Of a stretch of DNA of 64,000 bases, positions 1-64,000 are shown piece by piece (position 1 is the first letter of the stretch; every line of letters starts with the position of its first letter). Source of the DNA: an uncultured Bacteroidota bacterium (lineage in GTDB: Bacteria; Bacteroidota; Bacteroidia; Flavobacteriales_F; PHOS-HE28). The notes under the pieces are model-generated. The model did no database searches. It worked only from the letters and a program-made list of their open reading frames with translations, and was not told the origin of the DNA. Made by a program: the position numbers and the translations under genes. Location of the stretch: assembly GCA_902826215.1 (NCBI GenBank), contig CADEDY010000008.1, positions 1 to 64,000 of the forward strand, written 5' to 3'.

Positions 1-364
1 AGATGCCGTTCACATCTACCGGCACCCACCACTCTTCGGTTCCGGGCATGTTCACGCCGTAAGCGATCGGTCCATTGGTCAGGTCGCGGCCGATCATCTC
101 GATCCGGCAGTTGTTGTCCGTGGCAAGGTCACTAAGCGGATAGGAATTGCCCACCGTGCCCCTGAAAACGAAGCCGCCGCCGTTATCGGCTTGCAGGTAT
201 CCCCAAGTGTCGGCATCTTCCTCCCAAGTGAATATGCCGGGAATGGGCACACCGAAGATCTGGAGCGCAGTGCCATTACCGCCGCTAGGTCCTGGGCTGT
301 CGTCCTCTTTCTTGCAGGCTGAAATAGCGGACAGGGCGATAATTAGAAAGATGGTGTTGCGCAT
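1..364 (-). CDS. Partial small lipoprotein, function unknown (C-terminus beyond window)
   Basis: The reading frame opens with ATG at 364-362 and runs off the left edge, giving about 121 codons. The N-terminus (MRNTIFLIIALSAISACKKE) is a lipoprotein signal: two basic or polar residues, a hydrophobic stretch, then the lipobox SAC with the lipidated Cys followed by KKED, a charged +2 region typical of surface-exported Bacteroidota lipoproteins. A Gly/Ser/Pro linker follows, then a Trp- and Tyr-rich mature part (FTWEEDADTWGY, EEWWVPVDVNG). No family is recognised. It lies 90 bp downstream of the SBBP-repeat gene on the same strand and could be its cargo neighbour. Lipoprotein call is firm, function is not. 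Confidence 0.7.
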   Translation of the reverse strand, partial: MRNTIFLIIALSAISACKKEDDSPGPSGGNGTALQIFGVPIPGIFTWEEDADTWGYLQADNGGGFVFRGTVGNSYPLSDLATDNNCRIEMIGRDLTNGPIAYGVNMPGTEEWWVPVDVNGI

Positions 365-453
365 TGTGAAGCGGTTGATGGCCCTAAACAAGTCCCACGA
401 CCGGACGTGTGAAATGAGGTCCGAGCGAGCGGTCGAAGCGTTGAGCAAGCGGT

Positions 454-2850
454 TCAAGGGAGATGGATCCGTTGGCTAAGAAGGGACCCGTCCGCCTGTG
501 TCACGGTGATGATGTAAACGCCCTGTTGCAGGTATTCAGGGAGACGGATCACGTTGCTCTTTCCTGTCATCGACCGTTGATCGACAAGTCGTCCGCTCAT
601 ATCATTGATCGTGATCGATGTCGGGGAGTCCTTTGCGTTATCCGTGATCACTTCCAACAGACCATTCTGAACGATGGCTTTCAGTTGGCTCATTCCAACA
701 GCGCCGAAATTCTCTTGGATGGACATGTTATCAGGGATCGTGTATCGGAGTAAACCTGTGTCCCCACCTCCTGACGGAACGGGTTGGTACGCGTTGCTCG
801 TACTGAAGTCCGCGTCTTCTGAATGAAGATAGGCTGCAATGGCCATCTCGGAGCCGTTCACATCCACTTGATCGGGCCACTTCACGCCGTATGCGAATTG
901 CTCTTCGCTCTGCAAAGCACCGCTGTTGGAATAGATCACCATGAAGTGCGGACCCGGTACTGGTCCGGTCGTGACCGGCTTGGTTGTACCGAGGACAATG
1001 GAATAACCACCCGCCAATCGGGCTACCGAGCTGAACAGGTCCATCTCGTTGCCACCATGGTACGTGCCCCACTGACGTATGCCGTTGCTTACCGTGAGTG
1101 ATGTTACGAAACCATCCACTTCACCGCCCCCGAAGAAGGGCTGTGCAGCACCTGGTGTGGCGATGCCGGAAGTGGAAGAGGTGTGTCCACAGATCAAGAT
1201 CTGGTTCAATCCCACATAGGCAATGTCCGCACCGGTATCGCTTCCGCTGCCCCCGCAATACGTGGCCCATGACTTGGTGCCGGTGGGGGAGTAGCGTGCG
1301 GCAAAGGCGTCCCAGCCACCGTTGTATGTGATGTCGTTGCCTCCACCATTCGATTGGCCGAGCCTGTTCGCACTGTTCGTCCGGCCCACCACACCAACGC
1401 TCAAGCTTCCCATGAAGGTGATGTCGTGGACCTCATCGGAAGCCGTGCCACCCACATAACTCGCCCAGATCCGGCCGCCATTGGAGGTTAGGCGACCAGC
1501 GAAACCATCCTTCGGACCGCTCAAGCCATACTGATCCGCATTCGGCAAGGCGATGTTGTTCGTTGAAGTGGTGGTTCCGCAGAAGGCGATGCTCTCGTCC
1601 GATCCGATATCCAAACCGCTGATGTCATCGGCTGCGGAGCCACCGTAGTAGGTGCTCCACATCCGTACTCCGTTGGAACTGAATTTGGCGATATAGCCAT
1701 CGCGGTTACCACTGTACCCGATCTGGTGCGCTCCAACAGTAGCCATGGCCGACGTGCTTTCTGTGGCACCACCCACGACCACGTAGCCCGCATCGTGTAC
1801 CACCAGCGCGTCTCCATCATCGTAGCCCGGACCTCCGAAGTAGGTGGCCCAAATGCGATTGCCGTTCGCATCGAATTTCACGAGGTAAGAATCGCTGTTG
1901 CCTGAATACGCCGCATCATGCGCATTGCTCGTTGCCATGGCCCACGTGCTTTGGGTGAGCCCGTTCATGTAGCTGTTGCCTTGTACATCGAGTCCCACGC
2001 CACCCGGCGTTTCCAGTGCGGGTCCGCCGTAGTAGGTGGCCCAGAGCAGTACCGGTTGAGGGTCGATGATGAGCGTTCCATCCGGACCATCGGCACCTGT
2101 GAAACCGAACGTATCGTGTCCGGTCACTTCGTATCCGACATCGACTCGTTCGTGTTCAGTGCCATGCACGATCCAACTTTCCGGTATCCGTTCCTCCATC
2201 TCCTCGTTCGCCCATGTGAAGAGGAGGCGACCATTCACGCGCTCACTGATGCGGGCACCTTCCACCCTGAATCGCACATCGTCCAACCGTCCACCCGGCC
2301 GCACGATCACATCGTACTTGAAGCCTTCTTCTCCGCAGTTGAAGCGCACATCGATACTAGGCCACACGTTGCGGTACGTGATGGTGGAATAGGACCGAAC
2401 GAAAGTTGTACCGGCTTCACCCATTAGGTCGGTGTAGTAGTTCGTGTAGTGCTCGCTTTCACCTTCCCGAAGGATCTCCGGGTCGGGGTTGCCGTTCACG
2501 AAGCGCAGGTCGATGCGGTGGAAGCGGTAGGTGGTGGATCGCGCATCGGTTGGTCGGTCCCACTGTTCTTGGCTGGTGTTGCTCTCCTCTTCATCGGTGT
2601 TTGCCGTTCTCTCTGTCATCACATAGGTGTCGTACGCGAAGCCATCGTTCTTCAACTGTACGTTCATTCCCCTCCCGTTCAATAGGTACAGCACCGAAGG
2701 ATTCGCCTTTCGGAACTGATCATGGATCTGGCCCTTGTTCTGGATGAAGCCCTGCTGGTCATCATTTCCCGATACGCAGAAAGGCAAAAGGGTGAGCGAG
2801 GCAAGTGCGAAGCAGAAGGCGATGTCCAGGATGGAGTGTTCGGTTTTCAT
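454..2850 (-). CDS. SBBP-repeat secreted protein with T9SS type A sorting domain
   Basis: A 798-aa exported protein. The start chosen is the ATG at 2850, because it places a signal peptide (MKTEHSILDIAFCFALASL) at the N-terminus; an in-frame ATG 26 codons upstream adds no signal. The first ~260 residues resemble the N-terminal domain that precedes SBBP repeats in Bacteroidota (FIQNKGQIHDQ opening). Residues ~270-690 contain repeated beta-propeller-like blades of the form WATYYGG...GGVGLD...GNSY, repeated as WATYFGG, WSTYYGG, WASYVGG, WATYCGG and WGTYHGG (SBBP repeats). The last ~80 residues (NGLLEVITDN, MSGRLVDQ, LPEYLQQGVYIITV) form a type A T9SS C-terminal domain. Established knowledge: such proteins are exported by T9SS and attached to the cell surface or released. 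The ligand is unknown. Confidence 0.88.
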   Translation of the reverse strand: MKTEHSILDIAFCFALASLTLLPFCVSGNDDQQGFIQNKGQIHDQFRKANPSVLYLLNGRGMNVQLKNDGFAYDTYVMTERTANTDEEESNTSQEQWDRPTDARSTTYRFHRIDLRFVNGNPDPEILREGESEHYTNYYTDLMGEAGTTFVRSYSTITYRNVWPSIDVRFNCGEEGFKYDVIVRPGGRLDDVRFRVEGARISERVNGRLLFTWANEEMEERIPESWIVHGTEHERVDVGYEVTGHDTFGFTGADGPDGTLIIDPQPVLLWATYYGGPALETPGGVGLDVQGNSYMNGLTQSTWAMATSNAHDAAYSGNSDSYLVKFDANGNRIWATYFGGPGYDDGDALVVHDAGYVVVGGATESTSAMATVGAHQIGYSGNRDGYIAKFSSNGVRMWSTYYGGSAADDISGLDIGSDESIAFCGTTTSTNNIALPNADQYGLSGPKDGFAGRLTSNGGRIWASYVGGTASDEVHDITFMGSLSVGVVGRTNSANRLGQSNGGGNDITYNGGWDAFAARYSPTGTKSWATYCGGSGSDTGADIAYVGLNQILICGHTSSTSGIATPGAAQPFFGGGEVDGFVTSLTVSNGIRQWGTYHGGNEMDLFSSVARLAGGYSIVLGTTKPVTTGPVPGPHFMVIYSNSGALQSEEQFAYGVKWPDQVDVNGSEMAIAAYLHSEDADFSTSNAYQPVPSGGGDTGLLRYTIPDNMSIQENFGAVGMSQLKAIVQNGLLEVITDNAKDSPTSITINDMSGRLVDQRSMTGKSNVIRLPEYLQQGVYIITVTQADGSLLSQRIHLP

Positions 2851-2953
2851 GACTTTGGCGTTGATGGCCCAAAGCAGCGTCGTCGACCAAACGATACCAA
2901 GGACTGTCGAGTCAGCGGTGCGATGCATGAGGGAGCGGTGCGGTGCTCCTGAA

Positions 2954-3049
2954 CGGAGCGCTAAAGGCGCGACTTCATCGCAACATCGACCAGCGTTCGA
3001 TGCTGCCAGGCCACCTTGCGTTAGCGGAGGGCTGAAGGCCCGACCTCAT
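2954..3049. repeat. Two copies of a 25-nt hairpin element with compensatory changes
   Basis: Two 25-nt units, at 2954-2978 and 3025-3049, differ at four positions. Each contains a short inverted repeat: GCGC-TAAAG-GCGC (2958-2970) and GGGC-TGAAG-GCCC (3029-3041). The inner C-G pair of the first copy is a G-C pair in the second, so the stem is preserved. The second copy overlaps the stop codon of the LytTR regulator gene. This looks like a dispersed REP-like element, but only two copies are visible here. Confidence 0.5.
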
Positions 3050-3789
3050 TTCCCCGCCAGCACCTTCAATACTTCCTCTTTCTTCCTCCTGCTGATCTCC
3101 ACACGCGTATTGTTCTTCAGCACCACATGCCCATCGTCGAGGTGGGTGATGGCCGTGCGGTTCACCAACGAGGAGCGGTGTACGCGCAGGAACCCGAGCG
3201 GCACCAGCATGTCCTCATAACCCTTCAGTGTGCGCGCCGAAACGAAGCGACGACCATCGGCCGTGTGCAGCTCGGTGTAATTGTCGTCGGCGGTGCAGTG
3301 GGTCAGTTCCGCAGGGGAAACGAAGTACGTGCGATCGCCGTTGGTGAGCGTGAGTTTCATCGCTTGTTCGTCACGTTGCGCGATGTTGCTCAGGAATTGT
3401 TGCTGCACGACCTGTCGAGCATGCCCGGCCAAGTGCGCTGCGCGGAAGCGTTCCAGCGCCTCGGCGAGTTCATCGGGTTGTACGGGTTTCAGCAGGTAAT
3501 CCAGCGCGCTGAAACGGATGGCTTGCACAGCGTAGCGCTCATAGGCCGTGCAGAAAACGACATCGAAGGGCCAGATTTCCAGCTTGCGCAACAGGTCGAA
3601 CCCGGTACCACCCGGCATCTCCACATCGAGGAAAACGATATCGGGCGAATGACGGGCGATCGCCAGCAGCGCTTCCTGCACGTTGGCGCCTTCACCCATC
3701 ACCTTCACCTCTGGATGCGCTGTTTCCAACAGAGTCCTCAGGTAGTTGCGGTTGTCCGCGCTGTCATCCACGATCAGGGCCTTGATCAT
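3046..3789 (-). CDS. LytTR-family two-component response regulator
   Basis: A 247-aa response regulator. Receiver domain at residues ~1-120: acidic pocket DD near residues 9-10 (ALIVDDS), phospho-acceptor Asp in VFLDVEMPGG, conserved Thr/Ser in FCTAYE and Lys in LLKPVQP. LytTR DNA-binding domain at residues ~150-245 (YFVSPAELTHCTADDNYTELHT, RFVSARTLKGYEDML, FLRVHRSSLVN). The start at 3789 is preferred over an upstream ATG at 3948 because it begins exactly at the receiver domain. A TATCTTCA promoter-like box lies at 3810-3803 on the minus strand. The cognate LytS-type kinase lies immediately upstream (3945-5912), so the two are expected to act as a pair. Target genes are not evident. Confidence 0.93.
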   Translation of the reverse strand: MIKALIVDDSADNRNYLRTLLETAHPEVKVMGEGANVQEALLAIARHSPDIVFLDVEMPGGTGFDLLRKLEIWPFDVVFCTAYERYAVQAIRFSALDYLLKPVQPDELAEALERFRAAHLAGHARQVVQQQFLSNIAQRDEQAMKLTLTNGDRTYFVSPAELTHCTADDNYTELHTADGRRFVSARTLKGYEDMLVPLGFLRVHRSSLVNRTAITHLDDGHVVLKNNTRVEISRRKKEEVLKVLAGK

Positions 3790-3944
3790 CGCATGTTGGT
3801 CGTGAAGATAAACGACGCGTAACACGCGATCGCCACGGACCAGAAAACGCATGCTCTTCGGTGATGCCACCTGGTGAAGTGAAAGCAATGTCCGATGGAT
3901 ACACAAGCGGATCGAGCAAGCGGTCCGGACATCGAGGAAATGGC

Positions 3945-5912
3945 TCAACCGATGATCACCGTGACACGGGTGCCCATCTCTTGGCCATTTCCATCGACCA
4001 AATCTTCGACGCGGATGGCTCCATGGTCGCTTAAGCGCCGGGAGAGCAGCCTCAGCCTTTCGCTGGTCAATTGCATGCCGAGCGACTTGTGCGATGGCTC
4101 GTGGGGTTCACGGAGAACTGCTGCCTCAGTGCGGCCCACGCCATTGTCAGTGATGGTGCAAGTTATCCCTTCTTCCTGTGTGCCGAAGTGTACCGTGATT
4201 GATTTCGCACCGGTCTTGTTCGCCAGGCCGTGCCACACAGCGTTCTCCACGAAAGGTTGTACGATGAGCGATGGAATGGTCGCGTCGTCATCCAGCAATG
4301 CCTGCTCTGCGGTGACTTCGAACTGAAGGTCGCCCAGCCGATGCGATTCCAGTTTCAGGTACTGCCGCAGGAAGTCGAGCTCATCGGTGATGACCACGGT
4401 GTCGTTCACACTGTGGTCCAGCACCATCCGCAACAGGCGTGCGAACCCTTGCAGATAGGCAAGGGCTTCCACGCTCTGCCCGGCCTGCGTCATGCGTGCT
4501 GCGCTGTTGAGGCAGTTGTAGATGAAATGCGGGTTCATCTGGCTACGCAGCAGTTTCATCTCCAACAGACCATTGATCTCCGTGATCTCCGCATTGCTGC
4601 CCGCCAGTTGCTGGTTCAATCCTTCCAACATGGCAGCATGTTGGCGCTTTTGCCGGTAGTTGCGCCAGAAGAGCAAGGCTGCGATCATGGCCAAAACACC
4701 GATTGCCGCACTTCCATACAACTGGAGATCCTTTCGCCGTAATCGTTCGCTCTTCTCGTTGCTTTCAGCGCGCAGGATGGTGTTGTCCTTTTCCGTTCGC
4801 TCGGTCTCGAATTCCGTGCGAAGTCGCACGAGTTCGTTCTGTGTACCGGCCCCCTGCAAACTGTCCTTCAAGGCCATGTAGCGGCTGAAGTGCGCGAATA
4901 CGCTCTCCGCATCGCCCTTCGTTTCGGCGAGTTCGGCCAATGCGTGTTCGTACTCCATCACCAGGTTCGGATCGCCCGCGCTGGTTGCCAATGTTGCACC
5001 TTCCTGCAAGCTGGCTTCGGCCGCTGATTTCTCGTTCAACCGAAGCTGCGCCGTGCCGATGCGGAGCAGAACGTAGGCCTTGTCCACGTTGCTCTCCAAG
5101 GTGTCGTAATGCGCTTTCGCCTTGAGGAAGCGAGGCAGTGCGGCGGCAGGGGCGCTGTCTAGCAGCAGGTCGCCTAGATTTTCTTCCACGATGCCTGAAC
5201 CTTGGTGATCGTTGATGGTGGCGTACAGCGCGGCGGCCTCTTGAAAGGAGGTGATGGCAGCGATGGTATCGCCGGTCTCGCGGTAGGTATTGGCCAAGCC
5301 CACGGCGCAGTTCGCCTCTTTCCCGGAGCGGCGCAAAGCCCGCTCCAACCGTTGCGAACGCTGCAGATGTTCCAATGATTTCGGGTAGTCCTTGATCTTG
5401 CGGTAGGCGATGCCGAGTGAGTAGAGCAGGATCGAAGCGGTCGCCGTGTCGTTGGCGGCCTCGCTCATGGTGAGCGCTTCCTGGAACCGTTTCAACGCAC
5501 CCACACTGTCGCCTTTCTTTTCAGCCAACCAGCCCAAATTGCTGATGGTGGTGCTGGTATATTCGGGCTTGCCGATCTTGTGGAAGACCCCCAGCGCGAT
5601 CGTCAACAGCGAATCCGCGCGGGCGAACTGGCCTTGCTCCGCGGCGAGCCAACCCAGGTTGTTGTGGGCATCCCCCAAGGCACGTGGATTGTTGATCCTC
5701 TTCGCCAACACTAAAGCTCGCTCACCGATCAGCCGGGCACTGTCCGGGTCGGTGCGGATCAGGTTGAAGCAGATGCGGGCGAGCACATCGGCACGGGCGG
5801 TATCGTTGGCGGCAGTGCTAAGGTCCTTGAGAAGCCCAGGCACCACCGAGGCATCCTGCGCACGCGCGGTCAGCGCGAAGGTGAGCATGCCGGCTAGTAG
5901 GAAGGAGTGCAT
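3945..5912 (-). CDS. TPR-containing LytS-type sensor histidine kinase
   Basis: A 655-aa membrane sensor. A signal peptide (MHSFLLAGMLTFALTARAQ) is followed by a periplasmic array of TPR units (residues ~40-360, for example ALGDAHNNLGWLAAEQGQF and SILLYSLGIAYRKIKDY). A coiled stretch comes next, then one membrane helix (LYGSAAIGVLAMIAALLFW, ~395-415) and a cytoplasmic His_kinase domain (PF06580 type). The phospho-acceptor His lies in LRSQMNPHFIYNCLNS, and the ATP-binding N-box is QPFVENAVWHGL. This architecture is common in Bacteroidota and works with LytTR regulators; the partner is the next gene, 155 bp downstream. The gene starts just downstream of a hairpin at 5926-5943 that was probably the terminator of tRNA-Asp before the neighbouring element inserted. 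Confidence 0.93.
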   Translation of the reverse strand: MHSFLLAGMLTFALTARAQDASVVPGLLKDLSTAANDTARADVLARICFNLIRTDPDSARLIGERALVLAKRINNPRALGDAHNNLGWLAAEQGQFARADSLLTIALGVFHKIGKPEYTSTTISNLGWLAEKKGDSVGALKRFQEALTMSEAANDTATASILLYSLGIAYRKIKDYPKSLEHLQRSQRLERALRRSGKEANCAVGLANTYRETGDTIAAITSFQEAAALYATINDHQGSGIVEENLGDLLLDSAPAAALPRFLKAKAHYDTLESNVDKAYVLLRIGTAQLRLNEKSAAEASLQEGATLATSAGDPNLVMEYEHALAELAETKGDAESVFAHFSRYMALKDSLQGAGTQNELVRLRTEFETERTEKDNTILRAESNEKSERLRRKDLQLYGSAAIGVLAMIAALLFWRNYRQKRQHAAMLEGLNQQLAGSNAEITEINGLLEMKLLRSQMNPHFIYNCLNSAARMTQAGQSVEALAYLQGFARLLRMVLDHSVNDTVVITDELDFLRQYLKLESHRLGDLQFEVTAEQALLDDDATIPSLIVQPFVENAVWHGLANKTGAKSITVHFGTQEEGITCTITDNGVGRTEAAVLREPHEPSHKSLGMQLTSERLRLLSRRLSDHGAIRVEDLVDGNGQEMGTRVTVIIG

Positions 5913-5925
5913 GGAAAACAGAAAA

Positions 5926-5943
5926 GGCCACCCGAAGATGACC
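5926..5943 (-). terminator. Likely original tRNA-Asp terminator, now separated from its gene
   Basis: On the minus strand this reads GGTCATC-TTCG-GGTGGCC followed by TTTTC: a 7-bp stem including two G-U pairs, a TTCG tetraloop and a T-tract. It sits 4 bp past the left attachment repeat, where the 3' end of tRNA-Asp would have been before integration. The G-U pairs work only on the minus strand, the direction of the tRNA. It also lies about 14 bp before the histidine kinase start codon, so readthrough control of that gene is possible. Confidence 0.6.
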
Positions 5944-5947
5944 TTTT

Positions 5948-5965
5948 TTGCGGACCGGACGGGAC
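5948..5965. repeat. attL: 18-bp copy of tRNA-Asp 3' end
   Basis: TTGCGGACCGGACGGGAC is identical to 11988-12005. Homology to the tRNA T-arm decays after this point: a few more bases match imperfectly. This is the displaced end of the integration target. Confidence 0.85.
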
Positions 5966-6084
5966 CGGAACCTAGGGTACTTTCAACACACCCTTGTTAG
6001 CCTGCAAACCGCGTGTTTGCTCAGGTATTACGGGCCTTCGGAGAGAAAGGCAAAGAAGGGCAATATCGGTTGAGGGAAAGGAAA

Positions 6085-6106
6085 ACCGATGCCCAAACCG
6101 ATGCCC
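6085..6106. repeat. Direct-repeat pair ACCGATGCCC, left end of element
   Basis: ACCGATGCCC occurs at 6085-6094 and 6097-6106, a 12-bp period. An inverted ATCGGTT lies at 6065-6071. The same paired motif recurs at 11913-11934 and, with small changes, at 11364-11383. Short paired direct repeats close to both att sites are the expected arrangement of integrase arm-type or excisionase binding sites. Confidence 0.6.
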
Positions 6107-6121
6107 GACCCCTGCGATGGA

Positions 6122-6129
6122 TACCTTCG
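6122..6129 (+). promoter_or_regulatory. Candidate -7 box of the integrase gene
   Basis: TACCTTCG, a variant of the Bacteroidota TAnnTTTG box, lies 32 nt before the integrase ATG and 15 nt after the paired direct repeats. Binding to those repeats could therefore affect transcription. No good -33 TTTG partner is seen. Confidence 0.35.
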
Positions 6130-6161
6130 TGCTATCCAATACGCACCTCACATGAACGCCC

Positions 6162-7469
6162 ATGCCCAAATACAGGTTCAACCTCCGAACTGACAAGAAC
6201 ACCCAACCCGATCAACCCGCCGTTGTGCGTTTCATTGTCCGCTGGGGTGGGTACATGCTCACCTATCCAACGGGCGAAACGATCGAGCCGAGGTATTGGT
6301 GTAGTACCGAAGGGCAACGGAATTTCCAACGTGCCAAGGAAACGAAGGCGTTCCCGGAACATCCGGAGTTCAACGAACGCCTAGACGCGCTACTGACCAC
6401 GGCCAAGGCTACGTTTCGGAAGTTCAACCTCGACAATGGTCGCGACCCGGAGCCGGGTGAACTGAAGGCAGCCCTCGACTTGGCAACCGGTCGCACGGTT
6501 GTTCGCCGGTCCGACCTGTTGGGCTATATCGCCGAATACATCGAACGCAAGGAAGGGAAGTTGAACCCCAAACGTGGGCAGCCCTATCATTCCACGTTAC
6601 ACGGTCGTAACCGCATCACACTGCAATTATTGACGGACTTCGTGAAGGCATCGCGCAAGGGTGCCCGTATTCCGTTCACGGCCTTGGATGCGGAGTTTGT
6701 TGAAGGGTTCACCAAGTACCTCACCACCACCAAGGGCCATGCGATGAACACCGTGGGGAAATACCTCCGGGCCTTCAGAACCTTCGTGAATGAGGCTGCA
6801 AAGGATGGGCATGAGATCAACCGGACCGTTCTAGTACGCGGTGGCATTCCCGTGCCCCATGAAAATTCGGACAAGGTGTACTTAACAGAGAGCGAACTAA
6901 CCGACTTGTTCCACCTCGACCTATCCGGGAAACCGCGTTTGGATCGTGCGCGGGACTTGTTCCTAGTGGGGTGTTGGACCGGCCTGCGGTTCGGTGATCT
7001 TGCTACCCTTAGCCCTGAACACATCGAAGGCGATCGCATCCGTATTCGGCCAAGTAAGACGGGTAAACCTGTTGTGATCCCATTGCACCCGATCATTCGC
7101 GGAATGCTCACTAAGTACGGCGGCAACTTCCCCCCGATCATATCGAACCAAAAACTAAACGGCTATGTGAAAGAGGCGGTGGCATTGGTCCCATCACTTC
7201 AACAGCGGATCCCGATGGGCATCACCAAGGGAGGCGTTCGCCGTGAAGTAAACCGCCCGAAGTGGGAGCAAGTTTCCTCGCACACGGCCCGGCGATCATT
7301 CGCATCCAACTTATACCGTCGCGGTACCCCATCGCAAACGATAATGGCGGTTACTGGGCACCGTACGGAAGGTGCGTTTCTGCGTTACATCCGGCTCGAT
7401 GGGGAGCAACACGCGGATATGATCGCGGCTTCCCCCATGTTCTCCACCCCGGTACTGAAGGCAGTTTGA
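6162..7469 (+). CDS. Tyrosine recombinase / phage-type integrase
   Basis: A 435-aa integrase that should catalyse insertion of this element into, and excision from, the tRNA-Asp gene. Residues ~1-100 are an arm-binding-like N-terminal region (YRFNLRTDKNTQPDQPAVVRF is the usual Bacteroidota opening). Residues ~100-215 are a SAM-like core-binding domain. Residues ~230-425 are the catalytic domain: first Arg in GCWTGLRFGDL, Lys in RPSKTGKPVVIPL, HxxR in SSHTARRSFASNLY, His in VTGHRTEGAFLRYI, where the Tyr is the nucleophile. All catalytic residues are present, so the protein is probably active. It is first in a run of same-strand element genes, 12 bp ahead of the next. Confidence 0.95.
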   Translation: MPKYRFNLRTDKNTQPDQPAVVRFIVRWGGYMLTYPTGETIEPRYWCSTEGQRNFQRAKETKAFPEHPEFNERLDALLTTAKATFRKFNLDNGRDPEPGELKAALDLATGRTVVRRSDLLGYIAEYIERKEGKLNPKRGQPYHSTLHGRNRITLQLLTDFVKASRKGARIPFTALDAEFVEGFTKYLTTTKGHAMNTVGKYLRAFRTFVNEAAKDGHEINRTVLVRGGIPVPHENSDKVYLTESELTDLFHLDLSGKPRLDRARDLFLVGCWTGLRFGDLATLSPEHIEGDRIRIRPSKTGKPVVIPLHPIIRGMLTKYGGNFPPIISNQKLNGYVKEAVALVPSLQQRIPMGITKGGVRREVNRPKWEQVSSHTARRSFASNLYRRGTPSQTIMAVTGHRTEGAFLRYIRLDGEQHADMIAASPMFSTPVLKAV

Positions 7470-7481
7470 TCCGCTCAAATC

Positions 7482-8546
7482 ATGGCACCACGAAAGAACG
7501 AGCCTCAGGCAGCGGCAACAATGAAACAGGTACCCCCCGAACGCCCGCAACAACCGCCGTTCATCATGGATGGCCGCACACTTGTAAACACGTTCACCGA
7601 ACTGGAACGTGAAGGCAAGGCGTGTCTTTACGAACTGCTGAAGGCCGCAGTGAGCAAGATGCCGCGCACGTTCTTCAATCCGGACAGGCGTATGTGGAAC
7701 GGTGCATTGCACAACGAACAAAAGGACTTGCTCATCCGGTTCTTATGCGACGGGGGAACGGTTGTCTACGGGAGCACGTTCCAGCGTGCAAAGGACAAGT
7801 GGGATGCCGAGATAAGGGGCGCACCAGATCGGCAATACAGTGAAGAGGAACGCCGCAATGTTCACGAGTTCCCGAAAGAACAAGGTGGGGGAACGATGTT
7901 CATAGGCGCTCCACCGGAACAAGGCACAACCGTGCCACTGGAAAACCTCTTCACCTACTGGATCGAAGAGTTCACCGCCGAGGTGGAAAAGGCAGCTGAG
8001 GCGTTCAGTGAGAACCCCAACGCATCCGCCGAACTGCAACGCATCACCAACGCGCTACGGTCGTTCGAGGTTGGCACCAAAGGGAAGTTGATCCTTCAGC
8101 CCATGCAGGCAGATGCCGCTGGAAAGGATCTATGGGGAAAGTTCGAGCACGCGAAGAGCCGCCTTGCATCGCGGTTGGAGGGGATCGGGGAGAACGTCAC
8201 TTCGGGAACCTCGACAGCAACGGTAAACAGGCACACGGACCGGCTGCCTTGGACATCTTCCACCGCCGCCTTTGCGCACATCTTCACCACCCTTTCCACT
8301 GCCGGTTACTTTCCCATTCCGCGCAAAGGCGGGAAGAACAACGAACCCAACTTCACGGGCCTTGCGCGTGTGCTATTGCAGGCGTTCGACGTGAAAGGTG
8401 AAGATGGTATTTCACTCACCGCTGAACAGCTACGTGTGCGGTTGACCGATGCCGCGCCGCGTCCATTGGCTGAAACCAAAAAGGCCAAGTTCCAGATCCC
8501 GGAGGCGAGTGTGTTGATAGTGCCGGAGACGAAAAAACTGGAATAG
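7482..8546 (+). CDS. Unrecognised 354-aa element-encoded protein
   Basis: No family is recognised. The protein has a Pro/Gln-rich N-terminus and no signal peptide or membrane segment. A charged helical middle follows (ENLFTYWIEEFTAEVEKAAEAF, ~150-170). The C-terminal ~100 residues contain AFAHIFTTLSTAGYFPIPRKGGKNNEPNFTGLARVLLQAF, which resembles a small alpha-helical domain seen at the C-termini of some Bacteroidota mobile-element proteins; that resemblance is from memory and weak. It follows the integrase by 12 bp and probably shares its transcript. By position, between int and the excisionase-like gene, a regulatory or replication-accessory role is possible. It could equally be cargo. Confidence 0.75.
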   Translation: MAPRKNEPQAAATMKQVPPERPQQPPFIMDGRTLVNTFTELEREGKACLYELLKAAVSKMPRTFFNPDRRMWNGALHNEQKDLLIRFLCDGGTVVYGSTFQRAKDKWDAEIRGAPDRQYSEEERRNVHEFPKEQGGGTMFIGAPPEQGTTVPLENLFTYWIEEFTAEVEKAAEAFSENPNASAELQRITNALRSFEVGTKGKLILQPMQADAAGKDLWGKFEHAKSRLASRLEGIGENVTSGTSTATVNRHTDRLPWTSSTAAFAHIFTTLSTAGYFPIPRKGGKNNEPNFTGLARVLLQAFDVKGEDGISLTAEQLRVRLTDAAPRPLAETKKAKFQIPEASVLIVPETKKLE

Positions 8547-8553
8547 ACGGGGG

Positions 8554-8567
8554 CGTTAACGTTAACG
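8554..8567. promoter_or_regulatory. 14-bp perfect palindrome, operator candidate
   Basis: CGTTAACGTTAACG is a perfect palindrome formed by two tandem GTTAAC units. A related sequence, CCGTTTACG, follows at 8570-8578. It lies 8 bp after the 354-aa gene and 57 bp before the excisionase-like gene, in the only sizeable gap of this part of the element. It may be a repressor or HTH-protein site. Confidence 0.4.
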
Positions 8568-8624
8568 GTCCGTTTACGCTGAAGGGGGCAAATGCGGGTC
8601 CATTTGGGGAAACAATTCGCCCCA

Positions 8625-8921
8625 ATGGATCAACAGATAGTTCTATCACCCTTGCCGCTCACCGACTTGGTGGGGGCCATCGCCCGCGCGGTGTGTTCCG
8701 AAATGGACACCCGACCGCAAACCCCAACACCTCCACCGGAGGAACTACTGACACGCGAAGAGGCCGCGCAAGTGTTGGGCATCACCTTGCCCACGTTGCG
8801 GGACTACACGAAACGCGGCCTTGTCGCAGGGTATCGCATCGGTACCCGTGTGCGCTATAAACGCTCCGAAGTGTTGGGGAGCCTGCAACAGATCCGCACC
8901 TCCAAAACGAAACGGGCATGA
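8625..8921 (+). CDS. Excisionase-family helix-turn-helix protein
   Basis: A 98-aa DNA-binding protein. Residues ~45-90 form a winged HTH of the MerR-like excisionase type (HTH_17): LLTREEAAQVLGITLPTLRD, then KRGLVAGYRIGTRVRYKRSEV, with the usual small-residue turn and the R-Y/I-K wing. The ATG at 8625 is preferred; an ATG 11 codons earlier also exists but adds nothing conserved. The protein probably directs excision or represses the element. Its stop codon overlaps the next gene's start in an ATGA junction, which implies translational coupling. Confidence 0.85.
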   Translation: MDQQIVLSPLPLTDLVGAIARAVCSEMDTRPQTPTPPPEELLTREEAAQVLGITLPTLRDYTKRGLVAGYRIGTRVRYKRSEVLGSLQQIRTSKTKRA

Positions 8922-9337
8922 GTTATCCAGTATGCCCCTCACACACGGTGGTGAAGTACACGAACGACATCGTGACCGGTCGATACCTGAAGGATCCGAC
9001 CATCATTCCATTCACCAAGGTTCCCGAATGGCTGAAGGTTGGCCGTACACGCGACAAGGGCCGGAAGGCGGTCGGTGCGGATATGATGATCGACGGGCCA
9101 ACCCGGAACAAGGTCCGCACGATGCACACGGGGTTGATCCCGACGGGTGTTGAACAGTGGTTCGTGGGCGATCATACGGACGTGTACGCGGGCCGCACAT
9201 GCCGTAACACGGTGGTGTTCCACTTCAGCACCGACGCACGGACGTTGACACTGTTCTACTTCACGGGCCTTCAGAAATACAGTATCGAGGAACGCGTGAA
9301 GTTCGCGCGGTCGGTGATCCCATGCCTTGCCAAGTGA
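8918..9337 (+). CDS. Unrecognised 139-aa element protein, coupled to excisionase gene
   Basis: A soluble, basic protein with no recognised family. It contains aromatic and basic segments (TIIPFTKVPEWLKVGRTRDKG, GVEQWFVGDHTDVYAGRTCR) and ends with an amphipathic helix. The ATG overlaps the stop of the HTH gene by 4 bp, which supports both the start and co-expression. A 23-nt stretch at its start (8925-8947) is repeated almost exactly before the replication initiator gene (9383-9403). Coding potential looks real: there are no alternative frames of similar length and the spacing is tight. Function is unknown. Confidence 0.7.
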   Translation: MSYPVCPSHTVVKYTNDIVTGRYLKDPTIIPFTKVPEWLKVGRTRDKGRKAVGADMMIDGPTRNKVRTMHTGLIPTGVEQWFVGDHTDVYAGRTCRNTVVFHFSTDARTLTLFYFTGLQKYSIEERVKFARSVIPCLAK

Positions 9338-9359
9338 ACCGGCCACGGAGAACAACGAA

Positions 9360-9375
9360 GGGCACCGAAGTGCCC
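9360..9375. other. GGGCAC-CGAA-GTGCCC hairpin before the rep gene
   Basis: A perfect 6-bp stem with a CGAA tetraloop, without a T-tract, lies 36 nt before the preferred start of the putative replication initiator. It could be an attenuator or part of a replication origin. The sequence alone does not decide. Confidence 0.35.
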
Positions 9376-9410
9376 TCCATTGATCCAGTATGCCTCACAC
9401 ACGTTGCCGC

Positions 9411-10595
9411 ATGTTCGACGGTGTAAAACTACGCATCCAAGGGCGCGATCAACAGCGGTTGAGGTCGCACCACCTGTTGAGCTGGAAACCCAAAGGGGTC
9501 GATACCCTTGGCCGTGAACGATACGTTGCCCGCTGGGGTGCCTTCACGTTCAAAGGCGACGCGACCCGATGCACACAAATGCGGGGATCATTCCACCAAC
9601 AGCACCACGGCGGTGAGAATTGGGCGGACTTCACGCGCGATCATTTCGCCGAGGTTGTCGCATCGGTGTGCATTGCGTTGGGCCTTCACTCTTCGACCCT
9701 TCGACTTGCAAACCTGGAGTTGGGCGTGAACATCCTTCCGCCGATACCAACGCCCGACGTGTTGACGTGCATCGTGCTACACCGCACACAGCGCCCTACG
9801 CCTTTCCGAGAGGGCATAGGGATCGAAGTGCTGCATAGTGCCTATCGGTTCAAGATCTACGACAAGGCACGGCAATACAACCGCCCCGGCGAACTGTTGA
9901 GGTTCGAGGTTGCGGTAAAGAAGATGCGGACGCTGGGACGCTACCACGTTGCCACGTTGTCGGACCTGTTAGAACCCGCTACATGGATCGCGTTGCAGGG
10001 CTACCTACTGGCAAGGTTCGATGAACTGTTGATTGTGCAGCCGGGCGTACACGCGGAAGGACTTAGGCCCGCAGAACGCGAATTGTTGGCCCGTGCATCC
10101 GACCCGAACTATTGGGTTGGGTTGACCAAGGGCCAACGAAGTGAGAAACGCGCAACGCTGGCAAACATCTACACTCGGAGCGCATCGCCCAACCTGAAGG
10201 CAACCCTCCGCGCATTGATCGCCTCGAAGTTGCAGGAATTGAACAACGCCCCGGAGCAATTTGCGGAAGATGGACCCCGGACCTTTGCACCGACGGGTAA
10301 CGACCTGCCGGGCACACCATCCGCAGGCACAGAACGGACCTTTTCACCGCATGTGATAAAGGGGGCAAAGGTCCGGTTTGAGGGTACCGGTAAAGAGGTG
10401 AGGCGTTGCCCGGTATGCGGTCGGGACATCACCCATCAAGATCCACGTTCACGGGTATGCAGCGAACGCCTATACGGGAAGGAAGGGAAACGGTGTAGGA
10501 ACGCCCTTAGCAACCGATCATTGAGCCTTCGACGCATGGACGTGCGTAGTTATCCCCTCTTCGATCAAACGCCGTTTGTTACTTTCCTTAGGTGA
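9411..10595 (+). CDS. Putative replication initiator (phage/plasmid Rep-like) with C-terminal zinc ribbon
   Basis: A 394-aa protein opening MFDGVKLRIQGRD. The ATG at 9411 is preferred to that at 9390, because 9390 lies in a sequence repeated from 8925-8947. Motifs seen are STLRLANLELGVNILPP (~100), FKIYDKARQYNRPGELLRFEV (~145-165) and an LSDLL segment. This set matches, as I recall it, a Bacteroidota family related to filamentous-phage gpII/X-type replication proteins; that assignment is inference. The C-terminus has Cys pairs RCPVCGRDITHQ and RVCSERLYG...KRCRN, a probable zinc ribbon. In a small element this would be the Rep gene, supporting replication after excision. Confidence 0.65.
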   Translation: MFDGVKLRIQGRDQQRLRSHHLLSWKPKGVDTLGRERYVARWGAFTFKGDATRCTQMRGSFHQQHHGGENWADFTRDHFAEVVASVCIALGLHSSTLRLANLELGVNILPPIPTPDVLTCIVLHRTQRPTPFREGIGIEVLHSAYRFKIYDKARQYNRPGELLRFEVAVKKMRTLGRYHVATLSDLLEPATWIALQGYLLARFDELLIVQPGVHAEGLRPAERELLARASDPNYWVGLTKGQRSEKRATLANIYTRSASPNLKATLRALIASKLQELNNAPEQFAEDGPRTFAPTGNDLPGTPSAGTERTFSPHVIKGAKVRFEGTGKEVRRCPVCGRDITHQDPRSRVCSERLYGKEGKRCRNALSNRSLSLRRMDVRSYPLFDQTPFVTFLR

Positions 10596-10611
10596 CAAGT
10601 ATCTTGACCGT

Positions 10612-10938
10612 ATGAAAACGAAACTACTTCCCCTTGTATTGGCCGCTTCAATAGCGGCTTGTAGTAGCCCATGCGATAGCGACACAGCCCTTGCCAAGTA
10701 TGCGCAAGAAAGTGCCACAAAGTTCTTTCCTGTTCCTGCATCGGTCAGTTACACTCTGGATTCAGTTTACGCGCACAACGGCAATCAAATTGTTCGCGGG
10801 CGTGTTACATACACGACTGGAAACGGGGAGGGGAAGGGTCCGGTGAAATACTGGATTGGAATGAACTGTTCTTCCGGGGAACCGGTGATGAAGTTTTTTG
10901 ACGTTGACTATGGTGGTCCGAAGTGGAGGGCACAGTAG
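10612..10938 (+). CDS. Small lipoprotein, element cargo
   Basis: A 108-aa protein starting at 10612 with a classical lipoprotein signal (MKTKLLPLVLAASIAACSSP): lipobox AAC, Cys17. The mature part is a single small domain with two further Cys (PCDSDTALAKY and MNCSSGEPVMKFF) and beta-strand-like stretches (QIVRGRVTYTTGNGEG). An in-frame ATG 12 codons upstream is rejected because it would bury the signal. No family is recognised. A surface or periplasmic lipoprotein in a small element suggests a trait such as exclusion or host protection, but that is speculation. It is followed after 4 bp by the KGNPGR-motif gene. Confidence 0.65.
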   Translation: MKTKLLPLVLAASIAACSSPCDSDTALAKYAQESATKFFPVPASVSYTLDSVYAHNGNQIVRGRVTYTTGNGEGKGPVKYWIGMNCSSGEPVMKFFDVDYGGPKWRAQ

Positions 10939-10942
10939 TGGC

Positions 10943-11329
10943 ATGAAACAGAAGAACGACCTTAGGACGGGCCAGTTCGTCAAGGGCAACCCCGGACGCA
11001 CGAAGGGTACAAAGAACGTGCGGACCCTCCAATGGGAAGAGTTGGGGAGAGAGATCACCGAAACCAACGCGGCCCGATTCAACGAGGTGCTAGGCCGGTT
11101 ATGGGATGGTGACTTGGCCGATCAGGTTCGAGCCGCTGAGTTGTTCCTGAAGATGGTGGAATTCTTCAAACCGAAGTTGCAGCGCATAACGGTGCCGGTG
11201 GAACCGCAGCCAATTATTCCACCCCTGCTAGTGCAGAATGGAATGGCCAAGATCCCGGAGAACTGGCAGGGTCCGGTAATCCACTTGCACCGGGAAATTA
11301 TCGGGCGGGATGGAAAGGTCAAGGAATGA
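10943..11329 (+). CDS. Basic KGNPGR-motif protein, possibly terminase-small-subunit-like
   Basis: A 128-aa protein with start MKQKNDLRTGQFVKGNPGRT. The GQFVKGNPGRTKGTKN segment is a basic motif common at the N-termini of phage- and element-encoded DNA-binding proteins, including many small terminase subunits and DUF5681-type proteins. A helical region follows (LQWEELGREITETNAARFNE, LADQVRAAELFLKMVEFF), then a Pro-rich C-terminus. An upstream in-frame ATG at 10898 lies inside the lipoprotein gene and is rejected. If it is a TerS homologue, the element could redirect packaging by a helper phage. The motif alone does not prove this. Confidence 0.6.
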   Translation: MKQKNDLRTGQFVKGNPGRTKGTKNVRTLQWEELGREITETNAARFNEVLGRLWDGDLADQVRAAELFLKMVEFFKPKLQRITVPVEPQPIIPPLLVQNGMAKIPENWQGPVIHLHREIIGRDGKVKE

Positions 11330-11363
11330 GACCAACCGCAGTTATCGGGTGAATAACGGCCGC

Positions 11364-11384
11364 AACCGATGCCTAACCGATGCT
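11364..11384. repeat. Direct-repeat pair AACCGATGC, internal copy
   Basis: AACCGATGCCT followed by AACCGATGCTA, an 11-bp period, related to the pairs at 6085-6106 and 11913-11934. As at 11913, a GC-rich hairpin follows within about 10 bp, so the pair-plus-hairpin unit occurs twice near the right end. Confidence 0.5.
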
Positions 11385-11394
11385 AGGAATAGAA

Positions 11395-11435
11395 AACCGC
11401 CGGAAATCCTTGCTATTGCAAAGATTCCGGCGGTT
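11395..11435 (-). terminator. Strong hairpin terminator behind the TM2 gene
   Basis: An 11-bp perfect outer stem (AACCGCCGGAA with TTCCGGCGGTT) extends inward through seven more pairs with one mismatch to a TATT loop. On the minus strand it is followed by TTTTCTATTCC. It lies 20 nt past the stop of the TM2 protein gene and can also block plus-strand readthrough from the element operon. Confidence 0.7.
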
Positions 11436-11454
11436 GAGCTGTAGTCCGCAGCGA

Positions 11455-11802
11455 CTACAGTAGCCGCGCCTTCTTAGCGTCGAATTCCCCTTGTGTGATT
11501 ACACCCTTTTCCTTCAGGGCATGCAGTTTCTCCAATTCGTCCGCTGCACTGTGCTGAGTGTGGGAATTACTATTGGGTGCGGTGGCAAAGGCAGCTGGCC
11601 CTTTGTTGTACTTCGCATCGAACGCAGCCTTGGACTGAGTTAGGAAAATGATTGCATCGATCAGTGCAACGATTGCCGGTATAAGGGTCCAACACAATAG
11701 AAGATAGATGACGCCTAATCCGGCCTGATTGAGATAGAACCGGTGGACACCGAGGCCGCCTAGAAATAGGGCCAACAGTCCGGCAGTGGTCTTGTCTTTC
11801 AT
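11455..11802 (-). CDS. TM2-domain protein with C-terminal SHOCT domain
   Basis: A 115-aa membrane protein. The start at 11802 (MKDKTTAGLLALFLGGLGVH) is chosen because TM2 domains begin this way; an upstream ATG at 11862 adds an unrelated extension. The first helix carries GGLGVHRFYLNQAGLG, the TM2 signature. A second helix (VIYLLLCWTLIPAIVALIDAIIF) and a polar linker follow. The C-terminal ~30 residues (DELEKLHALKEKGVITQGEF) are a SHOCT domain, an oligomerisation module. It is the only element gene on the minus strand and sits between two repeat-plus-hairpin units. It is therefore probably a separately acquired cargo module. Function of TM2-SHOCT proteins in bacteria is not established. Confidence 0.88.
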   Translation of the reverse strand: MKDKTTAGLLALFLGGLGVHRFYLNQAGLGVIYLLLCWTLIPAIVALIDAIIFLTQSKAAFDAKYNKGPAAFATAPNSNSHTQHSAADELEKLHALKEKGVITQGEFDAKKARLL

Positions 11803-11912
11803 GGGTGGTGGGGATAGGGTTGTTAGGGTGCATCTCAAAGAAAGGGAGAATTCCCAACCCACCTAACGGGTATCTACTTTTCTCGGCAGGGTGGAAGAGG
11901 TAAACAGGGCCA

Positions 11913-11934
11913 ACCGATGCCCAGACCGATGCCC
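11913..11934. repeat. Direct-repeat pair ACCGATGCCC, right end of element
   Basis: ACCGATGCCC at 11913-11922 and 11925-11934, the same sequence and 12-bp period as the left-end pair at 6085-6106. It lies 54 bp inside attR. The matched pairs at both ends support an integrase or excisionase arm-site role. Confidence 0.6.
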
Positions 11935-11946
11935 TAAAACGAAGAA

Positions 11947-11982
11947 CCGCCGCAAACCCTTTACTATCTAGGGTTGCGGCGG
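11947..11982 (-). terminator. Element-supplied terminator downstream of tRNA-Asp
   Basis: CCGCCGCAAACCCT (11947-11960) pairs with AGGGTTGCGGCGG (11970-11982) with one bulged base. On the minus strand TTCTTCGTTTT follows. It lies 8 nt past the mature 3' end of tRNA-Asp and replaces the original terminator now stranded at 5926-5943. Confidence 0.65.
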
Positions 11983-11987
11983 AACTG

Positions 11988-12005
11988 TTGCGGACCGGAC
12001 GGGAC
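11988..12005. repeat. attR: 18-bp repeat within the tRNA-Asp 3' end
   Basis: Identical to 5948-5965. It covers the discriminator base, the 3' acceptor strand and part of the T-arm of tRNA-Asp, the usual crossover zone for tRNA-targeting tyrosine integrases. Confidence 0.85.
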
Positions 12006-12064
12006 TCGAACCCGCGACCTCCGCCGTGACAGGGCGGCATTCTAACCAGCTGAACTACCGGTCC
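11991..12064 (-). tRNA. tRNA-Asp (anticodon GTC)
   Basis: A 74-nt cloverleaf on the minus strand: acceptor GGACCGG pairs with CCGGTCC, T8-A9, D-arm GTTC/GAAT, anticodon stem CCGCC/GGCGG around loop CTGTCAC (anticodon GTC), T-arm GCGGG-TTCGAGT-CCCGT, discriminator G. CCA is not encoded (CAAC follows). The gene is intact after integration because the element carries the 3' end. Confidence 0.97.
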
Positions 12065-12094
12065 GACTTACCTCGTTTTTCAACGAAGCGGCTG

Positions 12095-12124
12095 CAAATG
12101 TAAGGGTAGGGGAGACTTCTGCAA
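12095..12124 (-). promoter_or_regulatory. Promoter of tRNA-Asp
   Basis: On the minus strand TTG (12124-12122), 19 bp, then TACATTTG (12102-12095). This is a full match to the Bacteroidota -33 / -7 promoter (TTG-N17-23-TAnnTTTG). It places transcription start roughly 25 nt before the mature tRNA 5' end. Confidence 0.7.
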
Positions 12125-12150
12125 GAGATGAAGGGGAAAAGTGTCCAACT

Positions 12151-13074
12151 TCAATACAGACGCGCCCGTTTGGTGAGGAATTGCAGGAGGATCGGCTCGA
12201 ATCCGGCGTTGATGTCCGCCTCCACCAGGTCGATGCGGTATTGGCCGCACTTCAATTTCAACCGGTGCCAGCGCTCCATCATGGCGGCCTTGTATGCTTC
12301 CCGCACTTCCGCGGGGTGGGCTTTCACCTGTTCGCCACTTTCCACATCCACGAAGGTGTACGGGCGGTCCTGAAGGTCCAGTTCCAATTCATGCTTGCGA
12401 TCCACCACGTGGAATAGAATGATGTCGTGCTTGTTGAACCGCAAATGTTGCAAGGCATCGAAGACCTCGTCCTCGCGGTCGGTGCTGTCCAGCATGTCGC
12501 TCATGATCACCACCAGGCTGCGGCGGTGTGCACGTTGGGCGATGTCGTGCAACGCTTCGACCACGGAGGTGGTGCGCCCCCTTGCCGGTGCGTCAGCAGC
12601 CAGCATGGCCTCCAAGTGCTGCATCAAATGCCGAAGGTGAACGGCATTGCTGCGCGCGTCCTCCGCCACCAGCACATGATCGGTGAACGTGGTGAGGCCA
12701 ATGGCATCGCGCTGTTTCCGAAGCAGTTGGATGAACGCCGCAGCGGCATGTACGGCGAACTCGATCTTGTTGAACTCCTTCTGTACTCCTTTGGCGGGGT
12801 AGTACATGGAACTCGATGCATCCACCACGAGTTGGCAACGCAAATTGGTCTCCTCCTCGTAGCGCTTCACGAAGAGCTTGTCCGTGCGGGCATAGAGCTT
12901 CCAATCGATGTGGCGCGTGCTCTCGCCCTGGTTGTAAGCCCGGTGCTCGGCGAATTCCACACTGAATCCGTGGAATGGGCTCTTGTGCAAGCCGGCCAGG
13001 AAACCTTCAACTACTTGACGCGCCTTGAATTCAAGGGCGCTCAGTGCTTGGATCTGTCCTTGCTCAATGGGCAT
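12151..13074 (-). CDS. DUF58 domain protein
   Basis: A 307-aa soluble protein of the DUF58 family, with its defining N-terminal segment (FSVEFAEHRAYNQGESTRHIDW, ~37-58) and a von Willebrand A-like domain with the metal-site motif DASSSM at residues 85-90. Established knowledge: DUF58 proteins usually lie beside MoxR AAA+ ATPases and VWA/BatA-type membrane proteins in aerotolerance or cofactor-insertion operons. None of those partners is next to this gene, so it stands alone here or the operon continues elsewhere. The start is supported by a GACCTTTG box at 13087-13080 on the minus strand, 5 nt before the ATG. Exact role is unknown. Confidence 0.92.
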   Translation of the reverse strand: MPIEQGQIQALSALEFKARQVVEGFLAGLHKSPFHGFSVEFAEHRAYNQGESTRHIDWKLYARTDKLFVKRYEEETNLRCQLVVDASSSMYYPAKGVQKEFNKIEFAVHAAAAFIQLLRKQRDAIGLTTFTDHVLVAEDARSNAVHLRHLMQHLEAMLAADAPARGRTTSVVEALHDIAQRAHRRSLVVIMSDMLDSTDREDEVFDALQHLRFNKHDIILFHVVDRKHELELDLQDRPYTFVDVESGEQVKAHPAEVREAYKAAMMERWHRLKLKCGQYRIDLVEADINAGFEPILLQFLTKRARLY

Positions 13075-13133
13075 GGGTGCAAAGGTCGGTCGATCGGCGC
13101 GTTCACTTGAAGGGTGTTCTCCGCCCCGAACGA

Positions 13134-13167
13134 GAACGGGTCCCGCACCGAAGCACAGGACCCGCTC
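13134..13167 (-). terminator. Hairpin terminator behind thioredoxin
   Basis: A 15-bp stem allowing G-U pairs, closed by a TTCG tetraloop. It begins 22 nt past the thioredoxin stop. Several G-U pairs are valid only on the minus strand, which fixes its direction. The T-tract is poor. Confidence 0.65.
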
Positions 13168-13189
13168 AGATCATTCGTCAGAATGCGGA

Positions 13190-13510
13190 CTAGACCAGCT
13201 GCCCGTCCAACTTCCCGGCCAGTTGGCTTTTGGGCACTGCGCCAACGCTACGGTCCACGACCTCTCCGTTCTTGATGAACAGGATGGTCGGGATGCTGCG
13301 GATGCCATATTTCATCGCGGTCTGCGGGTTGTTGTCCACGTTCACCTTGCCGACCACGGCCTTTCCATCGTATTCCTTGGCAAGTTCCTCTACAACTGGG
13401 CCTACCATGCGGCAAGGGCCACACCACTCCGCCCAGAAATCGACCATGACGGGTTTGTCGCTCTTGAGGGCGAGTTCTTCAAAGTTGCTGTCGGTGAATT
13501 CGAGTGCCAT
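13190..13510 (-). CDS. trxA: Thioredoxin
   Basis: A 106-aa thioredoxin, the standard family length from the ATG at 13510 (MALEFTDSNFEELALKSDKP). The active site is FWAEWCGPCRM with Cys30 and Cys33. The cis-proline loop is IRSIPTILF, and GEVVDRSVGAVPK follows near the C-terminus. It reduces disulfides of cytoplasmic proteins using thioredoxin reductase. In-frame ATGs at 13525 and further upstream give unneeded extensions. A perfect TACCTTTG box at 13638-13631 on the minus strand suggests a leader of about 115 nt, unlike the very short leaders of many neighbours. It is probably transcribed alone, with a terminator at 13134-13167. Confidence 0.95.
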   Translation of the reverse strand: MALEFTDSNFEELALKSDKPVMVDFWAEWCGPCRMVGPVVEELAKEYDGKAVVGKVNVDNNPQTAMKYGIRSIPTILFIKNGEVVDRSVGAVPKSQLAGKLDGQLV

Positions 13511-13630
13511 GTTGTTGGTGGGCATCGGGAGATGCCGTGTTGGTTTCTGTTCGTTCGTCGTGCAAGTTGGTAGGTCCTGACTTGAACTTTCCAGTTCGAT
13601 CAGGCTCAGTTTCCCACTTTCCTTCGTTCG

Positions 13631-13638
13631 CAAAGGTA
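13631..13638 (-). promoter_or_regulatory. -7 box for thioredoxin
   Basis: TACCTTTG on the minus strand matches TAnnTTTG fully. It lies 120 nt before the thioredoxin ATG and 48 nt past the dnaE stop codon. TTGAC occurs at 13652-13648 but is too close to be a normal -33 element. Confidence 0.45.
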
Positions 13639-13685
13639 CCGCCTTGGGTCAATTTCCTTGCCATGGAAACTATCCTGACGATCCG

Positions 13686-16600
13686 TCAGTTCAACGTGTA
13701 GGATACATTGGTAAGGCCCTCCAATCCGCGTATCAACTCTTCACTGATCACCACGGAAAGTCCCTTGCTGGGTGCTTCAAGGGCCATGTTCTCCAGCGCA
13801 CTTTGCAGTTGTACGGTCACCTTGCATTTCCCCGGTGAAGCACGAAGTAGGGCTCCAAGCTCGCGGGCAAGGCTGTCATCGATGCGCTCGGCTTCCAGCT
13901 TCAGGATGAGTTTGGTGATGTACTTGTCCCGTGCGTCGCCAAGCAGGTCTATGTTGCTGATCTTGAACTCCATCTGGCCTTCATCACGACCCCAGGTGCG
14001 TGCGCTGGCCCGGCCTTTCATCAACAACAAGGCCCCTTGCTGCATGTACAATTTGAACTTCATGTAATCTTCACTGAAAAGCATGAAGTCATGTGTTCCG
14101 AAATGGTCCTCCACACTGAGACTTCCGAAGGCTTTTCCGCTCTTGGCGATACGATGTTCCGCCTTGGTGACTATACCTGCGAACGTGAGGTCGCGGCCAG
14201 CCAGTTTGTCAAGTTCCTTCAGGTCCGGTAAGGTGGCGTTGCACAAATGCTTGATCTCCAACCGGTGATCGTCCAACGGATGGCCGCTCAGATAGAAGCC
14301 GATCACCTCCTTCTCGTAATGCAACTGTTCCAACGCGCTCCAGCCTTCGATCTGCGGTAGCGCTGGTTCAGGTATCGCGGCATCGCCCTCGGCCATGTCG
14401 AACATGCTCACCTGCGAGGAGTCTTCTCCATCCTGGTGCTGCTGGCCGTAGCGTACCAGTGTTTCGATGAAGGTGGGCTTGCCTTCTCCAGGGCTGTGGA
14501 AGAAGTGTGCGCGCTGCACGTCCAGTCCGTCGAAGGCTCCTGCATAAGCCAGACTTTCCAAGGCTTTACGGTTGGCACTGCGCAGGTTCACCCGGCGCAT
14601 CAGATCGTAGATGGAAGTGTACGGTCCGGCCTCGGAGTTCCGATGCTCTACGATGGTCTCCACGGCGCCTTCGCCAACGCCTTTTACGGCGCCCAGACCG
14701 AATCGTATCTCGCCTTTCTTGTTCACGCTGAATTGGAACTGGCTCTCGTTCACATCCGGACCGAGGACCTTGATCCCCATGCGCCGGCACTCCTCCATGA
14801 AGAAGGTGATCTTGTCGATGCTGCTCTGCGAATGCGTGAGCACGCTGGCCATGAACTCGCTCGGGTAGTTCGCCTTCAACCACGCGGTCTGGTAGGCGAC
14901 GAAGGCGTAGCAGGTGCTGTGCGATTTGTTGAAGGCATACTGCGCGAAGGCCTCCCAGTCCGTCCAGATCTTGTCGCAGACCTTGCTGTCGAATCCCCGT
15001 TCGGCGGTGCCTTCCAGGAATTTGCCCTTCATCTTGTCCAGCGTGGCGCGATCCTTCTTGCCCATCGCTTTACGCAACACATCCGCATCGCCCTTGGTGA
15101 AGCCGGCCAGCTTTTGCGAGAGCAACATCACCTGCTCTTGGTACACCGTCACGCCATAGGTCTCCTTCAGCAGTTCCTCCATTTCCGGGAGGTCGTACAC
15201 GATGTTCTCCAGCCCGTGCTTCCGCTTGATGAAGGTCGGGATGTATTCCAGCGGACCCGGGCGGTACAGCGCGTTCATGGCGATCAGGTCCCCGAATTGG
15301 TCGGCCTTCAATTCGCGCAGGTACTTCTGCATACCCGGACTTTCGAACTGGAATGTGCCGTTGGTCTCGGCGCGTTGGTAGATCCCGAAGGTCTTCGCGT
15401 CGTCCAACGGGATGTCGTCGATGGAGATGTCCACCCCTTGGTTGGCCTTGATCATGCGCAGCGCATCACGGATGATGGTGAGCGTTTTCAAGCCCAGGAA
15501 GTCCATCTTGATCACGCCCGCATCCTCGATCACGCGTCCATCGTATTGCGTCAGCAAGAGGTCCGACTCCTTCGAGGTGCAGACAGGGATGATCTCCGTA
15601 AGGTCGCTCGGTGCGATGATGATACCGGCGGCATGCACGCCGGTCCCCCGCACGGATCCTTCCAGCTTTTCCGCTTCGCGCAACACATCGGCGGTGAGTT
15701 CCCCGCTTTCGAGGATCTCCCGCAATTGCTTCACGTTGGCGATCTCGTCGCTGCTCAGGTTCTCTTTCTGCTTCAGACTTCCGGGGCCGTCGGTGGGGGC
15801 ATTGAGGATGCGACCCAGCTCGATGCCCGGTCGTTCGGGGATCAGCTTCGCGAGGCGATCGGCTTCCTGCAAGGGGAGGTCCATCACCCGGCTTACATCG
15901 CGGATGCTGCTCTTCGCGGCCATGCTGCCGTAGGTGACGATCTGTGCCACCTGGTTCTTGCCGTACTTGTTGACGACGTAGTCGATCACCTTTTGCCGCC
16001 CTTCGTCGTCGAAGTCCGTATCGATATCGGGCATGCTCTTGCGATCCGGGTTCAGGAATCGCTCGAACAGCAGGTCGTACTTGATCGGGTCGATGTTGGT
16101 GATGCCCGTGCAATAGGCCACCACGCTTCCCGCTGCACTACCACGACCCGGTCCGATCAACACGCCCATGGCCTTGCCCGCGTTGATGAAGTCCTGTGTG
16201 ATCAGGAAATAGCCGCTGAAGCCCATCGTACGGATGGTGAACAACTCGAAGTCGATCCGTTCCTTGACCTTCGGGTCCAGCGAATCCACCCCACCATTGC
16301 CTTCGCTGAGGTAGCGCTTGATGGCGCCCTCGTAGGTCAGGTGTTTCAGGTACTCATCCTGGTCCGCGAACCCTTGCGGTATCTCATAGTTCGGGAGCAT
16401 GATGTCCTTCTTCAACTTCAGGACCTCGATCTTGTCCACGATCCGGTTCGTGTTGTCCAAGGCCTCAGGCAGGTCCTTGAAGGTCTCGCCCATCTGGGCC
16501 TGCGTCTTGAAGAAGAACTCGTCGTTGTAGAACGCGAAGCGCTTGCCTTTCTGGCTCACCTCGTCGTCGCTGTCATCGGCTTTCGGCGTGCTCTGCTTTT

Positions 16601-17312
16601 CACCGGTGTTGATGCACAAGAGGATATCGTGCGCATTGCTGTCGGCTTGATCGACATAGTGGCTGTCGTTGCTGGCGATGATGGGGACGTTGTATTTCCG
16701 CGCCCACTGGATCAGCACATTGTTCACCTGGTCCTGCTCAGGAATGCCGTGCCGTTGGATCTCCACGTAGTAGTCCTCACCGAAGAGATCCAACCACCAC
16801 TTGAATTCGTCCTCAGCCTTCTGCAGATCGCCGGTCGCCCCGCGTAGGATGGCCTGTGGAACACTCGCACCCAAGCAGCACGTGGTCGCGATCAACCCTT
16901 CGTGGTATTGTACGATCAACTCCTTATCGATTCGCGGGTACTTGCTGTAGAAACCATCGATGTAGCCCAAAGAACAGAGCTTGCTGAGGTTGCGATAGCC
17001 TTGCGCATTCTTGGCCAGCATCAACTGGTGGAAACGCTTGTCCTTGTCTTCGCGCGTGAAGACTTTCTTGTGCCGATCGTTCACCACGTAGAACTCACAA
17101 CCGACGATGGGCTTGACCTTCGGCGTGCCGTCCTCGTTCTTGTGCTTGCCCGCTTCCGCCACGAACTTGAACACACCGAACATGTTGCCATGGTCGGTGA
17201 TCGCAAGGGCTGGCTGTCCATCCGTAGCTGCTTTCTTGTACAGCGCGGGGATGCTGGCTGCACCATCGAGAAGAGAGAACTGGGTATGGACGTGGAGGTG
17301 GGAGAACTGCAT
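13686..17312 (-). CDS. dnaE: DNA polymerase III subunit alpha
   Basis: A 1208-aa replicative polymerase catalytic subunit of the DnaE1 type. The N-terminal PHP domain starts FSHLHVHTQFSLLDGAASIP with the histidine cluster intact. The polymerase core holds the catalytic Asp motif MPDIDTDFDDEGRQKV (~residue 430) and VLIGPGRGSAAGSVVAYCTG. The tandem helix-hairpin-helix region follows (GLGAVKGVGEGAVETI), then an OB-fold (LTFAGIVTKAEHRIAKSG) and a C-terminal tail. Length is normal for the family. It is a single long gene with 13 nt between a TAACTTCG box and the ATG. No other replication genes flank it. Long open frames on the opposite strand (for example 14436-16847) are shadows of its codon bias. 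Confidence 0.98.
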   Translation of the reverse strand: MQFSHLHVHTQFSLLDGAASIPALYKKAATDGQPALAITDHGNMFGVFKFVAEAGKHKNEDGTPKVKPIVGCEFYVVNDRHKKVFTREDKDKRFHQLMLAKNAQGYRNLSKLCSLGYIDGFYSKYPRIDKELIVQYHEGLIATTCCLGASVPQAILRGATGDLQKAEDEFKWWLDLFGEDYYVEIQRHGIPEQDQVNNVLIQWARKYNVPIIASNDSHYVDQADSNAHDILLCINTGEKQSTPKADDSDDEVSQKGKRFAFYNDEFFFKTQAQMGETFKDLPEALDNTNRIVDKIEVLKLKKDIMLPNYEIPQGFADQDEYLKHLTYEGAIKRYLSEGNGGVDSLDPKVKERIDFELFTIRTMGFSGYFLITQDFINAGKAMGVLIGPGRGSAAGSVVAYCTGITNIDPIKYDLLFERFLNPDRKSMPDIDTDFDDEGRQKVIDYVVNKYGKNQVAQIVTYGSMAAKSSIRDVSRVMDLPLQEADRLAKLIPERPGIELGRILNAPTDGPGSLKQKENLSSDEIANVKQLREILESGELTADVLREAEKLEGSVRGTGVHAAGIIIAPSDLTEIIPVCTSKESDLLLTQYDGRVIEDAGVIKMDFLGLKTLTIIRDALRMIKANQGVDISIDDIPLDDAKTFGIYQRAETNGTFQFESPGMQKYLRELKADQFGDLIAMNALYRPGPLEYIPTFIKRKHGLENIVYDLPEMEELLKETYGVTVYQEQVMLLSQKLAGFTKGDADVLRKAMGKKDRATLDKMKGKFLEGTAERGFDSKVCDKIWTDWEAFAQYAFNKSHSTCYAFVAYQTAWLKANYPSEFMASVLTHSQSSIDKITFFMEECRRMGIKVLGPDVNESQFQFSVNKKGEIRFGLGAVKGVGEGAVETIVEHRNSEAGPYTSIYDLMRRVNLRSANRKALESLAYAGAFDGLDVQRAHFFHSPGEGKPTFIETLVRYGQQHQDGEDSSQVSMFDMAEGDAAIPEPALPQIEGWSALEQLHYEKEVIGFYLSGHPLDDHRLEIKHLCNATLPDLKELDKLAGRDLTFAGIVTKAEHRIAKSGKAFGSLSVEDHFGTHDFMLFSEDYMKFKLYMQQGALLLMKGRASARTWGRDEGQMEFKISNIDLLGDARDKYITKLILKLEAERIDDSLARELGALLRASPGKCKVTVQLQSALENMALEAPSKGLSVVISEELIRGLEGLTNVSYTLN

Positions 17313-17407
17313 GGCTGAAGGGCCACGAAGTTACCGGGCAGGGGTGGGGTATTGGTCGATCAGTTTTCCACGATCTGGTCTTCTTTCCCTATCTCGGGAT
17401 CAACGCC

Positions 17408-17878
17408 TCATTCCCCACTTGATCGAACCTTCGTTTCCCAGCGTATTGGAAAATTCACCGAGTTTGCTATGAAGCACAATTCATGCGCCTTGTGATGCAA
17501 TTCATTCGCCTTTGCGATCATGCTGACATCGCGCACGACCACGTATGGACGAAGGATGACTTCCGTGAATCGACCGCTTCCGTTCTCGAAGGTCTCCATG
17601 CTACCCATTGCGTTATCCGTGTACGCCGTGACCACAACGCCGTTCATTACGCATGCGTGCAGGTAGCTCATCATGTGGCAGGCTGAGAGTGCGGCCAGCA
17701 GGAGTTCTTCCGGGTTGTGCCGCGATGGATCACCTCGGAACGTCGGGTCGGATGAACCCTTCAGGTCCGGTTTGTTGACGACCCGTATCGTGTGGTTGCG
17801 CTTGTAGCTGCGGTAGTTGTCCGTACCCGAGCCTTCATTGCCGGTCCATTCCAGTATCACGTTGTATCCGTGTTGCAT
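17408..17878 (-). CDS. OsmC family peroxiredoxin-like protein
   Basis: A 156-aa OsmC/Ohr-superfamily protein. The first conserved Cys lies in LLAALSACHMMSYLHACVMN and the second in HHKAHELCFIANSVNFPI; these are the two redox cysteines of the family. The family reduces organic hydroperoxides with a thiol donor. The N-terminal GNEGSGTDNYRSYKR matches the YhfA/OsmC-like subgroup more than Ohr. It ends 95 bp before dnaE starts and lies 24 bp downstream of the phosphofructokinase stop, so it probably shares a transcript with pfkA. Confidence 0.92.
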   Translation of the reverse strand: MQHGYNVILEWTGNEGSGTDNYRSYKRNHTIRVVNKPDLKGSSDPTFRGDPSRHNPEELLLAALSACHMMSYLHACVMNGVVVTAYTDNAMGSMETFENGSGRFTEVILRPYVVVRDVSMIAKANELHHKAHELCFIANSVNFPIRWETKVRSSGE

Positions 17879-17902
17879 CCCGGTCTTTTATCGTTCGTGG
17901 GT

Positions 17903-18880
17903 TCAGATCGCAAGCATCTGGATCAACCGGAACAGGTCGGGCTCGATCTCCTTTCGTTGTGTTATTGCTTCAACATGTGGTGTATAGGTGATCTCGCCTT
18001 TCACGATGCCGACCACGCAATTCTGCTTGCCTTCCATAAACCCTTCGACCGCTGCAGCACCCAGTCGTGAGGCCAGCAGTCGATCGGCCATGGTGGGGTT
18101 TCCACCACGCTGCAAATGCCCAAGCACCGAAACGCGGATATCGAACTGCGGACAGTTCTTCTTCACCACTTCGGCCAGCTTGAAGGCGCCACCTTCTTGA
18201 TCTCCCTCGGCCACCACAACGATGCTGCTGCTCTTTTCGGATGAGCGCTCCTGCAGGGCTTTGATCAATTCATCCACGTTCTCCTTACGTTCCGGTACCA
18301 ATACGTATTCGGCACCTGCCGCGATCCCGGTGTGCATGGCGATGAATCCCGAATCCCGACCCATCACCTCCACGAAGAAGATGCGTCCGTAGGAGGATGC
18401 CGTGTCGCGCAGGCGGTCGATCGCTTCCAACGCGGTATTGCACGCGGTGTCGAATCCGATGGTGCGGTCGCTGCCACCAAGGTCGTTGTCGATGGTGCTC
18501 GCGATGCCCATGACGCGTACGTTCTGTTCCGCTGTGAGCGCATGCGCGCCACTTTGTGAACCACCACCACCGATGATGATCAACGCATCGATGTCTGCTT
18601 CACGGAGGTTCGCTGCAGCTTGTTCGCGTCCTTCGGGCTTCAAGAATGCTTCGCTGCGTGCGCTGCGCAGAATGGTGCCGCCGCGTTGTACGATGTTGCG
18701 CACATCGCGTGGCCCGAGTTGCACGAAGTTCTTCTTCACCAATCCGTCATATCCATCAACCACTCCTGTGGTTCGTATCCCATGGAAGTTGGCCGTGCGC
18801 ACCACCGCACGTATCGCGGCGTTCATACCGGGTGCATCGCCGCCGGAGGTCAGCAGGGCAAGGTGCTGGAGCTTGGACAT
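17903..18880 (-). CDS. pfkA: ATP-type 6-phosphofructokinase with altered Mg-binding motif
   Basis: A 325-aa enzyme of the PfkA fold, which phosphorylates fructose 6-phosphate in glycolysis. Motifs: TSGGDAPGMNAAIRAVVRTA (nucleotide site), GIASTIDNDLGGSDRTIGFD with the catalytic TIDND aspartates, MGRDSGFIAMHTG, and LGHLQRGGNPT in the effector/substrate region. Odd feature: the usual GGDGS motif reads GGGGS (residues 104-108). The Asp that coordinates Mg-ATP in the E. coli enzyme is therefore Gly here, while the following Gly typical of ATP enzymes is kept. Overall length and other motifs are normal. A GACCTTTG box at 18893-18886 lies 5 nt before the ATG. Activity and phosphoryl donor need testing. 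Confidence 0.92.
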   Translation of the reverse strand: MSKLQHLALLTSGGDAPGMNAAIRAVVRTANFHGIRTTGVVDGYDGLVKKNFVQLGPRDVRNIVQRGGTILRSARSEAFLKPEGREQAAANLREADIDALIIIGGGGSQSGAHALTAEQNVRVMGIASTIDNDLGGSDRTIGFDTACNTALEAIDRLRDTASSYGRIFFVEVMGRDSGFIAMHTGIAAGAEYVLVPERKENVDELIKALQERSSEKSSSIVVVAEGDQEGGAFKLAEVVKKNCPQFDIRVSVLGHLQRGGNPTMADRLLASRLGAAAVEGFMEGKQNCVVGIVKGEITYTPHVEAITQRKEIEPDLFRLIQMLAI

Positions 18881-18897
18881 GCAGGCAAAGGTCGTGA

Positions 18898-19881
18898 TCA
18901 GTGTTCACTGCGCTTGAGCTTTTCTTCCAAAGCGGGAAGTTCCTTTTTGTAGGCGTCCACATCCCACGTCAAGTTCCAGAACGCGATGTACTCAGCAAGC
19001 GTGCCAAGGCCCACGGAGGCTCTTCGCTCATCCACGTTGTCCGGGTCCTCCAATGGGCTGACGAAATACGCACCACTATCCTGATCGCGCCCGATCTGGC
19101 TGCCATAGATTTGCCTTTTGCCATTGCGCATGAGGACGCGGTCCTCCAACAAGGCCAGGCTGCTTCCTTGTGCATTGCCTTTGGTCACGGCATCGCGCAT
19201 CATCGGTAGGTATTTCTCTTGAGTGGCCAGGTCAGCATGCTGGATCACGAGGAAAAGCGTGGAGTTTCCTTGTTTGCCAATGACATCTGCACCAAGCCAA
19301 CCGCGTGCGTCCAGCAGTTGTGAGATCACGACGAGGTTAGTGGAATCCTTCTCTTGGATCAGCCGCCAATGCGCTTGCATTTCCTGGGAATCCCGACCAT
19401 ACTTGCTTTCCACTTCGTCGATCTGCTTGCGAAGGTCCTGGTCCTCCCTGTGGATGGAGTCCAACAAGGTCACAAGAGGCTTGTCCAAGTTCGCTTCCAA
19501 ACGTTCTTTGTTGCCTTTGATCAAGTCGATCAGTTGCGTCCAGCGTTGGTCATCGTGCAAGCTGTTGAGATCCGCGTCCTGGGTGATGTGACCCACTTCC
19601 GCGTAGTCCATCTTTTCTGCGATCCGCTGCAATTGGAAGAAGGCAGAATCGGGAATACCGGCAAGTGCCCATGAACAAGCCGCGTTGTATCGGTCACCCT
19701 GATAACCCTTCCATCCCAGGGCTTCGAACGCAGCCGAATAGGCTTTGGCCGAGAGCAGGAACTCCTTCTGCTGGTATAGGGCATCGCCTTCTTTCACGAA
19801 TGTGTCATAGGCCTCCTTGTCCTGTGCACGAAGGGCCCCGATCAGCATTACATGGATCAAGATGAATGATACGATCCGCAT
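18898..19881 (-). CDS. Secreted DUF6624/TPR-like protein
   Basis: A 327-aa exported protein with signal peptide (MRIVSFILIHVMLIGALRAQ). Residues ~25-100 have a TPR-like pair (EGDALYQQKEFLLSAKAYSAAFEALGW; YNAACSWALAGIPDSAFFQL). The remainder contains VISQLLDARGWLGADVIGKQ, FLVIQHADLATQEKYLPMMRDAV and RKQIYGSQIG-type segments (here GKRQIYGSQIGRDQD) diagnostic, as I recall, of DUF6624 in Bacteroidota; no catalytic role is established. The divergent start is backed by a perfect TATCTTTG box at 19894-19887 on the minus strand, 5 nt before the ATG. It is followed by pfkA after 17 bp. Confidence 0.85.
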   Translation of the reverse strand: MRIVSFILIHVMLIGALRAQDKEAYDTFVKEGDALYQQKEFLLSAKAYSAAFEALGWKGYQGDRYNAACSWALAGIPDSAFFQLQRIAEKMDYAEVGHITQDADLNSLHDDQRWTQLIDLIKGNKERLEANLDKPLVTLLDSIHREDQDLRKQIDEVESKYGRDSQEMQAHWRLIQEKDSTNLVVISQLLDARGWLGADVIGKQGNSTLFLVIQHADLATQEKYLPMMRDAVTKGNAQGSSLALLEDRVLMRNGKRQIYGSQIGRDQDSGAYFVSPLEDPDNVDERRASVGLGTLAEYIAFWNLTWDVDAYKKELPALEEKLKRSEH

Positions 19882-19886
19882 GTGTC

Positions 19887-19894
19887 CAAAGATA
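19887..19894 (-). promoter_or_regulatory. -7 box abutting a start codon (divergent pair)
   Basis: TATCTTTG on the minus strand, 5 nt before the ATG of the DUF6624 gene. TACCTTCA on the plus strand (19925-19932) lies 4 nt before the ATG of the divergent NTF2-like gene. The whole 55-bp gap thus holds two outward promoters with essentially no leader. Confidence 0.5.
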
Positions 19895-19936
19895 TTGCCC
19901 GGGGTGACGGTGCGGCACGTTCTCTACCTTCAACCC

Positions 19937-20386
19937 ATGTCCACGATCGAACGATTCTATGCCGCCTTCCAGCAACGCGACTGGGCCACCATGGGCGCGT
20001 GCTACCACGACGATGCACACTTCAGCGACCCGGTCTTCCCCGAACTGGATTCGAAGGAAGTGCGCGCCATGTGGAAGATGCTCCTGACCAGTGGTACCGA
20101 TCTGCGGATCAGCTACTCCGTGATCGAAGAGAATACCACCTTCGGAAAAGTGCGGTGGGAGGCGTGGTACACCTTCAGCAGAACGAAACGGCCGGTGCAT
20201 AACATCATCACTTCGACCATCGAGATGAAGGATGGCTTGATCATTCGCCAGACCGATGTGTTCGACTTCTGGCGGTGGTCACGTCAAGCACTGGGTTTGT
20301 CCGGTGCGCTGCTTGGTTGGTCGCCATTGGTGCGGACCAAAGTGCGGGCGATCGCGGCCTCAGGTCTTCGGAAGGCGATGGGGTAG
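19937..20386 (+). CDS. NTF2-like / SnoaL-like family protein
   Basis: A 149-aa protein of the nuclear transport factor 2 fold: IERFYAAFQQRDWATMGACY, HDDAHFSDPVFPELDSKEVR, the beta-rich KVRWEAWYTFSRTKRPVHNI, and IIRQTDVFDFWRWSRQALGL at the C-terminus. Members include isomerases, dehydratases and many binding proteins of unknown role; none can be assigned. The start at 19937 is preferred over upstream in-frame ATGs because the domain begins there and a TACCTTCA box ends 4 nt before it. It is transcribed divergently from the DUF6624 gene and convergent with the M1 aminopeptidase, with an 11-bp gap. Confidence 0.88.
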   Translation: MSTIERFYAAFQQRDWATMGACYHDDAHFSDPVFPELDSKEVRAMWKMLLTSGTDLRISYSVIEENTTFGKVRWEAWYTFSRTKRPVHNIITSTIEMKDGLIIRQTDVFDFWRWSRQALGLSGALLGWSPLVRTKVRAIAASGLRKAMG

Positions 20387-20397
20387 GTCTGAACCTT

Positions 20398-22152
20398 CTA
20401 GAATGATGGCGTGTATGATCCGCGCGAAGATTCCGGTTCTCGCTTCACAGAACGCGCTGGAACACGCTTCGAGGTAACATACCAGTTCTTGTCCAAGACC
20501 AATTCGCTGTTCTTCTTGACCTTCATGAAAGTGCTTTTCCAATCGCTCCCGACGTGATATTGTGAGAGCGGTCCATTGTCCACAGCATATTCCACGGGCA
20601 TGGAGAATCCCGGTTTGCAATTCGCCCATCGTCGCCATAGTGTCTTCTTTCGCACGCACCACTCGAGAACAGGAATCTCTGTGGTCCGCAAGTATTGATC
20701 GAAGGTGCTCTTGTTCAACAGGGTCTTTGTTCGCCCGTTGAAGTTGATCATGAAGTCCTCGATCTCCGCGCTGGTGACTATGCGGTGGTAAAAGCGCTTG
20801 TTCATCTCCAGGAGCATGGCCTTGAAGGTGCTGTCGCCCACGATGTGCCGGATCGTATGGATCAGGTTCGCGCCCTTGTAGTACATGTCACCACTGCCTT
20901 CTTCGTTCACGCCATACGGACCGATGATCGGCTTGTCGTTGCGGATGTTCTTCCGCAGTCCGATCACGTACTCTTCGGCAGCTTCCTTGCCTTGTTGGCA
21001 CTCGGTGTAGATGGTCTCACTGTAGTCCGTGAAGCCTTCATGCACCCACATGTCGGCGATGTCGGCCGTGGTGATGTTGTTGCCGAACCACTCGTGCCCG
21101 CTTTCATGGATGATGATGTAGTCCCAGGAAAGGCCGTGCCCGGTTCCGCTGAGGTCTGCGCCACGGTAACCGTTTTTGTAGCCGTTACCGTATGCGATCG
21201 CGCTCTGGTGCTCCATGCCCAAGTGCGGTGATTCCACCAGTTTGTAGCCATCAGCATAGAAGGGGTAGGGACCGAACCATTGCTCGAAACAGTTCAACAT
21301 TTCCGGGACTTGCTTGAACTGTTCTTGGGCTGCGGACAGGTTGTTCGAGAGCACCCAGTAGTCCAAGTCCAAAGGCCCATCGACACCTTGGTAGACTTCG
21401 CCGAAGTGCTCATACTTGCCGATGTACGGTACGAGGTTGTAGGTGTTGATCGGGTTCTTCACCTGCCAATTCCATGTGCTGGTGCCATCGTTGTTCTTCA
21501 CAGTGCTCCGCAAGCGACCATTGCCGATGGCCTGCAAGCTGTCCGGAACCGTAATATGCAGGTTCGCGCCGTATTCGGGCTCATCGATTTGGAGATCCTT
21601 GCACGGATACCAAACACTAGCACCAAGGCCTTGGCAGGCAACGCTCATCCACGGGTTGCCTTGCGCATCCTTCTTCCAGATCCAACCGCCGTCCCAAGGT
21701 GGGTTCTTCGCGGCTTGTGGCACCCCACGGTAATGGATCGTGATGGTGGTTGCTTCACCCTGTTTCATGGGTAGCGGAAGATCCACCCACACCACGTTCT
21801 CTTCGTGGGTGAATGGAATTGCTCTGTAGCTCACGGTGATGATCCCATCCTTGTAGTCGGCCACATCGGTCTGGATACTATCTACAACGAGCGGCTGTTG
21901 CAGGTCGATCTGCATGCGCTGGCCTTGTGCGATGGCATCGAAGGCGATCTGTGTAACACCGGTGATCGAACGCGTTCCGAAGTCGGGTCGAACGGTCACA
22001 TCATAGGCTACCACGTTCCACCAAGCACGGTACTCGCCATTGCTTCCACGCAAGCTATCGTTCCGAGTAAAGGTCATGGGGGCCTTTCCTAGCTGCGCTT
22101 GGGCGGCCAACGCGAAAAGGCTGAACCACAGCACGGGCAAGCATCGCTTCAT
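20398..22152 (-). CDS. M1 family metallopeptidase (aminopeptidase), exported
   Basis: A 584-aa zinc peptidase. From the ATG at 22152 it has a signal peptide (MKRCLPVLWFSLFALAAQAQ). An upstream ATG adds a 12-residue polar extension and is rejected. The N-terminal saddle domain (residues ~30-230) is followed by the catalytic domain with HESGHEWFGNN (HExxH, about residues 345-350) and, 18 residues on, the third zinc ligand Glu in DMWVHEGFTDYSE. A substrate-binding GxMEN-like segment is represented by LGMEHQSAIAYGNG. It lacks the ERAP1-type C-terminal domain, so it is the short M1 form frequent in Bacteroidota. It probably trims peptides in the periplasm or outside. A small secreted-protein gene lies 38 bp upstream. 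Confidence 0.93.
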   Translation of the reverse strand: MKRCLPVLWFSLFALAAQAQLGKAPMTFTRNDSLRGSNGEYRAWWNVVAYDVTVRPDFGTRSITGVTQIAFDAIAQGQRMQIDLQQPLVVDSIQTDVADYKDGIITVSYRAIPFTHEENVVWVDLPLPMKQGEATTITIHYRGVPQAAKNPPWDGGWIWKKDAQGNPWMSVACQGLGASVWYPCKDLQIDEPEYGANLHITVPDSLQAIGNGRLRSTVKNNDGTSTWNWQVKNPINTYNLVPYIGKYEHFGEVYQGVDGPLDLDYWVLSNNLSAAQEQFKQVPEMLNCFEQWFGPYPFYADGYKLVESPHLGMEHQSAIAYGNGYKNGYRGADLSGTGHGLSWDYIIIHESGHEWFGNNITTADIADMWVHEGFTDYSETIYTECQQGKEAAEEYVIGLRKNIRNDKPIIGPYGVNEEGSGDMYYKGANLIHTIRHIVGDSTFKAMLLEMNKRFYHRIVTSAEIEDFMINFNGRTKTLLNKSTFDQYLRTTEIPVLEWCVRKKTLWRRWANCKPGFSMPVEYAVDNGPLSQYHVGSDWKSTFMKVKKNSELVLDKNWYVTSKRVPARSVKREPESSRGSYTPSF

Positions 22153-22190
22153 GCTGCAAAATAGGTCGCGCCGTGGTGTATCAAGCAACC

Positions 22191-22544
22191 TCAGTGCTGA
22201 TCCGTTGGCGTTGGTCCGGGTCGCTCGCTCGGCTGTTCCAACATCACCACGGGCAACTTCCGCACACCGTATTTCGCTTGCAGCACACGGCGGCTTTCAT
22301 TGCCTTCTTCCGGTGTTCCGAAACGCAGCACGTCCAGGTCCACTACATCCTTCAGTTCAGGATATTCTGCGCGATAGCGTGCGATCAGTTGGGGCGTGGT
22401 GAAGGCCTCGGTGGTCTCGATCAACGGCGTGATGTAGACGGTGGGCCCGTTGCGCCAATTGCCGATGGCGTGGCTCCAGATGGTGTTCTGCGCGCTCAAA
22501 GCGCAGGTGATGATCAGCAGGGTGGCGGTGAGGATCGCTTTCAT
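22191..22544 (-). CDS. Small secreted protein with thioredoxin-like trace
   Basis: A 117-aa protein with signal peptide (MKAILTATLLIITCALSAQN) from the ATG at 22544. A longer in-frame frame upstream crosses into the hexosaminidase gene and is rejected. The mature part ends LDVLRFGTPEEGNESRRVLQ and KYGVRKLPVVMLEQ, a pattern like the C-terminal half of a thioredoxin fold (xxKYGVRxLPVVxL) but without any Cys redox motif. It could be a degenerate thioredoxin-like binding protein. It lies between GH20 and M1 peptidase genes on the same strand and may be co-transcribed with either. Confidence 0.7.
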   Translation of the reverse strand: MKAILTATLLIITCALSAQNTIWSHAIGNWRNGPTVYITPLIETTEAFTTPQLIARYRAEYPELKDVVDLDVLRFGTPEEGNESRRVLQAKYGVRKLPVVMLEQPSERPGPTPTDQH

Positions 22545-22602
22545 GCTCGATTCGGGGTTCGGGTCAATTCCATGGTCCCTTGGATGCGTCCAAAGATCGC
22601 AC

Positions 22603-24954
22603 CTATCGCACTTCGATCTCGTCGAGGAACATCCACGCCGGATTGCCTGCGCCCGGGAAGCCCGCTGGAATGGCACCGATGTGCTGCACGTGGATCTTGA
22701 CGTAGCGCCCTTTTCCGGTCTTTTCGGTCTTGAACTGGTGTCTGCCTTGGATGACCGCCATCGCTTTGTCCTTCCGCCAAGCGGCATCCACCGTTTGCAG
22801 TGGGATCTCGTTCATGGTCGGGAGGTCCATGCCCAGCGGCACAAAGGTCTTTCCATCATTGCTCACACTGAATTCGACCACTTTAGGAACATGGATCCAG
22901 CCATAGGTCTCATTAAGCGCGCCGATGCCGATGTAGCTGAACTCCTGCTCACTACCCAGGTCCACCGTGATGGTGACACCCTCGCGCCAGCCCAGCCACT
23001 CGGTATTCACGCGTTTCACCTGCGCGGTGATGCCATCTACCAGCGTGAAGGCGCCACCTTCGTTGTAACGCTCGTTAGGTGGGTTGCTCAGAGTGATCTT
23101 CTGGGCGGTGGCTTTATTGAAGGAGAATGTGCGATGAATGGGTTGTCCGATAAGTTCTTCGCCTGAAAAGGTTGCGATTTCCCAGGTGATCGAACTGTTC
23201 TGGAGTTTCGGATATTTCAGAACGATAGAGTCAGAAGTATGCCAATGACTGAATTGTCTGGGCCATTCTGCAAAGCTGCTGGTCCCCATTATTGGTCGTG
23301 ATCTGACCTCGAGTTCTGCGGAAAAAGGTCGACCTAGCATGAGTCCAATACCCTCGGCATGCTTTCCGAGTTTGAGATCAGGTGTATAAATGCTCTTGCT
23401 CGCATTCACCTTCATCTCCTCCAACTTCGGAAACTCCTTCTCCAACCGCTGAATGAAATCCGCCTCGTTCCGCTTCTCCTTCGGCGTCCACAGCACTTCC
23501 GCCAAAGCCAACATACGTGGCACGGCCATGTACTCGACGTGCTCGGGTGTTGAGATGTACTCCGTCCACACGTTCCCTTGTGCACCAAGGATGTACTTCG
23601 CCTGCTCGACATTCAGTTCCGCCGGGATGGGCTCGTAGCTGTAAACCTTTTGTAATGTGGTGTACCCGCCGATGGCCAACGGTTCGTTCGCGGGATCGCC
23701 TTGGTAGTGGTCGAAGTAGCAATGGCTACCGGGGCTCATCACCGCGTAGTGGCCGCTCTTCGCCGCCGCGATGCCGCCTTCGGTGCCACGCCAACTCATC
23801 ACCGCTGCATTCGGTGCTAGGCCACCCTCCAGGATCTCGTCCCAGCCGATGATCTTCCGGCCCTTGGCGTTCACGAACTTCTCGATGCGCTGGATGAAGT
23901 AGCTCTGCAGCTCGTGCTCGTCCTTCAAGCCTTCCGCTTTCTTGCGCGCTTGGCATTTGGCGCAGGTCTTCCATTGCTCCTTCGGGCATTCGTCACCACC
24001 GATGTGGATGTACGGGCTGGGGAAGAGGTCCATCACTTCGTTGAGCACATCCTCCAGCATGGCGAACACACTGTCGTTACCTGCGCAGAACACATCGTCG
24101 AACACGCCCCAGCCTTTCTGCACTTCGTAAGGACCACCGGTGCAGCCCAGTGAGGGGTAGGCAGCGAGCGCCGCCATGGCGTGGCCCGGCATCTCGATCT
24201 CCGGCACCACGTTGATGTGCCGTGCTGCCGCGTACGCTACCACCTCGCGGATCTGGTCCTGCGTGTAATAGCCGCCGTACGGAGTGCTGTCGTATTCCCG
24301 GCGGCTGTACGGCCCGATCTGGCTGCCACTCCGCCAGCCACCCACTTCGGTCAGCTTCGTGTACTGCTTGATCTCGACCCGCCAGCCCTGGTCCTCCGTA
24401 AGGTGCCAGTGGAAGCTGTTCATCTTGTACCGTGCCAACAGGTCGATGTATTTCTTCACGAACTCCACCGGGAAGAAGTGACGGCACACATCGAGGTGCA
24501 TGCCGCGCCATTCGAAACGTGGCCAATCGCTGATGGTGAGGCAGGGGAGGGTGGCGCTTTCCTGGCCTTGTTCCAGTAATTGGATGAGCGTGCGGCTACC
24601 TCGGAAGAGTCCGATCTCGCTCACTGCAGTGATGCCGATGCCGTCAGCGGTCACGGATACTGAATACCATTCCGGGTGAAGGATCGTGTCCGGAGTGATC
24701 AAGTGCAGTGCGATCGGAAGTGGAGTCTCACACTTGCTCCCAGTTAGAGGATGCAGCGCTTGGACTTCCTTGCCCAACAGGCTCACGAACTCGGTCGTGA
24801 CCGACCGGTCCGGCTGAAAGCTCCATGGACAAGCCAAGGAGCAACTCCCCCCGGTCAAGGTCATTTCAACGGGAAGCGGGATGAGGGAAGGAGCAACCCG
24901 GTCCTGGGCACCAGCCAAGGAGGTCGCCAGCAAGGCAGGAAGGAGGAATCGCAT
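22603..24954 (-). CDS. GH20 beta-N-acetylhexosaminidase, exported
   Basis: A 783-aa glycoside hydrolase. From the ATG at 24954 the N-terminus is a signal peptide (MRFLLPALLATSLAGAQ). A CACCTTTG box ends 5 nt before it; the upstream ATG is rejected. Residues ~20-140 are the GH20b domain. The catalytic barrel (~145-490) has MHLDVCRHFFPVEFVKKYID, NSFHWHLTEDQGWRVEIK, and the catalytic Asp-Glu pair in HIGGDECPKEQW (~residue 320). The C-terminal ~150 residues (VTITVDLGSEQEFSYIGIGA, VVEFSVSNDGKTF) look like an F5/8-type carbohydrate-binding module. It releases terminal GlcNAc/GalNAc from glycans or chitooligosaccharides. It is transcribed divergently from rpsP. Confidence 0.95.
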   Translation of the reverse strand: MRFLLPALLATSLAGAQDRVAPSLIPLPVEMTLTGGSCSLACPWSFQPDRSVTTEFVSLLGKEVQALHPLTGSKCETPLPIALHLITPDTILHPEWYSVSVTADGIGITAVSEIGLFRGSRTLIQLLEQGQESATLPCLTISDWPRFEWRGMHLDVCRHFFPVEFVKKYIDLLARYKMNSFHWHLTEDQGWRVEIKQYTKLTEVGGWRSGSQIGPYSRREYDSTPYGGYYTQDQIREVVAYAAARHINVVPEIEMPGHAMAALAAYPSLGCTGGPYEVQKGWGVFDDVFCAGNDSVFAMLEDVLNEVMDLFPSPYIHIGGDECPKEQWKTCAKCQARKKAEGLKDEHELQSYFIQRIEKFVNAKGRKIIGWDEILEGGLAPNAAVMSWRGTEGGIAAAKSGHYAVMSPGSHCYFDHYQGDPANEPLAIGGYTTLQKVYSYEPIPAELNVEQAKYILGAQGNVWTEYISTPEHVEYMAVPRMLALAEVLWTPKEKRNEADFIQRLEKEFPKLEEMKVNASKSIYTPDLKLGKHAEGIGLMLGRPFSAELEVRSRPIMGTSSFAEWPRQFSHWHTSDSIVLKYPKLQNSSITWEIATFSGEELIGQPIHRTFSFNKATAQKITLSNPPNERYNEGGAFTLVDGITAQVKRVNTEWLGWREGVTITVDLGSEQEFSYIGIGALNETYGWIHVPKVVEFSVSNDGKTFVPLGMDLPTMNEIPLQTVDAAWRKDKAMAVIQGRHQFKTEKTGKGRYVKIHVQHIGAIPAGFPGAGNPAWMFLDEIEVR

Positions 24955-25050
24955 CCCCGCAAAGGTGCATCCAGCCACGCGTTGCACAATGCGCCACCTT
25001 CTCGGTTCGATAACCAACTCATGGCTAGAGGTTCAGGGCTCGTGGCCATC

Positions 25051-25082
25051 TTTGGATTTCTCCTCAAGATCCCGCACATTTG
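25051..25082 (+). promoter_or_regulatory. rpsP promoter
   Basis: TTTG at 25051-25054, 20 bp, then CACATTTG at 25075-25082: one mismatch to the Bacteroidota TTTG / TAnnTTTG promoter with standard spacing. It leaves a leader of about 30 nt before the rpsP ATG. Confidence 0.6.
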
Positions 25083-25118
25083 CACCCCCAATTCCGGGAA
25101 TACCAAAACAAACGCGAC

Positions 25119-25670
25119 ATGCCAACTCGCATCCGCCTTCAGAGAAAGGGCAAGAAAGGCCGGCCGTACTACCACGTCGTAGTAGCCGACTCCCGTGCAC
25201 CACGTGACGGGAAGTACATCGAACGGATCGGTGCCTATGATCCCAACCAGAACCCCGCATTCGTGGAGGTGAACACCGACAAGGCGTTGGATTGGCTCCA
25301 AAAAGGAGCGCAGCCCAGCGATACCTGTCGTGCCATCCTCAGCTATTCGGGTGTGGTGTACAAGAACCACCTCGCCAATGGCGTGAAGAAGGGTGCATTC
25401 GACCAAGCCGAAGCCGATCGTCGCTTCGACATCTGGAAGAACGAGAAGAACGCCAAGATCGAAGGCAAGAAGAGCAAACTGGCCCAAGGTTCCGATGCAG
25501 CCACTAAGGCGCGTATCGATGCCGAGAAGAAAGTAGCCGCCGACATGGCTGCTGCGCACAGCGCCAAGCTTGCTGCCCTCAGCGCTCCTCCCGTGATCGA
25601 GCCGATCGCTGAGGAAGCCCCTGCTGAAGAGGCTCCTGCAGCTGAAGGCGAGGCTCCAGCTGCTGAGTAA
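25119..25670 (+). CDS. rpsP: 30S ribosomal protein S16
   Basis: A 183-aa S16. The core is residues ~1-80: MPTRIRLQRKGKKGRPYYHV, VADSRAPRDGKYIERIGAYD, ALDWLQKGAQPSDTCRAILS. Bacteroidota S16 proteins carry a long C-terminal extension. Here it is a Lys/Ala-rich helix followed by an acidic Ala-Glu-Pro tail (EEAPAEEAPAAEGEAPAAE). The start at 25119 is the standard MPTRIRL; an upstream in-frame ATG is discarded. The gene is closed by a good terminator and followed by rimM, the usual 30S-assembly partner. Confidence 0.97.
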   Translation: MPTRIRLQRKGKKGRPYYHVVVADSRAPRDGKYIERIGAYDPNQNPAFVEVNTDKALDWLQKGAQPSDTCRAILSYSGVVYKNHLANGVKKGAFDQAEADRRFDIWKNEKNAKIEGKKSKLAQGSDAATKARIDAEKKVAADMAAAHSAKLAALSAPPVIEPIAEEAPAEEAPAAEGEAPAAE

Positions 25671-25688
25671 TTCCACCTGCTCTATAAG

Positions 25689-25721
25689 AAGCCCGCGCTC
25701 CATTTGGAGTGCGGGCTTTTT
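25689..25721 (+). terminator. Intrinsic terminator after rpsP
   Basis: AAGCCCGC and GCGGGCTT flank an inner stem GCTCC/GGAGT around ATTT, followed by TTTTT. It is 18 nt past the rpsP stop, and its strong stem plus T-tract suggests that rimM needs its own promoter. Confidence 0.88.
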
Positions 25722-25755
25722 CGTGGGTGCCCGCTAACCATGTAATTTCATCCCC

Positions 25756-26283
25756 ATGGATCTGGAGAGCCTCCACCGCATCGGTAAACTGGGCAAACCT
25801 TGGGGCCACCAAGGGGAACTCACCGTGCATCTGGAGGAGTGCGACCTGGACGACCTCGTCCATGCGGGATCGCTGTTCGTGGACATCGAAGGGCAGAAAG
25901 TGCCGTTCTTCTTCAGCAAACTCCACGATAAGGGCCGTGATCTGTTGGTGAAGTTCGACGACTTCGATGATCCGCAAAGCGCTGGGATCCTGGTCGGGTG
26001 CGATATCTATGCGCCGCCTGGTCTGCTCTCCGATGGCAGCGACGAAAGTTGGGACCCGGAAGAGTTCATCGGCATGATCGTGCGCGACGAAGAGCACGGC
26101 GACCTGGGTGAGGTGACCGGGATCGAAGGGTCGGCGAAGAATCCGGTACTCGTGATGCTCCACGGTGAGCAGGAGGTGATGGTGCCCTTGGCCGAGGAGA
26201 TGATCCTGGGGATCGATCCGGAGACGAACACGCTATTGGTGCGAACACCACCCGGTTTGGTGGACCTCTATCGCGGACAGTGA
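25756..26283 (+). CDS. rimM: Ribosome maturation factor RimM
   Basis: A 175-aa protein that binds S19 and helps 30S maturation. The N-terminal RimM domain has HRIGKLGKPWGHQGELTVHL (GKxxGxxGE pattern). The PRC-barrel domain begins near residue 95 (DPEEFIGMIVRDEEHGDLGE, ILGIDPETNTLLVRTPPGL). Length is normal. A TAATTTCA box ends 5 nt before the ATG, consistent with independent, nearly leaderless transcription after the rpsP terminator. The gene is 4 bp from trmN6 and should be co-transcribed with it. trmD and rplS, which often follow rimM in other phyla, are absent. Confidence 0.97.
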   Translation: MDLESLHRIGKLGKPWGHQGELTVHLEECDLDDLVHAGSLFVDIEGQKVPFFFSKLHDKGRDLLVKFDDFDDPQSAGILVGCDIYAPPGLLSDGSDESWDPEEFIGMIVRDEEHGDLGEVTGIEGSAKNPVLVMLHGEQEVMVPLAEEMILGIDPETNTLLVRTPPGLVDLYRGQ

Positions 26284-26287
26284 GTGG

Positions 26288-26998
26288 ATGGCGAAACCTT
26301 CCTTCCGTTTCAAACAATTCACCATTCAACAGGACCGTTGCGCGTTGAAAGTGGGCACGGATGGTGTCCTTTTCGGAGCATGGGTGAATTACGCCGGTGC
26401 AACCCGTATTCTGGATATTGGAACAGGAACAGGCGTTCTGGCCCTGATCGCCGCACAACGCCACGCTACGGCGATCATCGATGCTGTGGAGTTGGACGAA
26501 GACTCAGCCCTGCAAGCTGCGGAGAACATGGCCGCAAGTCCTTGGAAGGAGCGTCTTCGTGTGCAGCATATCGATGTGCGAGGCATGGAGGCAGTACAAC
26601 GTTATGATCTGATCATATGCAACCCGCCGTATTACGCAGGCTATTCCCGCTCCCCGAACGAGCGCATGGGCTTGGCGAAACACAGTGCAGAGTTGGAGTT
26701 CAAGGATCTGATCGAGGCCGTCCGGAGGCTACTGGACCCTGATGGTCGCCTTGCCGTCATCATTCCCATGGAAAGGGAATTGGAGTTCCTTGAAGAAGCC
26801 GCACGCCTGGGTCTTGCGCCTACCCGAAGGTGTGTGGTGCGTTACGTTCCTCATCGGCCTGCCAAGCGTGTGCTTTTGGAATTGGATCGATCCAAGAGCC
26901 CGGTCCGACAAGAGGAATTGACCGTGGAAGCAACAGGTCCGTTCGACTACACACCGGAGTACCGCGCCATGATCAGTGACCTGATGTTGAACTTCTGA
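26288..26998 (+). CDS. trmN6: tRNA1(Val) adenine-37 N6-methyltransferase
   Basis: A 236-aa class I SAM-dependent methyltransferase of the TrmN6/YfiC family. The first motif FRFKQFTIQQDRCALKVGTD is typical of the family opening. SAM-binding motif I is ILDIGTGTGVLAL, motif II is VELDEDSALQAAEN, and the N6-adenine catalytic motif is CNPPYY (residues 111-116). It should modify A37 of tRNA-Val. It starts 4 bp after rimM, a functional grouping of translation genes. Homologues include other N6-adenine methyltransferases, but the N-terminal motif favours TrmN6. Confidence 0.92.
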   Translation: MAKPSFRFKQFTIQQDRCALKVGTDGVLFGAWVNYAGATRILDIGTGTGVLALIAAQRHATAIIDAVELDEDSALQAAENMAASPWKERLRVQHIDVRGMEAVQRYDLIICNPPYYAGYSRSPNERMGLAKHSAELEFKDLIEAVRRLLDPDGRLAVIIPMERELEFLEEAARLGLAPTRRCVVRYVPHRPAKRVLLELDRSKSPVRQEELTVEATGPFDYTPEYRAMISDLMLNF

Positions 26999-27057
26999 GG
27001 AGCACCGCTGCCTGATCGATCGGGTAACCCTGCACCCCGCCGTACTTTCGCGCCCCC

Positions 27058-28095
27058 TTGACCGCACTGACCCGATATAAGCTCCGGAAGCTGGCGAAGT
27101 ACACCCTCGTCACGGTGGCGGTTGCTAGTGCATTCGTGCTATTCAGCGGCGAACGGTTGGATCTTCAAATGGGCGCATGGGCCCTGCTGGGCCTGTGGAC
27201 CGGCATTCTGGAAGAGTATTTCTTCGGCCGACGATTCCGGGCGCTGGCGGTGCCGTTGCAGTTTCTCGGCAAGGTGCTTTTGGTGAATCTGCTCACAATC
27301 GCCTTGATCGCTTTGGCCTTTGCCATGGACTCGGATCGTTTCAATTGGTTCGCGCACGATCAGCCAACGCGTGTGCAGGAGATCTTCCTCATGGCCCAAT
27401 TGTACAAGCTGATGCTGCGGGTGGTGGTCGTCACGTCCATCGCCATTCTGGTGGTCCAGGTGGAAGAGTTCATGGGACGGCGTTTGTTCATCGGTTTCCT
27501 GCTTGGCCGTTACGAAAGGCCCGTTGCAGAGGAACGCGTAGTGCTCACGATGGATCTGGTAGGGAGCACGGGTCTGGCCGAGCGGATGGGCGATATGCGT
27601 TACTTCCGCTTTCTCAACTTCACGTATTCCTTGATGACCGATGCCATCCTGCGCAATGAGGCCGACATCCACAAATACGTAGGTGACGAAGTGATCTTCA
27701 CCTGGCCCATGCGGGTCGGTGTGCGCTACGAGAACTGTTTGGATCTCTTTTTCGACATCCAGGAACGGATCCGAGAACACGAGGACGACTTGAGGGGAGA
27801 GTACGGCGTGGTGCCGCAGTTCCGGGCCGCCTTGCACGGCGGTCGTGTGATCTCCGCGCAGGTGGGTCACACCAAACGGGCGTTGGAATTGAGCGGTGAT
27901 GTGATGAACAGCGTCTCCAGGATCCTCGGGCTGGCGAAGGATATGAAAGTGGATCTGCTGATCTCGGCCGAGTTACTTGCGCGCATTCCGTCGGCAGCAG
28001 AGCGCTTCCGTATCGGGCCACAGAGCATGGTGCCGGTGAAGGGCCGCAAACGCGAAGTGCGGGTGCACACCGTTGAACGGACCCGTAAAGCGTGA
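27058..28095 (+). CDS. Membrane-anchored class III adenylate/guanylate cyclase, intact catalytic set
   Basis: A 345-aa protein with TTG start at 27058, supported by a TACTTTCG box 7 nt upstream. Hydrophobic segments at ~15-30, ~38-55, ~73-90 and ~120-135 make a membrane domain. The cyclase domain runs from ~160 to 335. Metal-binding Asp166 (MDLVGST) and Asp210 (KYVGDEV) are present. Lys206 sits at the adenine-recognition position, and Asn284 with Arg288 (GDVMNSVSR) at the transition-state position. It should make a cyclic nucleotide from ATP, although nucleotide specificity needs testing. Its stop almost touches the secreted-protein gene at 28101, and a second cyclase faces it at 29189-30298. 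Confidence 0.92.
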   Translation: MTALTRYKLRKLAKYTLVTVAVASAFVLFSGERLDLQMGAWALLGLWTGILEEYFFGRRFRALAVPLQFLGKVLLVNLLTIALIALAFAMDSDRFNWFAHDQPTRVQEIFLMAQLYKLMLRVVVVTSIAILVVQVEEFMGRRLFIGFLLGRYERPVAEERVVLTMDLVGSTGLAERMGDMRYFRFLNFTYSLMTDAILRNEADIHKYVGDEVIFTWPMRVGVRYENCLDLFFDIQERIREHEDDLRGEYGVVPQFRAALHGGRVISAQVGHTKRALELSGDVMNSVSRILGLAKDMKVDLLISAELLARIPSAAERFRIGPQSMVPVKGRKREVRVHTVERTRKA

Positions 28096-28100
28096 TCGGA

Positions 28101-29201
28101 ATGAACCGTACGAAAGCGCTCTTTCTGCTCTTGTTCATCACGGTGCGGGCTTCCGCGCAGGTCGTGGTGCCCTTCGTGAGCAACGTGGATCGGCTGATGC
28201 TGTTCCATAACAAGCGTTTCAAAGAGGTGGATGCCCGACCTCCCCAGCGCGTTTTCGCCATGAACGATGCGCTGTTGTTCCAAGATGGTGATGGTCAACT
28301 TCTTTATTTCACCGTGGAAAGTGGGGTAGCCCAGGTGATAGAGCGCGGACAGGTGGACCAGTTGCAGGTTTCGGGTGAACGGGCGGCATGGCTTCGGTCC
28401 GATTCGCTGATGATGCTGCGTGGCGGTACTTCCAAGCTTGTTGCGACCGGTGTGGAACGGTTCCAGGTCTCAGATAGCTTGGTCGGTCTCGTGGACAGCA
28501 TTGATCATGAATTGGCCGTATTGCATCGTGGTCAGCGCATTCCGCTTGCGAAAGTGGAACGGAATTCCCAACTGCCTCAGTGGACACAGGGTGGCAACAC
28601 GGTGACCTTCTATGATCGGTCACGCCGCGCGGTTTCCATCTTTCAACATGGAGCCTTGCGAATTCTCACCGACAGCACGGATGTTGGCATGGCCGTGAAC
28701 GGAACCGATATCGTAGCCTATTGGGACGATGTGCGGGACGAGTTCATGGGCGAGGCGAAAGGTGCGACGCAGCGGCTTTCCGGTCTTAAGCCGATCAGCG
28801 CGCAGGCAGGTAACGGACTACTCGCATTCGTTGATGGTACCTTGAAACTGAAAGTATGGGATGGTGGAGAAGTCGTGCAGCTCACCGACTCGATGCCCTC
28901 CCAGTATTGGGTGAAGGATGAGTTGGTGCTCTATCTCTGGGCAGGTCATTTGAAGGTGTGGTCATCCGCTGGTGACGTAACGGTGGAAGAATACGTTCCC
29001 GAGCGGTGGCAGGTGTCCGGTGATCTGTTGGTCTATTTGGACATCAACAGAGAGCTCCGTGGGATCCAGGGCGGCAAGCGGCTTCGCTTCGGTCACGAGG
29101 CCAACATCGATGGCTTTGAGTTATTCGGAGAAGCCGTGCTTTACCGCAGCCCGATCGGTTCCATGGTCGTGGTGAGCAACGGACGCAGCTACACGTTCTG
29201 A
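28101..29201 (+). CDS. Secreted protein of unknown function, beta-propeller-like
   Basis: A 366-aa protein with signal peptide (MNRTKALFLLLFITVRASAQ). The ATG at 28101 is preferred; a GTG three codons earlier overlaps the cyclase stop. The mature part is a series of short beta-strand-rich repeats alternating query-like phrases (ALLFQDGDGQLLYF, QVSGERAAWLRSDSLM, NGTDIVAYWDDVRDEF, KDELVLYLWAGHLKVW, VSGDLLVYLDINRELRG), suggesting a propeller-like fold. No catalytic motif or T9SS tail is seen. It lies 5 bp after one cyclase gene and overlaps the 3' end of the opposing cyclase gene by 13 bp. A role as periplasmic partner of these cyclases is possible but unproven. Confidence 0.82.
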   Translation: MNRTKALFLLLFITVRASAQVVVPFVSNVDRLMLFHNKRFKEVDARPPQRVFAMNDALLFQDGDGQLLYFTVESGVAQVIERGQVDQLQVSGERAAWLRSDSLMMLRGGTSKLVATGVERFQVSDSLVGLVDSIDHELAVLHRGQRIPLAKVERNSQLPQWTQGGNTVTFYDRSRRAVSIFQHGALRILTDSTDVGMAVNGTDIVAYWDDVRDEFMGEAKGATQRLSGLKPISAQAGNGLLAFVDGTLKLKVWDGGEVVQLTDSMPSQYWVKDELVLYLWAGHLKVWSSAGDVTVEEYVPERWQVSGDLLVYLDINRELRGIQGGKRLRFGHEANIDGFELFGEAVLYRSPIGSMVVVSNGRSYTF

Positions 29202-30298
29202 AGATCCTTCTTGGTGTGCCTTGGTAGAGGCTGCGGAGTATCCGTATGGACCAGTGTCCAGAGCGTGGTCGTCTCCCGTTTCCCCTTCAGTTCCGCCCCG
29301 TCGATCTCTCGCACCTTGAAAGCCGATGGCAATCGCAACACCTCGATCAACTCGTGCGAAATGAGGTTGTCGACGCCGTATTCGTTGCAGGCGTTCTGGA
29401 TGTGGGCCGCGGTATTCACGACGTCGCCGCTGTAGATCCTTTCTTTCTTCACCAAGCCGACTTCGCCGGTGGTCACAGGGCCATAATGGAAGCCGGCCTT
29501 GAACATGGGGGCGATGCCGTAGTGCTTTTCGTAATGTGCCGCTCGGCCCTGCAGTTTGGATCGGATGTCCTGGAAGCAACGAATGCACCGCTGGCGCCCG
29601 ACCCCGCGCCGTAACGACCAGCTCACGCTGATCTCGTCGCCCACGTATTGATAGATCTCACCGCGCGAATAAAGGATCGGGTCGGTGATGTCCGAGTAGA
29701 GTTCATTCAACAATTGGAAGTATTTCACGTGGCCGAGCTTCTCTGCTATCGCTGTGGAGGACCGCATATCCAAGAACATGAAGACGCGCATTTCCTGCCG
29801 TGGTCGGTGGTAGAAACCGGTCAGGTAGTTGATGCCGCCATTGCCGTATTGGTCATTCAATCGGACCATGAGCATGGTGCCGCCCATCAGTAGGGTCCAA
29901 TAGACGAAAGTGCCGAGGAATCCCGTGTTCAGCAATCGGTCGGAGAGGAACGTACTCCACGATCCATGCTCATGGATCATGGCTGGTACAACGCCGACCA
30001 GCATCACGAGGATGACCAAGGTGACCCCGGCCATTCGGCTGAACGCACCGGTGAACGGGAGCTTGCGCCAACGATCGCGCAGAACGAAGATGTACAAACC
30101 GCCCCCGAAAAGCCCGGCGAAAAGGGTGCGCAGGAAACGTTCGTCCAAACGGTCCATGAAGCTGCTGGCCAGGCCATGCCGCAACAAGGAATTGTGGTCG
30201 AAGAGCGCTGCTACCACACTGAAGATCAGCCACGCCAAGGTGATGCGAAGCACCCGTTGGGCGCGCAATCGAGTGCGTGCGAGAGCTTTTGTGGCCAC
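29189..30298 (-). CDS. Membrane-anchored class III cyclase homologue with substituted catalytic residues
   Basis: A 369-aa protein, GTG start at 30298. A TAACTTCG box ends 3 nt before it. Four hydrophobic segments (TLAWLIFSVVAALF, TLFAGLFGGGLYIFVL, VTLVILVMLVGVVP, TFVYWTLLMGGTMLMV) precede a cyclase domain (~165-355). Both metal Asp are kept (Asp177 in MFLDMRSST, Asp221 in YVGDE). The adenine-recognition Lys is Gln217 and the transition-state Arg is His299 (GDVVNTAAH), with Asn295 retained. It may therefore be weak, use another nucleotide, or act as a regulatory partner. It is convergent with the secreted protein gene and has the same overall plan as the cyclase at 27058. Confidence 0.9.
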   Translation of the reverse strand: MATKALARTRLRAQRVLRITLAWLIFSVVAALFDHNSLLRHGLASSFMDRLDERFLRTLFAGLFGGGLYIFVLRDRWRKLPFTGAFSRMAGVTLVILVMLVGVVPAMIHEHGSWSTFLSDRLLNTGFLGTFVYWTLLMGGTMLMVRLNDQYGNGGINYLTGFYHRPRQEMRVFMFLDMRSSTAIAEKLGHVKYFQLLNELYSDITDPILYSRGEIYQYVGDEISVSWSLRRGVGRQRCIRCFQDIRSKLQGRAAHYEKHYGIAPMFKAGFHYGPVTTGEVGLVKKERIYSGDVVNTAAHIQNACNEYGVDNLISHELIEVLRLPSAFKVREIDGAELKGKRETTTLWTLVHTDTPQPLPRHTKKDLQNV

Positions 30299-30353
30299 GG
30301 CGCGAAGTTAGCCGGGGACCGTTGCCCACTGTTCACAAAGGATAAGCCCAATG

Positions 30354-30704
30354 TTATCGAACGGTTAACCGACGGCGATCCAACGGCGAAAGCACTGCGT
30401 AGTAGAACAACAGGATACCCAGACCCGCCATGAACAGCCCTTGTGCGATACCATGTCCCTGACCCACGAAGAAGAAATCGCTGATCATCCAGGTGGAATT
30501 GGCCGCGATCCAACATATTACGGCAAGGGCGTTGAACAGATCGCTGCGCTGTTTGCGGCTCTGCCAAGCAATGAAGATGGCTACTGAAATGGTCGGGAGG
30601 ACCATCGCAAGGCCTGCAATGCGGTATTCCATCAACCAGCAGAGATCCTTCAGCAGCCAAAGGACGATGTGAAGGTTCTCGGTGGCGCGTACCGAAGGGA
30701 TCAT
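30354..30704 (-). CDS. Small four-helix membrane protein, unknown
   Basis: A 116-aa integral membrane protein with about four hydrophobic segments (NLHIVLWLLKDLCWLMEY, IAGLAMVLPTISVAIFIAW, LFNALAVICWIAANSTWM, GLFMAGLGILLFYYAVL). The ATG at 30704 is preferred. A longer TTG-start version (30734) would begin within a CACCTTTG promoter-like box. The KDLCW and WIAANSTWMISDFF phrases recall small uncharacterised Bacteroidota membrane proteins. No function is assigned. It ends 55 bp before the cyclase gene on the same strand. Confidence 0.7.
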   Translation of the reverse strand: MIPSVRATENLHIVLWLLKDLCWLMEYRIAGLAMVLPTISVAIFIAWQSRKQRSDLFNALAVICWIAANSTWMISDFFFVGQGHGIAQGLFMAGLGILLFYYAVLSPLDRRRLTVR

Positions 30705-30778
30705 GAACAAAGGGGTTTGCACAAAGGTGCTCAAGTTGCCACTTCCGAAGGTCTAGGACCCGGTAACTTGCACCAGCT

Positions 30779-31357
30779 ATGTCACTCCGCCTCCTTTTAG
30801 GATCGGTCATCGTTGTTGCCGGTTCCTTGTTCCCGACGCAAGGGGCCGCATTCTACATCCACCTGCACGGCTTGGTGACCGAACACTTTTCCGGTGAGGC
30901 CATGAAGAATGTCCAGGTCCGGTTGGTGAAGGACAGTGTGGACCGCGAGACGATCATCACCGGGAACAACGGGAAGTACGAGTTGTACTTGGAGCGAGGT
31001 TACGACTACCAGGTCTGGTTCCACCGCTCGGATCTGGTGACCAAGCATGTGGTGATCGACGCTCGTGAGATCCCGCTCTTTCCGGACGTTCCGTTCTACG
31101 ATATGGATCTACAGATGACCATGTTCACCTGGATCGATGGCTTTGGTTTCGAACTCTTCGATATGCCTGTGGGTCGCGCAGCCTATAAGCACAGCGTGCG
31201 CAATCTGAATTGGGACCTGCCCTATACCCAAGCCAATCAACCCAAGGTGGATCGGTTGATGATCCATTACGAACGGGAGCTTGCTACCAGACGTCGTAAG
31301 ACCGTGCCCAAGGGTAATGAGGCGAACCGCAACAAACGCAAACCGGTGGAATTCTGA
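30779..31357 (+). CDS. Secreted carboxypeptidase-regulatory-like protein, family member 1
   Basis: A 192-aa exported protein with signal peptide (MSLRLLLGSVIVVAGSLFPT). One beta-sandwich of the carboxypeptidase-regulatory type follows: LHGLVTEHFSGEAMKNVQVR, ITGNNGKYELYLERGYDYQV, DLVTKHVVIDAR. The C-terminus has the motif FDMPVGRAAYKHSVRNLNWD, then a basic tail. The same motif, with exactly 12 residues between Gly and Trp, recurs in the genes at 31400, 33989 and 36610. A TAACTTGC box ends 7 nt before the ATG. The domain type is used for adhesion or as a structural module. The role of this family is unknown. Confidence 0.82.
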   Translation: MSLRLLLGSVIVVAGSLFPTQGAAFYIHLHGLVTEHFSGEAMKNVQVRLVKDSVDRETIITGNNGKYELYLERGYDYQVWFHRSDLVTKHVVIDAREIPLFPDVPFYDMDLQMTMFTWIDGFGFELFDMPVGRAAYKHSVRNLNWDLPYTQANQPKVDRLMIHYERELATRRRKTVPKGNEANRNKRKPVEF

Positions 31358-31399
31358 TCGATCCTCTGGTCCGCTCGGTGGATCATGCCATCTTTCGAC

Positions 31400-32383
31400 A
31401 TGCGCATTGCGTTATTCCTGCTTTTGTTCATGTCCATCGTCCGTCATGCGGTGGGGCAGGATTACGATGTTCATGTGACGGGTGTTGTCACGGATGCCGT
31501 GACAGGTCTTGGGATCACCGGAGAAGTGGAAGCGAGCGATCAGTTGGACAACGGATACAGCGCGTGGGAGGAAGTGAGTGATCTGGGCGAGTATACCCTG
31601 GACCTATACAGCGGGTATTTGGTCTCCGGTGGAAATTTTCTGGTGGAATTCCGTGCCAAAGGTTACCAACCCCGCATGTTCGTTCTGGATCTTTCCGCAG
31701 TGGACAAAGGCCGGGATATCAACCTTGCTTGGCGAATTCATGTGGATATTGCGCTGATTCCATTGAATGGACAGGACCCTGTGCTCGCTCCCTTGCTGGG
31801 GTATTGCGGATGGCATGCGGCTGCTCGCACCTTGCGTTGGAACGAGGAAAGGACGCGAAAGCTCTACCCGATCGAACGATTTCACGATGCACGCATCCGA
31901 AAGCACATCAATCTGGTCGATTCCGTATATCACCTCAGTGGGACGATGTTCGATGGCGTGGTCACCAACAACTGGTCTGATGAACCGCTGGAAGGGACTC
32001 TTATCGTGGTCCAGACCAGAGATGGAACGACACGCGAACAGCGAACGGACAAATTCGGTTATTACGCGCTCTCATTGGCGAACGACAGCGTTCATGATCT
32101 GGAGTTCTCCTTTCCAGGTATGGTTTCCAAACGCCTTGTGGTTGATCTTACCGGCATTCCGGAAGCGGAACTCATCAAGGGCTTCAGAACAAATGTCAAC
32201 ATAGGCCTCTTCGAGGACATTCCGGGCGAAGACTTTTCTTTTCTGGATGCTCCCATGGGTTACTTGCGTTATTCGGCAGAGGTGGAGAATCTGGAATGGG
32301 ACATGGAAATGGTGCGGTCGGTACGTGAACGCTTGAATGCCATTCTGGGGCGCTATTCCGGCCCACCGAAAAGGAAGCGCTAA
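31400..32383 (+). CDS. Secreted two-module carboxypeptidase-regulatory-like protein, family member 2
   Basis: A 327-aa exported protein from the ATG at 31400 (signal MRIALFLLLFMSIVRHAVGQ); an ATG five codons upstream is also possible. It is a tandem duplication of the family module. Module 1 (~25-160) ends APLLGYCGWHAAARTLRWN. Module 2 (~180-325) has VVTNNWSDEPLEGTLIVVQT, FGYYALSLANDSVHDLEFSF and ends LDAPMGYLRYSAEVENLEWD. Both modules keep Gly, then an aromatic at +4 and Trp at +13. It starts 42 bp after member 1 and is convergent with folP, only 4 bp apart. Confidence 0.82.
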   Translation: MRIALFLLLFMSIVRHAVGQDYDVHVTGVVTDAVTGLGITGEVEASDQLDNGYSAWEEVSDLGEYTLDLYSGYLVSGGNFLVEFRAKGYQPRMFVLDLSAVDKGRDINLAWRIHVDIALIPLNGQDPVLAPLLGYCGWHAAARTLRWNEERTRKLYPIERFHDARIRKHINLVDSVYHLSGTMFDGVVTNNWSDEPLEGTLIVVQTRDGTTREQRTDKFGYYALSLANDSVHDLEFSFPGMVSKRLVVDLTGIPEAELIKGFRTNVNIGLFEDIPGEDFSFLDAPMGYLRYSAEVENLEWDMEMVRSVRERLNAILGRYSGPPKRKR

Positions 32384-32387
32384 CCGG

Positions 32388-33275
32388 CTAATTCGTCAGT
32401 AGTGCGAGGGTCAGCTTCACGCACTCCACCGCTTCCTTCACGTCGTGCACACGAAGGATGGACGTACCCTTCATCAGCGCGATCGTGTTCAGCACCGTCG
32501 TCCCGTTGACTGCCTCTGCAGGTCCCGTGCCCAGCACCTCGTTGATCATCCGCTTGCGGGATAGGCCCACAAGTACAGGTGCCCCAATGGGAACAAGGCG
32601 TTCAAGGTCGTTCAACAACGTGAAATTGTGTGCGGTGGTCTTCCCGAACCCGAATCCCGGGTCCACGATCACATCCGCGATGCCGGCATCGTGGGCGGCA
32701 TTCGAACGTTCGCTCAGGAAAAGGGTCACCTCTGCGCTGACATCGGAATAGGTCGGCGCCTCTTGCATGGTGGCTGGTCTTCCTTGCATGTGCATGGCAA
32801 CGTACGGTACATTTAATTGCGCGACGATGCTTAGCATTTCCGAGTCCATGAGGCCGGCACCAATGTCATTCACCATGCTCGCACCGTGCTCAACCGCTTC
32901 CTTCGCAATGGTCGAACGCCATGTATCCACACTGATCAAGGCCTCTGGAAAACGCGCACGGATCGCCGAAACGACCGGAAGAACGCGCTTCAACTCCTCC
33001 TGTGGTGAGCCTTCCGCGCTGCCGGGTCGTGAGCTCTGGCCTCCCACATCCAGGATCATCGCGCCCTCCGTCAGCATCCGCTCGGCAAGGCGCAAGGCCA
33101 CGTCCACATCAACCCGACTGGCCGCGTGGAACGAGTCCGGTGTGGCATTCAGGATCCCCATCACCAAAGGGAACTTCGGCTCGATCAACCGATCCTTGAT
33201 CCGCCAGGAGATGGGCCGTTGGTGCATGGCCGCGAAGTTGGGGTGCGAATTCGGTTCTTCCACCTTCATGTCCAT
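32388..33275 (-). CDS. folP: Dihydropteroate synthase
   Basis: A 295-aa enzyme that condenses p-aminobenzoate with dihydropterin pyrophosphate in folate synthesis. Motifs: FPLVMGILNATPDSF (first loop), MILDVGGQSSRPGS (second conserved loop), ISVDTWRSTIAKEAVEHGAS, VNDIGAG, MHMQGRPATMQ, DPGFGFGKTTAHNFTLL and VGLSRKRMI near the C-terminus. Length is normal. It begins 52 bp from, and opposite to, the DUF1599 gene. The folP / DUF1599 / DoxX-type / tpiA / prmA neighbourhood is conserved in many Bacteroidota, and here it is interleaved with secreted paralogues. Confidence 0.97.
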   Translation of the reverse strand: MDMKVEEPNSHPNFAAMHQRPISWRIKDRLIEPKFPLVMGILNATPDSFHAASRVDVDVALRLAERMLTEGAMILDVGGQSSRPGSAEGSPQEELKRVLPVVSAIRARFPEALISVDTWRSTIAKEAVEHGASMVNDIGAGLMDSEMLSIVAQLNVPYVAMHMQGRPATMQEAPTYSDVSAEVTLFLSERSNAAHDAGIADVIVDPGFGFGKTTAHNFTLLNDLERLVPIGAPVLVGLSRKRMINEVLGTGPAEAVNGTTVLNTIALMKGTSILRVHDVKEAVECVKLTLALLTN

Positions 33276-33312
33276 CGTATAGTGGCAGTGACCCGCGGGT
33301 GAATGGTCCGGC

Positions 33313-33320
33313 TACCTTTG
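33313..33320 (+). promoter_or_regulatory. Perfect TACCTTTG box 7 nt before the DUF1599 start
   Basis: Full match to TAnnTTTG. With transcription starting a few bases after the box, the transcript would begin at or next to the ATG at 33328. No clear TTTG lies at the -33 position. Confidence 0.5.
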
Positions 33321-33327
33321 CCCGCCA

Positions 33328-33900
33328 ATGGACAAGACCCTCCAACAATACGATGCGGTGACCGCCGAATGCATGGCGCTCTTCGGTCAGAAGGCCAAGG
33401 ATTACGGCACGGCATGGCGCATCCTCCGTGTGCCTTCTCTTACCGATCAGATCATGATCAAGGCGCAACGTATACGCACCTTGCAGCAGGTGGGGGAGAG
33501 CAAGGTGGGAGAGGGGATACGCCCGGAACTGGTGGGCATCATCAATTACGCCGCCATGGCCTTGGTGCAGTTGGAACGGGGAGTTGTGGATGCGCCTGAT
33601 ATGGACGCCGACCAAGCGATCGCCGAAGTGGGATCATGCATCACACAGGCGCGCGAGCTCATGCAACGCAAGAACCACGATTACGGCGAAGCGTGGCGCA
33701 GCATGCGGGTGAGTTCATTGGTCGATCTGATCCTGATGAAGCTGTTGCGCATCAAACAGATCGAGGACAACCAAGGCAATACGCTGGTGAGCGAAGGCAT
33801 CGATGCCAATTTCTTGGATATCGTGAACTATGGCGTTTTCGCCATGATCCAGTTGGAAGCCGATCCGGCAGCGGATCAACGATCGGCTGTTGGGAAGTAG
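33328..33900 (+). CDS. DUF1599 domain protein (duplicated)
   Basis: A 190-aa protein made of two copies of the DUF1599 unit. Repeat 1 has LFGQKAKDYGTAWRILRVPS, LTDQIMIKAQRIRTLQ and LVGIINYAAMALVQLE. Repeat 2 has LMQRKNHDYGEAWRSMRVSS, LVDLILMKLLRIKQIE and FLDIVNYGVFAMIQLE. The K-x-x-D-Y-G-x-A-W-R motif is thought to belong to nucleotide-modification-associated proteins in some phages. In Bacteroidota the gene is a conserved neighbour of folP and its function is unknown. Both halves are intact. It is probably transcribed alone from the box at 33313. Confidence 0.93.
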   Translation: MDKTLQQYDAVTAECMALFGQKAKDYGTAWRILRVPSLTDQIMIKAQRIRTLQQVGESKVGEGIRPELVGIINYAAMALVQLERGVVDAPDMDADQAIAEVGSCITQARELMQRKNHDYGEAWRSMRVSSLVDLILMKLLRIKQIEDNQGNTLVSEGIDANFLDIVNYGVFAMIQLEADPAADQRSAVGK

Positions 33901-33988
33901 GGGCCCCAAGCAGGCATCATCACTTTCCGGGACAGACGACCCCATCTAGTTTCGCCGATCAAGTTCGTCGGCTTACCCCGCACGTTCC

Positions 33989-34525
33989 ATGCGCTATCTC
34001 CTTCTGTCACTCCTCATGGGGTGCATGTTCTCGGCCTCGGCCGTTGATCTGCGCCTCCACGGCTTGGTCACCGACCACTCTGCTCGCACACCACTTACTG
34101 AGGTGTTGGTACGCGTATACCGCAACGGCGTGAAGGAACGCGCCTTCACCACAGGTCCGGGTGGACAGTACACCGTGGAGTTGGAGCGTGGCGGCAACTA
34201 TATCATTCGCTTCAGTCTGCCCGGTCATGTTACCAAGTGCTACGCGGTGGACACGCACGGCGCAGCTTGGGAGGGGGATAAGCGCGAGGTTTCCGTGGAT
34301 GTGGAAATGACGCTCTTCGAGAACGTTCCGGAAATGGACCTTTCGTTCTTCGATATGCCCATGGGCCTCGCTCGATTCAGTCCCACGACCGGTTTCCTTA
34401 CTTGGGACAAGGAGTACGAAGGGCGCATCAAACCCGAGGTGGACCGGCTGATGGCCGAAGTGAAACAGCGGCGTTCATTGCTTTGGCCTGCAGATTCCGA
34501 TCATTCGCCGGTGAGCGCCTGGTAG
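33989..34525 (+). CDS. Secreted carboxypeptidase-regulatory-like protein, family member 3
   Basis: A 178-aa exported protein with signal peptide (MRYLLLSLLMGCMFSASAVD). The beta-sandwich reads LRLHGLVTDHSARTPLTEVL, FTTGPGGQYTVELERGGNYI, HVTKCYAVDTHG. The family C-terminal motif is FDMPMGLARFSPTTGFLTWD, followed by KPEVDRLMAEVKQRR. It is closest to member 1 at 30779 (shared LHGLVT, YELYLERG/YTVELERGG and VDRLM phrases). It is inserted between DUF1599 and the DinB gene, breaking the conserved housekeeping order. Confidence 0.82.
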   Translation: MRYLLLSLLMGCMFSASAVDLRLHGLVTDHSARTPLTEVLVRVYRNGVKERAFTTGPGGQYTVELERGGNYIIRFSLPGHVTKCYAVDTHGAAWEGDKREVSVDVEMTLFENVPEMDLSFFDMPMGLARFSPTTGFLTWDKEYEGRIKPEVDRLMAEVKQRRSLLWPADSDHSPVSAW

Positions 34526-34637
34526 TTTTTCCGATCTCGCGACTTTCTTTTTGTACAGTTCGATGACCTTGTCATGGGCCTGTCAGTTTCCTCCGATGCC
34601 ATTGCTCATCAAGCGAGCAGTGGTTCAATTTGTGGGC

Positions 34638-35150
34638 ATGCGGATAACGCCTTGGTCACAAAGAGCATTGGCATTCGGGAAAGGGCCGGAGGAACTCGTC
34701 GTGCTCTTGGAACGACTTCGCGGAACAGCTGCTCGGCTGTTCGACCTGACCGCACATGTTCCGTTGGAATGCTTGAGCTTGCGTACCGCTGGGACCTGGT
34801 CGGTGAAGGAACACATTGCCCACCTCATACACCTACAGGACCGGTTCGAGGAGCGTGTGGAGGATTTCATCGCGCGTCGACCCGAACTCTGTTGGATCGA
34901 CCTCGCGGATCAGGATGTGGCCTTGGCCAAACGTCGAACCCAACCTTTGGGTGATCTGATCGAGGAGTTCCGTTTGAAGCGCGCCTATTTCATCCAGCGG
35001 GTTTCCGATATGGATCCTGCCACCCTGAGGCACCGGGCCTACCATGCGTGCCAACGGATCAGCATGACTCCGGTGGACATGGTGCTCTATACGGCGGAGC
35101 ACGATGATCACCACCTTGCTGCTATCCGACGGATCCTTCATCAGGATTGA
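34638..35150 (+). CDS. DinB family protein
   Basis: A 170-aa four-helix-bundle protein of the DinB/YfiT superfamily. Conserved metal-site histidines appear as EHIAHLIHLQDR (middle) and EHDDHHLAAIRRIL (C-terminus). The helix-capping TWSVKEHIAHL matches the family. The start at 34638 (MRITPWSQRALAF) is chosen because a TCAATTTG box ends 5 nt before it; ATGs at 34551 and 34596 would give longer versions. Members act as metal-dependent thiol transferases or S-transferases; the substrate here is unknown. Gene position between secreted paralogue 3 and the DoxX-type gene gives no further clue. Confidence 0.88.
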   Translation: MRITPWSQRALAFGKGPEELVVLLERLRGTAARLFDLTAHVPLECLSLRTAGTWSVKEHIAHLIHLQDRFEERVEDFIARRPELCWIDLADQDVALAKRRTQPLGDLIEEFRLKRAYFIQRVSDMDPATLRHRAYHACQRISMTPVDMVLYTAEHDDHHLAAIRRILHQD

Positions 35151-35238
35151 GGCATCGCTTCTTCTTCCTAACGACCTGTTAATGCGCTGGACCACTCGCA
35201 TGTGAACGGTATTTTCGCGAACCATCATTCATCCTGTC

Positions 35239-36579
35239 ATGCGCATACTTCTCCTCGTTTCCCGGCTTATCGTTGGATCGCTTTTCATCGTCAGTGGCCT
35301 CATCAAGGCCAACGACCCACTCGGCTTTTCCTACAAGTTGGAGGAGTATTTCGCGGAGAGTGCGCTGAACCTGCCATTCCTCGAGCCGTTCGCTTTGGCA
35401 CTTGCCGTGCTGGCTTGTTTGGCTGAAGTGGTCCTCGGTTTCGCCGTGCTCTTCGGCGGCCGAATGAAACTGGCAACGTGGGCGCTCTTGTTGCTCACCC
35501 TCTTCTTCGGCTGGCTTACCGCCTACACAGCGACCTGCGATCCGAATGGCGTGTATTCGATCATGGTCGATGGTCAGCAGGTGGAACGCGGAGTCACCTG
35601 CGTTACGGATTGCGGGTGCTTCGGCGATGCCATGAAAGGGTCTGTTGGGCGAAGTCTCACCCCGTGGGAAAGCTTCAGCAAGGACATGATCCTGCTGGTT
35701 TTCATCATTCCGTTGTTCCTGCTCCGCAAACGCATCGAATGGAACGGCAAGAGTGACGACATGATCCTTCTTCCAGGGGCCTTGATCCTGGTCGCTTTCT
35801 GGAGTTGGGTCTTCACGTGGGGTGGCCCTGTCTGGTTCACATTGATCGGTTTCTTGGGGTACCTGCTCATCAAACGCTTCGTTCAAGGCGCCAAAGCCGA
35901 ATGGACCGCCGCAGCTTTCATTGCCATCCTTACGTTGATCTTCACGTGGTACAATTACGCGCACCTGCCGATCAGGGACTACCGGCCCTATGCCGTGGAC
36001 AAGAGCATCAGCGAGCAGATGCGCAACGCCAAGCCACCGGTGAACAAGACCTACGTGAGCTACAAGAACAAGACCACCGGTGAAGTGACCGAATACGATA
36101 GTAGTGGCCCTTACCCTTGGGACGATGATAACTTCGAGAACGTGCCGAACAGCACGCGCATCGTGGAGATCGAGGCCGGTACGCCTTCACAGGTCCAGGA
36201 TTTCCGCTTGAGTGATGCCGAAGGGAATGACCTCACCGTGGGCATCCTCGACGAGCCTTCACCGGTGCTGCTCGTGATGCTCTACGATGTGCGCAAGGCC
36301 GATACGAGCTGCCTGCCCGCGATCAAGGCCTTGGTGGACGAAGCCTACAAGAAAGGCTGGTACGTTTATGGGATCGCCGCCAATGACTTCGCCACCGTCG
36401 AGGAATACCGACACGAACAACAACTCGGGTTCGAAATACTTCAATGCGACGAGAAGACCATCAAGACCGCGATACGCAGCAACCCCGGCGTTATGGTGCT
36501 CCAGCAAGGCACTGTGCGCGGGAAATGGCATTGCAACGATGTGCCTTCATTCGCCGTGGCGGCAGCAACCATGAAGTAG
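35239..36579 (+). CDS. BT_3928-type DoxX-like membrane protein with C-terminal thioredoxin-like domain
   Basis: A 446-aa protein. The N-terminal ~240 residues are a DoxX/MauE-like membrane domain: LLLVSRLIVGSLFIVSGLIK with KANDPLGFSYKLEEYF, further helices, and a periplasmic loop with conserved cysteines (CDPNG, CVTDCGCFGDAMKG). More helices follow, then a ~200-residue C-terminal region (VQDFRLSDAEGNDLTVGILD, LVMLYDVRKADTSCLPAIKA, WYVYGIAANDFATVEEYRHE) with an AhpC/TlpA-like fold but no CxxC. It lies in its usual place between DUF1599 and tpiA. A redox role linked to MauE-type proteins is inferred, not proven. A TATTTTCG box lies at 35210-35217. Confidence 0.9.
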   Translation: MRILLLVSRLIVGSLFIVSGLIKANDPLGFSYKLEEYFAESALNLPFLEPFALALAVLACLAEVVLGFAVLFGGRMKLATWALLLLTLFFGWLTAYTATCDPNGVYSIMVDGQQVERGVTCVTDCGCFGDAMKGSVGRSLTPWESFSKDMILLVFIIPLFLLRKRIEWNGKSDDMILLPGALILVAFWSWVFTWGGPVWFTLIGFLGYLLIKRFVQGAKAEWTAAAFIAILTLIFTWYNYAHLPIRDYRPYAVDKSISEQMRNAKPPVNKTYVSYKNKTTGEVTEYDSSGPYPWDDDNFENVPNSTRIVEIEAGTPSQVQDFRLSDAEGNDLTVGILDEPSPVLLVMLYDVRKADTSCLPAIKALVDEAYKKGWYVYGIAANDFATVEEYRHEQQLGFEILQCDEKTIKTAIRSNPGVMVLQQGTVRGKWHCNDVPSFAVAAATMK

Positions 36580-36609
36580 CGCTTACATTCGTCCGGTTCT
36601 CGCTGCTGG

Positions 36610-37125
36610 ATGACCCGATCTTCACTCCTGTTCGCATTGAGCTTGCTGTGCTCAGCGCATGTCGTACAAGGGCAGACCGAAGCCCCGAAGAACGACCTCA
36701 TGCTCTTCGGCATCGTAGAGGACCAACGATCCGGGAAGCCTTTGCAGAACGTGTGTGTGCGGGTCTACACCGACTCCATAGCTGGTGATTCCGTCTTCAC
36801 GGATCCAGTTGGGAAGTACCAGACCTTCGTCTCGCTGGGTGGGGTGCATCGGGTGGTCTATTCAGGTGTTGGCCACCACCGAAAAGTGGTTCAACTGGAT
36901 ACCAGCGGAGAACTGGACGACGCGGCGAGGGCCCAGGAGTGGAACATGCGGGTCGATATCAGCTTGATGGGGTCTGATCTGACCTTGCCCGATGAATTGC
37001 TCGATACGCCGATCGGCATCGCCGAGTGGGAACCGGCCATGCGCGAATTCCAGTGGGACCAGCCCTATACAGAACGCTACAAACAGCGGTTCAAGCTGGC
37101 GGTGAAGGAGGCTGGGAAGAAGTGA
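36610..37125 (+). CDS. Secreted carboxypeptidase-regulatory-like protein, family member 4
   Basis: A 171-aa exported protein with signal peptide (MTRSSLLFALSLLCSAHVVQ). The beta-sandwich has LFGIVEDQRSGKPLQNVCVR, VFTDPVGKYQTFVSLGGVHR and HHRKVVQLDTSGE. It ends with the family motif LDTPIGIAEWEPAMREFQWD and a basic helix. It is the most divergent of the four single-module copies. It lies 30 bp after the DoxX-type gene and 92 bp before tpiA. A TACATTCG box lies 18 nt upstream of the ATG. Confidence 0.82.
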   Translation: MTRSSLLFALSLLCSAHVVQGQTEAPKNDLMLFGIVEDQRSGKPLQNVCVRVYTDSIAGDSVFTDPVGKYQTFVSLGGVHRVVYSGVGHHRKVVQLDTSGELDDAARAQEWNMRVDISLMGSDLTLPDELLDTPIGIAEWEPAMREFQWDQPYTERYKQRFKLAVKEAGKK

Positions 37126-37217
37126 TCCGGCATTCCGAGGGCTTCGAAAGGTCCGACTGTTGATATCACTGGGCATGGATGGGCTGAACAGCTTGCCCCA
37201 GCCGCCATATTTGCCCC

Positions 37218-37976
37218 ATGCGTACGATCGTTGCTGGCAATTGGAAGATGAACAAGGACCGCACGGCCGTCATGGCCATGATCGCGTCCTTGCGGAATGT
37301 TACCATACCAAAGGACGTGGAAGTGATCATTGCCCCCGCGTTCCCCTTCTTGGCGCAAGCCGTGGAAGCGGTGGAAGGCACCGCCATCCGCATCGCTTCA
37401 CAGAACTGCCATGAGGCAGCGAGCGGGGCGTTCACCGGTGAAGTGAGTGCCGGGATGCTGAAGAGCATCGGTGTTAACGCCTGTATCGTGGGGCACAGTG
37501 AACGACGCCAGTTCTTCAATGAGACGGATGCCGCCATTGCCAGTAAGATCACGGCACTCTTGGAGCACGGGATCACACCGATCTATTGCTGCGGAGAGCT
37601 GAAGGAAGAGCGGTTGGCCAATACGCATGCCGAGGTCATCACCCGGCAGATGAAGACCGCCCTCGGCGCATTGGACAATGAAGCGCTTGGCCGGCTCGTG
37701 ATCGCCTACGAACCTGTTTGGGCCATCGGCACGGGCCTTACCGCCACGGCTGCGCAAGCCCAAGAAGTCCACGCTCTGATCCGATCCTTGCTTCGCACGC
37801 ACGATGAACGGATCGCAGAAACCATACCGGTGCTTTATGGCGGTAGCTGCAAACCCGATAACGCCGCAGAACTCTTCGCCAACCCGGATGTCAACGGCGG
37901 CCTTATCGGCGGCGCTGCCTTGGATGCCGGCCAGTTCAGCGAACTCATCCGCATCGCTGGCAAAGTCAACACATAG
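37218..37976 (+). CDS. tpiA: Triose-phosphate isomerase
   Basis: A 252-aa glycolytic enzyme interconverting dihydroxyacetone phosphate and glyceraldehyde 3-phosphate. Catalytic residues: Asn and Lys in VAGNWKMNKD, electrophilic His in VGHSERRQFF, and base Glu in VIAYEPVWAIGTG. The phosphate-binding loop follows as YGGSCKPDNA and NGGLIGGAALDAGQF. Length is standard. A CATATTTG box ends 4 nt before the ATG. The gene is followed 36 bp later by prmA, a pairing found in many Bacteroidota. Confidence 0.98.
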   Translation: MRTIVAGNWKMNKDRTAVMAMIASLRNVTIPKDVEVIIAPAFPFLAQAVEAVEGTAIRIASQNCHEAASGAFTGEVSAGMLKSIGVNACIVGHSERRQFFNETDAAIASKITALLEHGITPIYCCGELKEERLANTHAEVITRQMKTALGALDNEALGRLVIAYEPVWAIGTGLTATAAQAQEVHALIRSLLRTHDERIAETIPVLYGGSCKPDNAAELFANPDVNGGLIGGAALDAGQFSELIRIAGKVNT

Positions 37977-38012
37977 GGGCCAACTCTTGCCCATTCCTAA
38001 ACCCGATCCCCC

Positions 38013-38855
38013 GTGCCACACACCCGCGTTTCCTTCCTCATCGCTCCGGTCGATCCCTGGCGTGACATCTTGATGGTAGAGCTCGGTGAACTCGGCTACG
38101 ACAGCTTCGAAGAGACCACTGGAGGTCTTGATGCCTACATCGAACAGCAGCAGTTCAACGTGAAGGCCCTATCTGCCATGATGACCTTGCGCGACCCGCA
38201 TGTGCATGTCAGCTGGTCCGTTTCGCAGTTGGAGGAGCGCAATTGGAACGCGGAGTGGGAAAGCAGTTTCCAACCGGTGGAGGTGGGGACCGATGTGCGC
38301 ATACGTGCAGAGCATCATCCCAGTGTTCCGGGTTTCACCCAAGAGATCATCATCACTCCGCGCATGGCCTTCGGTACAGGGCACCATGCCACCACACGAA
38401 TGATGGTGCAAGCCATGCTCGGCCTGGATCTTGCCAACAAGCAGGTATGCGACCTCGGATGTGGAACAGCCGTTCTGGCCATTCTCGCCGAAGGCATGGG
38501 AGCCAGCGCGGTGCGTGCCATCGACATCGACGAACAAGCCGTGATCAACGCCGTGGAGAACGTGGAACGGAACAATTGCCACACCATCGCTGTGGAAAAG
38601 GGCGTCGCTTCTGCGCTCGAAGGCCATGCCTACGATCTTATCTTGGCGAACATCGAACGCAACACCCTGCTCGATGCCATGCCCGTTATGGCTGCTGCGC
38701 TGCTTCCCGGCGGCGTGCTGCTGCTCAGTGGCTTCGTGATCGGCGACCGTCATTTGTTGGCAGAAGCTGCCCAAGCGAACGGTCTGTCGCTCGCCGAGCA
38801 CCTCCAAGAAGGGGAGTGGTCGCTGTTGGGATGTCGCGCTCCGCTTGCTCAATGA
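38013..38855 (+). CDS. prmA: Ribosomal protein L11 methyltransferase
   Basis: A 280-aa SAM-dependent methyltransferase with a GTG start at 38013. The N-terminal substrate-recognition domain includes the conserved W-x-x-x-W-x-x-x-F signature (NWNAEWESSFQPVEVG). The catalytic domain has RMAFGTGHHATTRMMVQAML, motif I VCDLGCGTAVLAILAEGMGA, motif II IDIDEQAVINAVEN, and the post-catalytic YDLILANIERNTLLDAM. It trimethylates ribosomal protein L11. Its stop overlaps the start of the 1499-aa secreted protein gene by 4 bp (ATGA), implying translational coupling of two unrelated functions. Confidence 0.97.
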   Translation: MPHTRVSFLIAPVDPWRDILMVELGELGYDSFEETTGGLDAYIEQQQFNVKALSAMMTLRDPHVHVSWSVSQLEERNWNAEWESSFQPVEVGTDVRIRAEHHPSVPGFTQEIIITPRMAFGTGHHATTRMMVQAMLGLDLANKQVCDLGCGTAVLAILAEGMGASAVRAIDIDEQAVINAVENVERNNCHTIAVEKGVASALEGHAYDLILANIERNTLLDAMPVMAAALLPGGVLLLSGFVIGDRHLLAEAAQANGLSLAEHLQEGEWSLLGCRAPLAQ

Positions 38856-41800
38856 ACACAACCGCTGCATATCGCATGGGCCAACGGACCTGGACAACAC
38901 TGGTAGCGACGTTCCTTCTCATTGCGGTCGGTAGTCGTGTCGAAGCCCAGACCAAGACGTTCTCTTCGGATCAAGCGGTGTTCTTGGAGGAGATGACCAG
39001 CTTCATCGTTGAAGCGGACAAGAAAGAAGGTCGGCCGTTCATGGAACAGGTCTTCACACCGGTCTGGAATGGTCCGTATTACAGTGCAGCGCAGCGCACG
39101 CGTATCGTGGAGGTCTCCAACTTCATGGTGAAGAAGCGCTTCGATGCGTTCCCACATTTCCGTGATTTCCTCGCTGCCATCGCGGCATTCCCGAACGGCG
39201 GGCGCAGCCCGGCTGAATTCGATGCCTGGATGCAAGGCATGGACAAGTTGATCCAGAGCGGCCGCAAACAGAACGTAGTGTCCTTCATTGCCACATGTGC
39301 CAACCTCTTCAAGGACAACACCATGTTCTCCAGCGCGAGCACGCAATGGAGAAGCAGCTCCAGTAAGTTCACCTTCGAATTCGACAGCGTACCCAAGGTG
39401 GTATTCCCACGTGCCGACCTGATCTGCACCGCGAAAGGCGACAGCGCGGTCATCAAGGCGACATCGGGAACCTATCTCCCGACCCTGGAGTTGTGGCAAG
39501 GCACAGGCGGGAAAGTGACCTGGGAGCGGGCCGGACTGAAGGCGGCAGCCACCTTCGCCGAATGGTCGCATCCGTACGAGATCAAGATGAAGAGCGCCAC
39601 CTTCGACGTGGACTCCGTGGAATTCAACGATCCGTATTTCGAGCGCACTTTGTTCGGTAGGATCACCGACAAGGTCCTGGCCAACGTGGACAAGGACAAC
39701 GCGAGCTACCCGCGCTTCGAGAGCTACGACCGTCGGATGAAGATCCGCGACATCGCCGAAGGCATCGATTTCGAAGGCGGATTCACCATGCAGGGCGCGA
39801 AGCTGCAAGGCTATGGTACCAAGGACGAACCGGCCTACATGACGTTCTACCGGGACAAACGTCCGTTCATCATCACCAGCGGTACGCTCTTCAGCATCGA
39901 ACCGGAGCGCATCACCAGTGACGATGTGGCCATGCGCCTCCTGCTGGACAAGGATTCGTTGTTCCATCCCAGCGTGAGCATGCGTTTCCTCAAGAAGAAG
40001 AAGCAACTCTCCCTCATCAAGAAGGATGAAGGTCTGGGAAAGGCACCGTTCTATGACACCTACCACGACCTCGATATGTACTTCGAGACACTCACGTGGA
40101 AACAGGGCGATCCACTCGTGCAGATGGGCAATCTGCAAGGGAGTACGCAGACGCGGGCCAGCTTCGAGAGCTTCAATTATTTCAAGGAGAAACGGTACAT
40201 GGGCATGATGGGGATCGATGCCGTGCATCCCTTGGTACGCTTGAATGATTTCAGCAAACAGAACGAAGGGAGGTTCTATGCACAGGAGTTCGCCGTTTTC
40301 AGCAAGATGCAGAAGGATGCCGTGATCCCCATGATCATCGACATGGCGAACAAAGGCTACCTGAGCTATGACCCCGAAACGGAATGGGTCGAAGCAGCAC
40401 CCCGTATGCGGCAACACATCCTCAACAGCGCCGGCAAGCAGGATTATGATGTGCTGCAGTTCAACAGCAACAGCGACAGTGTGAATGCCACCGTGAACCT
40501 GCTCAACTACGACCTCGCGATCATGGGTGTGGCGCGCATCGTGATGAGCGATTCGCAGGATGTGAAGATCTTCCCCAGTGGAAAGCTCGTGACCGTGAAG
40601 AAGGGTCGCGATTTCACCTTCGGCGGTAGCGTGCAAGCGGGAAAACTGCAGTACTACGGGAAAGAGTACTACTTCCATTACGACCCTTTCGTGATCGATC
40701 TGCTCAACGTCGATTCCGTCAGCTTCATGGCGGATAGCTTCGAGAAGAACGAACAAGGGGTGTACACCTTGGTGCGGGTGAAGAACGTGTTGGAGCAGGT
40801 GACCGGCACCTTGGAGATCGACGCTCCGAGCAACAAAAGCGGCATTCAACAAGTGCGGGGACCCGATGGCAAGATGCAGGGCAAGTATCCCGAGTATCCG
40901 AAGTTCAACAGCACGAAGGAGAGCTACGTGTTCTACGACAAGCGCACCATCCAACGTGGTGTGTACAACCGCGACAAGTTCTACTACCGGAGCGATCCGT
41001 TCCAGATCGACAGCTTGGACAACTTCACCAACGCCGGCTTGAATTTCACAGGAACACTTGTTTCCGGTGGCATTTTCCCGGACATCAAGGAGCCGATCGG
41101 TCTGCAACCGGATTATGCGCTGGGTTTCGTTCGCAATACCGGCGAAGCGGGAATGCCTCTCTACGGCAAGAAAGCGCGGTTCACCAGCGAGATCGCCCTC
41201 AATGGCCGCGGCCTGCAGGGAAAGGGTGAACTGGAATACCTCACGACCAAGCTCTCATCGAAGTCACTCGTGTTCTGTCCGGATAGCACGCTCGGCCGGG
41301 CCGATACTCTGGTCAACCGATCCAGTACCAGTCCAAGCAAAGTGCCCGACGTGAATGGTTCCGATCTCTTCGTGCGATTGGAGCCCGCCAAGGATGTCCT
41401 TCGCACCGAGAAGCTGCGCAAACCGATGACGATGTACGGTGGGCAGGCTTTCCTATATGGTCTTACGGATCTGAAGCCGACCGGCATGTCAGGAGCCGGC
41501 ATGGTCGACTTCACCAACGCGACCTTGGCCTCCAAGCTCTTCAGCTTCGAGACCATGCAGATCCACGCAGACACTTCGGATTTCCGTTTGACCGAAGGCG
41601 ACACCTCGAGCATCGCCTTCCGAACGGACAATGTCAACGCGACCGTGAAACTGGATGAGCGTATCGGTGAATTCGTCAGCAACGGTACAGAGACCAAGGT
41701 GGAGTTCCCGGTGAACCAATACATGTGCTACATGGATCGGTTCAAGTGGTTCATGGATCAAGGGGATATCGAACTGGAGAGCGATCGGACCGCTGCTGTG

Positions 41801-43351
41801 GGCAACGAGGACCTTCAACTTTCCGGGTCGAACTTCATCAGCACACGACCGGATCAGGACTCGCTCAGCTTCATGGCACCCAAGGCGCGGTATGACCTGA
41901 AGAAGCACCTGATAACGGCCAGCGATGTCCAATACATCCAGGTCGCGGATGCGTTGGTCACACCGGATAGCATGCGCGTTCGGATCCGCAAGAATGCCGA
42001 GCTCGATCCGCTCACCAACTCGGTGATCACGGCCAACTTCGTCACCAAGCACCACCGCATTTATAACGCCACGGTGAACATCAAGGCGAAGCGGAACTAC
42101 ACGGCAACGGGCGACATCGATTACGTGGATGAGAACAACAAGGCCTTCAAGATCAGCCTGCAGACCATCGCCGTCGATACCGGTTATCAGACCTATGCAC
42201 GTGGTCGCATCACCAAGGAGCAGGACTTCCAACTCAGCCCGGCGTTCGATTTCTTCGGCGATGTCATGCTCACGGCAAGCATCAAGGAATTGAATTTCGC
42301 CGGCAGCACGAGGATCCAACATGGTTGTACCGGTCTGGCCAAGAACTGGATGAAGTTCTCCGGGGCCATCGACCCCTTGGAGGTCTTCATCCCGGTGGCT
42401 GATACCCTCTTCGATGACCAAGGTACGTTGATCGGTGCCGGTGTCTACCTCACGGCCGAGGATCCCTTCAAGACCTACGGCACCTTCTTGAGCCGCACCG
42501 CCGACCGCAAGGACAAGCCGATCATCACGGCGAAGGGCTTGCTGTACTTCGATAAGGACCGCAAAGAGTACATGATCTCCAACAAGGACAAGATCCGGAA
42601 GCGTGATCTGCCGGGTGATCTCGTGAGTTTGGCTGTCGAGAATTGCTTGATCCAAGGCGATGGCCGCATCTCCCACGGCGTGGATCTTGGACGGATCAAC
42701 CTGACGAACGTTGGGGCGCTACGGTTCGAGGCGGAAGAGGAGAAGCTCACGACCAGCGAGGTCATGATCGCGGATTTCCACTTCTTGGACAATGCGCTGG
42801 AGCGGATGGCGAGCGAGATCCTCGCTTACCCCGAACAAAAGCAGGTGGACATCACCAAGACATATTACGAGAAGATGTTGCGGGAGCTGCTCGGCTTGGA
42901 GCGATCCGATAAGCTCATCAGCGAACTCAGCATCAAAGGGGAGATCAAGAAACTACCCGATGAGATCGTGAAGCCGCTGGTGCTCGCCGATGTGAAGATG
43001 CGTTGGGATGGACCGGAACAAAGCTGGATCAGTGAAGGCCCGATCGGCATCGCCAGCATCCTCAAGAAGCCGCTGTATCGCTATGTGAAAGGCAAGATCC
43101 ACCTGGAGCGCAAGCGCAGTGGCGACATCATGACCATCTACTTGGCGTTGGACGATCAGAGCTACTACTTCTTCCAGTACTCGCGGAACTACCTCTACGC
43201 GTACAGTAGCGATTCGAGCTTCAATACCATGTTGACGGAAGTGAAGGACGACAAACGTCAACTCGATAGCAACAAGGAACTGGTGCCCTACCAGTACATA
43301 CTCACCAACAAGAAGAAGGTCGACGACTTCCGCGAACGCTTCGGACTTTGA
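38852..43351 (+). CDS. Very large secreted protein of unknown function (1499 aa)
   Basis: No family is recognised. The start is the ATG at 38852, overlapping the prmA stop; MGQRTW at 38876 is an alternative. A signal peptide is present (hydrophobic TTLVATFLLIAVGSRVEAQ). The frame stays open a further 203 codons upstream inside prmA, but that is out of frame with prmA and unrelated. The protein is rich in beta-strand-like alternation with repeated phrases such as ...ITSGTLFSIEPERITSDD, LQGYGTKDEPAYMTFYRDK, LNGRGLQGKGELEYLTTKLS and ATGDIDYVDENNKAF. There is no T9SS tail, lipobox, Cys pattern or membrane helix beyond the signal. Its place before plsY suggests an envelope role. Resemblance to LptA/OstA-like beta-jellyroll repeats is only an impression. 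Confidence 0.8.
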   Translation: MNTTAAYRMGQRTWTTLVATFLLIAVGSRVEAQTKTFSSDQAVFLEEMTSFIVEADKKEGRPFMEQVFTPVWNGPYYSAAQRTRIVEVSNFMVKKRFDAFPHFRDFLAAIAAFPNGGRSPAEFDAWMQGMDKLIQSGRKQNVVSFIATCANLFKDNTMFSSASTQWRSSSSKFTFEFDSVPKVVFPRADLICTAKGDSAVIKATSGTYLPTLELWQGTGGKVTWERAGLKAAATFAEWSHPYEIKMKSATFDVDSVEFNDPYFERTLFGRITDKVLANVDKDNASYPRFESYDRRMKIRDIAEGIDFEGGFTMQGAKLQGYGTKDEPAYMTFYRDKRPFIITSGTLFSIEPERITSDDVAMRLLLDKDSLFHPSVSMRFLKKKKQLSLIKKDEGLGKAPFYDTYHDLDMYFETLTWKQGDPLVQMGNLQGSTQTRASFESFNYFKEKRYMGMMGIDAVHPLVRLNDFSKQNEGRFYAQEFAVFSKMQKDAVIPMIIDMANKGYLSYDPETEWVEAAPRMRQHILNSAGKQDYDVLQFNSNSDSVNATVNLLNYDLAIMGVARIVMSDSQDVKIFPSGKLVTVKKGRDFTFGGSVQAGKLQYYGKEYYFHYDPFVIDLLNVDSVSFMADSFEKNEQGVYTLVRVKNVLEQVTGTLEIDAPSNKSGIQQVRGPDGKMQGKYPEYPKFNSTKESYVFYDKRTIQRGVYNRDKFYYRSDPFQIDSLDNFTNAGLNFTGTLVSGGIFPDIKEPIGLQPDYALGFVRNTGEAGMPLYGKKARFTSEIALNGRGLQGKGELEYLTTKLSSKSLVFCPDSTLGRADTLVNRSSTSPSKVPDVNGSDLFVRLEPAKDVLRTEKLRKPMTMYGGQAFLYGLTDLKPTGMSGAGMVDFTNATLASKLFSFETMQIHADTSDFRLTEGDTSSIAFRTDNVNATVKLDERIGEFVSNGTETKVEFPVNQYMCYMDRFKWFMDQGDIELESDRTAAVGNEDLQLSGSNFISTRPDQDSLSFMAPKARYDLKKHLITASDVQYIQVADALVTPDSMRVRIRKNAELDPLTNSVITANFVTKHHRIYNATVNIKAKRNYTATGDIDYVDENNKAFKISLQTIAVDTGYQTYARGRITKEQDFQLSPAFDFFGDVMLTASIKELNFAGSTRIQHGCTGLAKNWMKFSGAIDPLEVFIPVADTLFDDQGTLIGAGVYLTAEDPFKTYGTFLSRTADRKDKPIITAKGLLYFDKDRKEYMISNKDKIRKRDLPGDLVSLAVENCLIQGDGRISHGVDLGRINLTNVGALRFEAEEEKLTTSEVMIADFHFLDNALERMASEILAYPEQKQVDITKTYYEKMLRELLGLERSDKLISELSIKGEIKKLPDEIVKPLVLADVKMRWDGPEQSWISEGPIGIASILKKPLYRYVKGKIHLERKRSGDIMTIYLALDDQSYYFFQYSRNYLYAYSSDSSFNTMLTEVKDDKRQLDSNKELVPYQYILTNKKKVDDFRERFGL

Positions 43352-43354
43352 ACC

Positions 43355-44005
43355 ATGCAATTCCCTTGGGTGTACGGCATAGCATCGATGGTGATCGCCT
43401 ATCTGATCGGCAGCATCCCGACCAGCGTTTGGTGGGGCCGGGCCTTCTTTGGTGTGGATGTGCGCGAGCATGGCAGCCACAATGCCGGTGCTACGAACAC
43501 ATTCCGCGTGCTCGGGCCCAAGGCCGGTGTGCCCGTACTGCTCATCGACATCCTCAAAGGCTTCATACCCGTGCGGATACTCCCCAATTTCACCGACCTG
43601 CAACCCGACGACGCTCCATGGATGTGGTTCCGTGTTGCGCTCGTGGGCGCTACCGTGATCGGACACCTCTACCCGGTCTTCGCAGGCTTCAAAGGGGGCA
43701 AGGGAGTAGCAACCTCATTGGGCGGTGTGCTGGCCGTGCATCCAGGTGCAGCTGGCGTCTGTATCGCTGTATGGGCCATGGTCTTTTTCCTCTCCCGCTA
43801 CGTTTCGCTGGGGTCCCTTTGCGCTGCGGTCTCCTTTCCGATAGCGGTTGCACTGATCTGGAACGATTCCAGTCCTGTGAAGATCGGCTTCGCCATCGTG
43901 CTCTGCGCATTGGTCTTCTTCACACACCGCGAGAACATCGGGCGTTTGATCAAAGGCACCGAGAACCGCATGTCCCTCGGAGGGCAAAGGGACCTACCTT
44001 CATGA
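43355..44005 (+). CDS. plsY: Glycerol-3-phosphate acyltransferase PlsY
   Basis: A 216-aa integral membrane enzyme that transfers an acyl group from acyl phosphate to glycerol 3-phosphate, the first step of phospholipid synthesis. The three PlsY motifs are visible: SIPTSVWWGRAFFGVDVREH with GSHNAGATN, LIDILKGFIPV, and GHLYPVFAGFKGGKGVATSL. The last ~60 residues add the final helices (LALIWNDSSPVKIGFAIVLC region). Length is normal. It starts 3 bp after the 1499-aa gene, so the prmA / 1499-aa / plsY run is likely one transcript. Confidence 0.97.
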   Translation: MQFPWVYGIASMVIAYLIGSIPTSVWWGRAFFGVDVREHGSHNAGATNTFRVLGPKAGVPVLLIDILKGFIPVRILPNFTDLQPDDAPWMWFRVALVGATVIGHLYPVFAGFKGGKGVATSLGGVLAVHPGAAGVCIAVWAMVFFLSRYVSLGSLCAAVSFPIAVALIWNDSSPVKIGFAIVLCALVFFTHRENIGRLIKGTENRMSLGGQRDLPS

Positions 44006-44052
44006 AACCCCAAACACTGAAACAGGGTACAAGCGCCCACTCGAAGGAATGA
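44002..44052 (+). CDS. Possible 16-codon ORF overlapping both neighbours
   Basis: ATG at 44002 overlaps the plsY stop (ATGA). The ORF encodes MKPQTLKQGTSAHSKE, and its TGA overlaps the ATG of the 2211-aa gene (ATGA again). A TACCTTCA box (43995-44002) directly precedes it. It could couple translation of the giant gene to plsY. Coding evidence is otherwise absent. Confidence 0.3.
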   Translation: MKPQTLKQGTSAHSKE

Positions 44053-47000
44053 CCCGCGCAACGGGCATAGTTGTTTGCTTGCTTTTCGCTGCCCTCGCCT
44101 CCGCGCAAGGGGATCAGCAAGTGCGTTCAAAAGCCGATGGGCTTTTTGAAGAGAAGGACTATGTGCATGCCCTGCCGCTGTATAGCCAACTGGTCAGTCT
44201 CACCCCTTCGGACAGGGTCCTCAATTACCGATTCGGTACGTGCTTGCTCTTCGGTGGCGATGACAAGGACAAGGCCATCGGTCACCTGAAGTTCGCAGTT
44301 CAGGATCCTAGCATTCCTGCTGATGCATGGTACTGGCTGGGCCGGGCCTACCACCTCAACTACCAGTTCAAGGATGCCCAGGCCGCCTATCAGCGGTACC
44401 AAGGAACCGGAAGCAAGAAGGAACTGGAAGGCTTTTCCGTGGCAGCCCTGGATAAGCAATGCCGGAACGGACAACAACTCCTGAGCAACCTCAAGGAGAT
44501 CACCGTGCGGAACAAGGTGGAAGTGGACGAGACGGAGTTCTTCCGATTCTATGAACTCGCCGACATCGGTGGAAAGATCGTCGTGCTGCCGGAAGAGTTG
44601 AAGAGCAATCTTGATAAGAAGAGCAAGGAACGCACGCTGGTCTACCTGCCCGACAAGGGCGGTGCCTTCTTTTTCGCCAGCTATGGCAAGGATGGAAAGA
44701 CCGGCCGCGACATCTATCGGACCGAGTTGATGCCCGATGGGACCTTCGCGACGCCGATCAAATTGGCCGGCTATGTGAATACGGATCAGGATGAGGATTT
44801 CGCCTTCCTCCATCCCGACGGAAAGAGTTTCTACTTCAGCAGCAAGGGCCACAACAGTATGGGTGGCTATGATGTGTTCCGCTCCGCCTTCGACAGGGGC
44901 TTGGACACCTTCGGCCCACCGGAGAATCTGGACTTCGCGGTGAACACGCCGGACGATGACCTCTTCTACATGACCGATGCCGAGAACAAGGAAGCTTGTT
45001 TTGCCAGTGGTCGGGACAGCGAACAAGGCAAGCTCCATGTGTACCGGGTGGGTACGGCCCAAGTACCACTTGTCATTACCGTGCTCAAAGGCACTTTCGC
45101 CAGTGCGTTCGATCCGAACGATCGCAAAGCACACATCAAGGTGGAAGATGCCGTTACGCGTGAACGTGTCGCGGATGTGCGCACTGATCAGAATGGTCTG
45201 TATGTGCTGGCCTTGCCGCGCAGTGGACAGTTCCGCTACTTGGTGGAATGTGGTCCATCGGGCCGAACCCATGTCGGCATCGTGGATGTCCCTCGTTCGT
45301 CCTCACCGCGTGCTTACCGCCAAGAATTGGAACTGACCAAACAAGGAGATCTGGAGAAACTCGCCATTCGGAATTACTTCGATACGCCTCTCGAGGAGGA
45401 CATGTTGGCGCTGATGATGGAGGAGATCAAGCGCCGAGCGAAACTGGATATCACCAGCGAGACACCGGTGGTCGCCTCCTCGGAGCCTGAACCCTCCATT
45501 GCTTCGGATCCTTTGACCCAAGCGGGCTTCGCTGGCGATGTCACCGAAGCACAAGCGGTGAGCATGGCGAAGAAGGACGCCGCGGAACAGGAACTCCTGA
45601 TGAAGGAGTTGGAGGAGCAGAGCGAGCAAGCATTCGGCATTGCAGTGGGATCGGTTGCGGATGCGGAACGCATGGCACGCGAGGCGGAGGCCTTGGTGAA
45701 TGCAGCCAGCGCTATGACCGATGAGGAGGCACGCAGCGCGAAGATGGTGGAGGCGGCATCGTTGCGTCAACGATCCCGCGAAGCGAACTTGCGGGCGCGC
45801 GCAGCCTATCGTACAGGGCAGGACATGACCACCGAACGGTTGGCCACGCAGCAGCGTGCTGCCGCAGCGTCGAAGCTGGCAATGGACCTGGAGAATGCCG
45901 TGACGGCCAAGAAACCGAACGAAACGGTCACACACCTGAAGACCCTGAAGCAACGCCTCGATACCAAGGCAGGTCCGGATGGTGACCTGACCATGGCAGA
46001 ACGCGCGCGACGGACCCTTTCTGAACAGGAGAAGGAAGCGGCACGCAACCTCACGATGGCGAACAGCAAGAGGACGGAAGAGAACGAATTCATGGACCGC
46101 ATCGCGCGATCTGAACGTGAATTGGCCGAGACCAAGAACAAGTCGCGCAAGGATGAACTCGCACGACAGATCACCCAGGAGAAGCAACAGCTGGCGTACC
46201 TCCACGATGAGGTCGAAGGAGCATTCACCAAAGCGCGAGGTTTGGAGCATGAAACCTCTGTGCTTCGCGGGGAGCACGCCTTGACCCGGTACCTCACGGT
46301 GGGAGAGAAGCATACAACGGCGACGGAATTGTCCAAGGAGCAGGTGGCTGGTCTGGGACAACGTATCGCAGGTGCCGATAGCCGCATTGCCTCCATTCCG
46401 ATCGATCAGCGCTACGATGCGATGGTCACCACGAATACAGCTGATGTGGAAGCGCGCTCTTTCAATTGGGGTGCGGATCCTGGAATGGCCACTGCCGATG
46501 CCCGTTCTGTTGCGACACAAGCCCAACAGCGCGATGCTTCGCGTGATGCGGAACGTGCGAATGCGCGCACGGTGGCGACACCGACCGGTGATCTCGCGCA
46601 AGGAGAGGTGCGTTCCGGCGCGCAGGATGGAACGACCACAGTTCGTGGGAATGAGGATCTCGCCAATGCCGGTAGTGCGGTGGGGCAACTCAATACTGAG
46701 GTGGAAGGAGCCGAAGACCAAGTCTCCACGACCGACCCTGTCAATAACGGTGCGAATGACGGTGCGACGGAACGAGCAGTGGATGCCACGGCCATGCAGT
46801 CCGGAACAGGAACCACCGAACGGACGGAAAACGCTTCGAGTGTTGAACCGGTATCATCCGAACGGTCGATCGGAGCCTACGGTCAGGACAGATCGGGAAC
46901 CGATGTTGTTGCAAGTGCTGCGATCCCAAAGAATGCGTCGACCGATCAGGATCGCACTGAGCCTGTAGGTTCAACTGCCGAGGAGCAGGAAGGCCCAAGC

Positions 47001-50000
47001 GTATCGCAGCCTTCTGAAGTTTCCGCTCCACGTGCAGCCGAGGAACAGCGCGAACTCGATGCGTTCTTGTTGGAGAACCAGAAGGCCGAATTGCAACAAG
47101 CACTTGCTGCACAGCGGAAGAGCGAGATCCGCGACAGCTTGCAGCAGATGATCGATCAGGTGGATGCGCGTTTGCAAGCCAACAACGCAACGGCAACAAC
47201 CTCAAGGGACGAAACGGGTACGGCAGATGACTACTCCATGGAAGATGTGGACATGGACCGCATGCCGGCTACCTTCTATGCCGAGACCAAGGATGAGGAC
47301 ATCATCACCATGGTCTTCTCGGACTATGAGAGCGATAAACAGCGTTTGCAAGGCCTCGATGAGGCCAACGCGCGACTGCAAGGGTTGAGCGGACTGGAAC
47401 TGATGTTGGCCGATAGCTTGCGCGGCGAATTGGTCCGCCAAGCCGCTGTGCTGGAATTGGCGCCTGAGCGCGGCGAGCAGATCCTGCCTAAGATGGAACG
47501 TTTGCGTGTGATGCGTCAGGATCATTTGAACCGGGCCGAAACTTTGAAGCGGGAGGGCGAAGAAGTGATCCTGAGCCGCACAGCCGTCGGGGACGATGTT
47601 CGCTCGGAGGTCGTTCAGCGCACGCGTGTCAACTATGCGTTGGGTGAACATCCTGTGAACGATCGCTTCATCGCCGTGGTGCCTGATGCGCAAGAGATCT
47701 ACACAAGTAAAGTGGAACACCGATCGTCGAAAGTCGATGAAGCGGTTTCCATGAAGGAAGCCGATCTGGTCCGCATGCAAGTGCTGGATGAGCAGATCGA
47801 CGCGCTCGAGGATTCCATGGTAGGCAAGCCTCGTAAAGACTATGATAAGTTGCGTAAGAGTACCGACAAGCTCATCGACGAGCGCATGATCATTCGCGCT
47901 GAACTGGGGCAACGCAGTGCGTTCCTCATGAAGGAAGAATGGCGCACCGCGAACGATAGCCTCAAGCGAGTGGACAAGACGATGGCGACCAAGGGTCTTG
48001 CTCCCGACGAGAACCTGTTGATGATGGCGCAAGGCATGCAGACCGAAGCGCGCGCACTCTTCACGAAGGCAGAAGGGTTGCGCAAGCAAGCCGATCGTAG
48101 CGAGGATATTCTGCTTCGCGACAGTCTGTTCCGCACGGCCTACGGATCGGAACTCGAAGCCTTGGCGCAGATCGATCGGGCCATCACCGTGAAGACCTAT
48201 CTCATCAGCGACGAATTCCAACGCGGCGAGACCTTGGCCTACGAGACCATCGCGCGCCGGGTCCTTGGCATCGACGAACCGCAACTCGCGCAAGCCACAC
48301 CTGCTGGAACTTCGATCACGACCACGGCTGCATCCGAAGGCTCCGATGCTCGGGTGGAGGTTGAGCCGGCCGTCTCGATCGCAACACGGGCCGAGTCCGA
48401 AGAACCGGCCTCGAACGTGGAACCATCCACCGCAGTTGCTGCAACAGTCGGAGAGAACTCCGACGCAACCACCACGGTTGCTGAGCGGACCGAACCCAAC
48501 GAAGTACCCAGCACTGTCGTCGGTGAAGTTGCTTCATCAACAGCTGCCGCGGGCGATACCGAGCGCGCGCGCATGGAGGCGCGGGAATTCGCCAACCGGA
48601 CAGAAGCCCAATTGCCTGTGGATGCGCTCAAGCCGATCAAGCGGTACGAGGATTACCTGAAAGGGGAGAACATCGTCCTGCGTCAAGAAGGACTCGACCC
48701 GAACAACGATCCGCAATTGCTGGCGATCAAGGCGGAACGTGCTGCGGCAACGAGTTCAGAATTGGAACAGCGTTCGTTGGAACTCGCGGATCAGGCAACA
48801 GCCATCGAGGATAGCATGACCACCGCTCGCAAGCGCGACCGTGAGGAATTGGAACAACTGGCTGCTCGTACCCGCATCGAGTCCGATTCCTTGCATGAAG
48901 CATCGTTGCGTTTGGCAGAAGAAGCGCGTGCCACTGAGCTCGAGAAGCGCGACGCAGAACAGGCCAAGGTGTTGCGCGATCGCCTCGTGAAGTACTACTA
49001 CTTGACCGGCGAAGAACAAGCCATGGTCGTCGGGAACGAGGATGAGAGCCGCTACTTCCAAGCCAAAGCACGGGCTTTGGAGCAGTACGATGCCGCCGCA
49101 GATGCCGAAGGATCCGCTCGCATCAACCGGGAGTTGAGCACGGTGCTAGCGAACGAGATCGCCACGGTAAAGCGGGATCAAGCTGCCGGTCGCCTGACAC
49201 CGGATGAGGCCCAAGCGAAGAACGAAGTGCTCACCGCCCGTGCCGACCAGTTGGCCGCTCGTGCCGATTCACTGACCAATGTAGCCGCTCGACTCCGTGG
49301 TGCCGCTGGTATCAACGAGAACCAAGCTGCCGTGATGCTGCAAGGGCTCCCTGCCGATCGCTCCTCCGAGACCATGGCCTTGGAAATGCGTACGCGCCGC
49401 ACCGAAGCCCTGTTGGCTGAAACACGCGATCAAGCCGGACCTGGAGCAGCCGTGCCGAATGCGTCCAGTGGCAATGTGGCATCCGCTCTCCCGGCATCCG
49501 ATGCGTCTTCGAACTCGGGTGCTACAGCTTCTGCTCGACCGACCCGCGCGATCACTGCACCCTTCGGGACCGACGGTCGTGCCGCAGCTGAACGCGCCGC
49601 ACGTCCGATCGCTGAAGTACCTGAACTGTTCGATGGCAGTGCCTTCCCCGAACAGTTGGTCAATGACATCTTCGCGTTGCGTCCCACAGCGGAGCGCGCT
49701 GCAACGCCGATCCCCATGGATGTGCGCATGCCTTCAGGTCTGGTCTTCAAAGTCCAGATCGGCGCCTTCCGTAAACCGATCCCTGAGGAGGCCTTCAGCG
49801 ATATGACCCCGGTGATGGGCGAACACACGTCCAACGGATTGGTGCGTTACACCGCCGGACTGTTCACCGGATTCGATCAGGCGGCCGGTGCCAAGGACAA
49901 GGTGCGTGATCGTGGCTATCGCGATGCCTTCGTCGTGGCCTACCGCGATGGCGTGCGGATCCCGTTGGCCGAAGCGATGCGCCAATCGCGCGCTGCAGCC

Positions 50001-50684
50001 AATAGCAGCGAAGTCCTCGCGGTCGCAACGCCCGTCCAAGTCGCGAGCGGATCGCAGTCCAATGCGAGCTCCACGGGCAATGGCAACGTGACACCGTCCA
50101 TCGCGACCAACGTTTCCACGGAGCCTGTGACCGCACCAAGGACCGAAGGCAACAGCGTGTTGGAGCCTCGCCCCACGAGCATTAGCGCAACATCGGGTGT
50201 TCAACCGGCCGTCATTCAAGCGCCTCTCAGCACAGCTGCGACCACCACGCCAGCGACCACGACCTCCACGAACGTTCTGGACAAGTATCCAGCAAGCGCA
50301 GAAGCCATCGTCGCTCAATTCGTACCACAGCCTGAAGCCACCGCGTACTACAACGTGCCAGGTGCTGCACCAGCTGATCAGGTGGAGTTGATCCGCGGAC
50401 TGTTCTACACCGTGCAGGTCGGTGTGTACAGCAAGCCGGTTGCTCTGGACAAGCTGTTCAACATCGTTCCGCTGAATAGCGAGCGCACCGAGACCGCCAA
50501 GATCCGCTACACCACCGGTCGCTACGGCGATACCGAACAAGCACGCATCCGCAAGGACCAAGCAGTTGCTTCGGGTGTGAAGGATGCCTTCATCACCGCT
50601 TACCTCAATGGCAAGCGCATCCCCATGCAAGAGGCTGCAGCCCTGCTCGAACGCTTCGGCGCCGATATCCTGGCAAAGCCCTAG
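44049..50684 (+). CDS. Giant PorE-like protein: TPR, PD40 propeller, regulatory domain, coiled coils, two SPOR-like domains
   Basis: A 2211-aa exported protein with signal peptide (MTRATGIVVCLLFAALASAQ). Domain order: TPR-like repeats (~20-130, EEKDYVHALPLYSQLVSLTP); PD40/WD40-like propeller blades (~195-340, TDQDEDFAFLHPDGKSFYFS); a carboxypeptidase-regulatory-like domain (~340-412). Long Ala/Glu/Arg-rich coiled coils follow (~450-800, ~1010-1470, ~1510-1800), split by Ser/Thr/Ala-rich low-complexity linkers. Two C-terminal SPOR-like domains come last (~1897-1975, VFKVQIGAFRKPIPEEAFSD; ~2117-2200, FYTVQVGVYSKPVALDKLFN). The first three domains in this order are those of PorE, a T9SS periplasmic protein, but the OmpA-like peptidoglycan-binding domain of PorE is absent. 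SPOR domains bind denuded peptidoglycan, so a wall-anchored role is inferred. Confidence 0.88.
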   Translation: MTRATGIVVCLLFAALASAQGDQQVRSKADGLFEEKDYVHALPLYSQLVSLTPSDRVLNYRFGTCLLFGGDDKDKAIGHLKFAVQDPSIPADAWYWLGRAYHLNYQFKDAQAAYQRYQGTGSKKELEGFSVAALDKQCRNGQQLLSNLKEITVRNKVEVDETEFFRFYELADIGGKIVVLPEELKSNLDKKSKERTLVYLPDKGGAFFFASYGKDGKTGRDIYRTELMPDGTFATPIKLAGYVNTDQDEDFAFLHPDGKSFYFSSKGHNSMGGYDVFRSAFDRGLDTFGPPENLDFAVNTPDDDLFYMTDAENKEACFASGRDSEQGKLHVYRVGTAQVPLVITVLKGTFASAFDPNDRKAHIKVEDAVTRERVADVRTDQNGLYVLALPRSGQFRYLVECGPSGRTHVGIVDVPRSSSPRAYRQELELTKQGDLEKLAIRNYFDTPLEEDMLALMMEEIKRRAKLDITSETPVVASSEPEPSIASDPLTQAGFAGDVTEAQAVSMAKKDAAEQELLMKELEEQSEQAFGIAVGSVADAERMAREAEALVNAASAMTDEEARSAKMVEAASLRQRSREANLRARAAYRTGQDMTTERLATQQRAAAASKLAMDLENAVTAKKPNETVTHLKTLKQRLDTKAGPDGDLTMAERARRTLSEQEKEAARNLTMANSKRTEENEFMDRIARSERELAETKNKSRKDELARQITQEKQQLAYLHDEVEGAFTKARGLEHETSVLRGEHALTRYLTVGEKHTTATELSKEQVAGLGQRIAGADSRIASIPIDQRYDAMVTTNTADVEARSFNWGADPGMATADARSVATQAQQRDASRDAERANARTVATPTGDLAQGEVRSGAQDGTTTVRGNEDLANAGSAVGQLNTEVEGAEDQVSTTDPVNNGANDGATERAVDATAMQSGTGTTERTENASSVEPVSSERSIGAYGQDRSGTDVVASAAIPKNASTDQDRTEPVGSTAEEQEGPSVSQPSEVSAPRAAEEQRELDAFLLENQKAELQQALAAQRKSEIRDSLQQMIDQVDARLQANNATATTSRDETGTADDYSMEDVDMDRMPATFYAETKDEDIITMVFSDYESDKQRLQGLDEANARLQGLSGLELMLADSLRGELVRQAAVLELAPERGEQILPKMERLRVMRQDHLNRAETLKREGEEVILSRTAVGDDVRSEVVQRTRVNYALGEHPVNDRFIAVVPDAQEIYTSKVEHRSSKVDEAVSMKEADLVRMQVLDEQIDALEDSMVGKPRKDYDKLRKSTDKLIDERMIIRAELGQRSAFLMKEEWRTANDSLKRVDKTMATKGLAPDENLLMMAQGMQTEARALFTKAEGLRKQADRSEDILLRDSLFRTAYGSELEALAQIDRAITVKTYLISDEFQRGETLAYETIARRVLGIDEPQLAQATPAGTSITTTAASEGSDARVEVEPAVSIATRAESEEPASNVEPSTAVAATVGENSDATTTVAERTEPNEVPSTVVGEVASSTAAAGDTERARMEAREFANRTEAQLPVDALKPIKRYEDYLKGENIVLRQEGLDPNNDPQLLAIKAERAAATSSELEQRSLELADQATAIEDSMTTARKRDREELEQLAARTRIESDSLHEASLRLAEEARATELEKRDAEQAKVLRDRLVKYYYLTGEEQAMVVGNEDESRYFQAKARALEQYDAAADAEGSARINRELSTVLANEIATVKRDQAAGRLTPDEAQAKNEVLTARADQLAARADSLTNVAARLRGAAGINENQAAVMLQGLPADRSSETMALEMRTRRTEALLAETRDQAGPGAAVPNASSGNVASALPASDASSNSGATASARPTRAITAPFGTDGRAAAERAARPIAEVPELFDGSAFPEQLVNDIFALRPTAERAATPIPMDVRMPSGLVFKVQIGAFRKPIPEEAFSDMTPVMGEHTSNGLVRYTAGLFTGFDQAAGAKDKVRDRGYRDAFVVAYRDGVRIPLAEAMRQSRAAANSSEVLAVATPVQVASGSQSNASSTGNGNVTPSIATNVSTEPVTAPRTEGNSVLEPRPTSISATSGVQPAVIQAPLSTAATTTPATTTSTNVLDKYPASAEAIVAQFVPQPEATAYYNVPGAAPADQVELIRGLFYTVQVGVYSKPVALDKLFNIVPLNSERTETAKIRYTTGRYGDTEQARIRKDQAVASGVKDAFITAYLNGKRIPMQEAAALLERFGADILAKP

Positions 50685-50754
50685 TGCTCTGGCCTGAGGA
50701 ACGGGCCAGCGTCGATCATCTTGGAGGATCGTGGGCGCAGTCGGGCGACCGTCG

Positions 50755-50762
50755 TAATTTTG
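50755..50762 (+). promoter_or_regulatory. Perfect TAATTTTG box 4 nt before clpS
   Basis: Full match to TAnnTTTG, followed by TCCC and the ATG of clpS. Transcription from here would start at or within the start codon. Confidence 0.5.
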
Positions 50763-50766
50763 TCCC

Positions 50767-51054
50767 ATGTCCATGCGCAACCAGTTCTCTCCGGAGGAAC
50801 TTCTGCTCGAGGAGGTTCTCTGCGAGACCGGCCCGGTCCGTGAGATCGTGCTGCACAACGATGATGTGAACACTTTCGATCATGTGATCCTCTCCCTGAT
50901 GGAGGTCTGTGATCATGAGCCCATCCAAGCCGAACAATGCGCTTGGATCGTACACAACAACGGTAAGTGCAGCGTGAAACGCGGCACCTTCGACCAGCTC
51001 GAAGCCCGTTGCCATGCCCTGCAGGACCGGGGGCTTTCCGCTGTGATCCAATAG
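50767..51054 (+). CDS. clpS: ATP-dependent Clp protease adaptor ClpS
   Basis: A 95-aa adaptor that delivers N-degron substrates to ClpAP/ClpCP. The core REIVLHNDDVNTFDHVILSL carries the family's hallmark N-D-D-x-x-T/N-F motif. HNNGKCSVKRGTFDQLEARC completes the Clp-binding surface, and LSAVIQ ends the protein. The N-terminal ~20 residues are the usual flexible arm. Length is normal. It is probably co-transcribed with the M48 protease gene that starts 3 bp downstream, an apt grouping of proteolysis genes. No clpA is nearby. Confidence 0.96.
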   Translation: MSMRNQFSPEELLLEEVLCETGPVREIVLHNDDVNTFDHVILSLMEVCDHEPIQAEQCAWIVHNNGKCSVKRGTFDQLEARCHALQDRGLSAVIQ

Positions 51055-51057
51055 TCC

Positions 51058-51852
51058 ATGCCAACGAAAGCGATCTTTTTTCTCTTCGCGATCCTCGTGA
51101 TGGAGGGCTGCGCCAAAGTTCCGATCACCGGTCGTCGCCAGCTTAACCTGGTGAATGAAGGAGAGATGATGGCCATGGCCGATACGCAGTACGGCGAGTT
51201 CCTGCATGAGAACCAACCGATGCCGGATGGCAGCGCCGATGTGCAGCGTGTTCGGACGATCGGGAACCGCTTGGCCCAAGCCGCCACGACCTATCTGAAT
51301 GAGAACAATGCCTCTGATCGGATCGCTGGTTTCGAGTGGCAGTTCAATGTGGTCAATGACCCTACGGTGAACGCTTGGTGCATGCCCGGCGGTAAGGTCG
51401 TGGTCTATACCGGGATCCTACCGGTCACCCAGAACGATGCGGGCTTGGCGGTGGTGATGGGCCACGAGATCGCCCATGCGATCGCGCGCCATGGCAACGA
51501 ACGCATGAGCCAAGGCCTTGCCGTGCAAGGAGCGGGAATGACGCTCGAGGTCCTGACCCAGCAGAAACCCTCACTCGCCGGGGATCTGTTCCTTCAGAGC
51601 TACGGCATCGGTTCCCAGTTGGGTATGCTCGCGTACAGCCGCAAGCATGAGAGCGAAGCCGATAAGATGGGTTTGGTCTTCATGGCCATGGCCGGATACG
51701 ACCCCCGCGAAGCACCGAAGTTCTGGGAGCGCATGAGCGGTGGTGGAGGACAAGCACCGCCGGAGATCCTCAGCACGCACCCGAGCGACGAGACCCGGAT
51801 GCGCGACCTCGAGGCCTACATGCCTGAGGCGTTGAAGTACTACAAGCCGTAA
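51058..51852 (+). CDS. M48 family metallopeptidase lipoprotein
   Basis: A 264-aa protein with a lipoprotein signal (MPTKAIFFLFAILVMEGCAK, Cys18), hence envelope-anchored. The catalytic zinc motif is VMGHEIAHAIARHG (HEIAH, residues 136-140). The third ligand lies in SRKHESEADKMGLVFMAMAG. The substrate-binding region NDPTVNAWCMPGGKVVVYTG is typical. The family (LoiP, BepA, YcaL) degrades misfolded outer-membrane proteins. It follows clpS by 3 bp and precedes the SanA/YdcF-like gene by 42 bp. No TPR tail is present, so it is nearer LoiP/YcaL in length than BepA. Confidence 0.95.
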   Translation: MPTKAIFFLFAILVMEGCAKVPITGRRQLNLVNEGEMMAMADTQYGEFLHENQPMPDGSADVQRVRTIGNRLAQAATTYLNENNASDRIAGFEWQFNVVNDPTVNAWCMPGGKVVVYTGILPVTQNDAGLAVVMGHEIAHAIARHGNERMSQGLAVQGAGMTLEVLTQQKPSLAGDLFLQSYGIGSQLGMLAYSRKHESEADKMGLVFMAMAGYDPREAPKFWERMSGGGGQAPPEILSTHPSDETRMRDLEAYMPEALKYYKP

Positions 51853-51894
51853 TTGCAGGGTATCGGTCGATCATCGGGGCTCTACCTTGCGCCC

Positions 51895-52629
51895 ATGCGG
51901 GACATGCTGCCTACGCTCGGAATGCTGGCTGGCTGGCTCGGTCGGGTGGTCAAGCATTGGTTCCGGAGATTGCTTCTCGTTTCTGGCTTTGGTGCCTTTC
52001 TGCTCGCCGCACTCGCCTTCACGAGGATCCCCTTCGATGTGCACCGGTGGTTGGGCTTGGCTGCCGGTGAATGCACGGGTCAGGTCGATGTGATCGTGGT
52101 CCTCGGTGGCAGCGGAATGCCCTCTGGCCCGGAACTGCTGCGGCTTCATCGCGCAGCTGAACTGGCCAAGGAGAACCCGCACGCTTCCGTTCTGGTGGTG
52201 CACCCCGATACGGCCGATGCCATGCTTCAAATGATCCAGGAACTGGGCCTTCGTGGAGTTTCCAGGGATCGGATGCTCCTGATCACGCAAGGCGATAACA
52301 CGCGCGCTCAAGCCTTGGAGGTTACGAAGAGCATGGTGGATCGAACCGCCCGAATGGCCTTGGTCACCGCTCCGGAGAACATGTACCGCAGTGTGCTTGC
52401 CTTTCGACGGGTCGGAGTGCGGGACGTTTGCGGTTCACCGGCTTGGGACCATGCCATGAACCATGATTTCAACTACGCACACAAGACCATCGGGGGCAAG
52501 GCTTGGGCCCCGGATGTCTCCGATAACCCCGGGCTGCGCTACACGTTCTGGAACTACCTGAAGTTGGAGATCACCTGTTTACGGGAGTTCGCAGCCATCG
52601 TCTATTACTGGCTGAACGACTGGATCTGA
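51895..52629 (+). CDS. SanA/ElyC/YdcF-family membrane protein (DUF218)
   Basis: A 244-aa protein with one N-terminal membrane helix (RRLLLVSGFGAFLLAALAF). A DUF218 domain follows: QVDVIVVLGGSGMPSGPELL, RLHRAAELAKENPHASVLVV and LLITQGDNTRAQALEVTKSM, with the conserved family Glu-then-GD/NT pattern weakly present. The family includes SanA and ElyC, which affect envelope permeability and peptidoglycan lipid-carrier metabolism; the biochemistry is unsettled. The ATG at 51895 is chosen because a TACCTTGC box ends 4 nt before it. A TTG-start version at 51853 would begin directly after the upstream stop. The final segment LKLEITCLREFAAIVYYWLN is distinctive. Confidence 0.85.
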   Translation: MRDMLPTLGMLAGWLGRVVKHWFRRLLLVSGFGAFLLAALAFTRIPFDVHRWLGLAAGECTGQVDVIVVLGGSGMPSGPELLRLHRAAELAKENPHASVLVVHPDTADAMLQMIQELGLRGVSRDRMLLITQGDNTRAQALEVTKSMVDRTARMALVTAPENMYRSVLAFRRVGVRDVCGSPAWDHAMNHDFNYAHKTIGGKAWAPDVSDNPGLRYTFWNYLKLEITCLREFAAIVYYWLNDWI

Positions 52630-52647
52630 TCGTCTTCACCCAGCTAG

Positions 52648-52677
52648 TTCAACGGAACTCGAAAATACCTATCTTCG
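52648..52677 (+). promoter_or_regulatory. Candidate promoter of tRNA-Arg
   Basis: TATCTTCG at 52670-52677, preceded about 20 bp upstream by TTC at 52648 as a weak -33 partner. The mature tRNA begins 15 nt after the box, a typical spacing. Confidence 0.45.
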
Positions 52678-52692
52678 CAGCCGTTTTTCAGG

Positions 52693-52766
52693 GGACCCGT
52701 AGCTCAATTGGATAGAGCACCTGACTACGGATCAGGAGGTTTGGGGTTCGACTCCCTACGGGTTCA
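52693..52766 (+). tRNA. tRNA-Arg (anticodon ACG)
   Basis: A 74-nt cloverleaf: acceptor GGACCCG with CGGGTTC (one G-T pair), T8-A9, D-stem GCTC/GAGC, anticodon stem CCTGA/TCAGG around CTACGGA (anticodon ACG, decoded as ICG after deamination), T-arm TGGGG-TTCGACT-CCCTA, discriminator A. CCA is not encoded. Confidence 0.97.
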
Positions 52767-52773
52767 CGAATGA

Positions 52774-52804
52774 GCAAAGCGCCGCAAGGCGCTTTGTGCA
52801 TTTT
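52774..52804 (+). terminator. Intrinsic terminator after tRNA-Arg
   Basis: CAAAGCGCC-GCAA-GGCGCTTTG is a 9-bp perfect stem with a GCAA tetraloop, followed by TGCATTTT. It lies 8 nt past the tRNA. Confidence 0.85.
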
Positions 52805-53056
52805 GGGAGGTCGTGGTGCCGTACAGTGCATCTGCGTTCTTGTGCAAGTGGAACCGGCGGGCGGTCCCAAAGCCCCCCGAGCGGCTATTCGCCCAAGGTC
52901 AAATTCGAATTGGCTTCGCTATACGTCCGTCGTGGATTATTACGGTTCCATTGGCTGGTATTTCCTGTCCGTCGAAACATTTCGACGCTGGGCCGAGTAC
53001 AACGCCCCGCTGAACACAGCTCTAGACCAATGGAAAGAACCTCGAACTCTCCCTCA

Positions 53057-56000
53057 ATGACAGGTCGCTTCTTGCGCCCAATGCTTACACTGGCCTTGCT
53101 GCTGGTGTTGGTGGCCGACGCGCTACCGCAGATCTCCCAGACCTTCACCGCGAACGGCACCTATACCGTGCCTGCAGGGGTGACTCAGGTGACCGTTGAA
53201 TGTTGGGGAGGTGGTGGACAAGGCAGTTCCCGCAGTTCATCCGGGCGAGGAGGTGGAGCCGGTGGTGGTGCTTATGCGCGAAGTGTACTAGCTGTAAGTC
53301 CAGGTAACTATACCGTGACCGTCGGCCAAGGAAGTAATTCAACCGCCCCAGGAGGCGATTCTTGGTTCGGAACCTCAACAACGATCCTTGCTAAAGGAGG
53401 AGGTTCTGCGGCCAATAACAGTACGAACGGCGCTACCGGTGGCTCTGCTGCGGCCAGCATCGGAACGGTGAAGTTCGGTGGTGGCGATGGCGCTGACGCT
53501 TCAGGGACGGCCGGTGGAGGAGGTGGTTCGTCCGCTGGAAATGCCGCGAACGGTGTTGATGCAACAAGCGTCAACGGAGCTACTGCTCCTGCGGGAGGCG
53601 GTGACGGTGGAGATGGCCGAGATGGTAACGGCAATGGATTCAACGGCTCTGCTCCGGGCGGTGGCGGTGGCGGTGCGGAACGAACCAGTGGTACTCGTAG
53701 TGGCGGAGACGGCGGCGATGGTCAAGTCATCGTCACGTACGACTACCCGAATGGACTGTGCATGGCTGCGGTTTCCTACAATGCACTCCCCGACAACGGC
53801 TGCGCTTCCAGCAACAACCTGGTCGTTCCCGTGGCGATCAGCGGCTTGCCGACCACCCTCGGAACTGGCGCCGGCAACGCCCGCCTGGAAAGCGTCGAGG
53901 TGATCGTCAGTCATACCTACAACCGCGATATCCACATCAGCCTTACAGCGCCCGGCGGCGTTACCCGTAACCTCATCCTCGACCGTTTCGGGAACGGGGA
54001 TAACCTCGGTAACCCTGCTGCTTGCCCAGGATCCCCTTTGATCTTCCTGGACGGAGGAACAGCCTTGACGGCGACCAATACCAGCAATGTCACCGGTACC
54101 TATGCCCCGGAAGAGACCCTTGACGGCTTCGCCGGAAACCCGAACGGCAACTGGACCTTCACCATTTGTGACAATGAAGCGCTAGATACCGGTAACCTCC
54201 GGTACTTGAAGCTCAACTTCTGCACCGTCCCACAGATCACCGCAGCCACCAGCAACAGCCCGATCTGTGCCGGCGGTAGCCTCAGCCTCAGCGCCACGGC
54301 AACGGGTACGGCTCCTTTGATCTACGCCTGGACCGGTACTGGCACCTACAGCCCAGACGCGGCCAATGCAACCCCAACCGTTTCCGGCGCAGAATCAGGC
54401 AATTACAACATCACGGTCAGCAACGGTTGCGGTTCCACGAATACCGATGTGGCGGTCACCGTTACCACCCCGGCTTCCGCGACGATCAGCTACGGTGGTC
54501 TTCCGTTCTGCCAAGGGGCAGGTACGGCCTCCGTTACCCGCACGGGCACCGCCGGAGGTAGCTATACTGCTACGCCTGCGGGACTTACCCTCGACAACAG
54601 TACCGGTCTCGTGACCCTTGGTTCCAGTTCGACGGGTTCCTATACCGTGACCTATACCGTCCCGGCAGCAGGCGGATGTCCCTTGTTCTCGACCACGGCA
54701 GGTATCACCATCAACACCACCCCGGTCCGCTACCAGGATCAGGACGGCGATGGATTCGGTGACCCCGCGAGCTTCATAACCTCCTGTACCCCAGTAGCTG
54801 GGTACGTGAGCAACAGCACGGACAACTGCCCAACGCTCTTCGGCCTTATCGGCGATGCCTGCGATGATGCCGATGCCAATACCACCAACGACCTGATCAA
54901 CGGCTCCTGCGTGTGCGCCGGAACCAACACGCCTTGGTACAGCCAAGGAAGCGGAACGGCCGGTGATGCCATCTGGAGCCACAACATCGGTGGTCCAGGA
55001 GGGGCGGCAACGTTCAATTCCAATTCGATCGTGATCGTGCAAGCGGGTCATTCTGTCAGCTTGGTCGGTAATACCGATGTGAATGATCTGACCCTAGCGG
55101 CCACCTCGACCCTGACCTTGGGTTCGAATACGCTGACCGTACATGGTTCAAGTGCTCAGATCAACGGATTCCTCGGCGGTGGAACCGGAACCATGGTCAT
55201 GCAACCCGCTTCGAGTGCTACTTTAAGTGGATCAGGTACATTGAATCTCAATAACCTGACCATCAATGCTCCAACTGGTGTTACTTGCAGTGCCAATGCA
55301 GGCATTCGGGGAACCTTGTTGCTCAGCGATGGCGTCTTCACAGCAAGTGGTGTCGTGAGCTTGGTGAGCAACGCTTCCGGCACCGGTCGTCTCGGTCCAG
55401 TAGCGGCTACGGCTTCCTATTCCGGCAACCTCACCGTGAACCGTTTCATTCCCGCAGGTGCGACGAATTGGCGGATGTTGGGCAGCTCGGTGAGCGGCCA
55501 AACGGTGGATGATCTGAAGGACGATTTCTTCACCGCTGGCTTCCCCGGATCCCACTATCCCAACTTCTTCAACCCGATCAACAGTGGCATCTTCTGGCCA
55601 AGCATCCGTTGGTACGATGAGACCAATACCGGCGCAGCGGTCATAAACGGGTTGACCGGCGCGACCAGCAACACCCAAGCCATGGCAACGGGTCAAGGCT
55701 TCGCGGCCTGGTCCGGCAGCACGTTCGCCACAACCACGGCCTTCACGGTGGACATGACCGGTGTGCCGAACGTGGCCAGCAGCCCGATCGCCTTGCCGAT
55801 GTCCTACACCAACACCGGCGTGCCTGCCACCGATGGCTGGAACATGGTGAGCAATCCACTTCCAAGCCCGATCGCCTTCGATCAGATCAGCCGAGGTAGC
55901 GATGTGGAGGATTTCATCACCTACTTCGATCCCGCAACAGGGAACAACGCAACGTGGGATATCAGCCTGGGCATTGGTCTGAACAATGGCACGAACACCG

Positions 56001-57520
56001 TCCAAAGCAGCCAAGGCTTCTGGTTGAAGGCCGTTGGTAGCAACGTGACCACCACCGTGAGCGAAAGCGCAAAGGTGGCCGACAACACCGGCGGTTTCTT
56101 CGGTGGCGACCAGGAGCAGACCGCCAATATCGTGCGCCTGCAGATCTCCAGTTCCATGAACCAATACAGCGACGAGACCCTCGTGGTCTTCAGCGAAGGG
56201 GCTCCCGAGACCAACGGTGACGACGTGCCGAAGTTCGTCTTCGCACACCCCGAGGCACCGCAGATCGCGACCGTGGGCGACGAAGGCCAGATGATCGCCA
56301 TCAACGCCTATGGACCCTACACCATCGACATCAGCATTCCTGTGATGGTGGACGTGGCTATCAATGGCGACTACACGATCACCGCTAACGGATTGAATCT
56401 CATAGGCTTGAGCTGTGTGCGACTGGAGGATCTGGCCTTGAACATCAGCACCCCGCTGGTGGAAGGCGCTTCCTACACCTTCACCGCTTTGGCCAACGAT
56501 GATCCGAACAACGTGCGCTTCATCCTGCATGCCAGCGCTCCGCTCCAATTCAGCACCACCGCAGCCAGCTGTGCGGGTCGCGATGATGGTGCCGCCAGCG
56601 TCGAGATCGGTAGCGGTCCGGTGGACATCCTGTGGATGGATGCCAACGGCATCGTGCTCCTCGAACAGAACGGGGTACAGGCCGGACCGAGCGAAATCGT
56701 CGCCTTGGAAGCCGGTGAGTACAGCATCAGCATCACCAGCACCGCTGGTTGCGGTAACCTGGTGCAGGCCTTCGCCATCGACGAGCCGACCGGCTTGGAA
56801 GTGCAGGCCGATGCCATGCCGACCAGCTGCCCCGAGTCCGAGGATGGTACCATCGACCTGATGGTGCTGGGCGGAAACGCACCCTACACCTACCTCTGGA
56901 GCAACGGTGCCACCGACAGCGCCATCGAAGTGGCGGCCGGTACCTACACCGTGGAGGTCACCGATGCCAACGGATGCAGCCTGGCACCGCAAGAGTACCT
57001 CGTGAGCGCAGGTGAAGGCCCCGAGGCCGGCATCTCCGTGGAAAGCGTGAGCGTGATGGTAGGGGATGAGGTCACCTTCTTCGTCGCTACGGCGATCGGG
57101 GTATCCAACACCTGGGACTTCGGCGACGGCAACACGAGCACCGAGTTGGAGCCTACACACACCTACGATACTCCGGGCAACTACACCATCACCCTCACGG
57201 TGGATGACGGCACCTGCACCAGCATCGCCGAACTGGAACTGACCGTGGAGACCACCACGGGCCTACCGACCGTCGTCGGCCAAACCCTCAATGCCTGGGT
57301 GAGTGGCGACGTGATCGTGATCGACCACAACTTCAACGACAACCAGCCCGTGCTCGTGCGCGTACTCAGCACCAACGGCCAACTGGTTCAAGAACACCGC
57401 TTCGCCGGACAGCCAGCACGCCTTACTCTCCCAACGGCCGAATTGGCCACGGGCGTCTGGCTGGTCCGGATCAGCAGCGGCCCAAGCGCAAGGACCTTCT
57501 CATTGCCCGTGGTGCACTAG
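53057..57520 (+). CDS. Multidomain T9SS cell-surface protein (glycine-rich, P-domain, PKD)
   Basis: A 1487-aa exported protein. The start at 53057 gives a signal peptide ([20 protein letters not shown]); an ATG at 53030 is also possible. The long open frame back to 52796 crosses the tRNA terminator and is rejected. Order: glycine-rich domain (~30-230, [20 protein letters not shown]); proprotein-convertase P-like domain (~240-390); Ig-like modules; a thrombospondin-type-3-like calcium segment (DQDGDGFGD, ~560). A beta-helical DUF-like stretch shared with the third gene comes next (~620-1030). Then a shared module (~1039-1160, [20 protein letters not shown]), SprB-like repeats, a PKD domain ([12 protein letters not shown], ~1353) and a type A T9SS tail ([13 protein letters not shown]...[11 protein letters not shown]). 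Probably an adhesin or structural surface protein. Confidence 0.9.
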
Positions 57521-57544
57521 GCGGTACCGCGTTCCCCTCAGGCG

Positions 57545-57569
57545 CAGCCCCCGGTAACCCCGGGGGCTG
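57545..57569 (+). terminator. Hairpin terminator after the first T9SS surface gene
   Basis: CAGCCCCCGG-TAACC-CCGGGGGCTG, a perfect 10-bp stem 24 nt past the stop codon; only a weak T-rich tail (TTGCGTT) follows. Confidence 0.7.
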
Positions 57570-57725
57570 TTGCGTTCCACCCCTCCGGTCATGGGCGCTT
57601 TCGGCCGGTCGGTCCACGCCGCAATGGGCGCTGGTCGAATGGTTCGGTGCCGAATGGAACCCTGCACCACCGGCCGCGTAGCATCACGCAGCAGGGCTTC
57701 CCTGTGCCACTCAACCCGAAGGACC

Positions 57726-59237
57726 ATGCGAAACACGTTACTCCTCGCCAGTGTACTGTCACTCCTCTCGGCCAAGGTCGTGGGGCAGTCCCCCTCGATC
57801 GCTACCCATTTGCCAGGCTCGCCTGCCGCCGTAGCGCAAGGTGCCACCGGCTTCGTTCGGCTCCACGTTGCCAATGCGGCCGGTAACCTCAGCGACGAGG
57901 CGCTCATCGTCTTCTACAGCGGAAGCCCGGCCACCGATGGGGAAGACGTGCCCAAGTACACCTTTTCGCACCCGACCGCTCCGCGCATCGCCACCACCGG
58001 TGATGGAGCCGTGCTCCTGGCGATCAATGCCTACGGATCCTACACCGCCGAGATCGCCATTCCCGTGATGCTCAAAGTGGCCACCAACGGACCCTACACC
58101 CTCACCATCACCGGGCTGGATGGGGTAGGGCTTACCTGCCTCACCTTGGAAGACCCCGTTGCGGCCATCACCACGACGCTGCAGGAAGGCACCACCTACA
58201 CCTTCGACGCCTTGGCCAACGCACCGCCCGAAGTAGCCCGCTTTGTGCTGCACGGCACGGCCCCGGTTCCGCTCGATGTGCAGAACCCCACCTGTGCCGG
58301 AAGCACGGATGGCATGGCCACGGTGGAACTCCTGAGCGGGCCCGCTGACGTGGTCTGGTCCAGTGGCGACACCGAACTGGCCTCCGCGAGCGGTGTGTTC
58401 AGCGGACCGGTTAGCAGCCCGGCCTTGGGCGCAGGGTCCTACGAGGTGCGCGTCGAAGGCCTGACCGTCTGTGGGACCTTGCGCGCCGCGATCGACATGG
58501 TCGAGCCAGATCAACTCGTTGCGGATGTCAATGTGCAGGACCCGGTCTGTGCGGGTGAAGAGGGCAACGTCACCGTTCTGGCGAGCGGTGGCACGGCACC
58601 CTATGCATACAGCTGGTCGACCGGCCAGATCGGAAGTGCAGAGCATATCCCTTCCGGAGCAGTTACCATCCAGGTCTCCGATGCCAACGGCTGTGCCTTG
58701 CCACCGATCCCCGTCGAGGTGGCGGAGGGCGTTTCCCCAGAAGCCGTCCTGATCGTGGACGAACCGAACATCGCTGTCGGCGCTGCCCTGTCGCTTTCCA
58801 GCGGAAGTGACCCGGATCTGGCGCATCTCTGGGACCTCGGCGATGGCACCACGAGCACCGAACTCGCACTCGAGCACACCTACGCCGCCCCGGGTACCTA
58901 CGTGGTTTCCCTCACGGTGAATGACGGCACCTGCAGCAGCACCACCACCGTGACCATCACCGTGGGTGCGACCACCGGGCAGGCCGAGCAGACCACACAA
59001 ACCACCCGGGCCTGGTACAGCAACGGCTCCATTCTGGTGGAACATGCCTTCAACAACGAGCTACCCGTATACGTGCGGGTGCTGAGCGTGACCGGCCAGG
59101 TCCTGTACGACGGGCGCTATGCAGCCACCCCCGCCCGCATCACCGTGACCAACGAGCCGCTCACCACCGGCGTCTGGTTCGTGCAGGTCGCCAACGCCAC
59201 CGATCTGCGGACCTTCCGGATCCCAGTGTCGCGGTAA
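57726..59237 (+). CDS. Shorter T9SS surface protein, paralogue of the C-terminal third of its neighbours
   Basis: A 503-aa exported protein (signal MRNTLLLASVLSLLSAKVVG; ATG at 57726). Earlier in-frame ATGs lie in the region after the upstream terminator and are rejected. It contains only the shared end modules: DEALIVFYSGSPATDGEDVP (~35-190), SprB-like repeats (GGTAPYAYSWSTGQIG), a PKD domain (HLWDLGDGTTSTELALEHTY) and a type A T9SS tail (PVYVRVLSVTGQVLYDGRYA...LTTGVWFVQV). It lacks the large N-terminal domains of the genes on either side, so it may be a deletion derivative or a compact paralogue. A terminator hairpin follows at 59257-59283. Confidence 0.9.
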   Translation: MRNTLLLASVLSLLSAKVVGQSPSIATHLPGSPAAVAQGATGFVRLHVANAAGNLSDEALIVFYSGSPATDGEDVPKYTFSHPTAPRIATTGDGAVLLAINAYGSYTAEIAIPVMLKVATNGPYTLTITGLDGVGLTCLTLEDPVAAITTTLQEGTTYTFDALANAPPEVARFVLHGTAPVPLDVQNPTCAGSTDGMATVELLSGPADVVWSSGDTELASASGVFSGPVSSPALGAGSYEVRVEGLTVCGTLRAAIDMVEPDQLVADVNVQDPVCAGEEGNVTVLASGGTAPYAYSWSTGQIGSAEHIPSGAVTIQVSDANGCALPPIPVEVAEGVSPEAVLIVDEPNIAVGAALSLSSGSDPDLAHLWDLGDGTTSTELALEHTYAAPGTYVVSLTVNDGTCSSTTTVTITVGATTGQAEQTTQTTRAWYSNGSILVEHAFNNELPVYVRVLSVTGQVLYDGRYAATPARITVTNEPLTTGVWFVQVANATDLRTFRIPVSR

Positions 59238-59256
59238 CGAATACCGACCTACCTGC

Positions 59257-59283
59257 GAAGCCCTCGGATGTCCCGGGGGCTTC
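59257..59283 (+). terminator. Hairpin terminator after the second T9SS surface gene
   Basis: GAAGCCCTCGG-ATGTC-CCGGGGGCTTC, an 11-bp stem with one T-G pair, 19 nt past the stop. TGCTTTG follows, a weak T-tract. The stem resembles that at 57545-57569 in GC-rich composition. Confidence 0.65.
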
Positions 59284-59432
59284 TGCTTTGCTGGCCCTTT
59301 GAACGGACGGTCGATCCGTTCGTGAACTAATCAACGATCCCTTGTTGGATCAGGGTTGAAGCGTACCTTCACCACCCCAAATCCGAACCCTACCGGTCTG
59401 CCTCCCCAGGTCCGGACCAAAACCCCTACGAT

Positions 59433-62400
59433 ATGAGGAAGCTCAATACGCTTCAAAAATTGGTGCTTTCAACTTCTTGCTCAGCTCTGATGCTGTCCCC
59501 TGTTGCTGGCCAAGTACTGGCATGGGAGTCTGCAGGTCTGGCTGGAAACGAAGCTTCGTTCTCAGCGACAACGATTGCGTCAAATATGAACACTTCGGCC
59601 TTGACGCGAGGTTCAGGGATCACTGCTTCGGCATTGGCGAATGCGTTTTCCTCAACTGCATGGTCAACGACTGCGGCATCTCTTTCAGACGCGATCTCGG
59701 CAGTTGAGTATTTCCAATTGACCGCTGGTGCGGCAGCCGGATTCCAGGTTTCCCTTTCCACCATCGATATCAATGTTCGACGTTCGGGTGCAACAGCACC
59801 TGCCGTTTTCCAATGGCAATACAGCTTGGATGGGTTTGCCACAGCGGGAGTGCCAATTGGTTCTCCACAAACCATGACCGCGAGCGGGGCCAACGGTGCT
59901 GCTCAAACTCAGGTTGACCTCACTGGAATTACCGCGTTGCAGAATGTTGTTTCTGGTACGACGGTTACCCTTCGGTTGTACGCTTGGGGAGGAACGAATG
60001 CTGGAGCAACGGTAGCGGTTGGTCGATTGGCCGGTAATGATCTCGTTCTCGGTGGTACTGTCTCTGCCACGAGCACCAACACCTCCGTCGAATTCGCGAC
60101 CACCAACAGTTCGGTGAGTGAAGGGGTAGGCACGGTGGACCTGACCCTGTCCATTACCGATGAGGATGCCACGACCGATACCGATGTGGATGTGGTGCTG
60201 ATCGTGGGTTCGGCTGGCCGTATAAACAGCTACACCACCCAAACGGTCACCTTCCCCGGTGGATCCAGCACCGACGAGACCGTGACGATCACCGTTACGG
60301 ACAACAGCCTGTGCGATGGCAATGCCACCTTGACCTTCGAACTGCAGAACATCACAGGTGGTCAAGGCACCCCCCAGATAGGTACCAACGACCAATACGC
60401 TTTGACCATCACGGACAATGACCTCTGCACGAACGTGAGTTTCGCCGTCACCAGCGCCACCGTAAGCGAAGGTGTCGGTACGTATGATGTCACGGTGAAC
60501 ATCACCGACTTCAGTCCCTCCCTTGCAACGTCCGTGGATGTGGTATTGACCAGCGGCGATGCTGGCCGGATCAACAGCTACAGCACCCAAACCGTGACCT
60601 TCCCAGCCAACGATGGCACCGCCCAAACGGTGACTCTTACGGTAACGGATAACGGGATCTGTGATGGTTCCGAGGTACTCACCTTCGAACTCCAGAACCT
60701 GACGGGCGGTCAAGGCACGCCAACAGTGGGCCCTTCCCGCACACTCACGATCACCGACGACGAGGTCACTGTAGATCCTGTGGCAACCGCCGGTACTTCG
60801 GTGGGTTCCACGTCGTTCACTGCCAATTGGAACAGCATTGCCGGTGTTACCAACTACTACCTCGATGTGTACACCTTGACCTCCACCTTGGCTACGGACC
60901 TGTTCATTTCAGAATACGTGGAGGGTTCGAGCAGCAACAAGTACATCGAGATCTTCAACGGCACTGGCGCATCGGTGGATCTGAGCGATTACCGCTTGCG
61001 GTTGTACGTGAACGGTGGTGTTTCACCATCCAACGACGTCCTGCTTTCCGGAACCCTGGCCAACGGTGCGACCATCGTTTATCAGAATGCCAGTGCGGCC
61101 CTCTATTCCGGTGTGAACAACACTGCGGTGAACTTCAACGGGGATGATGCCGTGGCCTTGTACAAGATCAGCACCGCCAGCAATGTGGACATCTTCGGAA
61201 GGATCGGAGAAGATCCCGGCGCAGCTTGGACAGGCGGAGGGCTCACCACCGTGGACAAGACCCTGCGTCGTAAGTCCTCGGTTTCCGGTGGCGTCACCAC
61301 CAATCCGGGTTCGGGCTTCCCAACGTTGGCAACCGAATGGGATCAGTTCAACATCGATGTGGTCACGGATCTCGGGTCGCACACCTATTCCGCCCTCTCG
61401 ACGAACTATTTGCCGGGCTATAACAACTTCGATGCAGGCACCAACACTTCCGAAGTGGTGACCGGTATCGCAGGATCGACCTCTTATTACTACGTGGTAC
61501 GGGCAGTCGGTGGCTGTGCTTCGGCTGCGACGAGCAACGAGATCTCGGTGTTGACGGCCGCCGTAACAGATTACTACAGTCGTGCCACCGGCGATGTGGA
61601 GGACCCGATCTGGAGCGATACTCCGAGCGGTACTGCTGGGCCAGCCTTCTGGACGAGCGGCATCAATATGAATGTGCAGTCCGGTGATGTGGTGACCAAT
61701 GTGAACTCCGTCACCGTTGGGGACGTGATCGTGGCTGGAACCTTGATCCTCGCCAACGGTAGTTCGCTCACGGTTGATGGCGACGCCTTCACCGTGACCG
61801 GTACGCTCACCCCACAGGACAACAGCTTGGTGGAGTTGTTCGGCGAGGTCGTTACGATCAGCCTTGCTGGAACTCCGAGCTTCTATGATGTGACCGTGAA
61901 CAACAGCAGCAGCGCAACGGTGAACGATCCTATGGCCATTCGCGGCACCTTGTTCGTGGAAGCTGGAGATTTCGAGACCACCGCAACGGGCGGTGTGGTC
62001 ATGCAGAGCGATGCCAACGGCACCGGCCGTCTGGGTCCTGTAGGTGGTGTGTTCACCGGTGAGATCACCATGCAGCGGTACATCCCTGCTGGTGCCACCA
62101 ACTGGCGCCTCATGGGTAGCCCGGTCCTCGGTCAAACAGTGAACGAGTGGAAGGACGACTTCATCACCGCCGGTTTCCCTGGATCCAACTTCCCCAATTT
62201 CGACAACCCGGTGGGCAGTGGGAACATTTGGCCTAGCGTGCGTTGGTATGATGAGTCCTTGGCCTATGCCGACATCGATACCGGTTGGGTAGGGGTTTCG
62301 AGCGTTTCGCAATCCCTTGCACTTGGCCAAGGCTTTGCAGCTTGGTGCGGCACCGGCCTCACTACCACCACCGCCTTTACGGTGGACATGATCGGGAATC

Positions 62401-64000
62401 CCAACATCGCCAGCACCTCGATCGATGTGCCACTGAGCTACACCAACAACAGCGCACCGACGATCGACGGTTGGAACGCAGTGAGCAATCTGCTTCCGAG
62501 CCCGATCCTCTTCAGCAACATCGACCGCACCAACGTGGAAGACTACATCTGGTACTACAACCCGGTCAATGGCAACACGGCGGTGTACGACATCAGCCTC
62601 GACAACGGCACCAACGGTGCAACCGATACCATCCAGAGTAGCCAAGCCTTCTTGGTGAAAGCCAATGCAGTCAGTGCCCAACTCTCGTTCAACGAGTCGG
62701 ATAAAGTGGCCCAGCGTGCGGGCGGCTTCTTCGGTGGCGATCAAGTGAGCTCCTTCACCGGCCTGCGCCTGAAGGTGACCAGTGCTGTGAATACGTACAA
62801 CGATGAGACCGTGGTGATCTTCAACGCGGGAACCGCCGAACTCGACGGGGACGACGTACCGAAGATGACCTTCGCCCACCCGGATGCACCGCAGATCGCG
62901 ACCATGGCACCCACCGGTGAGATGATCGCCATCAGTGCCTTCGGGGAGTACAACACGGACATCACCATCCCGGTGATGGTGGACGTGGCCGTGAGCGGAA
63001 CGTACACCGTGACCGCCAGCAACATGGAGAACCTGGGTCTTACCTGCCTGGTGCTGGAAGATCTCCAGACCGGTACCATGACATCCTTGGTGGAAGGCGC
63101 TTCCTACAGCTTCGCCATCGACGCGGCTGATGCGAACGACGAGGCCCGCCTGTTGCTGCACGCCAGCGCACCGGTGCCGTTCTACGCGGATGCAGCGCGT
63201 TGCTTCGGCAGCGATGGCGCGGGTTCCATCGTCCACGTCGGCGATGCGCCCATGGAGATCATCTGGTTGAACGCTACCAACAACGTGATCCTGCAACAGA
63301 CCATCGCTGAAGGTGTGGCCATCAACGACCAATTGCCTGCTGGTGAATACACCGTGCGGGTGAGCAGCGCTGCCGGTTGTGGTGCCTTGGAGCAAACCTT
63401 CCGCATCGAACAGCCTGCGGCCATGGAAGCCACCGCGGACCTCGTGGATGCGACCTGCCCGGACATGGAGGATGGCCTCGTGGACATTCAGGTGCTCGGC
63501 GGCACGGCCCCATACACCTACGCGTGGAGCAACGGTAGCACCGAGGAGGACCTCGTTGCCCTGCCAGGTACGTACGGTCTGTCTGTGACCGACGCCAACG
63601 ACTGCGCCTTCGAGGCCGGATCCTTCGTGATCGGTGCGGGTGAAGCACCTGTAGCCAGCGCAACCGTGGAAAGCACCACTGTGCTGGTGAATGCTCCGGT
63701 GTTCTTCGACAACACGAGCGGTGAGATGGATTCGTACTTCTGGGAGTTCGGCGACGGCATGACCAGCGTTGAAGCAACACCGACCTACAGCTGGGCCGAA
63801 GCAGGTACCTACACCGTGACGCTTACGGTGAGCAATGGCATCTGCTCAGGCACATGGACCACGGACATGAGCGTGGAACTGTCCACGAGCATGGCGAGCG
63901 CTGCCGCTACGGCCGGTTTGAACGCCTACTACGCCAATGATAAGTTCATCGTCGCCCACGGCTTCGACAACGGCCTCAAGGTGGTGATCGACGTGTTCGA
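59433..64000 (+). CDS. Large T9SS-type surface protein, third of the cluster (C-terminus beyond window)
   Basis: An uninterrupted frame of over 1520 codons from the ATG at 59433; the end lies outside. Signal region: MRKLNTLQKLVLSTSCSALM. An N-terminal ~200-residue region is followed by two Calx-beta domains (~216, TSVEFATTNSSVSEGVGTVD; ~334, NVSFAVTSATVSEGVGTYDV). A fibronectin type III domain begins at ~452 (STSFTANWNSIAGVTNYYLD). It is interrupted by a lamin-tail-like domain (~489-645, DLFISEYVEGSSSNKYIEIF) and resumes at ~650 (NYLPGYNNFDAG). Then come the beta-helical stretch and modules shared with the 53057 gene, SprB-like repeats and a PKD domain (YFWEFGDGMTSVEATP, ~1440). The start of the T9SS tail (LNAYYANDKFIVAHGF) is visible at the edge. 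Confidence 0.88.
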   Translation, partial: MRKLNTLQKLVLSTSCSALMLSPVAGQVLAWESAGLAGNEASFSATTIASNMNTSALTRGSGITASALANAFSSTAWSTTAASLSDAISAVEYFQLTAGAAAGFQVSLSTIDINVRRSGATAPAVFQWQYSLDGFATAGVPIGSPQTMTASGANGAAQTQVDLTGITALQNVVSGTTVTLRLYAWGGTNAGATVAVGRLAGNDLVLGGTVSATSTNTSVEFATTNSSVSEGVGTVDLTLSITDEDATTDTDVDVVLIVGSAGRINSYTTQTVTFPGGSSTDETVTITVTDNSLCDGNATLTFELQNITGGQGTPQIGTNDQYALTITDNDLCTNVSFAVTSATVSEGVGTYDVTVNITDFSPSLATSVDVVLTSGDAGRINSYSTQTVTFPANDGTAQTVTLTVTDNGICDGSEVLTFELQNLTGGQGTPTVGPSRTLTITDDEVTVDPVATAGTSVGSTSFTANWNSIAGVTNYYLDVYTLTSTLATDLFISEYVEGSSSNKYIEIFNGTGASVDLSDYRLRLYVNGGVSPSNDVLLSGTLANGATIVYQNASAALYSGVNNTAVNFNGDDAVALYKISTASNVDIFGRIGEDPGAAWTGGGLTTVDKTLRRKSSVSGGVTTNPGSGFPTLATEWDQFNIDVVTDLGSHTYSALSTNYLPGYNNFDAGTNTSEVVTGIAGSTSYYYVVRAVGGCASAATSNEISVLTAAVTDYYSRATGDVEDPIWSDTPSGTAGPAFWTSGINMNVQSGDVVTNVNSVTVGDVIVAGTLILANGSSLTVDGDAFTVTGTLTPQDNSLVELFGEVVTISLAGTPSFYDVTVNNSSSATVNDPMAIRGTLFVEAGDFETTATGGVVMQSDANGTGRLGPVGGVFTGEITMQRYIPAGATNWRLMGSPVLGQTVNEWKDDFITAGFPGSNFPNFDNPVGSGNIWPSVRWYDESLAYADIDTGWVGVSSVSQSLALGQGFAAWCGTGLTTTTAFTVDMIGNPNIASTSIDVPLSYTNNSAPTIDGWNAVSNLLPSPILFSNIDRTNVEDYIWYYNPVNGNTAVYDISLDNGTNGATDTIQSSQAFLVKANAVSAQLSFNESDKVAQRAGGFFGGDQVSSFTGLRLKVTSAVNTYNDETVVIFNAGTAELDGDDVPKMTFAHPDAPQIATMAPTGEMIAISAFGEYNTDITIPVMVDVAVSGTYTVTASNMENLGLTCLVLEDLQTGTMTSLVEGASYSFAIDAADANDEARLLLHASAPVPFYADAARCFGSDGAGSIVHVGDAPMEIIWLNATNNVILQQTIAEGVAINDQLPAGEYTVRVSSAAGCGALEQTFRIEQPAAMEATADLVDATCPDMEDGLVDIQVLGGTAPYTYAWSNGSTEEDLVALPGTYGLSVTDANDCAFEAGSFVIGAGEAPVASATVESTTVLVNAPVFFDNTSGEMDSYFWEFGDGMTSVEATPTYSWAEAGTYTVTLTVSNGICSGTWTTDMSVELSTSMASAAATAGLNAYYANDKFIVAHGFDNGLKVVIDVF

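Follow-up and report, generated by a model that had tools for sequence, protein, structure and literature searches.

A conserved long protein of Bacteroidia that joins a PorE-like head to tandem SPOR domains

Introduction

The closest described system is PorE of P. gingivalis, which connects peptidoglycan to PorP, a barrel of the outer membrane (PMC7192894, PMC9143113), and which binds small amounts of PorK/PorN besides PorP (PMC9143113). A link between the outer membrane and the wall has also been proposed for CHU_0125, a Pal-like protein of Cytophaga hutchinsonii. Vesicle release goes up sixfold in a chu_0125 deletion mutant, whose outer membrane is also weakened (PMC5891637). Both proteins end in an OmpA-like tail. 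A different wall-binding domain, SPOR, occurs singly in the inner-membrane proteins FtsN, DamX and DedD; it is also found in the wall enzymes RlpA and CwlC and in proteins that are not confined to the septum. Denuded glycan is contacted in RlpA by residue Q270, and three arginines that form a basic patch are required as well (PMC6895207).

Here we describe a protein family that resembles PorE in carrying a signal peptide, TPR, PD40 propeller and carboxypeptidase-regulatory domain in that order, followed by a wall-binding C-terminus. It differs from PorE in that 2-4 SPOR domains replace the OmpA-like tail and head and tail are separated by some 800 to more than 2000 additional residues; the focal member, moreover, lacks a lipid anchor and has a shorter propeller. 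With CHU_0125 it shares the TPR/PD40 head, but CHU_0125 is short and OmpA-tailed whereas the focal protein is long and SPOR-tailed. The SPOR fold and the glycan-contact glutamine are shared with FtsN, DamX, DedD and RlpA (E. coli and others) and with B. subtilis CwlC; unlike in those proteins, the SPORs here form a tandem on a giant protein whose head is of outer-membrane type. No description of the family was found in the open-access papers searched, and it is apparently undescribed, though conserved across many Bacteroidia.

Results

The open reading frame and its family

The window analysed here is a stretch of 64,000 nucleotides from an uncultured Bacteroidota bacterium; all features of it given below are on the + strand. 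Positions 44049-50684 (+) form a single uninterrupted frame of 2211 aa. The first 60 nucleotides (44049..44108) encode a type-I-like signal peptide (...ALASA-QGDQQ), read from the sequence, without a lipobox. A lipobox is likewise absent from 71/72 intact homologues. The focal protein is therefore not a PorE-type lipoprotein, and it is probably exported to the periplasm in lipid-free form. Weak Pfam matches to Tli4_N, Plug and HTH_3 were judged to be due to chance.

Loci came from genomes of the genus and of the class and from public genomes. We recovered 72 distinct intact homologues with the head, a helical middle and 2-4 C-terminal SPORs; this set was selected on the head plus at least two SPORs, so that counts of 72/72 describe intact members and not all relatives. 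The homologues rule out a lone or chimeric ORF or an assembly artefact, and the arrangement as a whole, being common to all 72, is well above chance. Their middle is mostly ~1000-1500 residues long (full range about 770-2340), and several lineages outside the focal genus have a third, more divergent SPOR. Most records are Flavobacteriales MAGs, with some from the cultured relatives Fluviicola and Brumimicrobium. At E<=1e-100 the head was found in 129/296 sampled Bacteroidia genomes and 62/165 genera, a few of these matches being shorter second copies.

Two loci (L045 5881-10620 and L048 5972-9523) encode shorter proteins with the same head and with SPORs degenerate or missing, and may represent a diverged branch of the family. 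One record (L093, CP034120.1), titled Glaciecola amylolytica THG-3.7, holds a copy that is Fluviicola-like and lies in the same gene order; its organism name looks wrong.

The PorE-like head

The head begins with a TPR domain (residues 22-150, 44112..44498), recognised by weak Pfam TPR_2/TPR_19 matches, by a profile match to PorE-like paralogues and by TPR structures. A shortened PD40 propeller region follows (~residues 155-335, 44511..45053; Pfam PD40 2.6e-5), with three recognisable PD40-type repeats, and it is here that the curated models for PorE (NF052230) and CHU_0125 (NF053607) match. The carboxypeptidase-regulatory-like domain (~residues 338-430, 45060..45338) is placed by the alignment to PorE-like paralogues, which runs through it; in homologue L038, Pfam CarbopepD_reg_2 matches below its cut-off. 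Pfam and profile alignment thus agree with the preliminary description, made from the sequence alone, that these three domains stand in the order seen in PorE.

When a profile of 19 family heads was compared by hhalign with one built from five PorE-like paralogues of the focal genome, they aligned over 424 columns with 100% probability and E=2.6e-61. On this alignment the ~440 N-terminal residues are homologous to PorE/CHU_0125 proteins. The alignment stops before the OmpA domain, and it contains a gap of roughly 90 columns where the focal propeller is shorter than that of the PorE-like proteins, so the head may not have kept PorE's partner. The best curated matches are CHU_0125 (3.5e-20; 72.1 bits against a curated cut-off of 620) and PorE (3.4e-18; 65.3 bits, partial, against a cut-off of 600), both covering the propeller only and neither reaching its cut-off. 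These two apart, the head matched nothing but short generic TPR models, and no family was found that fitted it better than PorE-like proteins.

The OmpA-like domain had been reported missing, and Pfam finds none in the focal protein. Moreover, when the PorE-like protein encoded in the genome was used as query, its OmpA domain matched 0/72 members at E values up to 10, while its head matched 54/72. The focal protein falls outside PorE in three respects: its model score, its lack of an OmpA tail and its lack of a lipid anchor.

The helical middle

The middle had been taken for ~1450 residues of coiled coil. An AlphaFold2 model rules out one continuous coiled coil, predicting instead helical modules separated by low-confidence, disordered linkers. 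Over residues 612-1800 the helices are mostly 20-55 residues long and are grouped into modules with pLDDT above 90. Module I (residues ~500-790, 45546..46418; modelled over residues 612-790, otherwise placed by composition) is the most conserved block of the middle. It is followed by a poorly conserved linker of ~200 aa (46419..47030). Module II (residues 995-1406, 47031..48266) and module III (residues 1498-1795, 48540..49433) both exceed pLDDT 90 over most of their length, and between them lies a second linker of ~90 aa (48267..48539; pLDDT 30-37). The model gives a pLDDT of about 25-40 for both linker stretches (~808-994 and ~1411-1497), and of 25-40 for linker 1. A third linker (49434..49724), assigned on low confidence and composition, leads to the first SPOR and, like the linker between the SPORs, is S/T/P/A-rich. 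Counting these, ~520 residues are predicted, or judged by inference, to be flexible. A Foldseek search with the middle returned nothing significant, only generic helical bundles.

A span of hundreds of angstroms had been suggested. Such a reach is possible through the linkers, but the protein is no rigid rod. From lineage to lineage the length of the middle also differs about threefold, and this speaks against a precise ruler.

The SPOR tail and the wall

Two SPOR domains, earlier placed from near residues 1897 and 2117, were located at residues 1893-1981 (49725..49991) and 2113-2203 (50385..50657), joined by an S/T/P-rich linker (49992..50384; pLDDT 47-60 over most). Pfam SPOR (PF05036) supports the first, scoring 19.6 bits on the focal segment, just below the 21-bit cut-off, and 29.3 bits in homologue L038; it matched all 21 of the 21 homologue C-terminal regions scanned, at best with 1e-16. 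An AlphaFold2 model of the C-terminal 354 residues, made with 56 sequences, gives two domains of beta-alpha-beta-beta-alpha-beta topology with pLDDT about 85-98 (above 85 for SPOR1, 85-98 for SPOR2). The top structural match in both Foldseek and VIA-align is the SPOR of CwlC (Foldseek probability 1.00, VIA-align Z 8.1), with RlpA near the top (Z 6.5); DedD (Z 5.0), DamX (Z 4.9) and FtsN come lower, in one or both lists, and weaker matches also include PII-like proteins. This search mainly tests SPOR1, SPOR2 being barely covered. Both repeats score 125-134 bits with a family SPOR profile, but the two are themselves among the sequences behind it, so that independent support comes from the homologues, Pfam and the structural prediction. 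The two tandem domains are genuine SPORs.

By structural alignment offset, RlpA Q270 corresponds to Q1903 in SPOR1, and the matching residue of SPOR2 is Q2123. An equivalent glutamine is present in 72/72 first repeats and 72/72 second repeats. The arginine of the RY motif that follows it is 97-98% conserved in the 72 proteins and is likely the equivalent of RlpA R309, one of the arginine set R302/R309/R311. The tandem SPORs would accordingly be expected to bind peptide-stripped (denuded) glycan.

These features bear on whether the protein might be a general stabiliser of the outer membrane and peptidoglycan in the manner of CHU_0125 or Pal, with no role specific to division. Its SPOR tail would then bind wherever glycan is denuded, and its loss would lead to a leaky outer membrane and vesiculation. 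Such a role would suit the curated matches of the head, the phenotype of the chu_0125 deletion and the M48/BepA-like protease encoded downstream. However, it is SPOR, not OmpA, that has been kept in the 72 full-length members, and the glycan-contact glutamine is invariant, which together point to denuded glycan rather than to wall bearing stem peptides. We regard a general stabiliser as unlikely, if worth serious attention.

Other proteins of the focal genome carry SPORs of the family's subfamily. One is an Amidase_3 protein with a C-terminal SPOR (L139, G000:C20, 951-2291). Two further secreted SPOR proteins adjoin each other at L138 (G000:C21) 1273-4862, the first of 701 aa, in which a thrombospondin type 3 repeat accompanies three SPORs, the second of 485 aa, DUF11-like, with one SPOR.

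Gene neighbourhood

The gene order is tpiA, prmA, an unnamed gene of ~1500 codons, plsY, the focal gene, clpS, an M48 protease gene and DUF218. The glycerol-3-phosphate acyltransferase gene plsY (43355..44005; Pfam 8.9e-57, and synteny) and clpS (50767-51054; Pfam ClpS 3.4e-18) flank the focal gene directly, and a ClpS-like gene directly follows it in 34/79 loci. The neighbours plsY, clpS, prmA and tpiA are largely housekeeping genes and count against an envelope tether. Among the neighbouring genes none was recognised as a T9SS structural gene, and none adjacent to the focal gene as PorP-like. Further along the window, the products of 52796-57520 and 57570-59237 (+) match Por_Secre_tail slightly under the curated cut-offs, carry SprB repeats and PKD domains, and are likely T9SS cargo.

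The unnamed upstream gene (38858..43351), a conserved neighbour, encodes a secreted protein of ~1497 aa with no match in Pfam, NCBIfam or PDB. It occurs in 240/296 Bacteroidia genomes, in most of them matched over its full length, and is thus a near-universal unnamed protein of the sampled Bacteroidia. It is a possible partner of the focal protein. Among the 115 genomes for which the positions of both genes were listed, it lies immediately upstream in 52, from 13/30 families, and in some the two genes adjoin without plsY between them. This adjacency could mean that the focal protein is chiefly a structural partner of the ~1500-aa protein in envelope building, wall binding being secondary. Yet the neighbour is far commoner than the focal gene (240/296 against 129/296), which indicates that it works without the focal protein, and adjacency is missing in 17/30 families. 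We consider this very improbable.

Relationship to the T9SS

A link to the T9SS or gliding machinery had also been raised in the preliminary description. The focal protein could be an accessory anchoring such an assembly to sites of wall remodelling, in parallel with PorE. The homology of the head to PorE, with its binding to PorP and PorK/PorN, makes this conceivable, as do the SprA and two copies of GldM in the genome and the window genes with T9SS sorting signals. Against it, the genome already encodes a full-length PorE-like protein (L007), found on checking for a standard PorE; this aligns end to end with the PorE model, its best model, at 478.7 bits, below the cut-off of 600. A CHU_0125-like protein (L008) is present as well. 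No T9SS structural gene was recognised nearby, as noted, and the focal gene is missing from the majority of the sample, although SprA occurs in 288/296 genomes and GldM in 143/149. Since these markers are near-universal, a test of T9SS dependence by co-occurrence was uninformative; since they are so with or without the focal gene, the focal protein is not a core T9SS part, and its distribution argues against a general requirement in T9SS secretion. The T9SS or gliding link is therefore weak, and we think an accessory role of this kind quite unlikely.

Discussion

What best remains of the earlier proposal is a probable link between the outer membrane and the site of wall remodelling. We favour, with a probability of roughly 0.55, the reading that the focal protein is a lipid-free periplasmic tether whose head holds a partner in the outer membrane and whose tail holds denuded peptidoglycan, mainly that of the septum; its partner, septal location and function are here inferred. 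The signal peptide would export the protein to the periplasm, where the PorE-like head would dock on an outer-membrane partner, by homology with PorE most plausibly a PorP-like barrel or a barrel-containing assembly. The predicted helical modules and disordered linkers would act as a long flexible spacer. The tandem SPORs would hold peptide-stripped glycan made by amidases, for example by the genome's own SPOR-bearing Amidase_3 protein. Division sites are where denuded glycan is concentrated, and it is at the septum or young poles, therefore, that the protein would fasten outer membrane to wall.

Such a tether would do at the septum what the OmpA-tailed PorE and CHU_0125 do along the whole wall, in a genome where no TolB_N or TolA family match was detected (the E. 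coli control was positive). TolB/Pal resembles it, by analogy only, in pairing a PD40-type propeller with wall attachment in the service of outer-membrane attachment, but consists of two proteins with OmpA-type wall binding. A more speculative and rather doubtful extension is that the family is dedicated to tethering the outer membrane of Bacteroidia at the division site. One polypeptide would then stand in functionally for the TolB-Pal branch, holding the outer membrane during constriction to septal wall that amidases have processed, possibly together with the ~1500-aa neighbour.

The family illustrates the reuse of PorE-type heads with different wall-binding tails. Moreover, little is known of how the outer membrane keeps up with the constricting wall in Bacteroidota, and the focal protein is a concrete single-gene candidate for this, testable in cultured relatives such as Fluviicola and Brumimicrobium.
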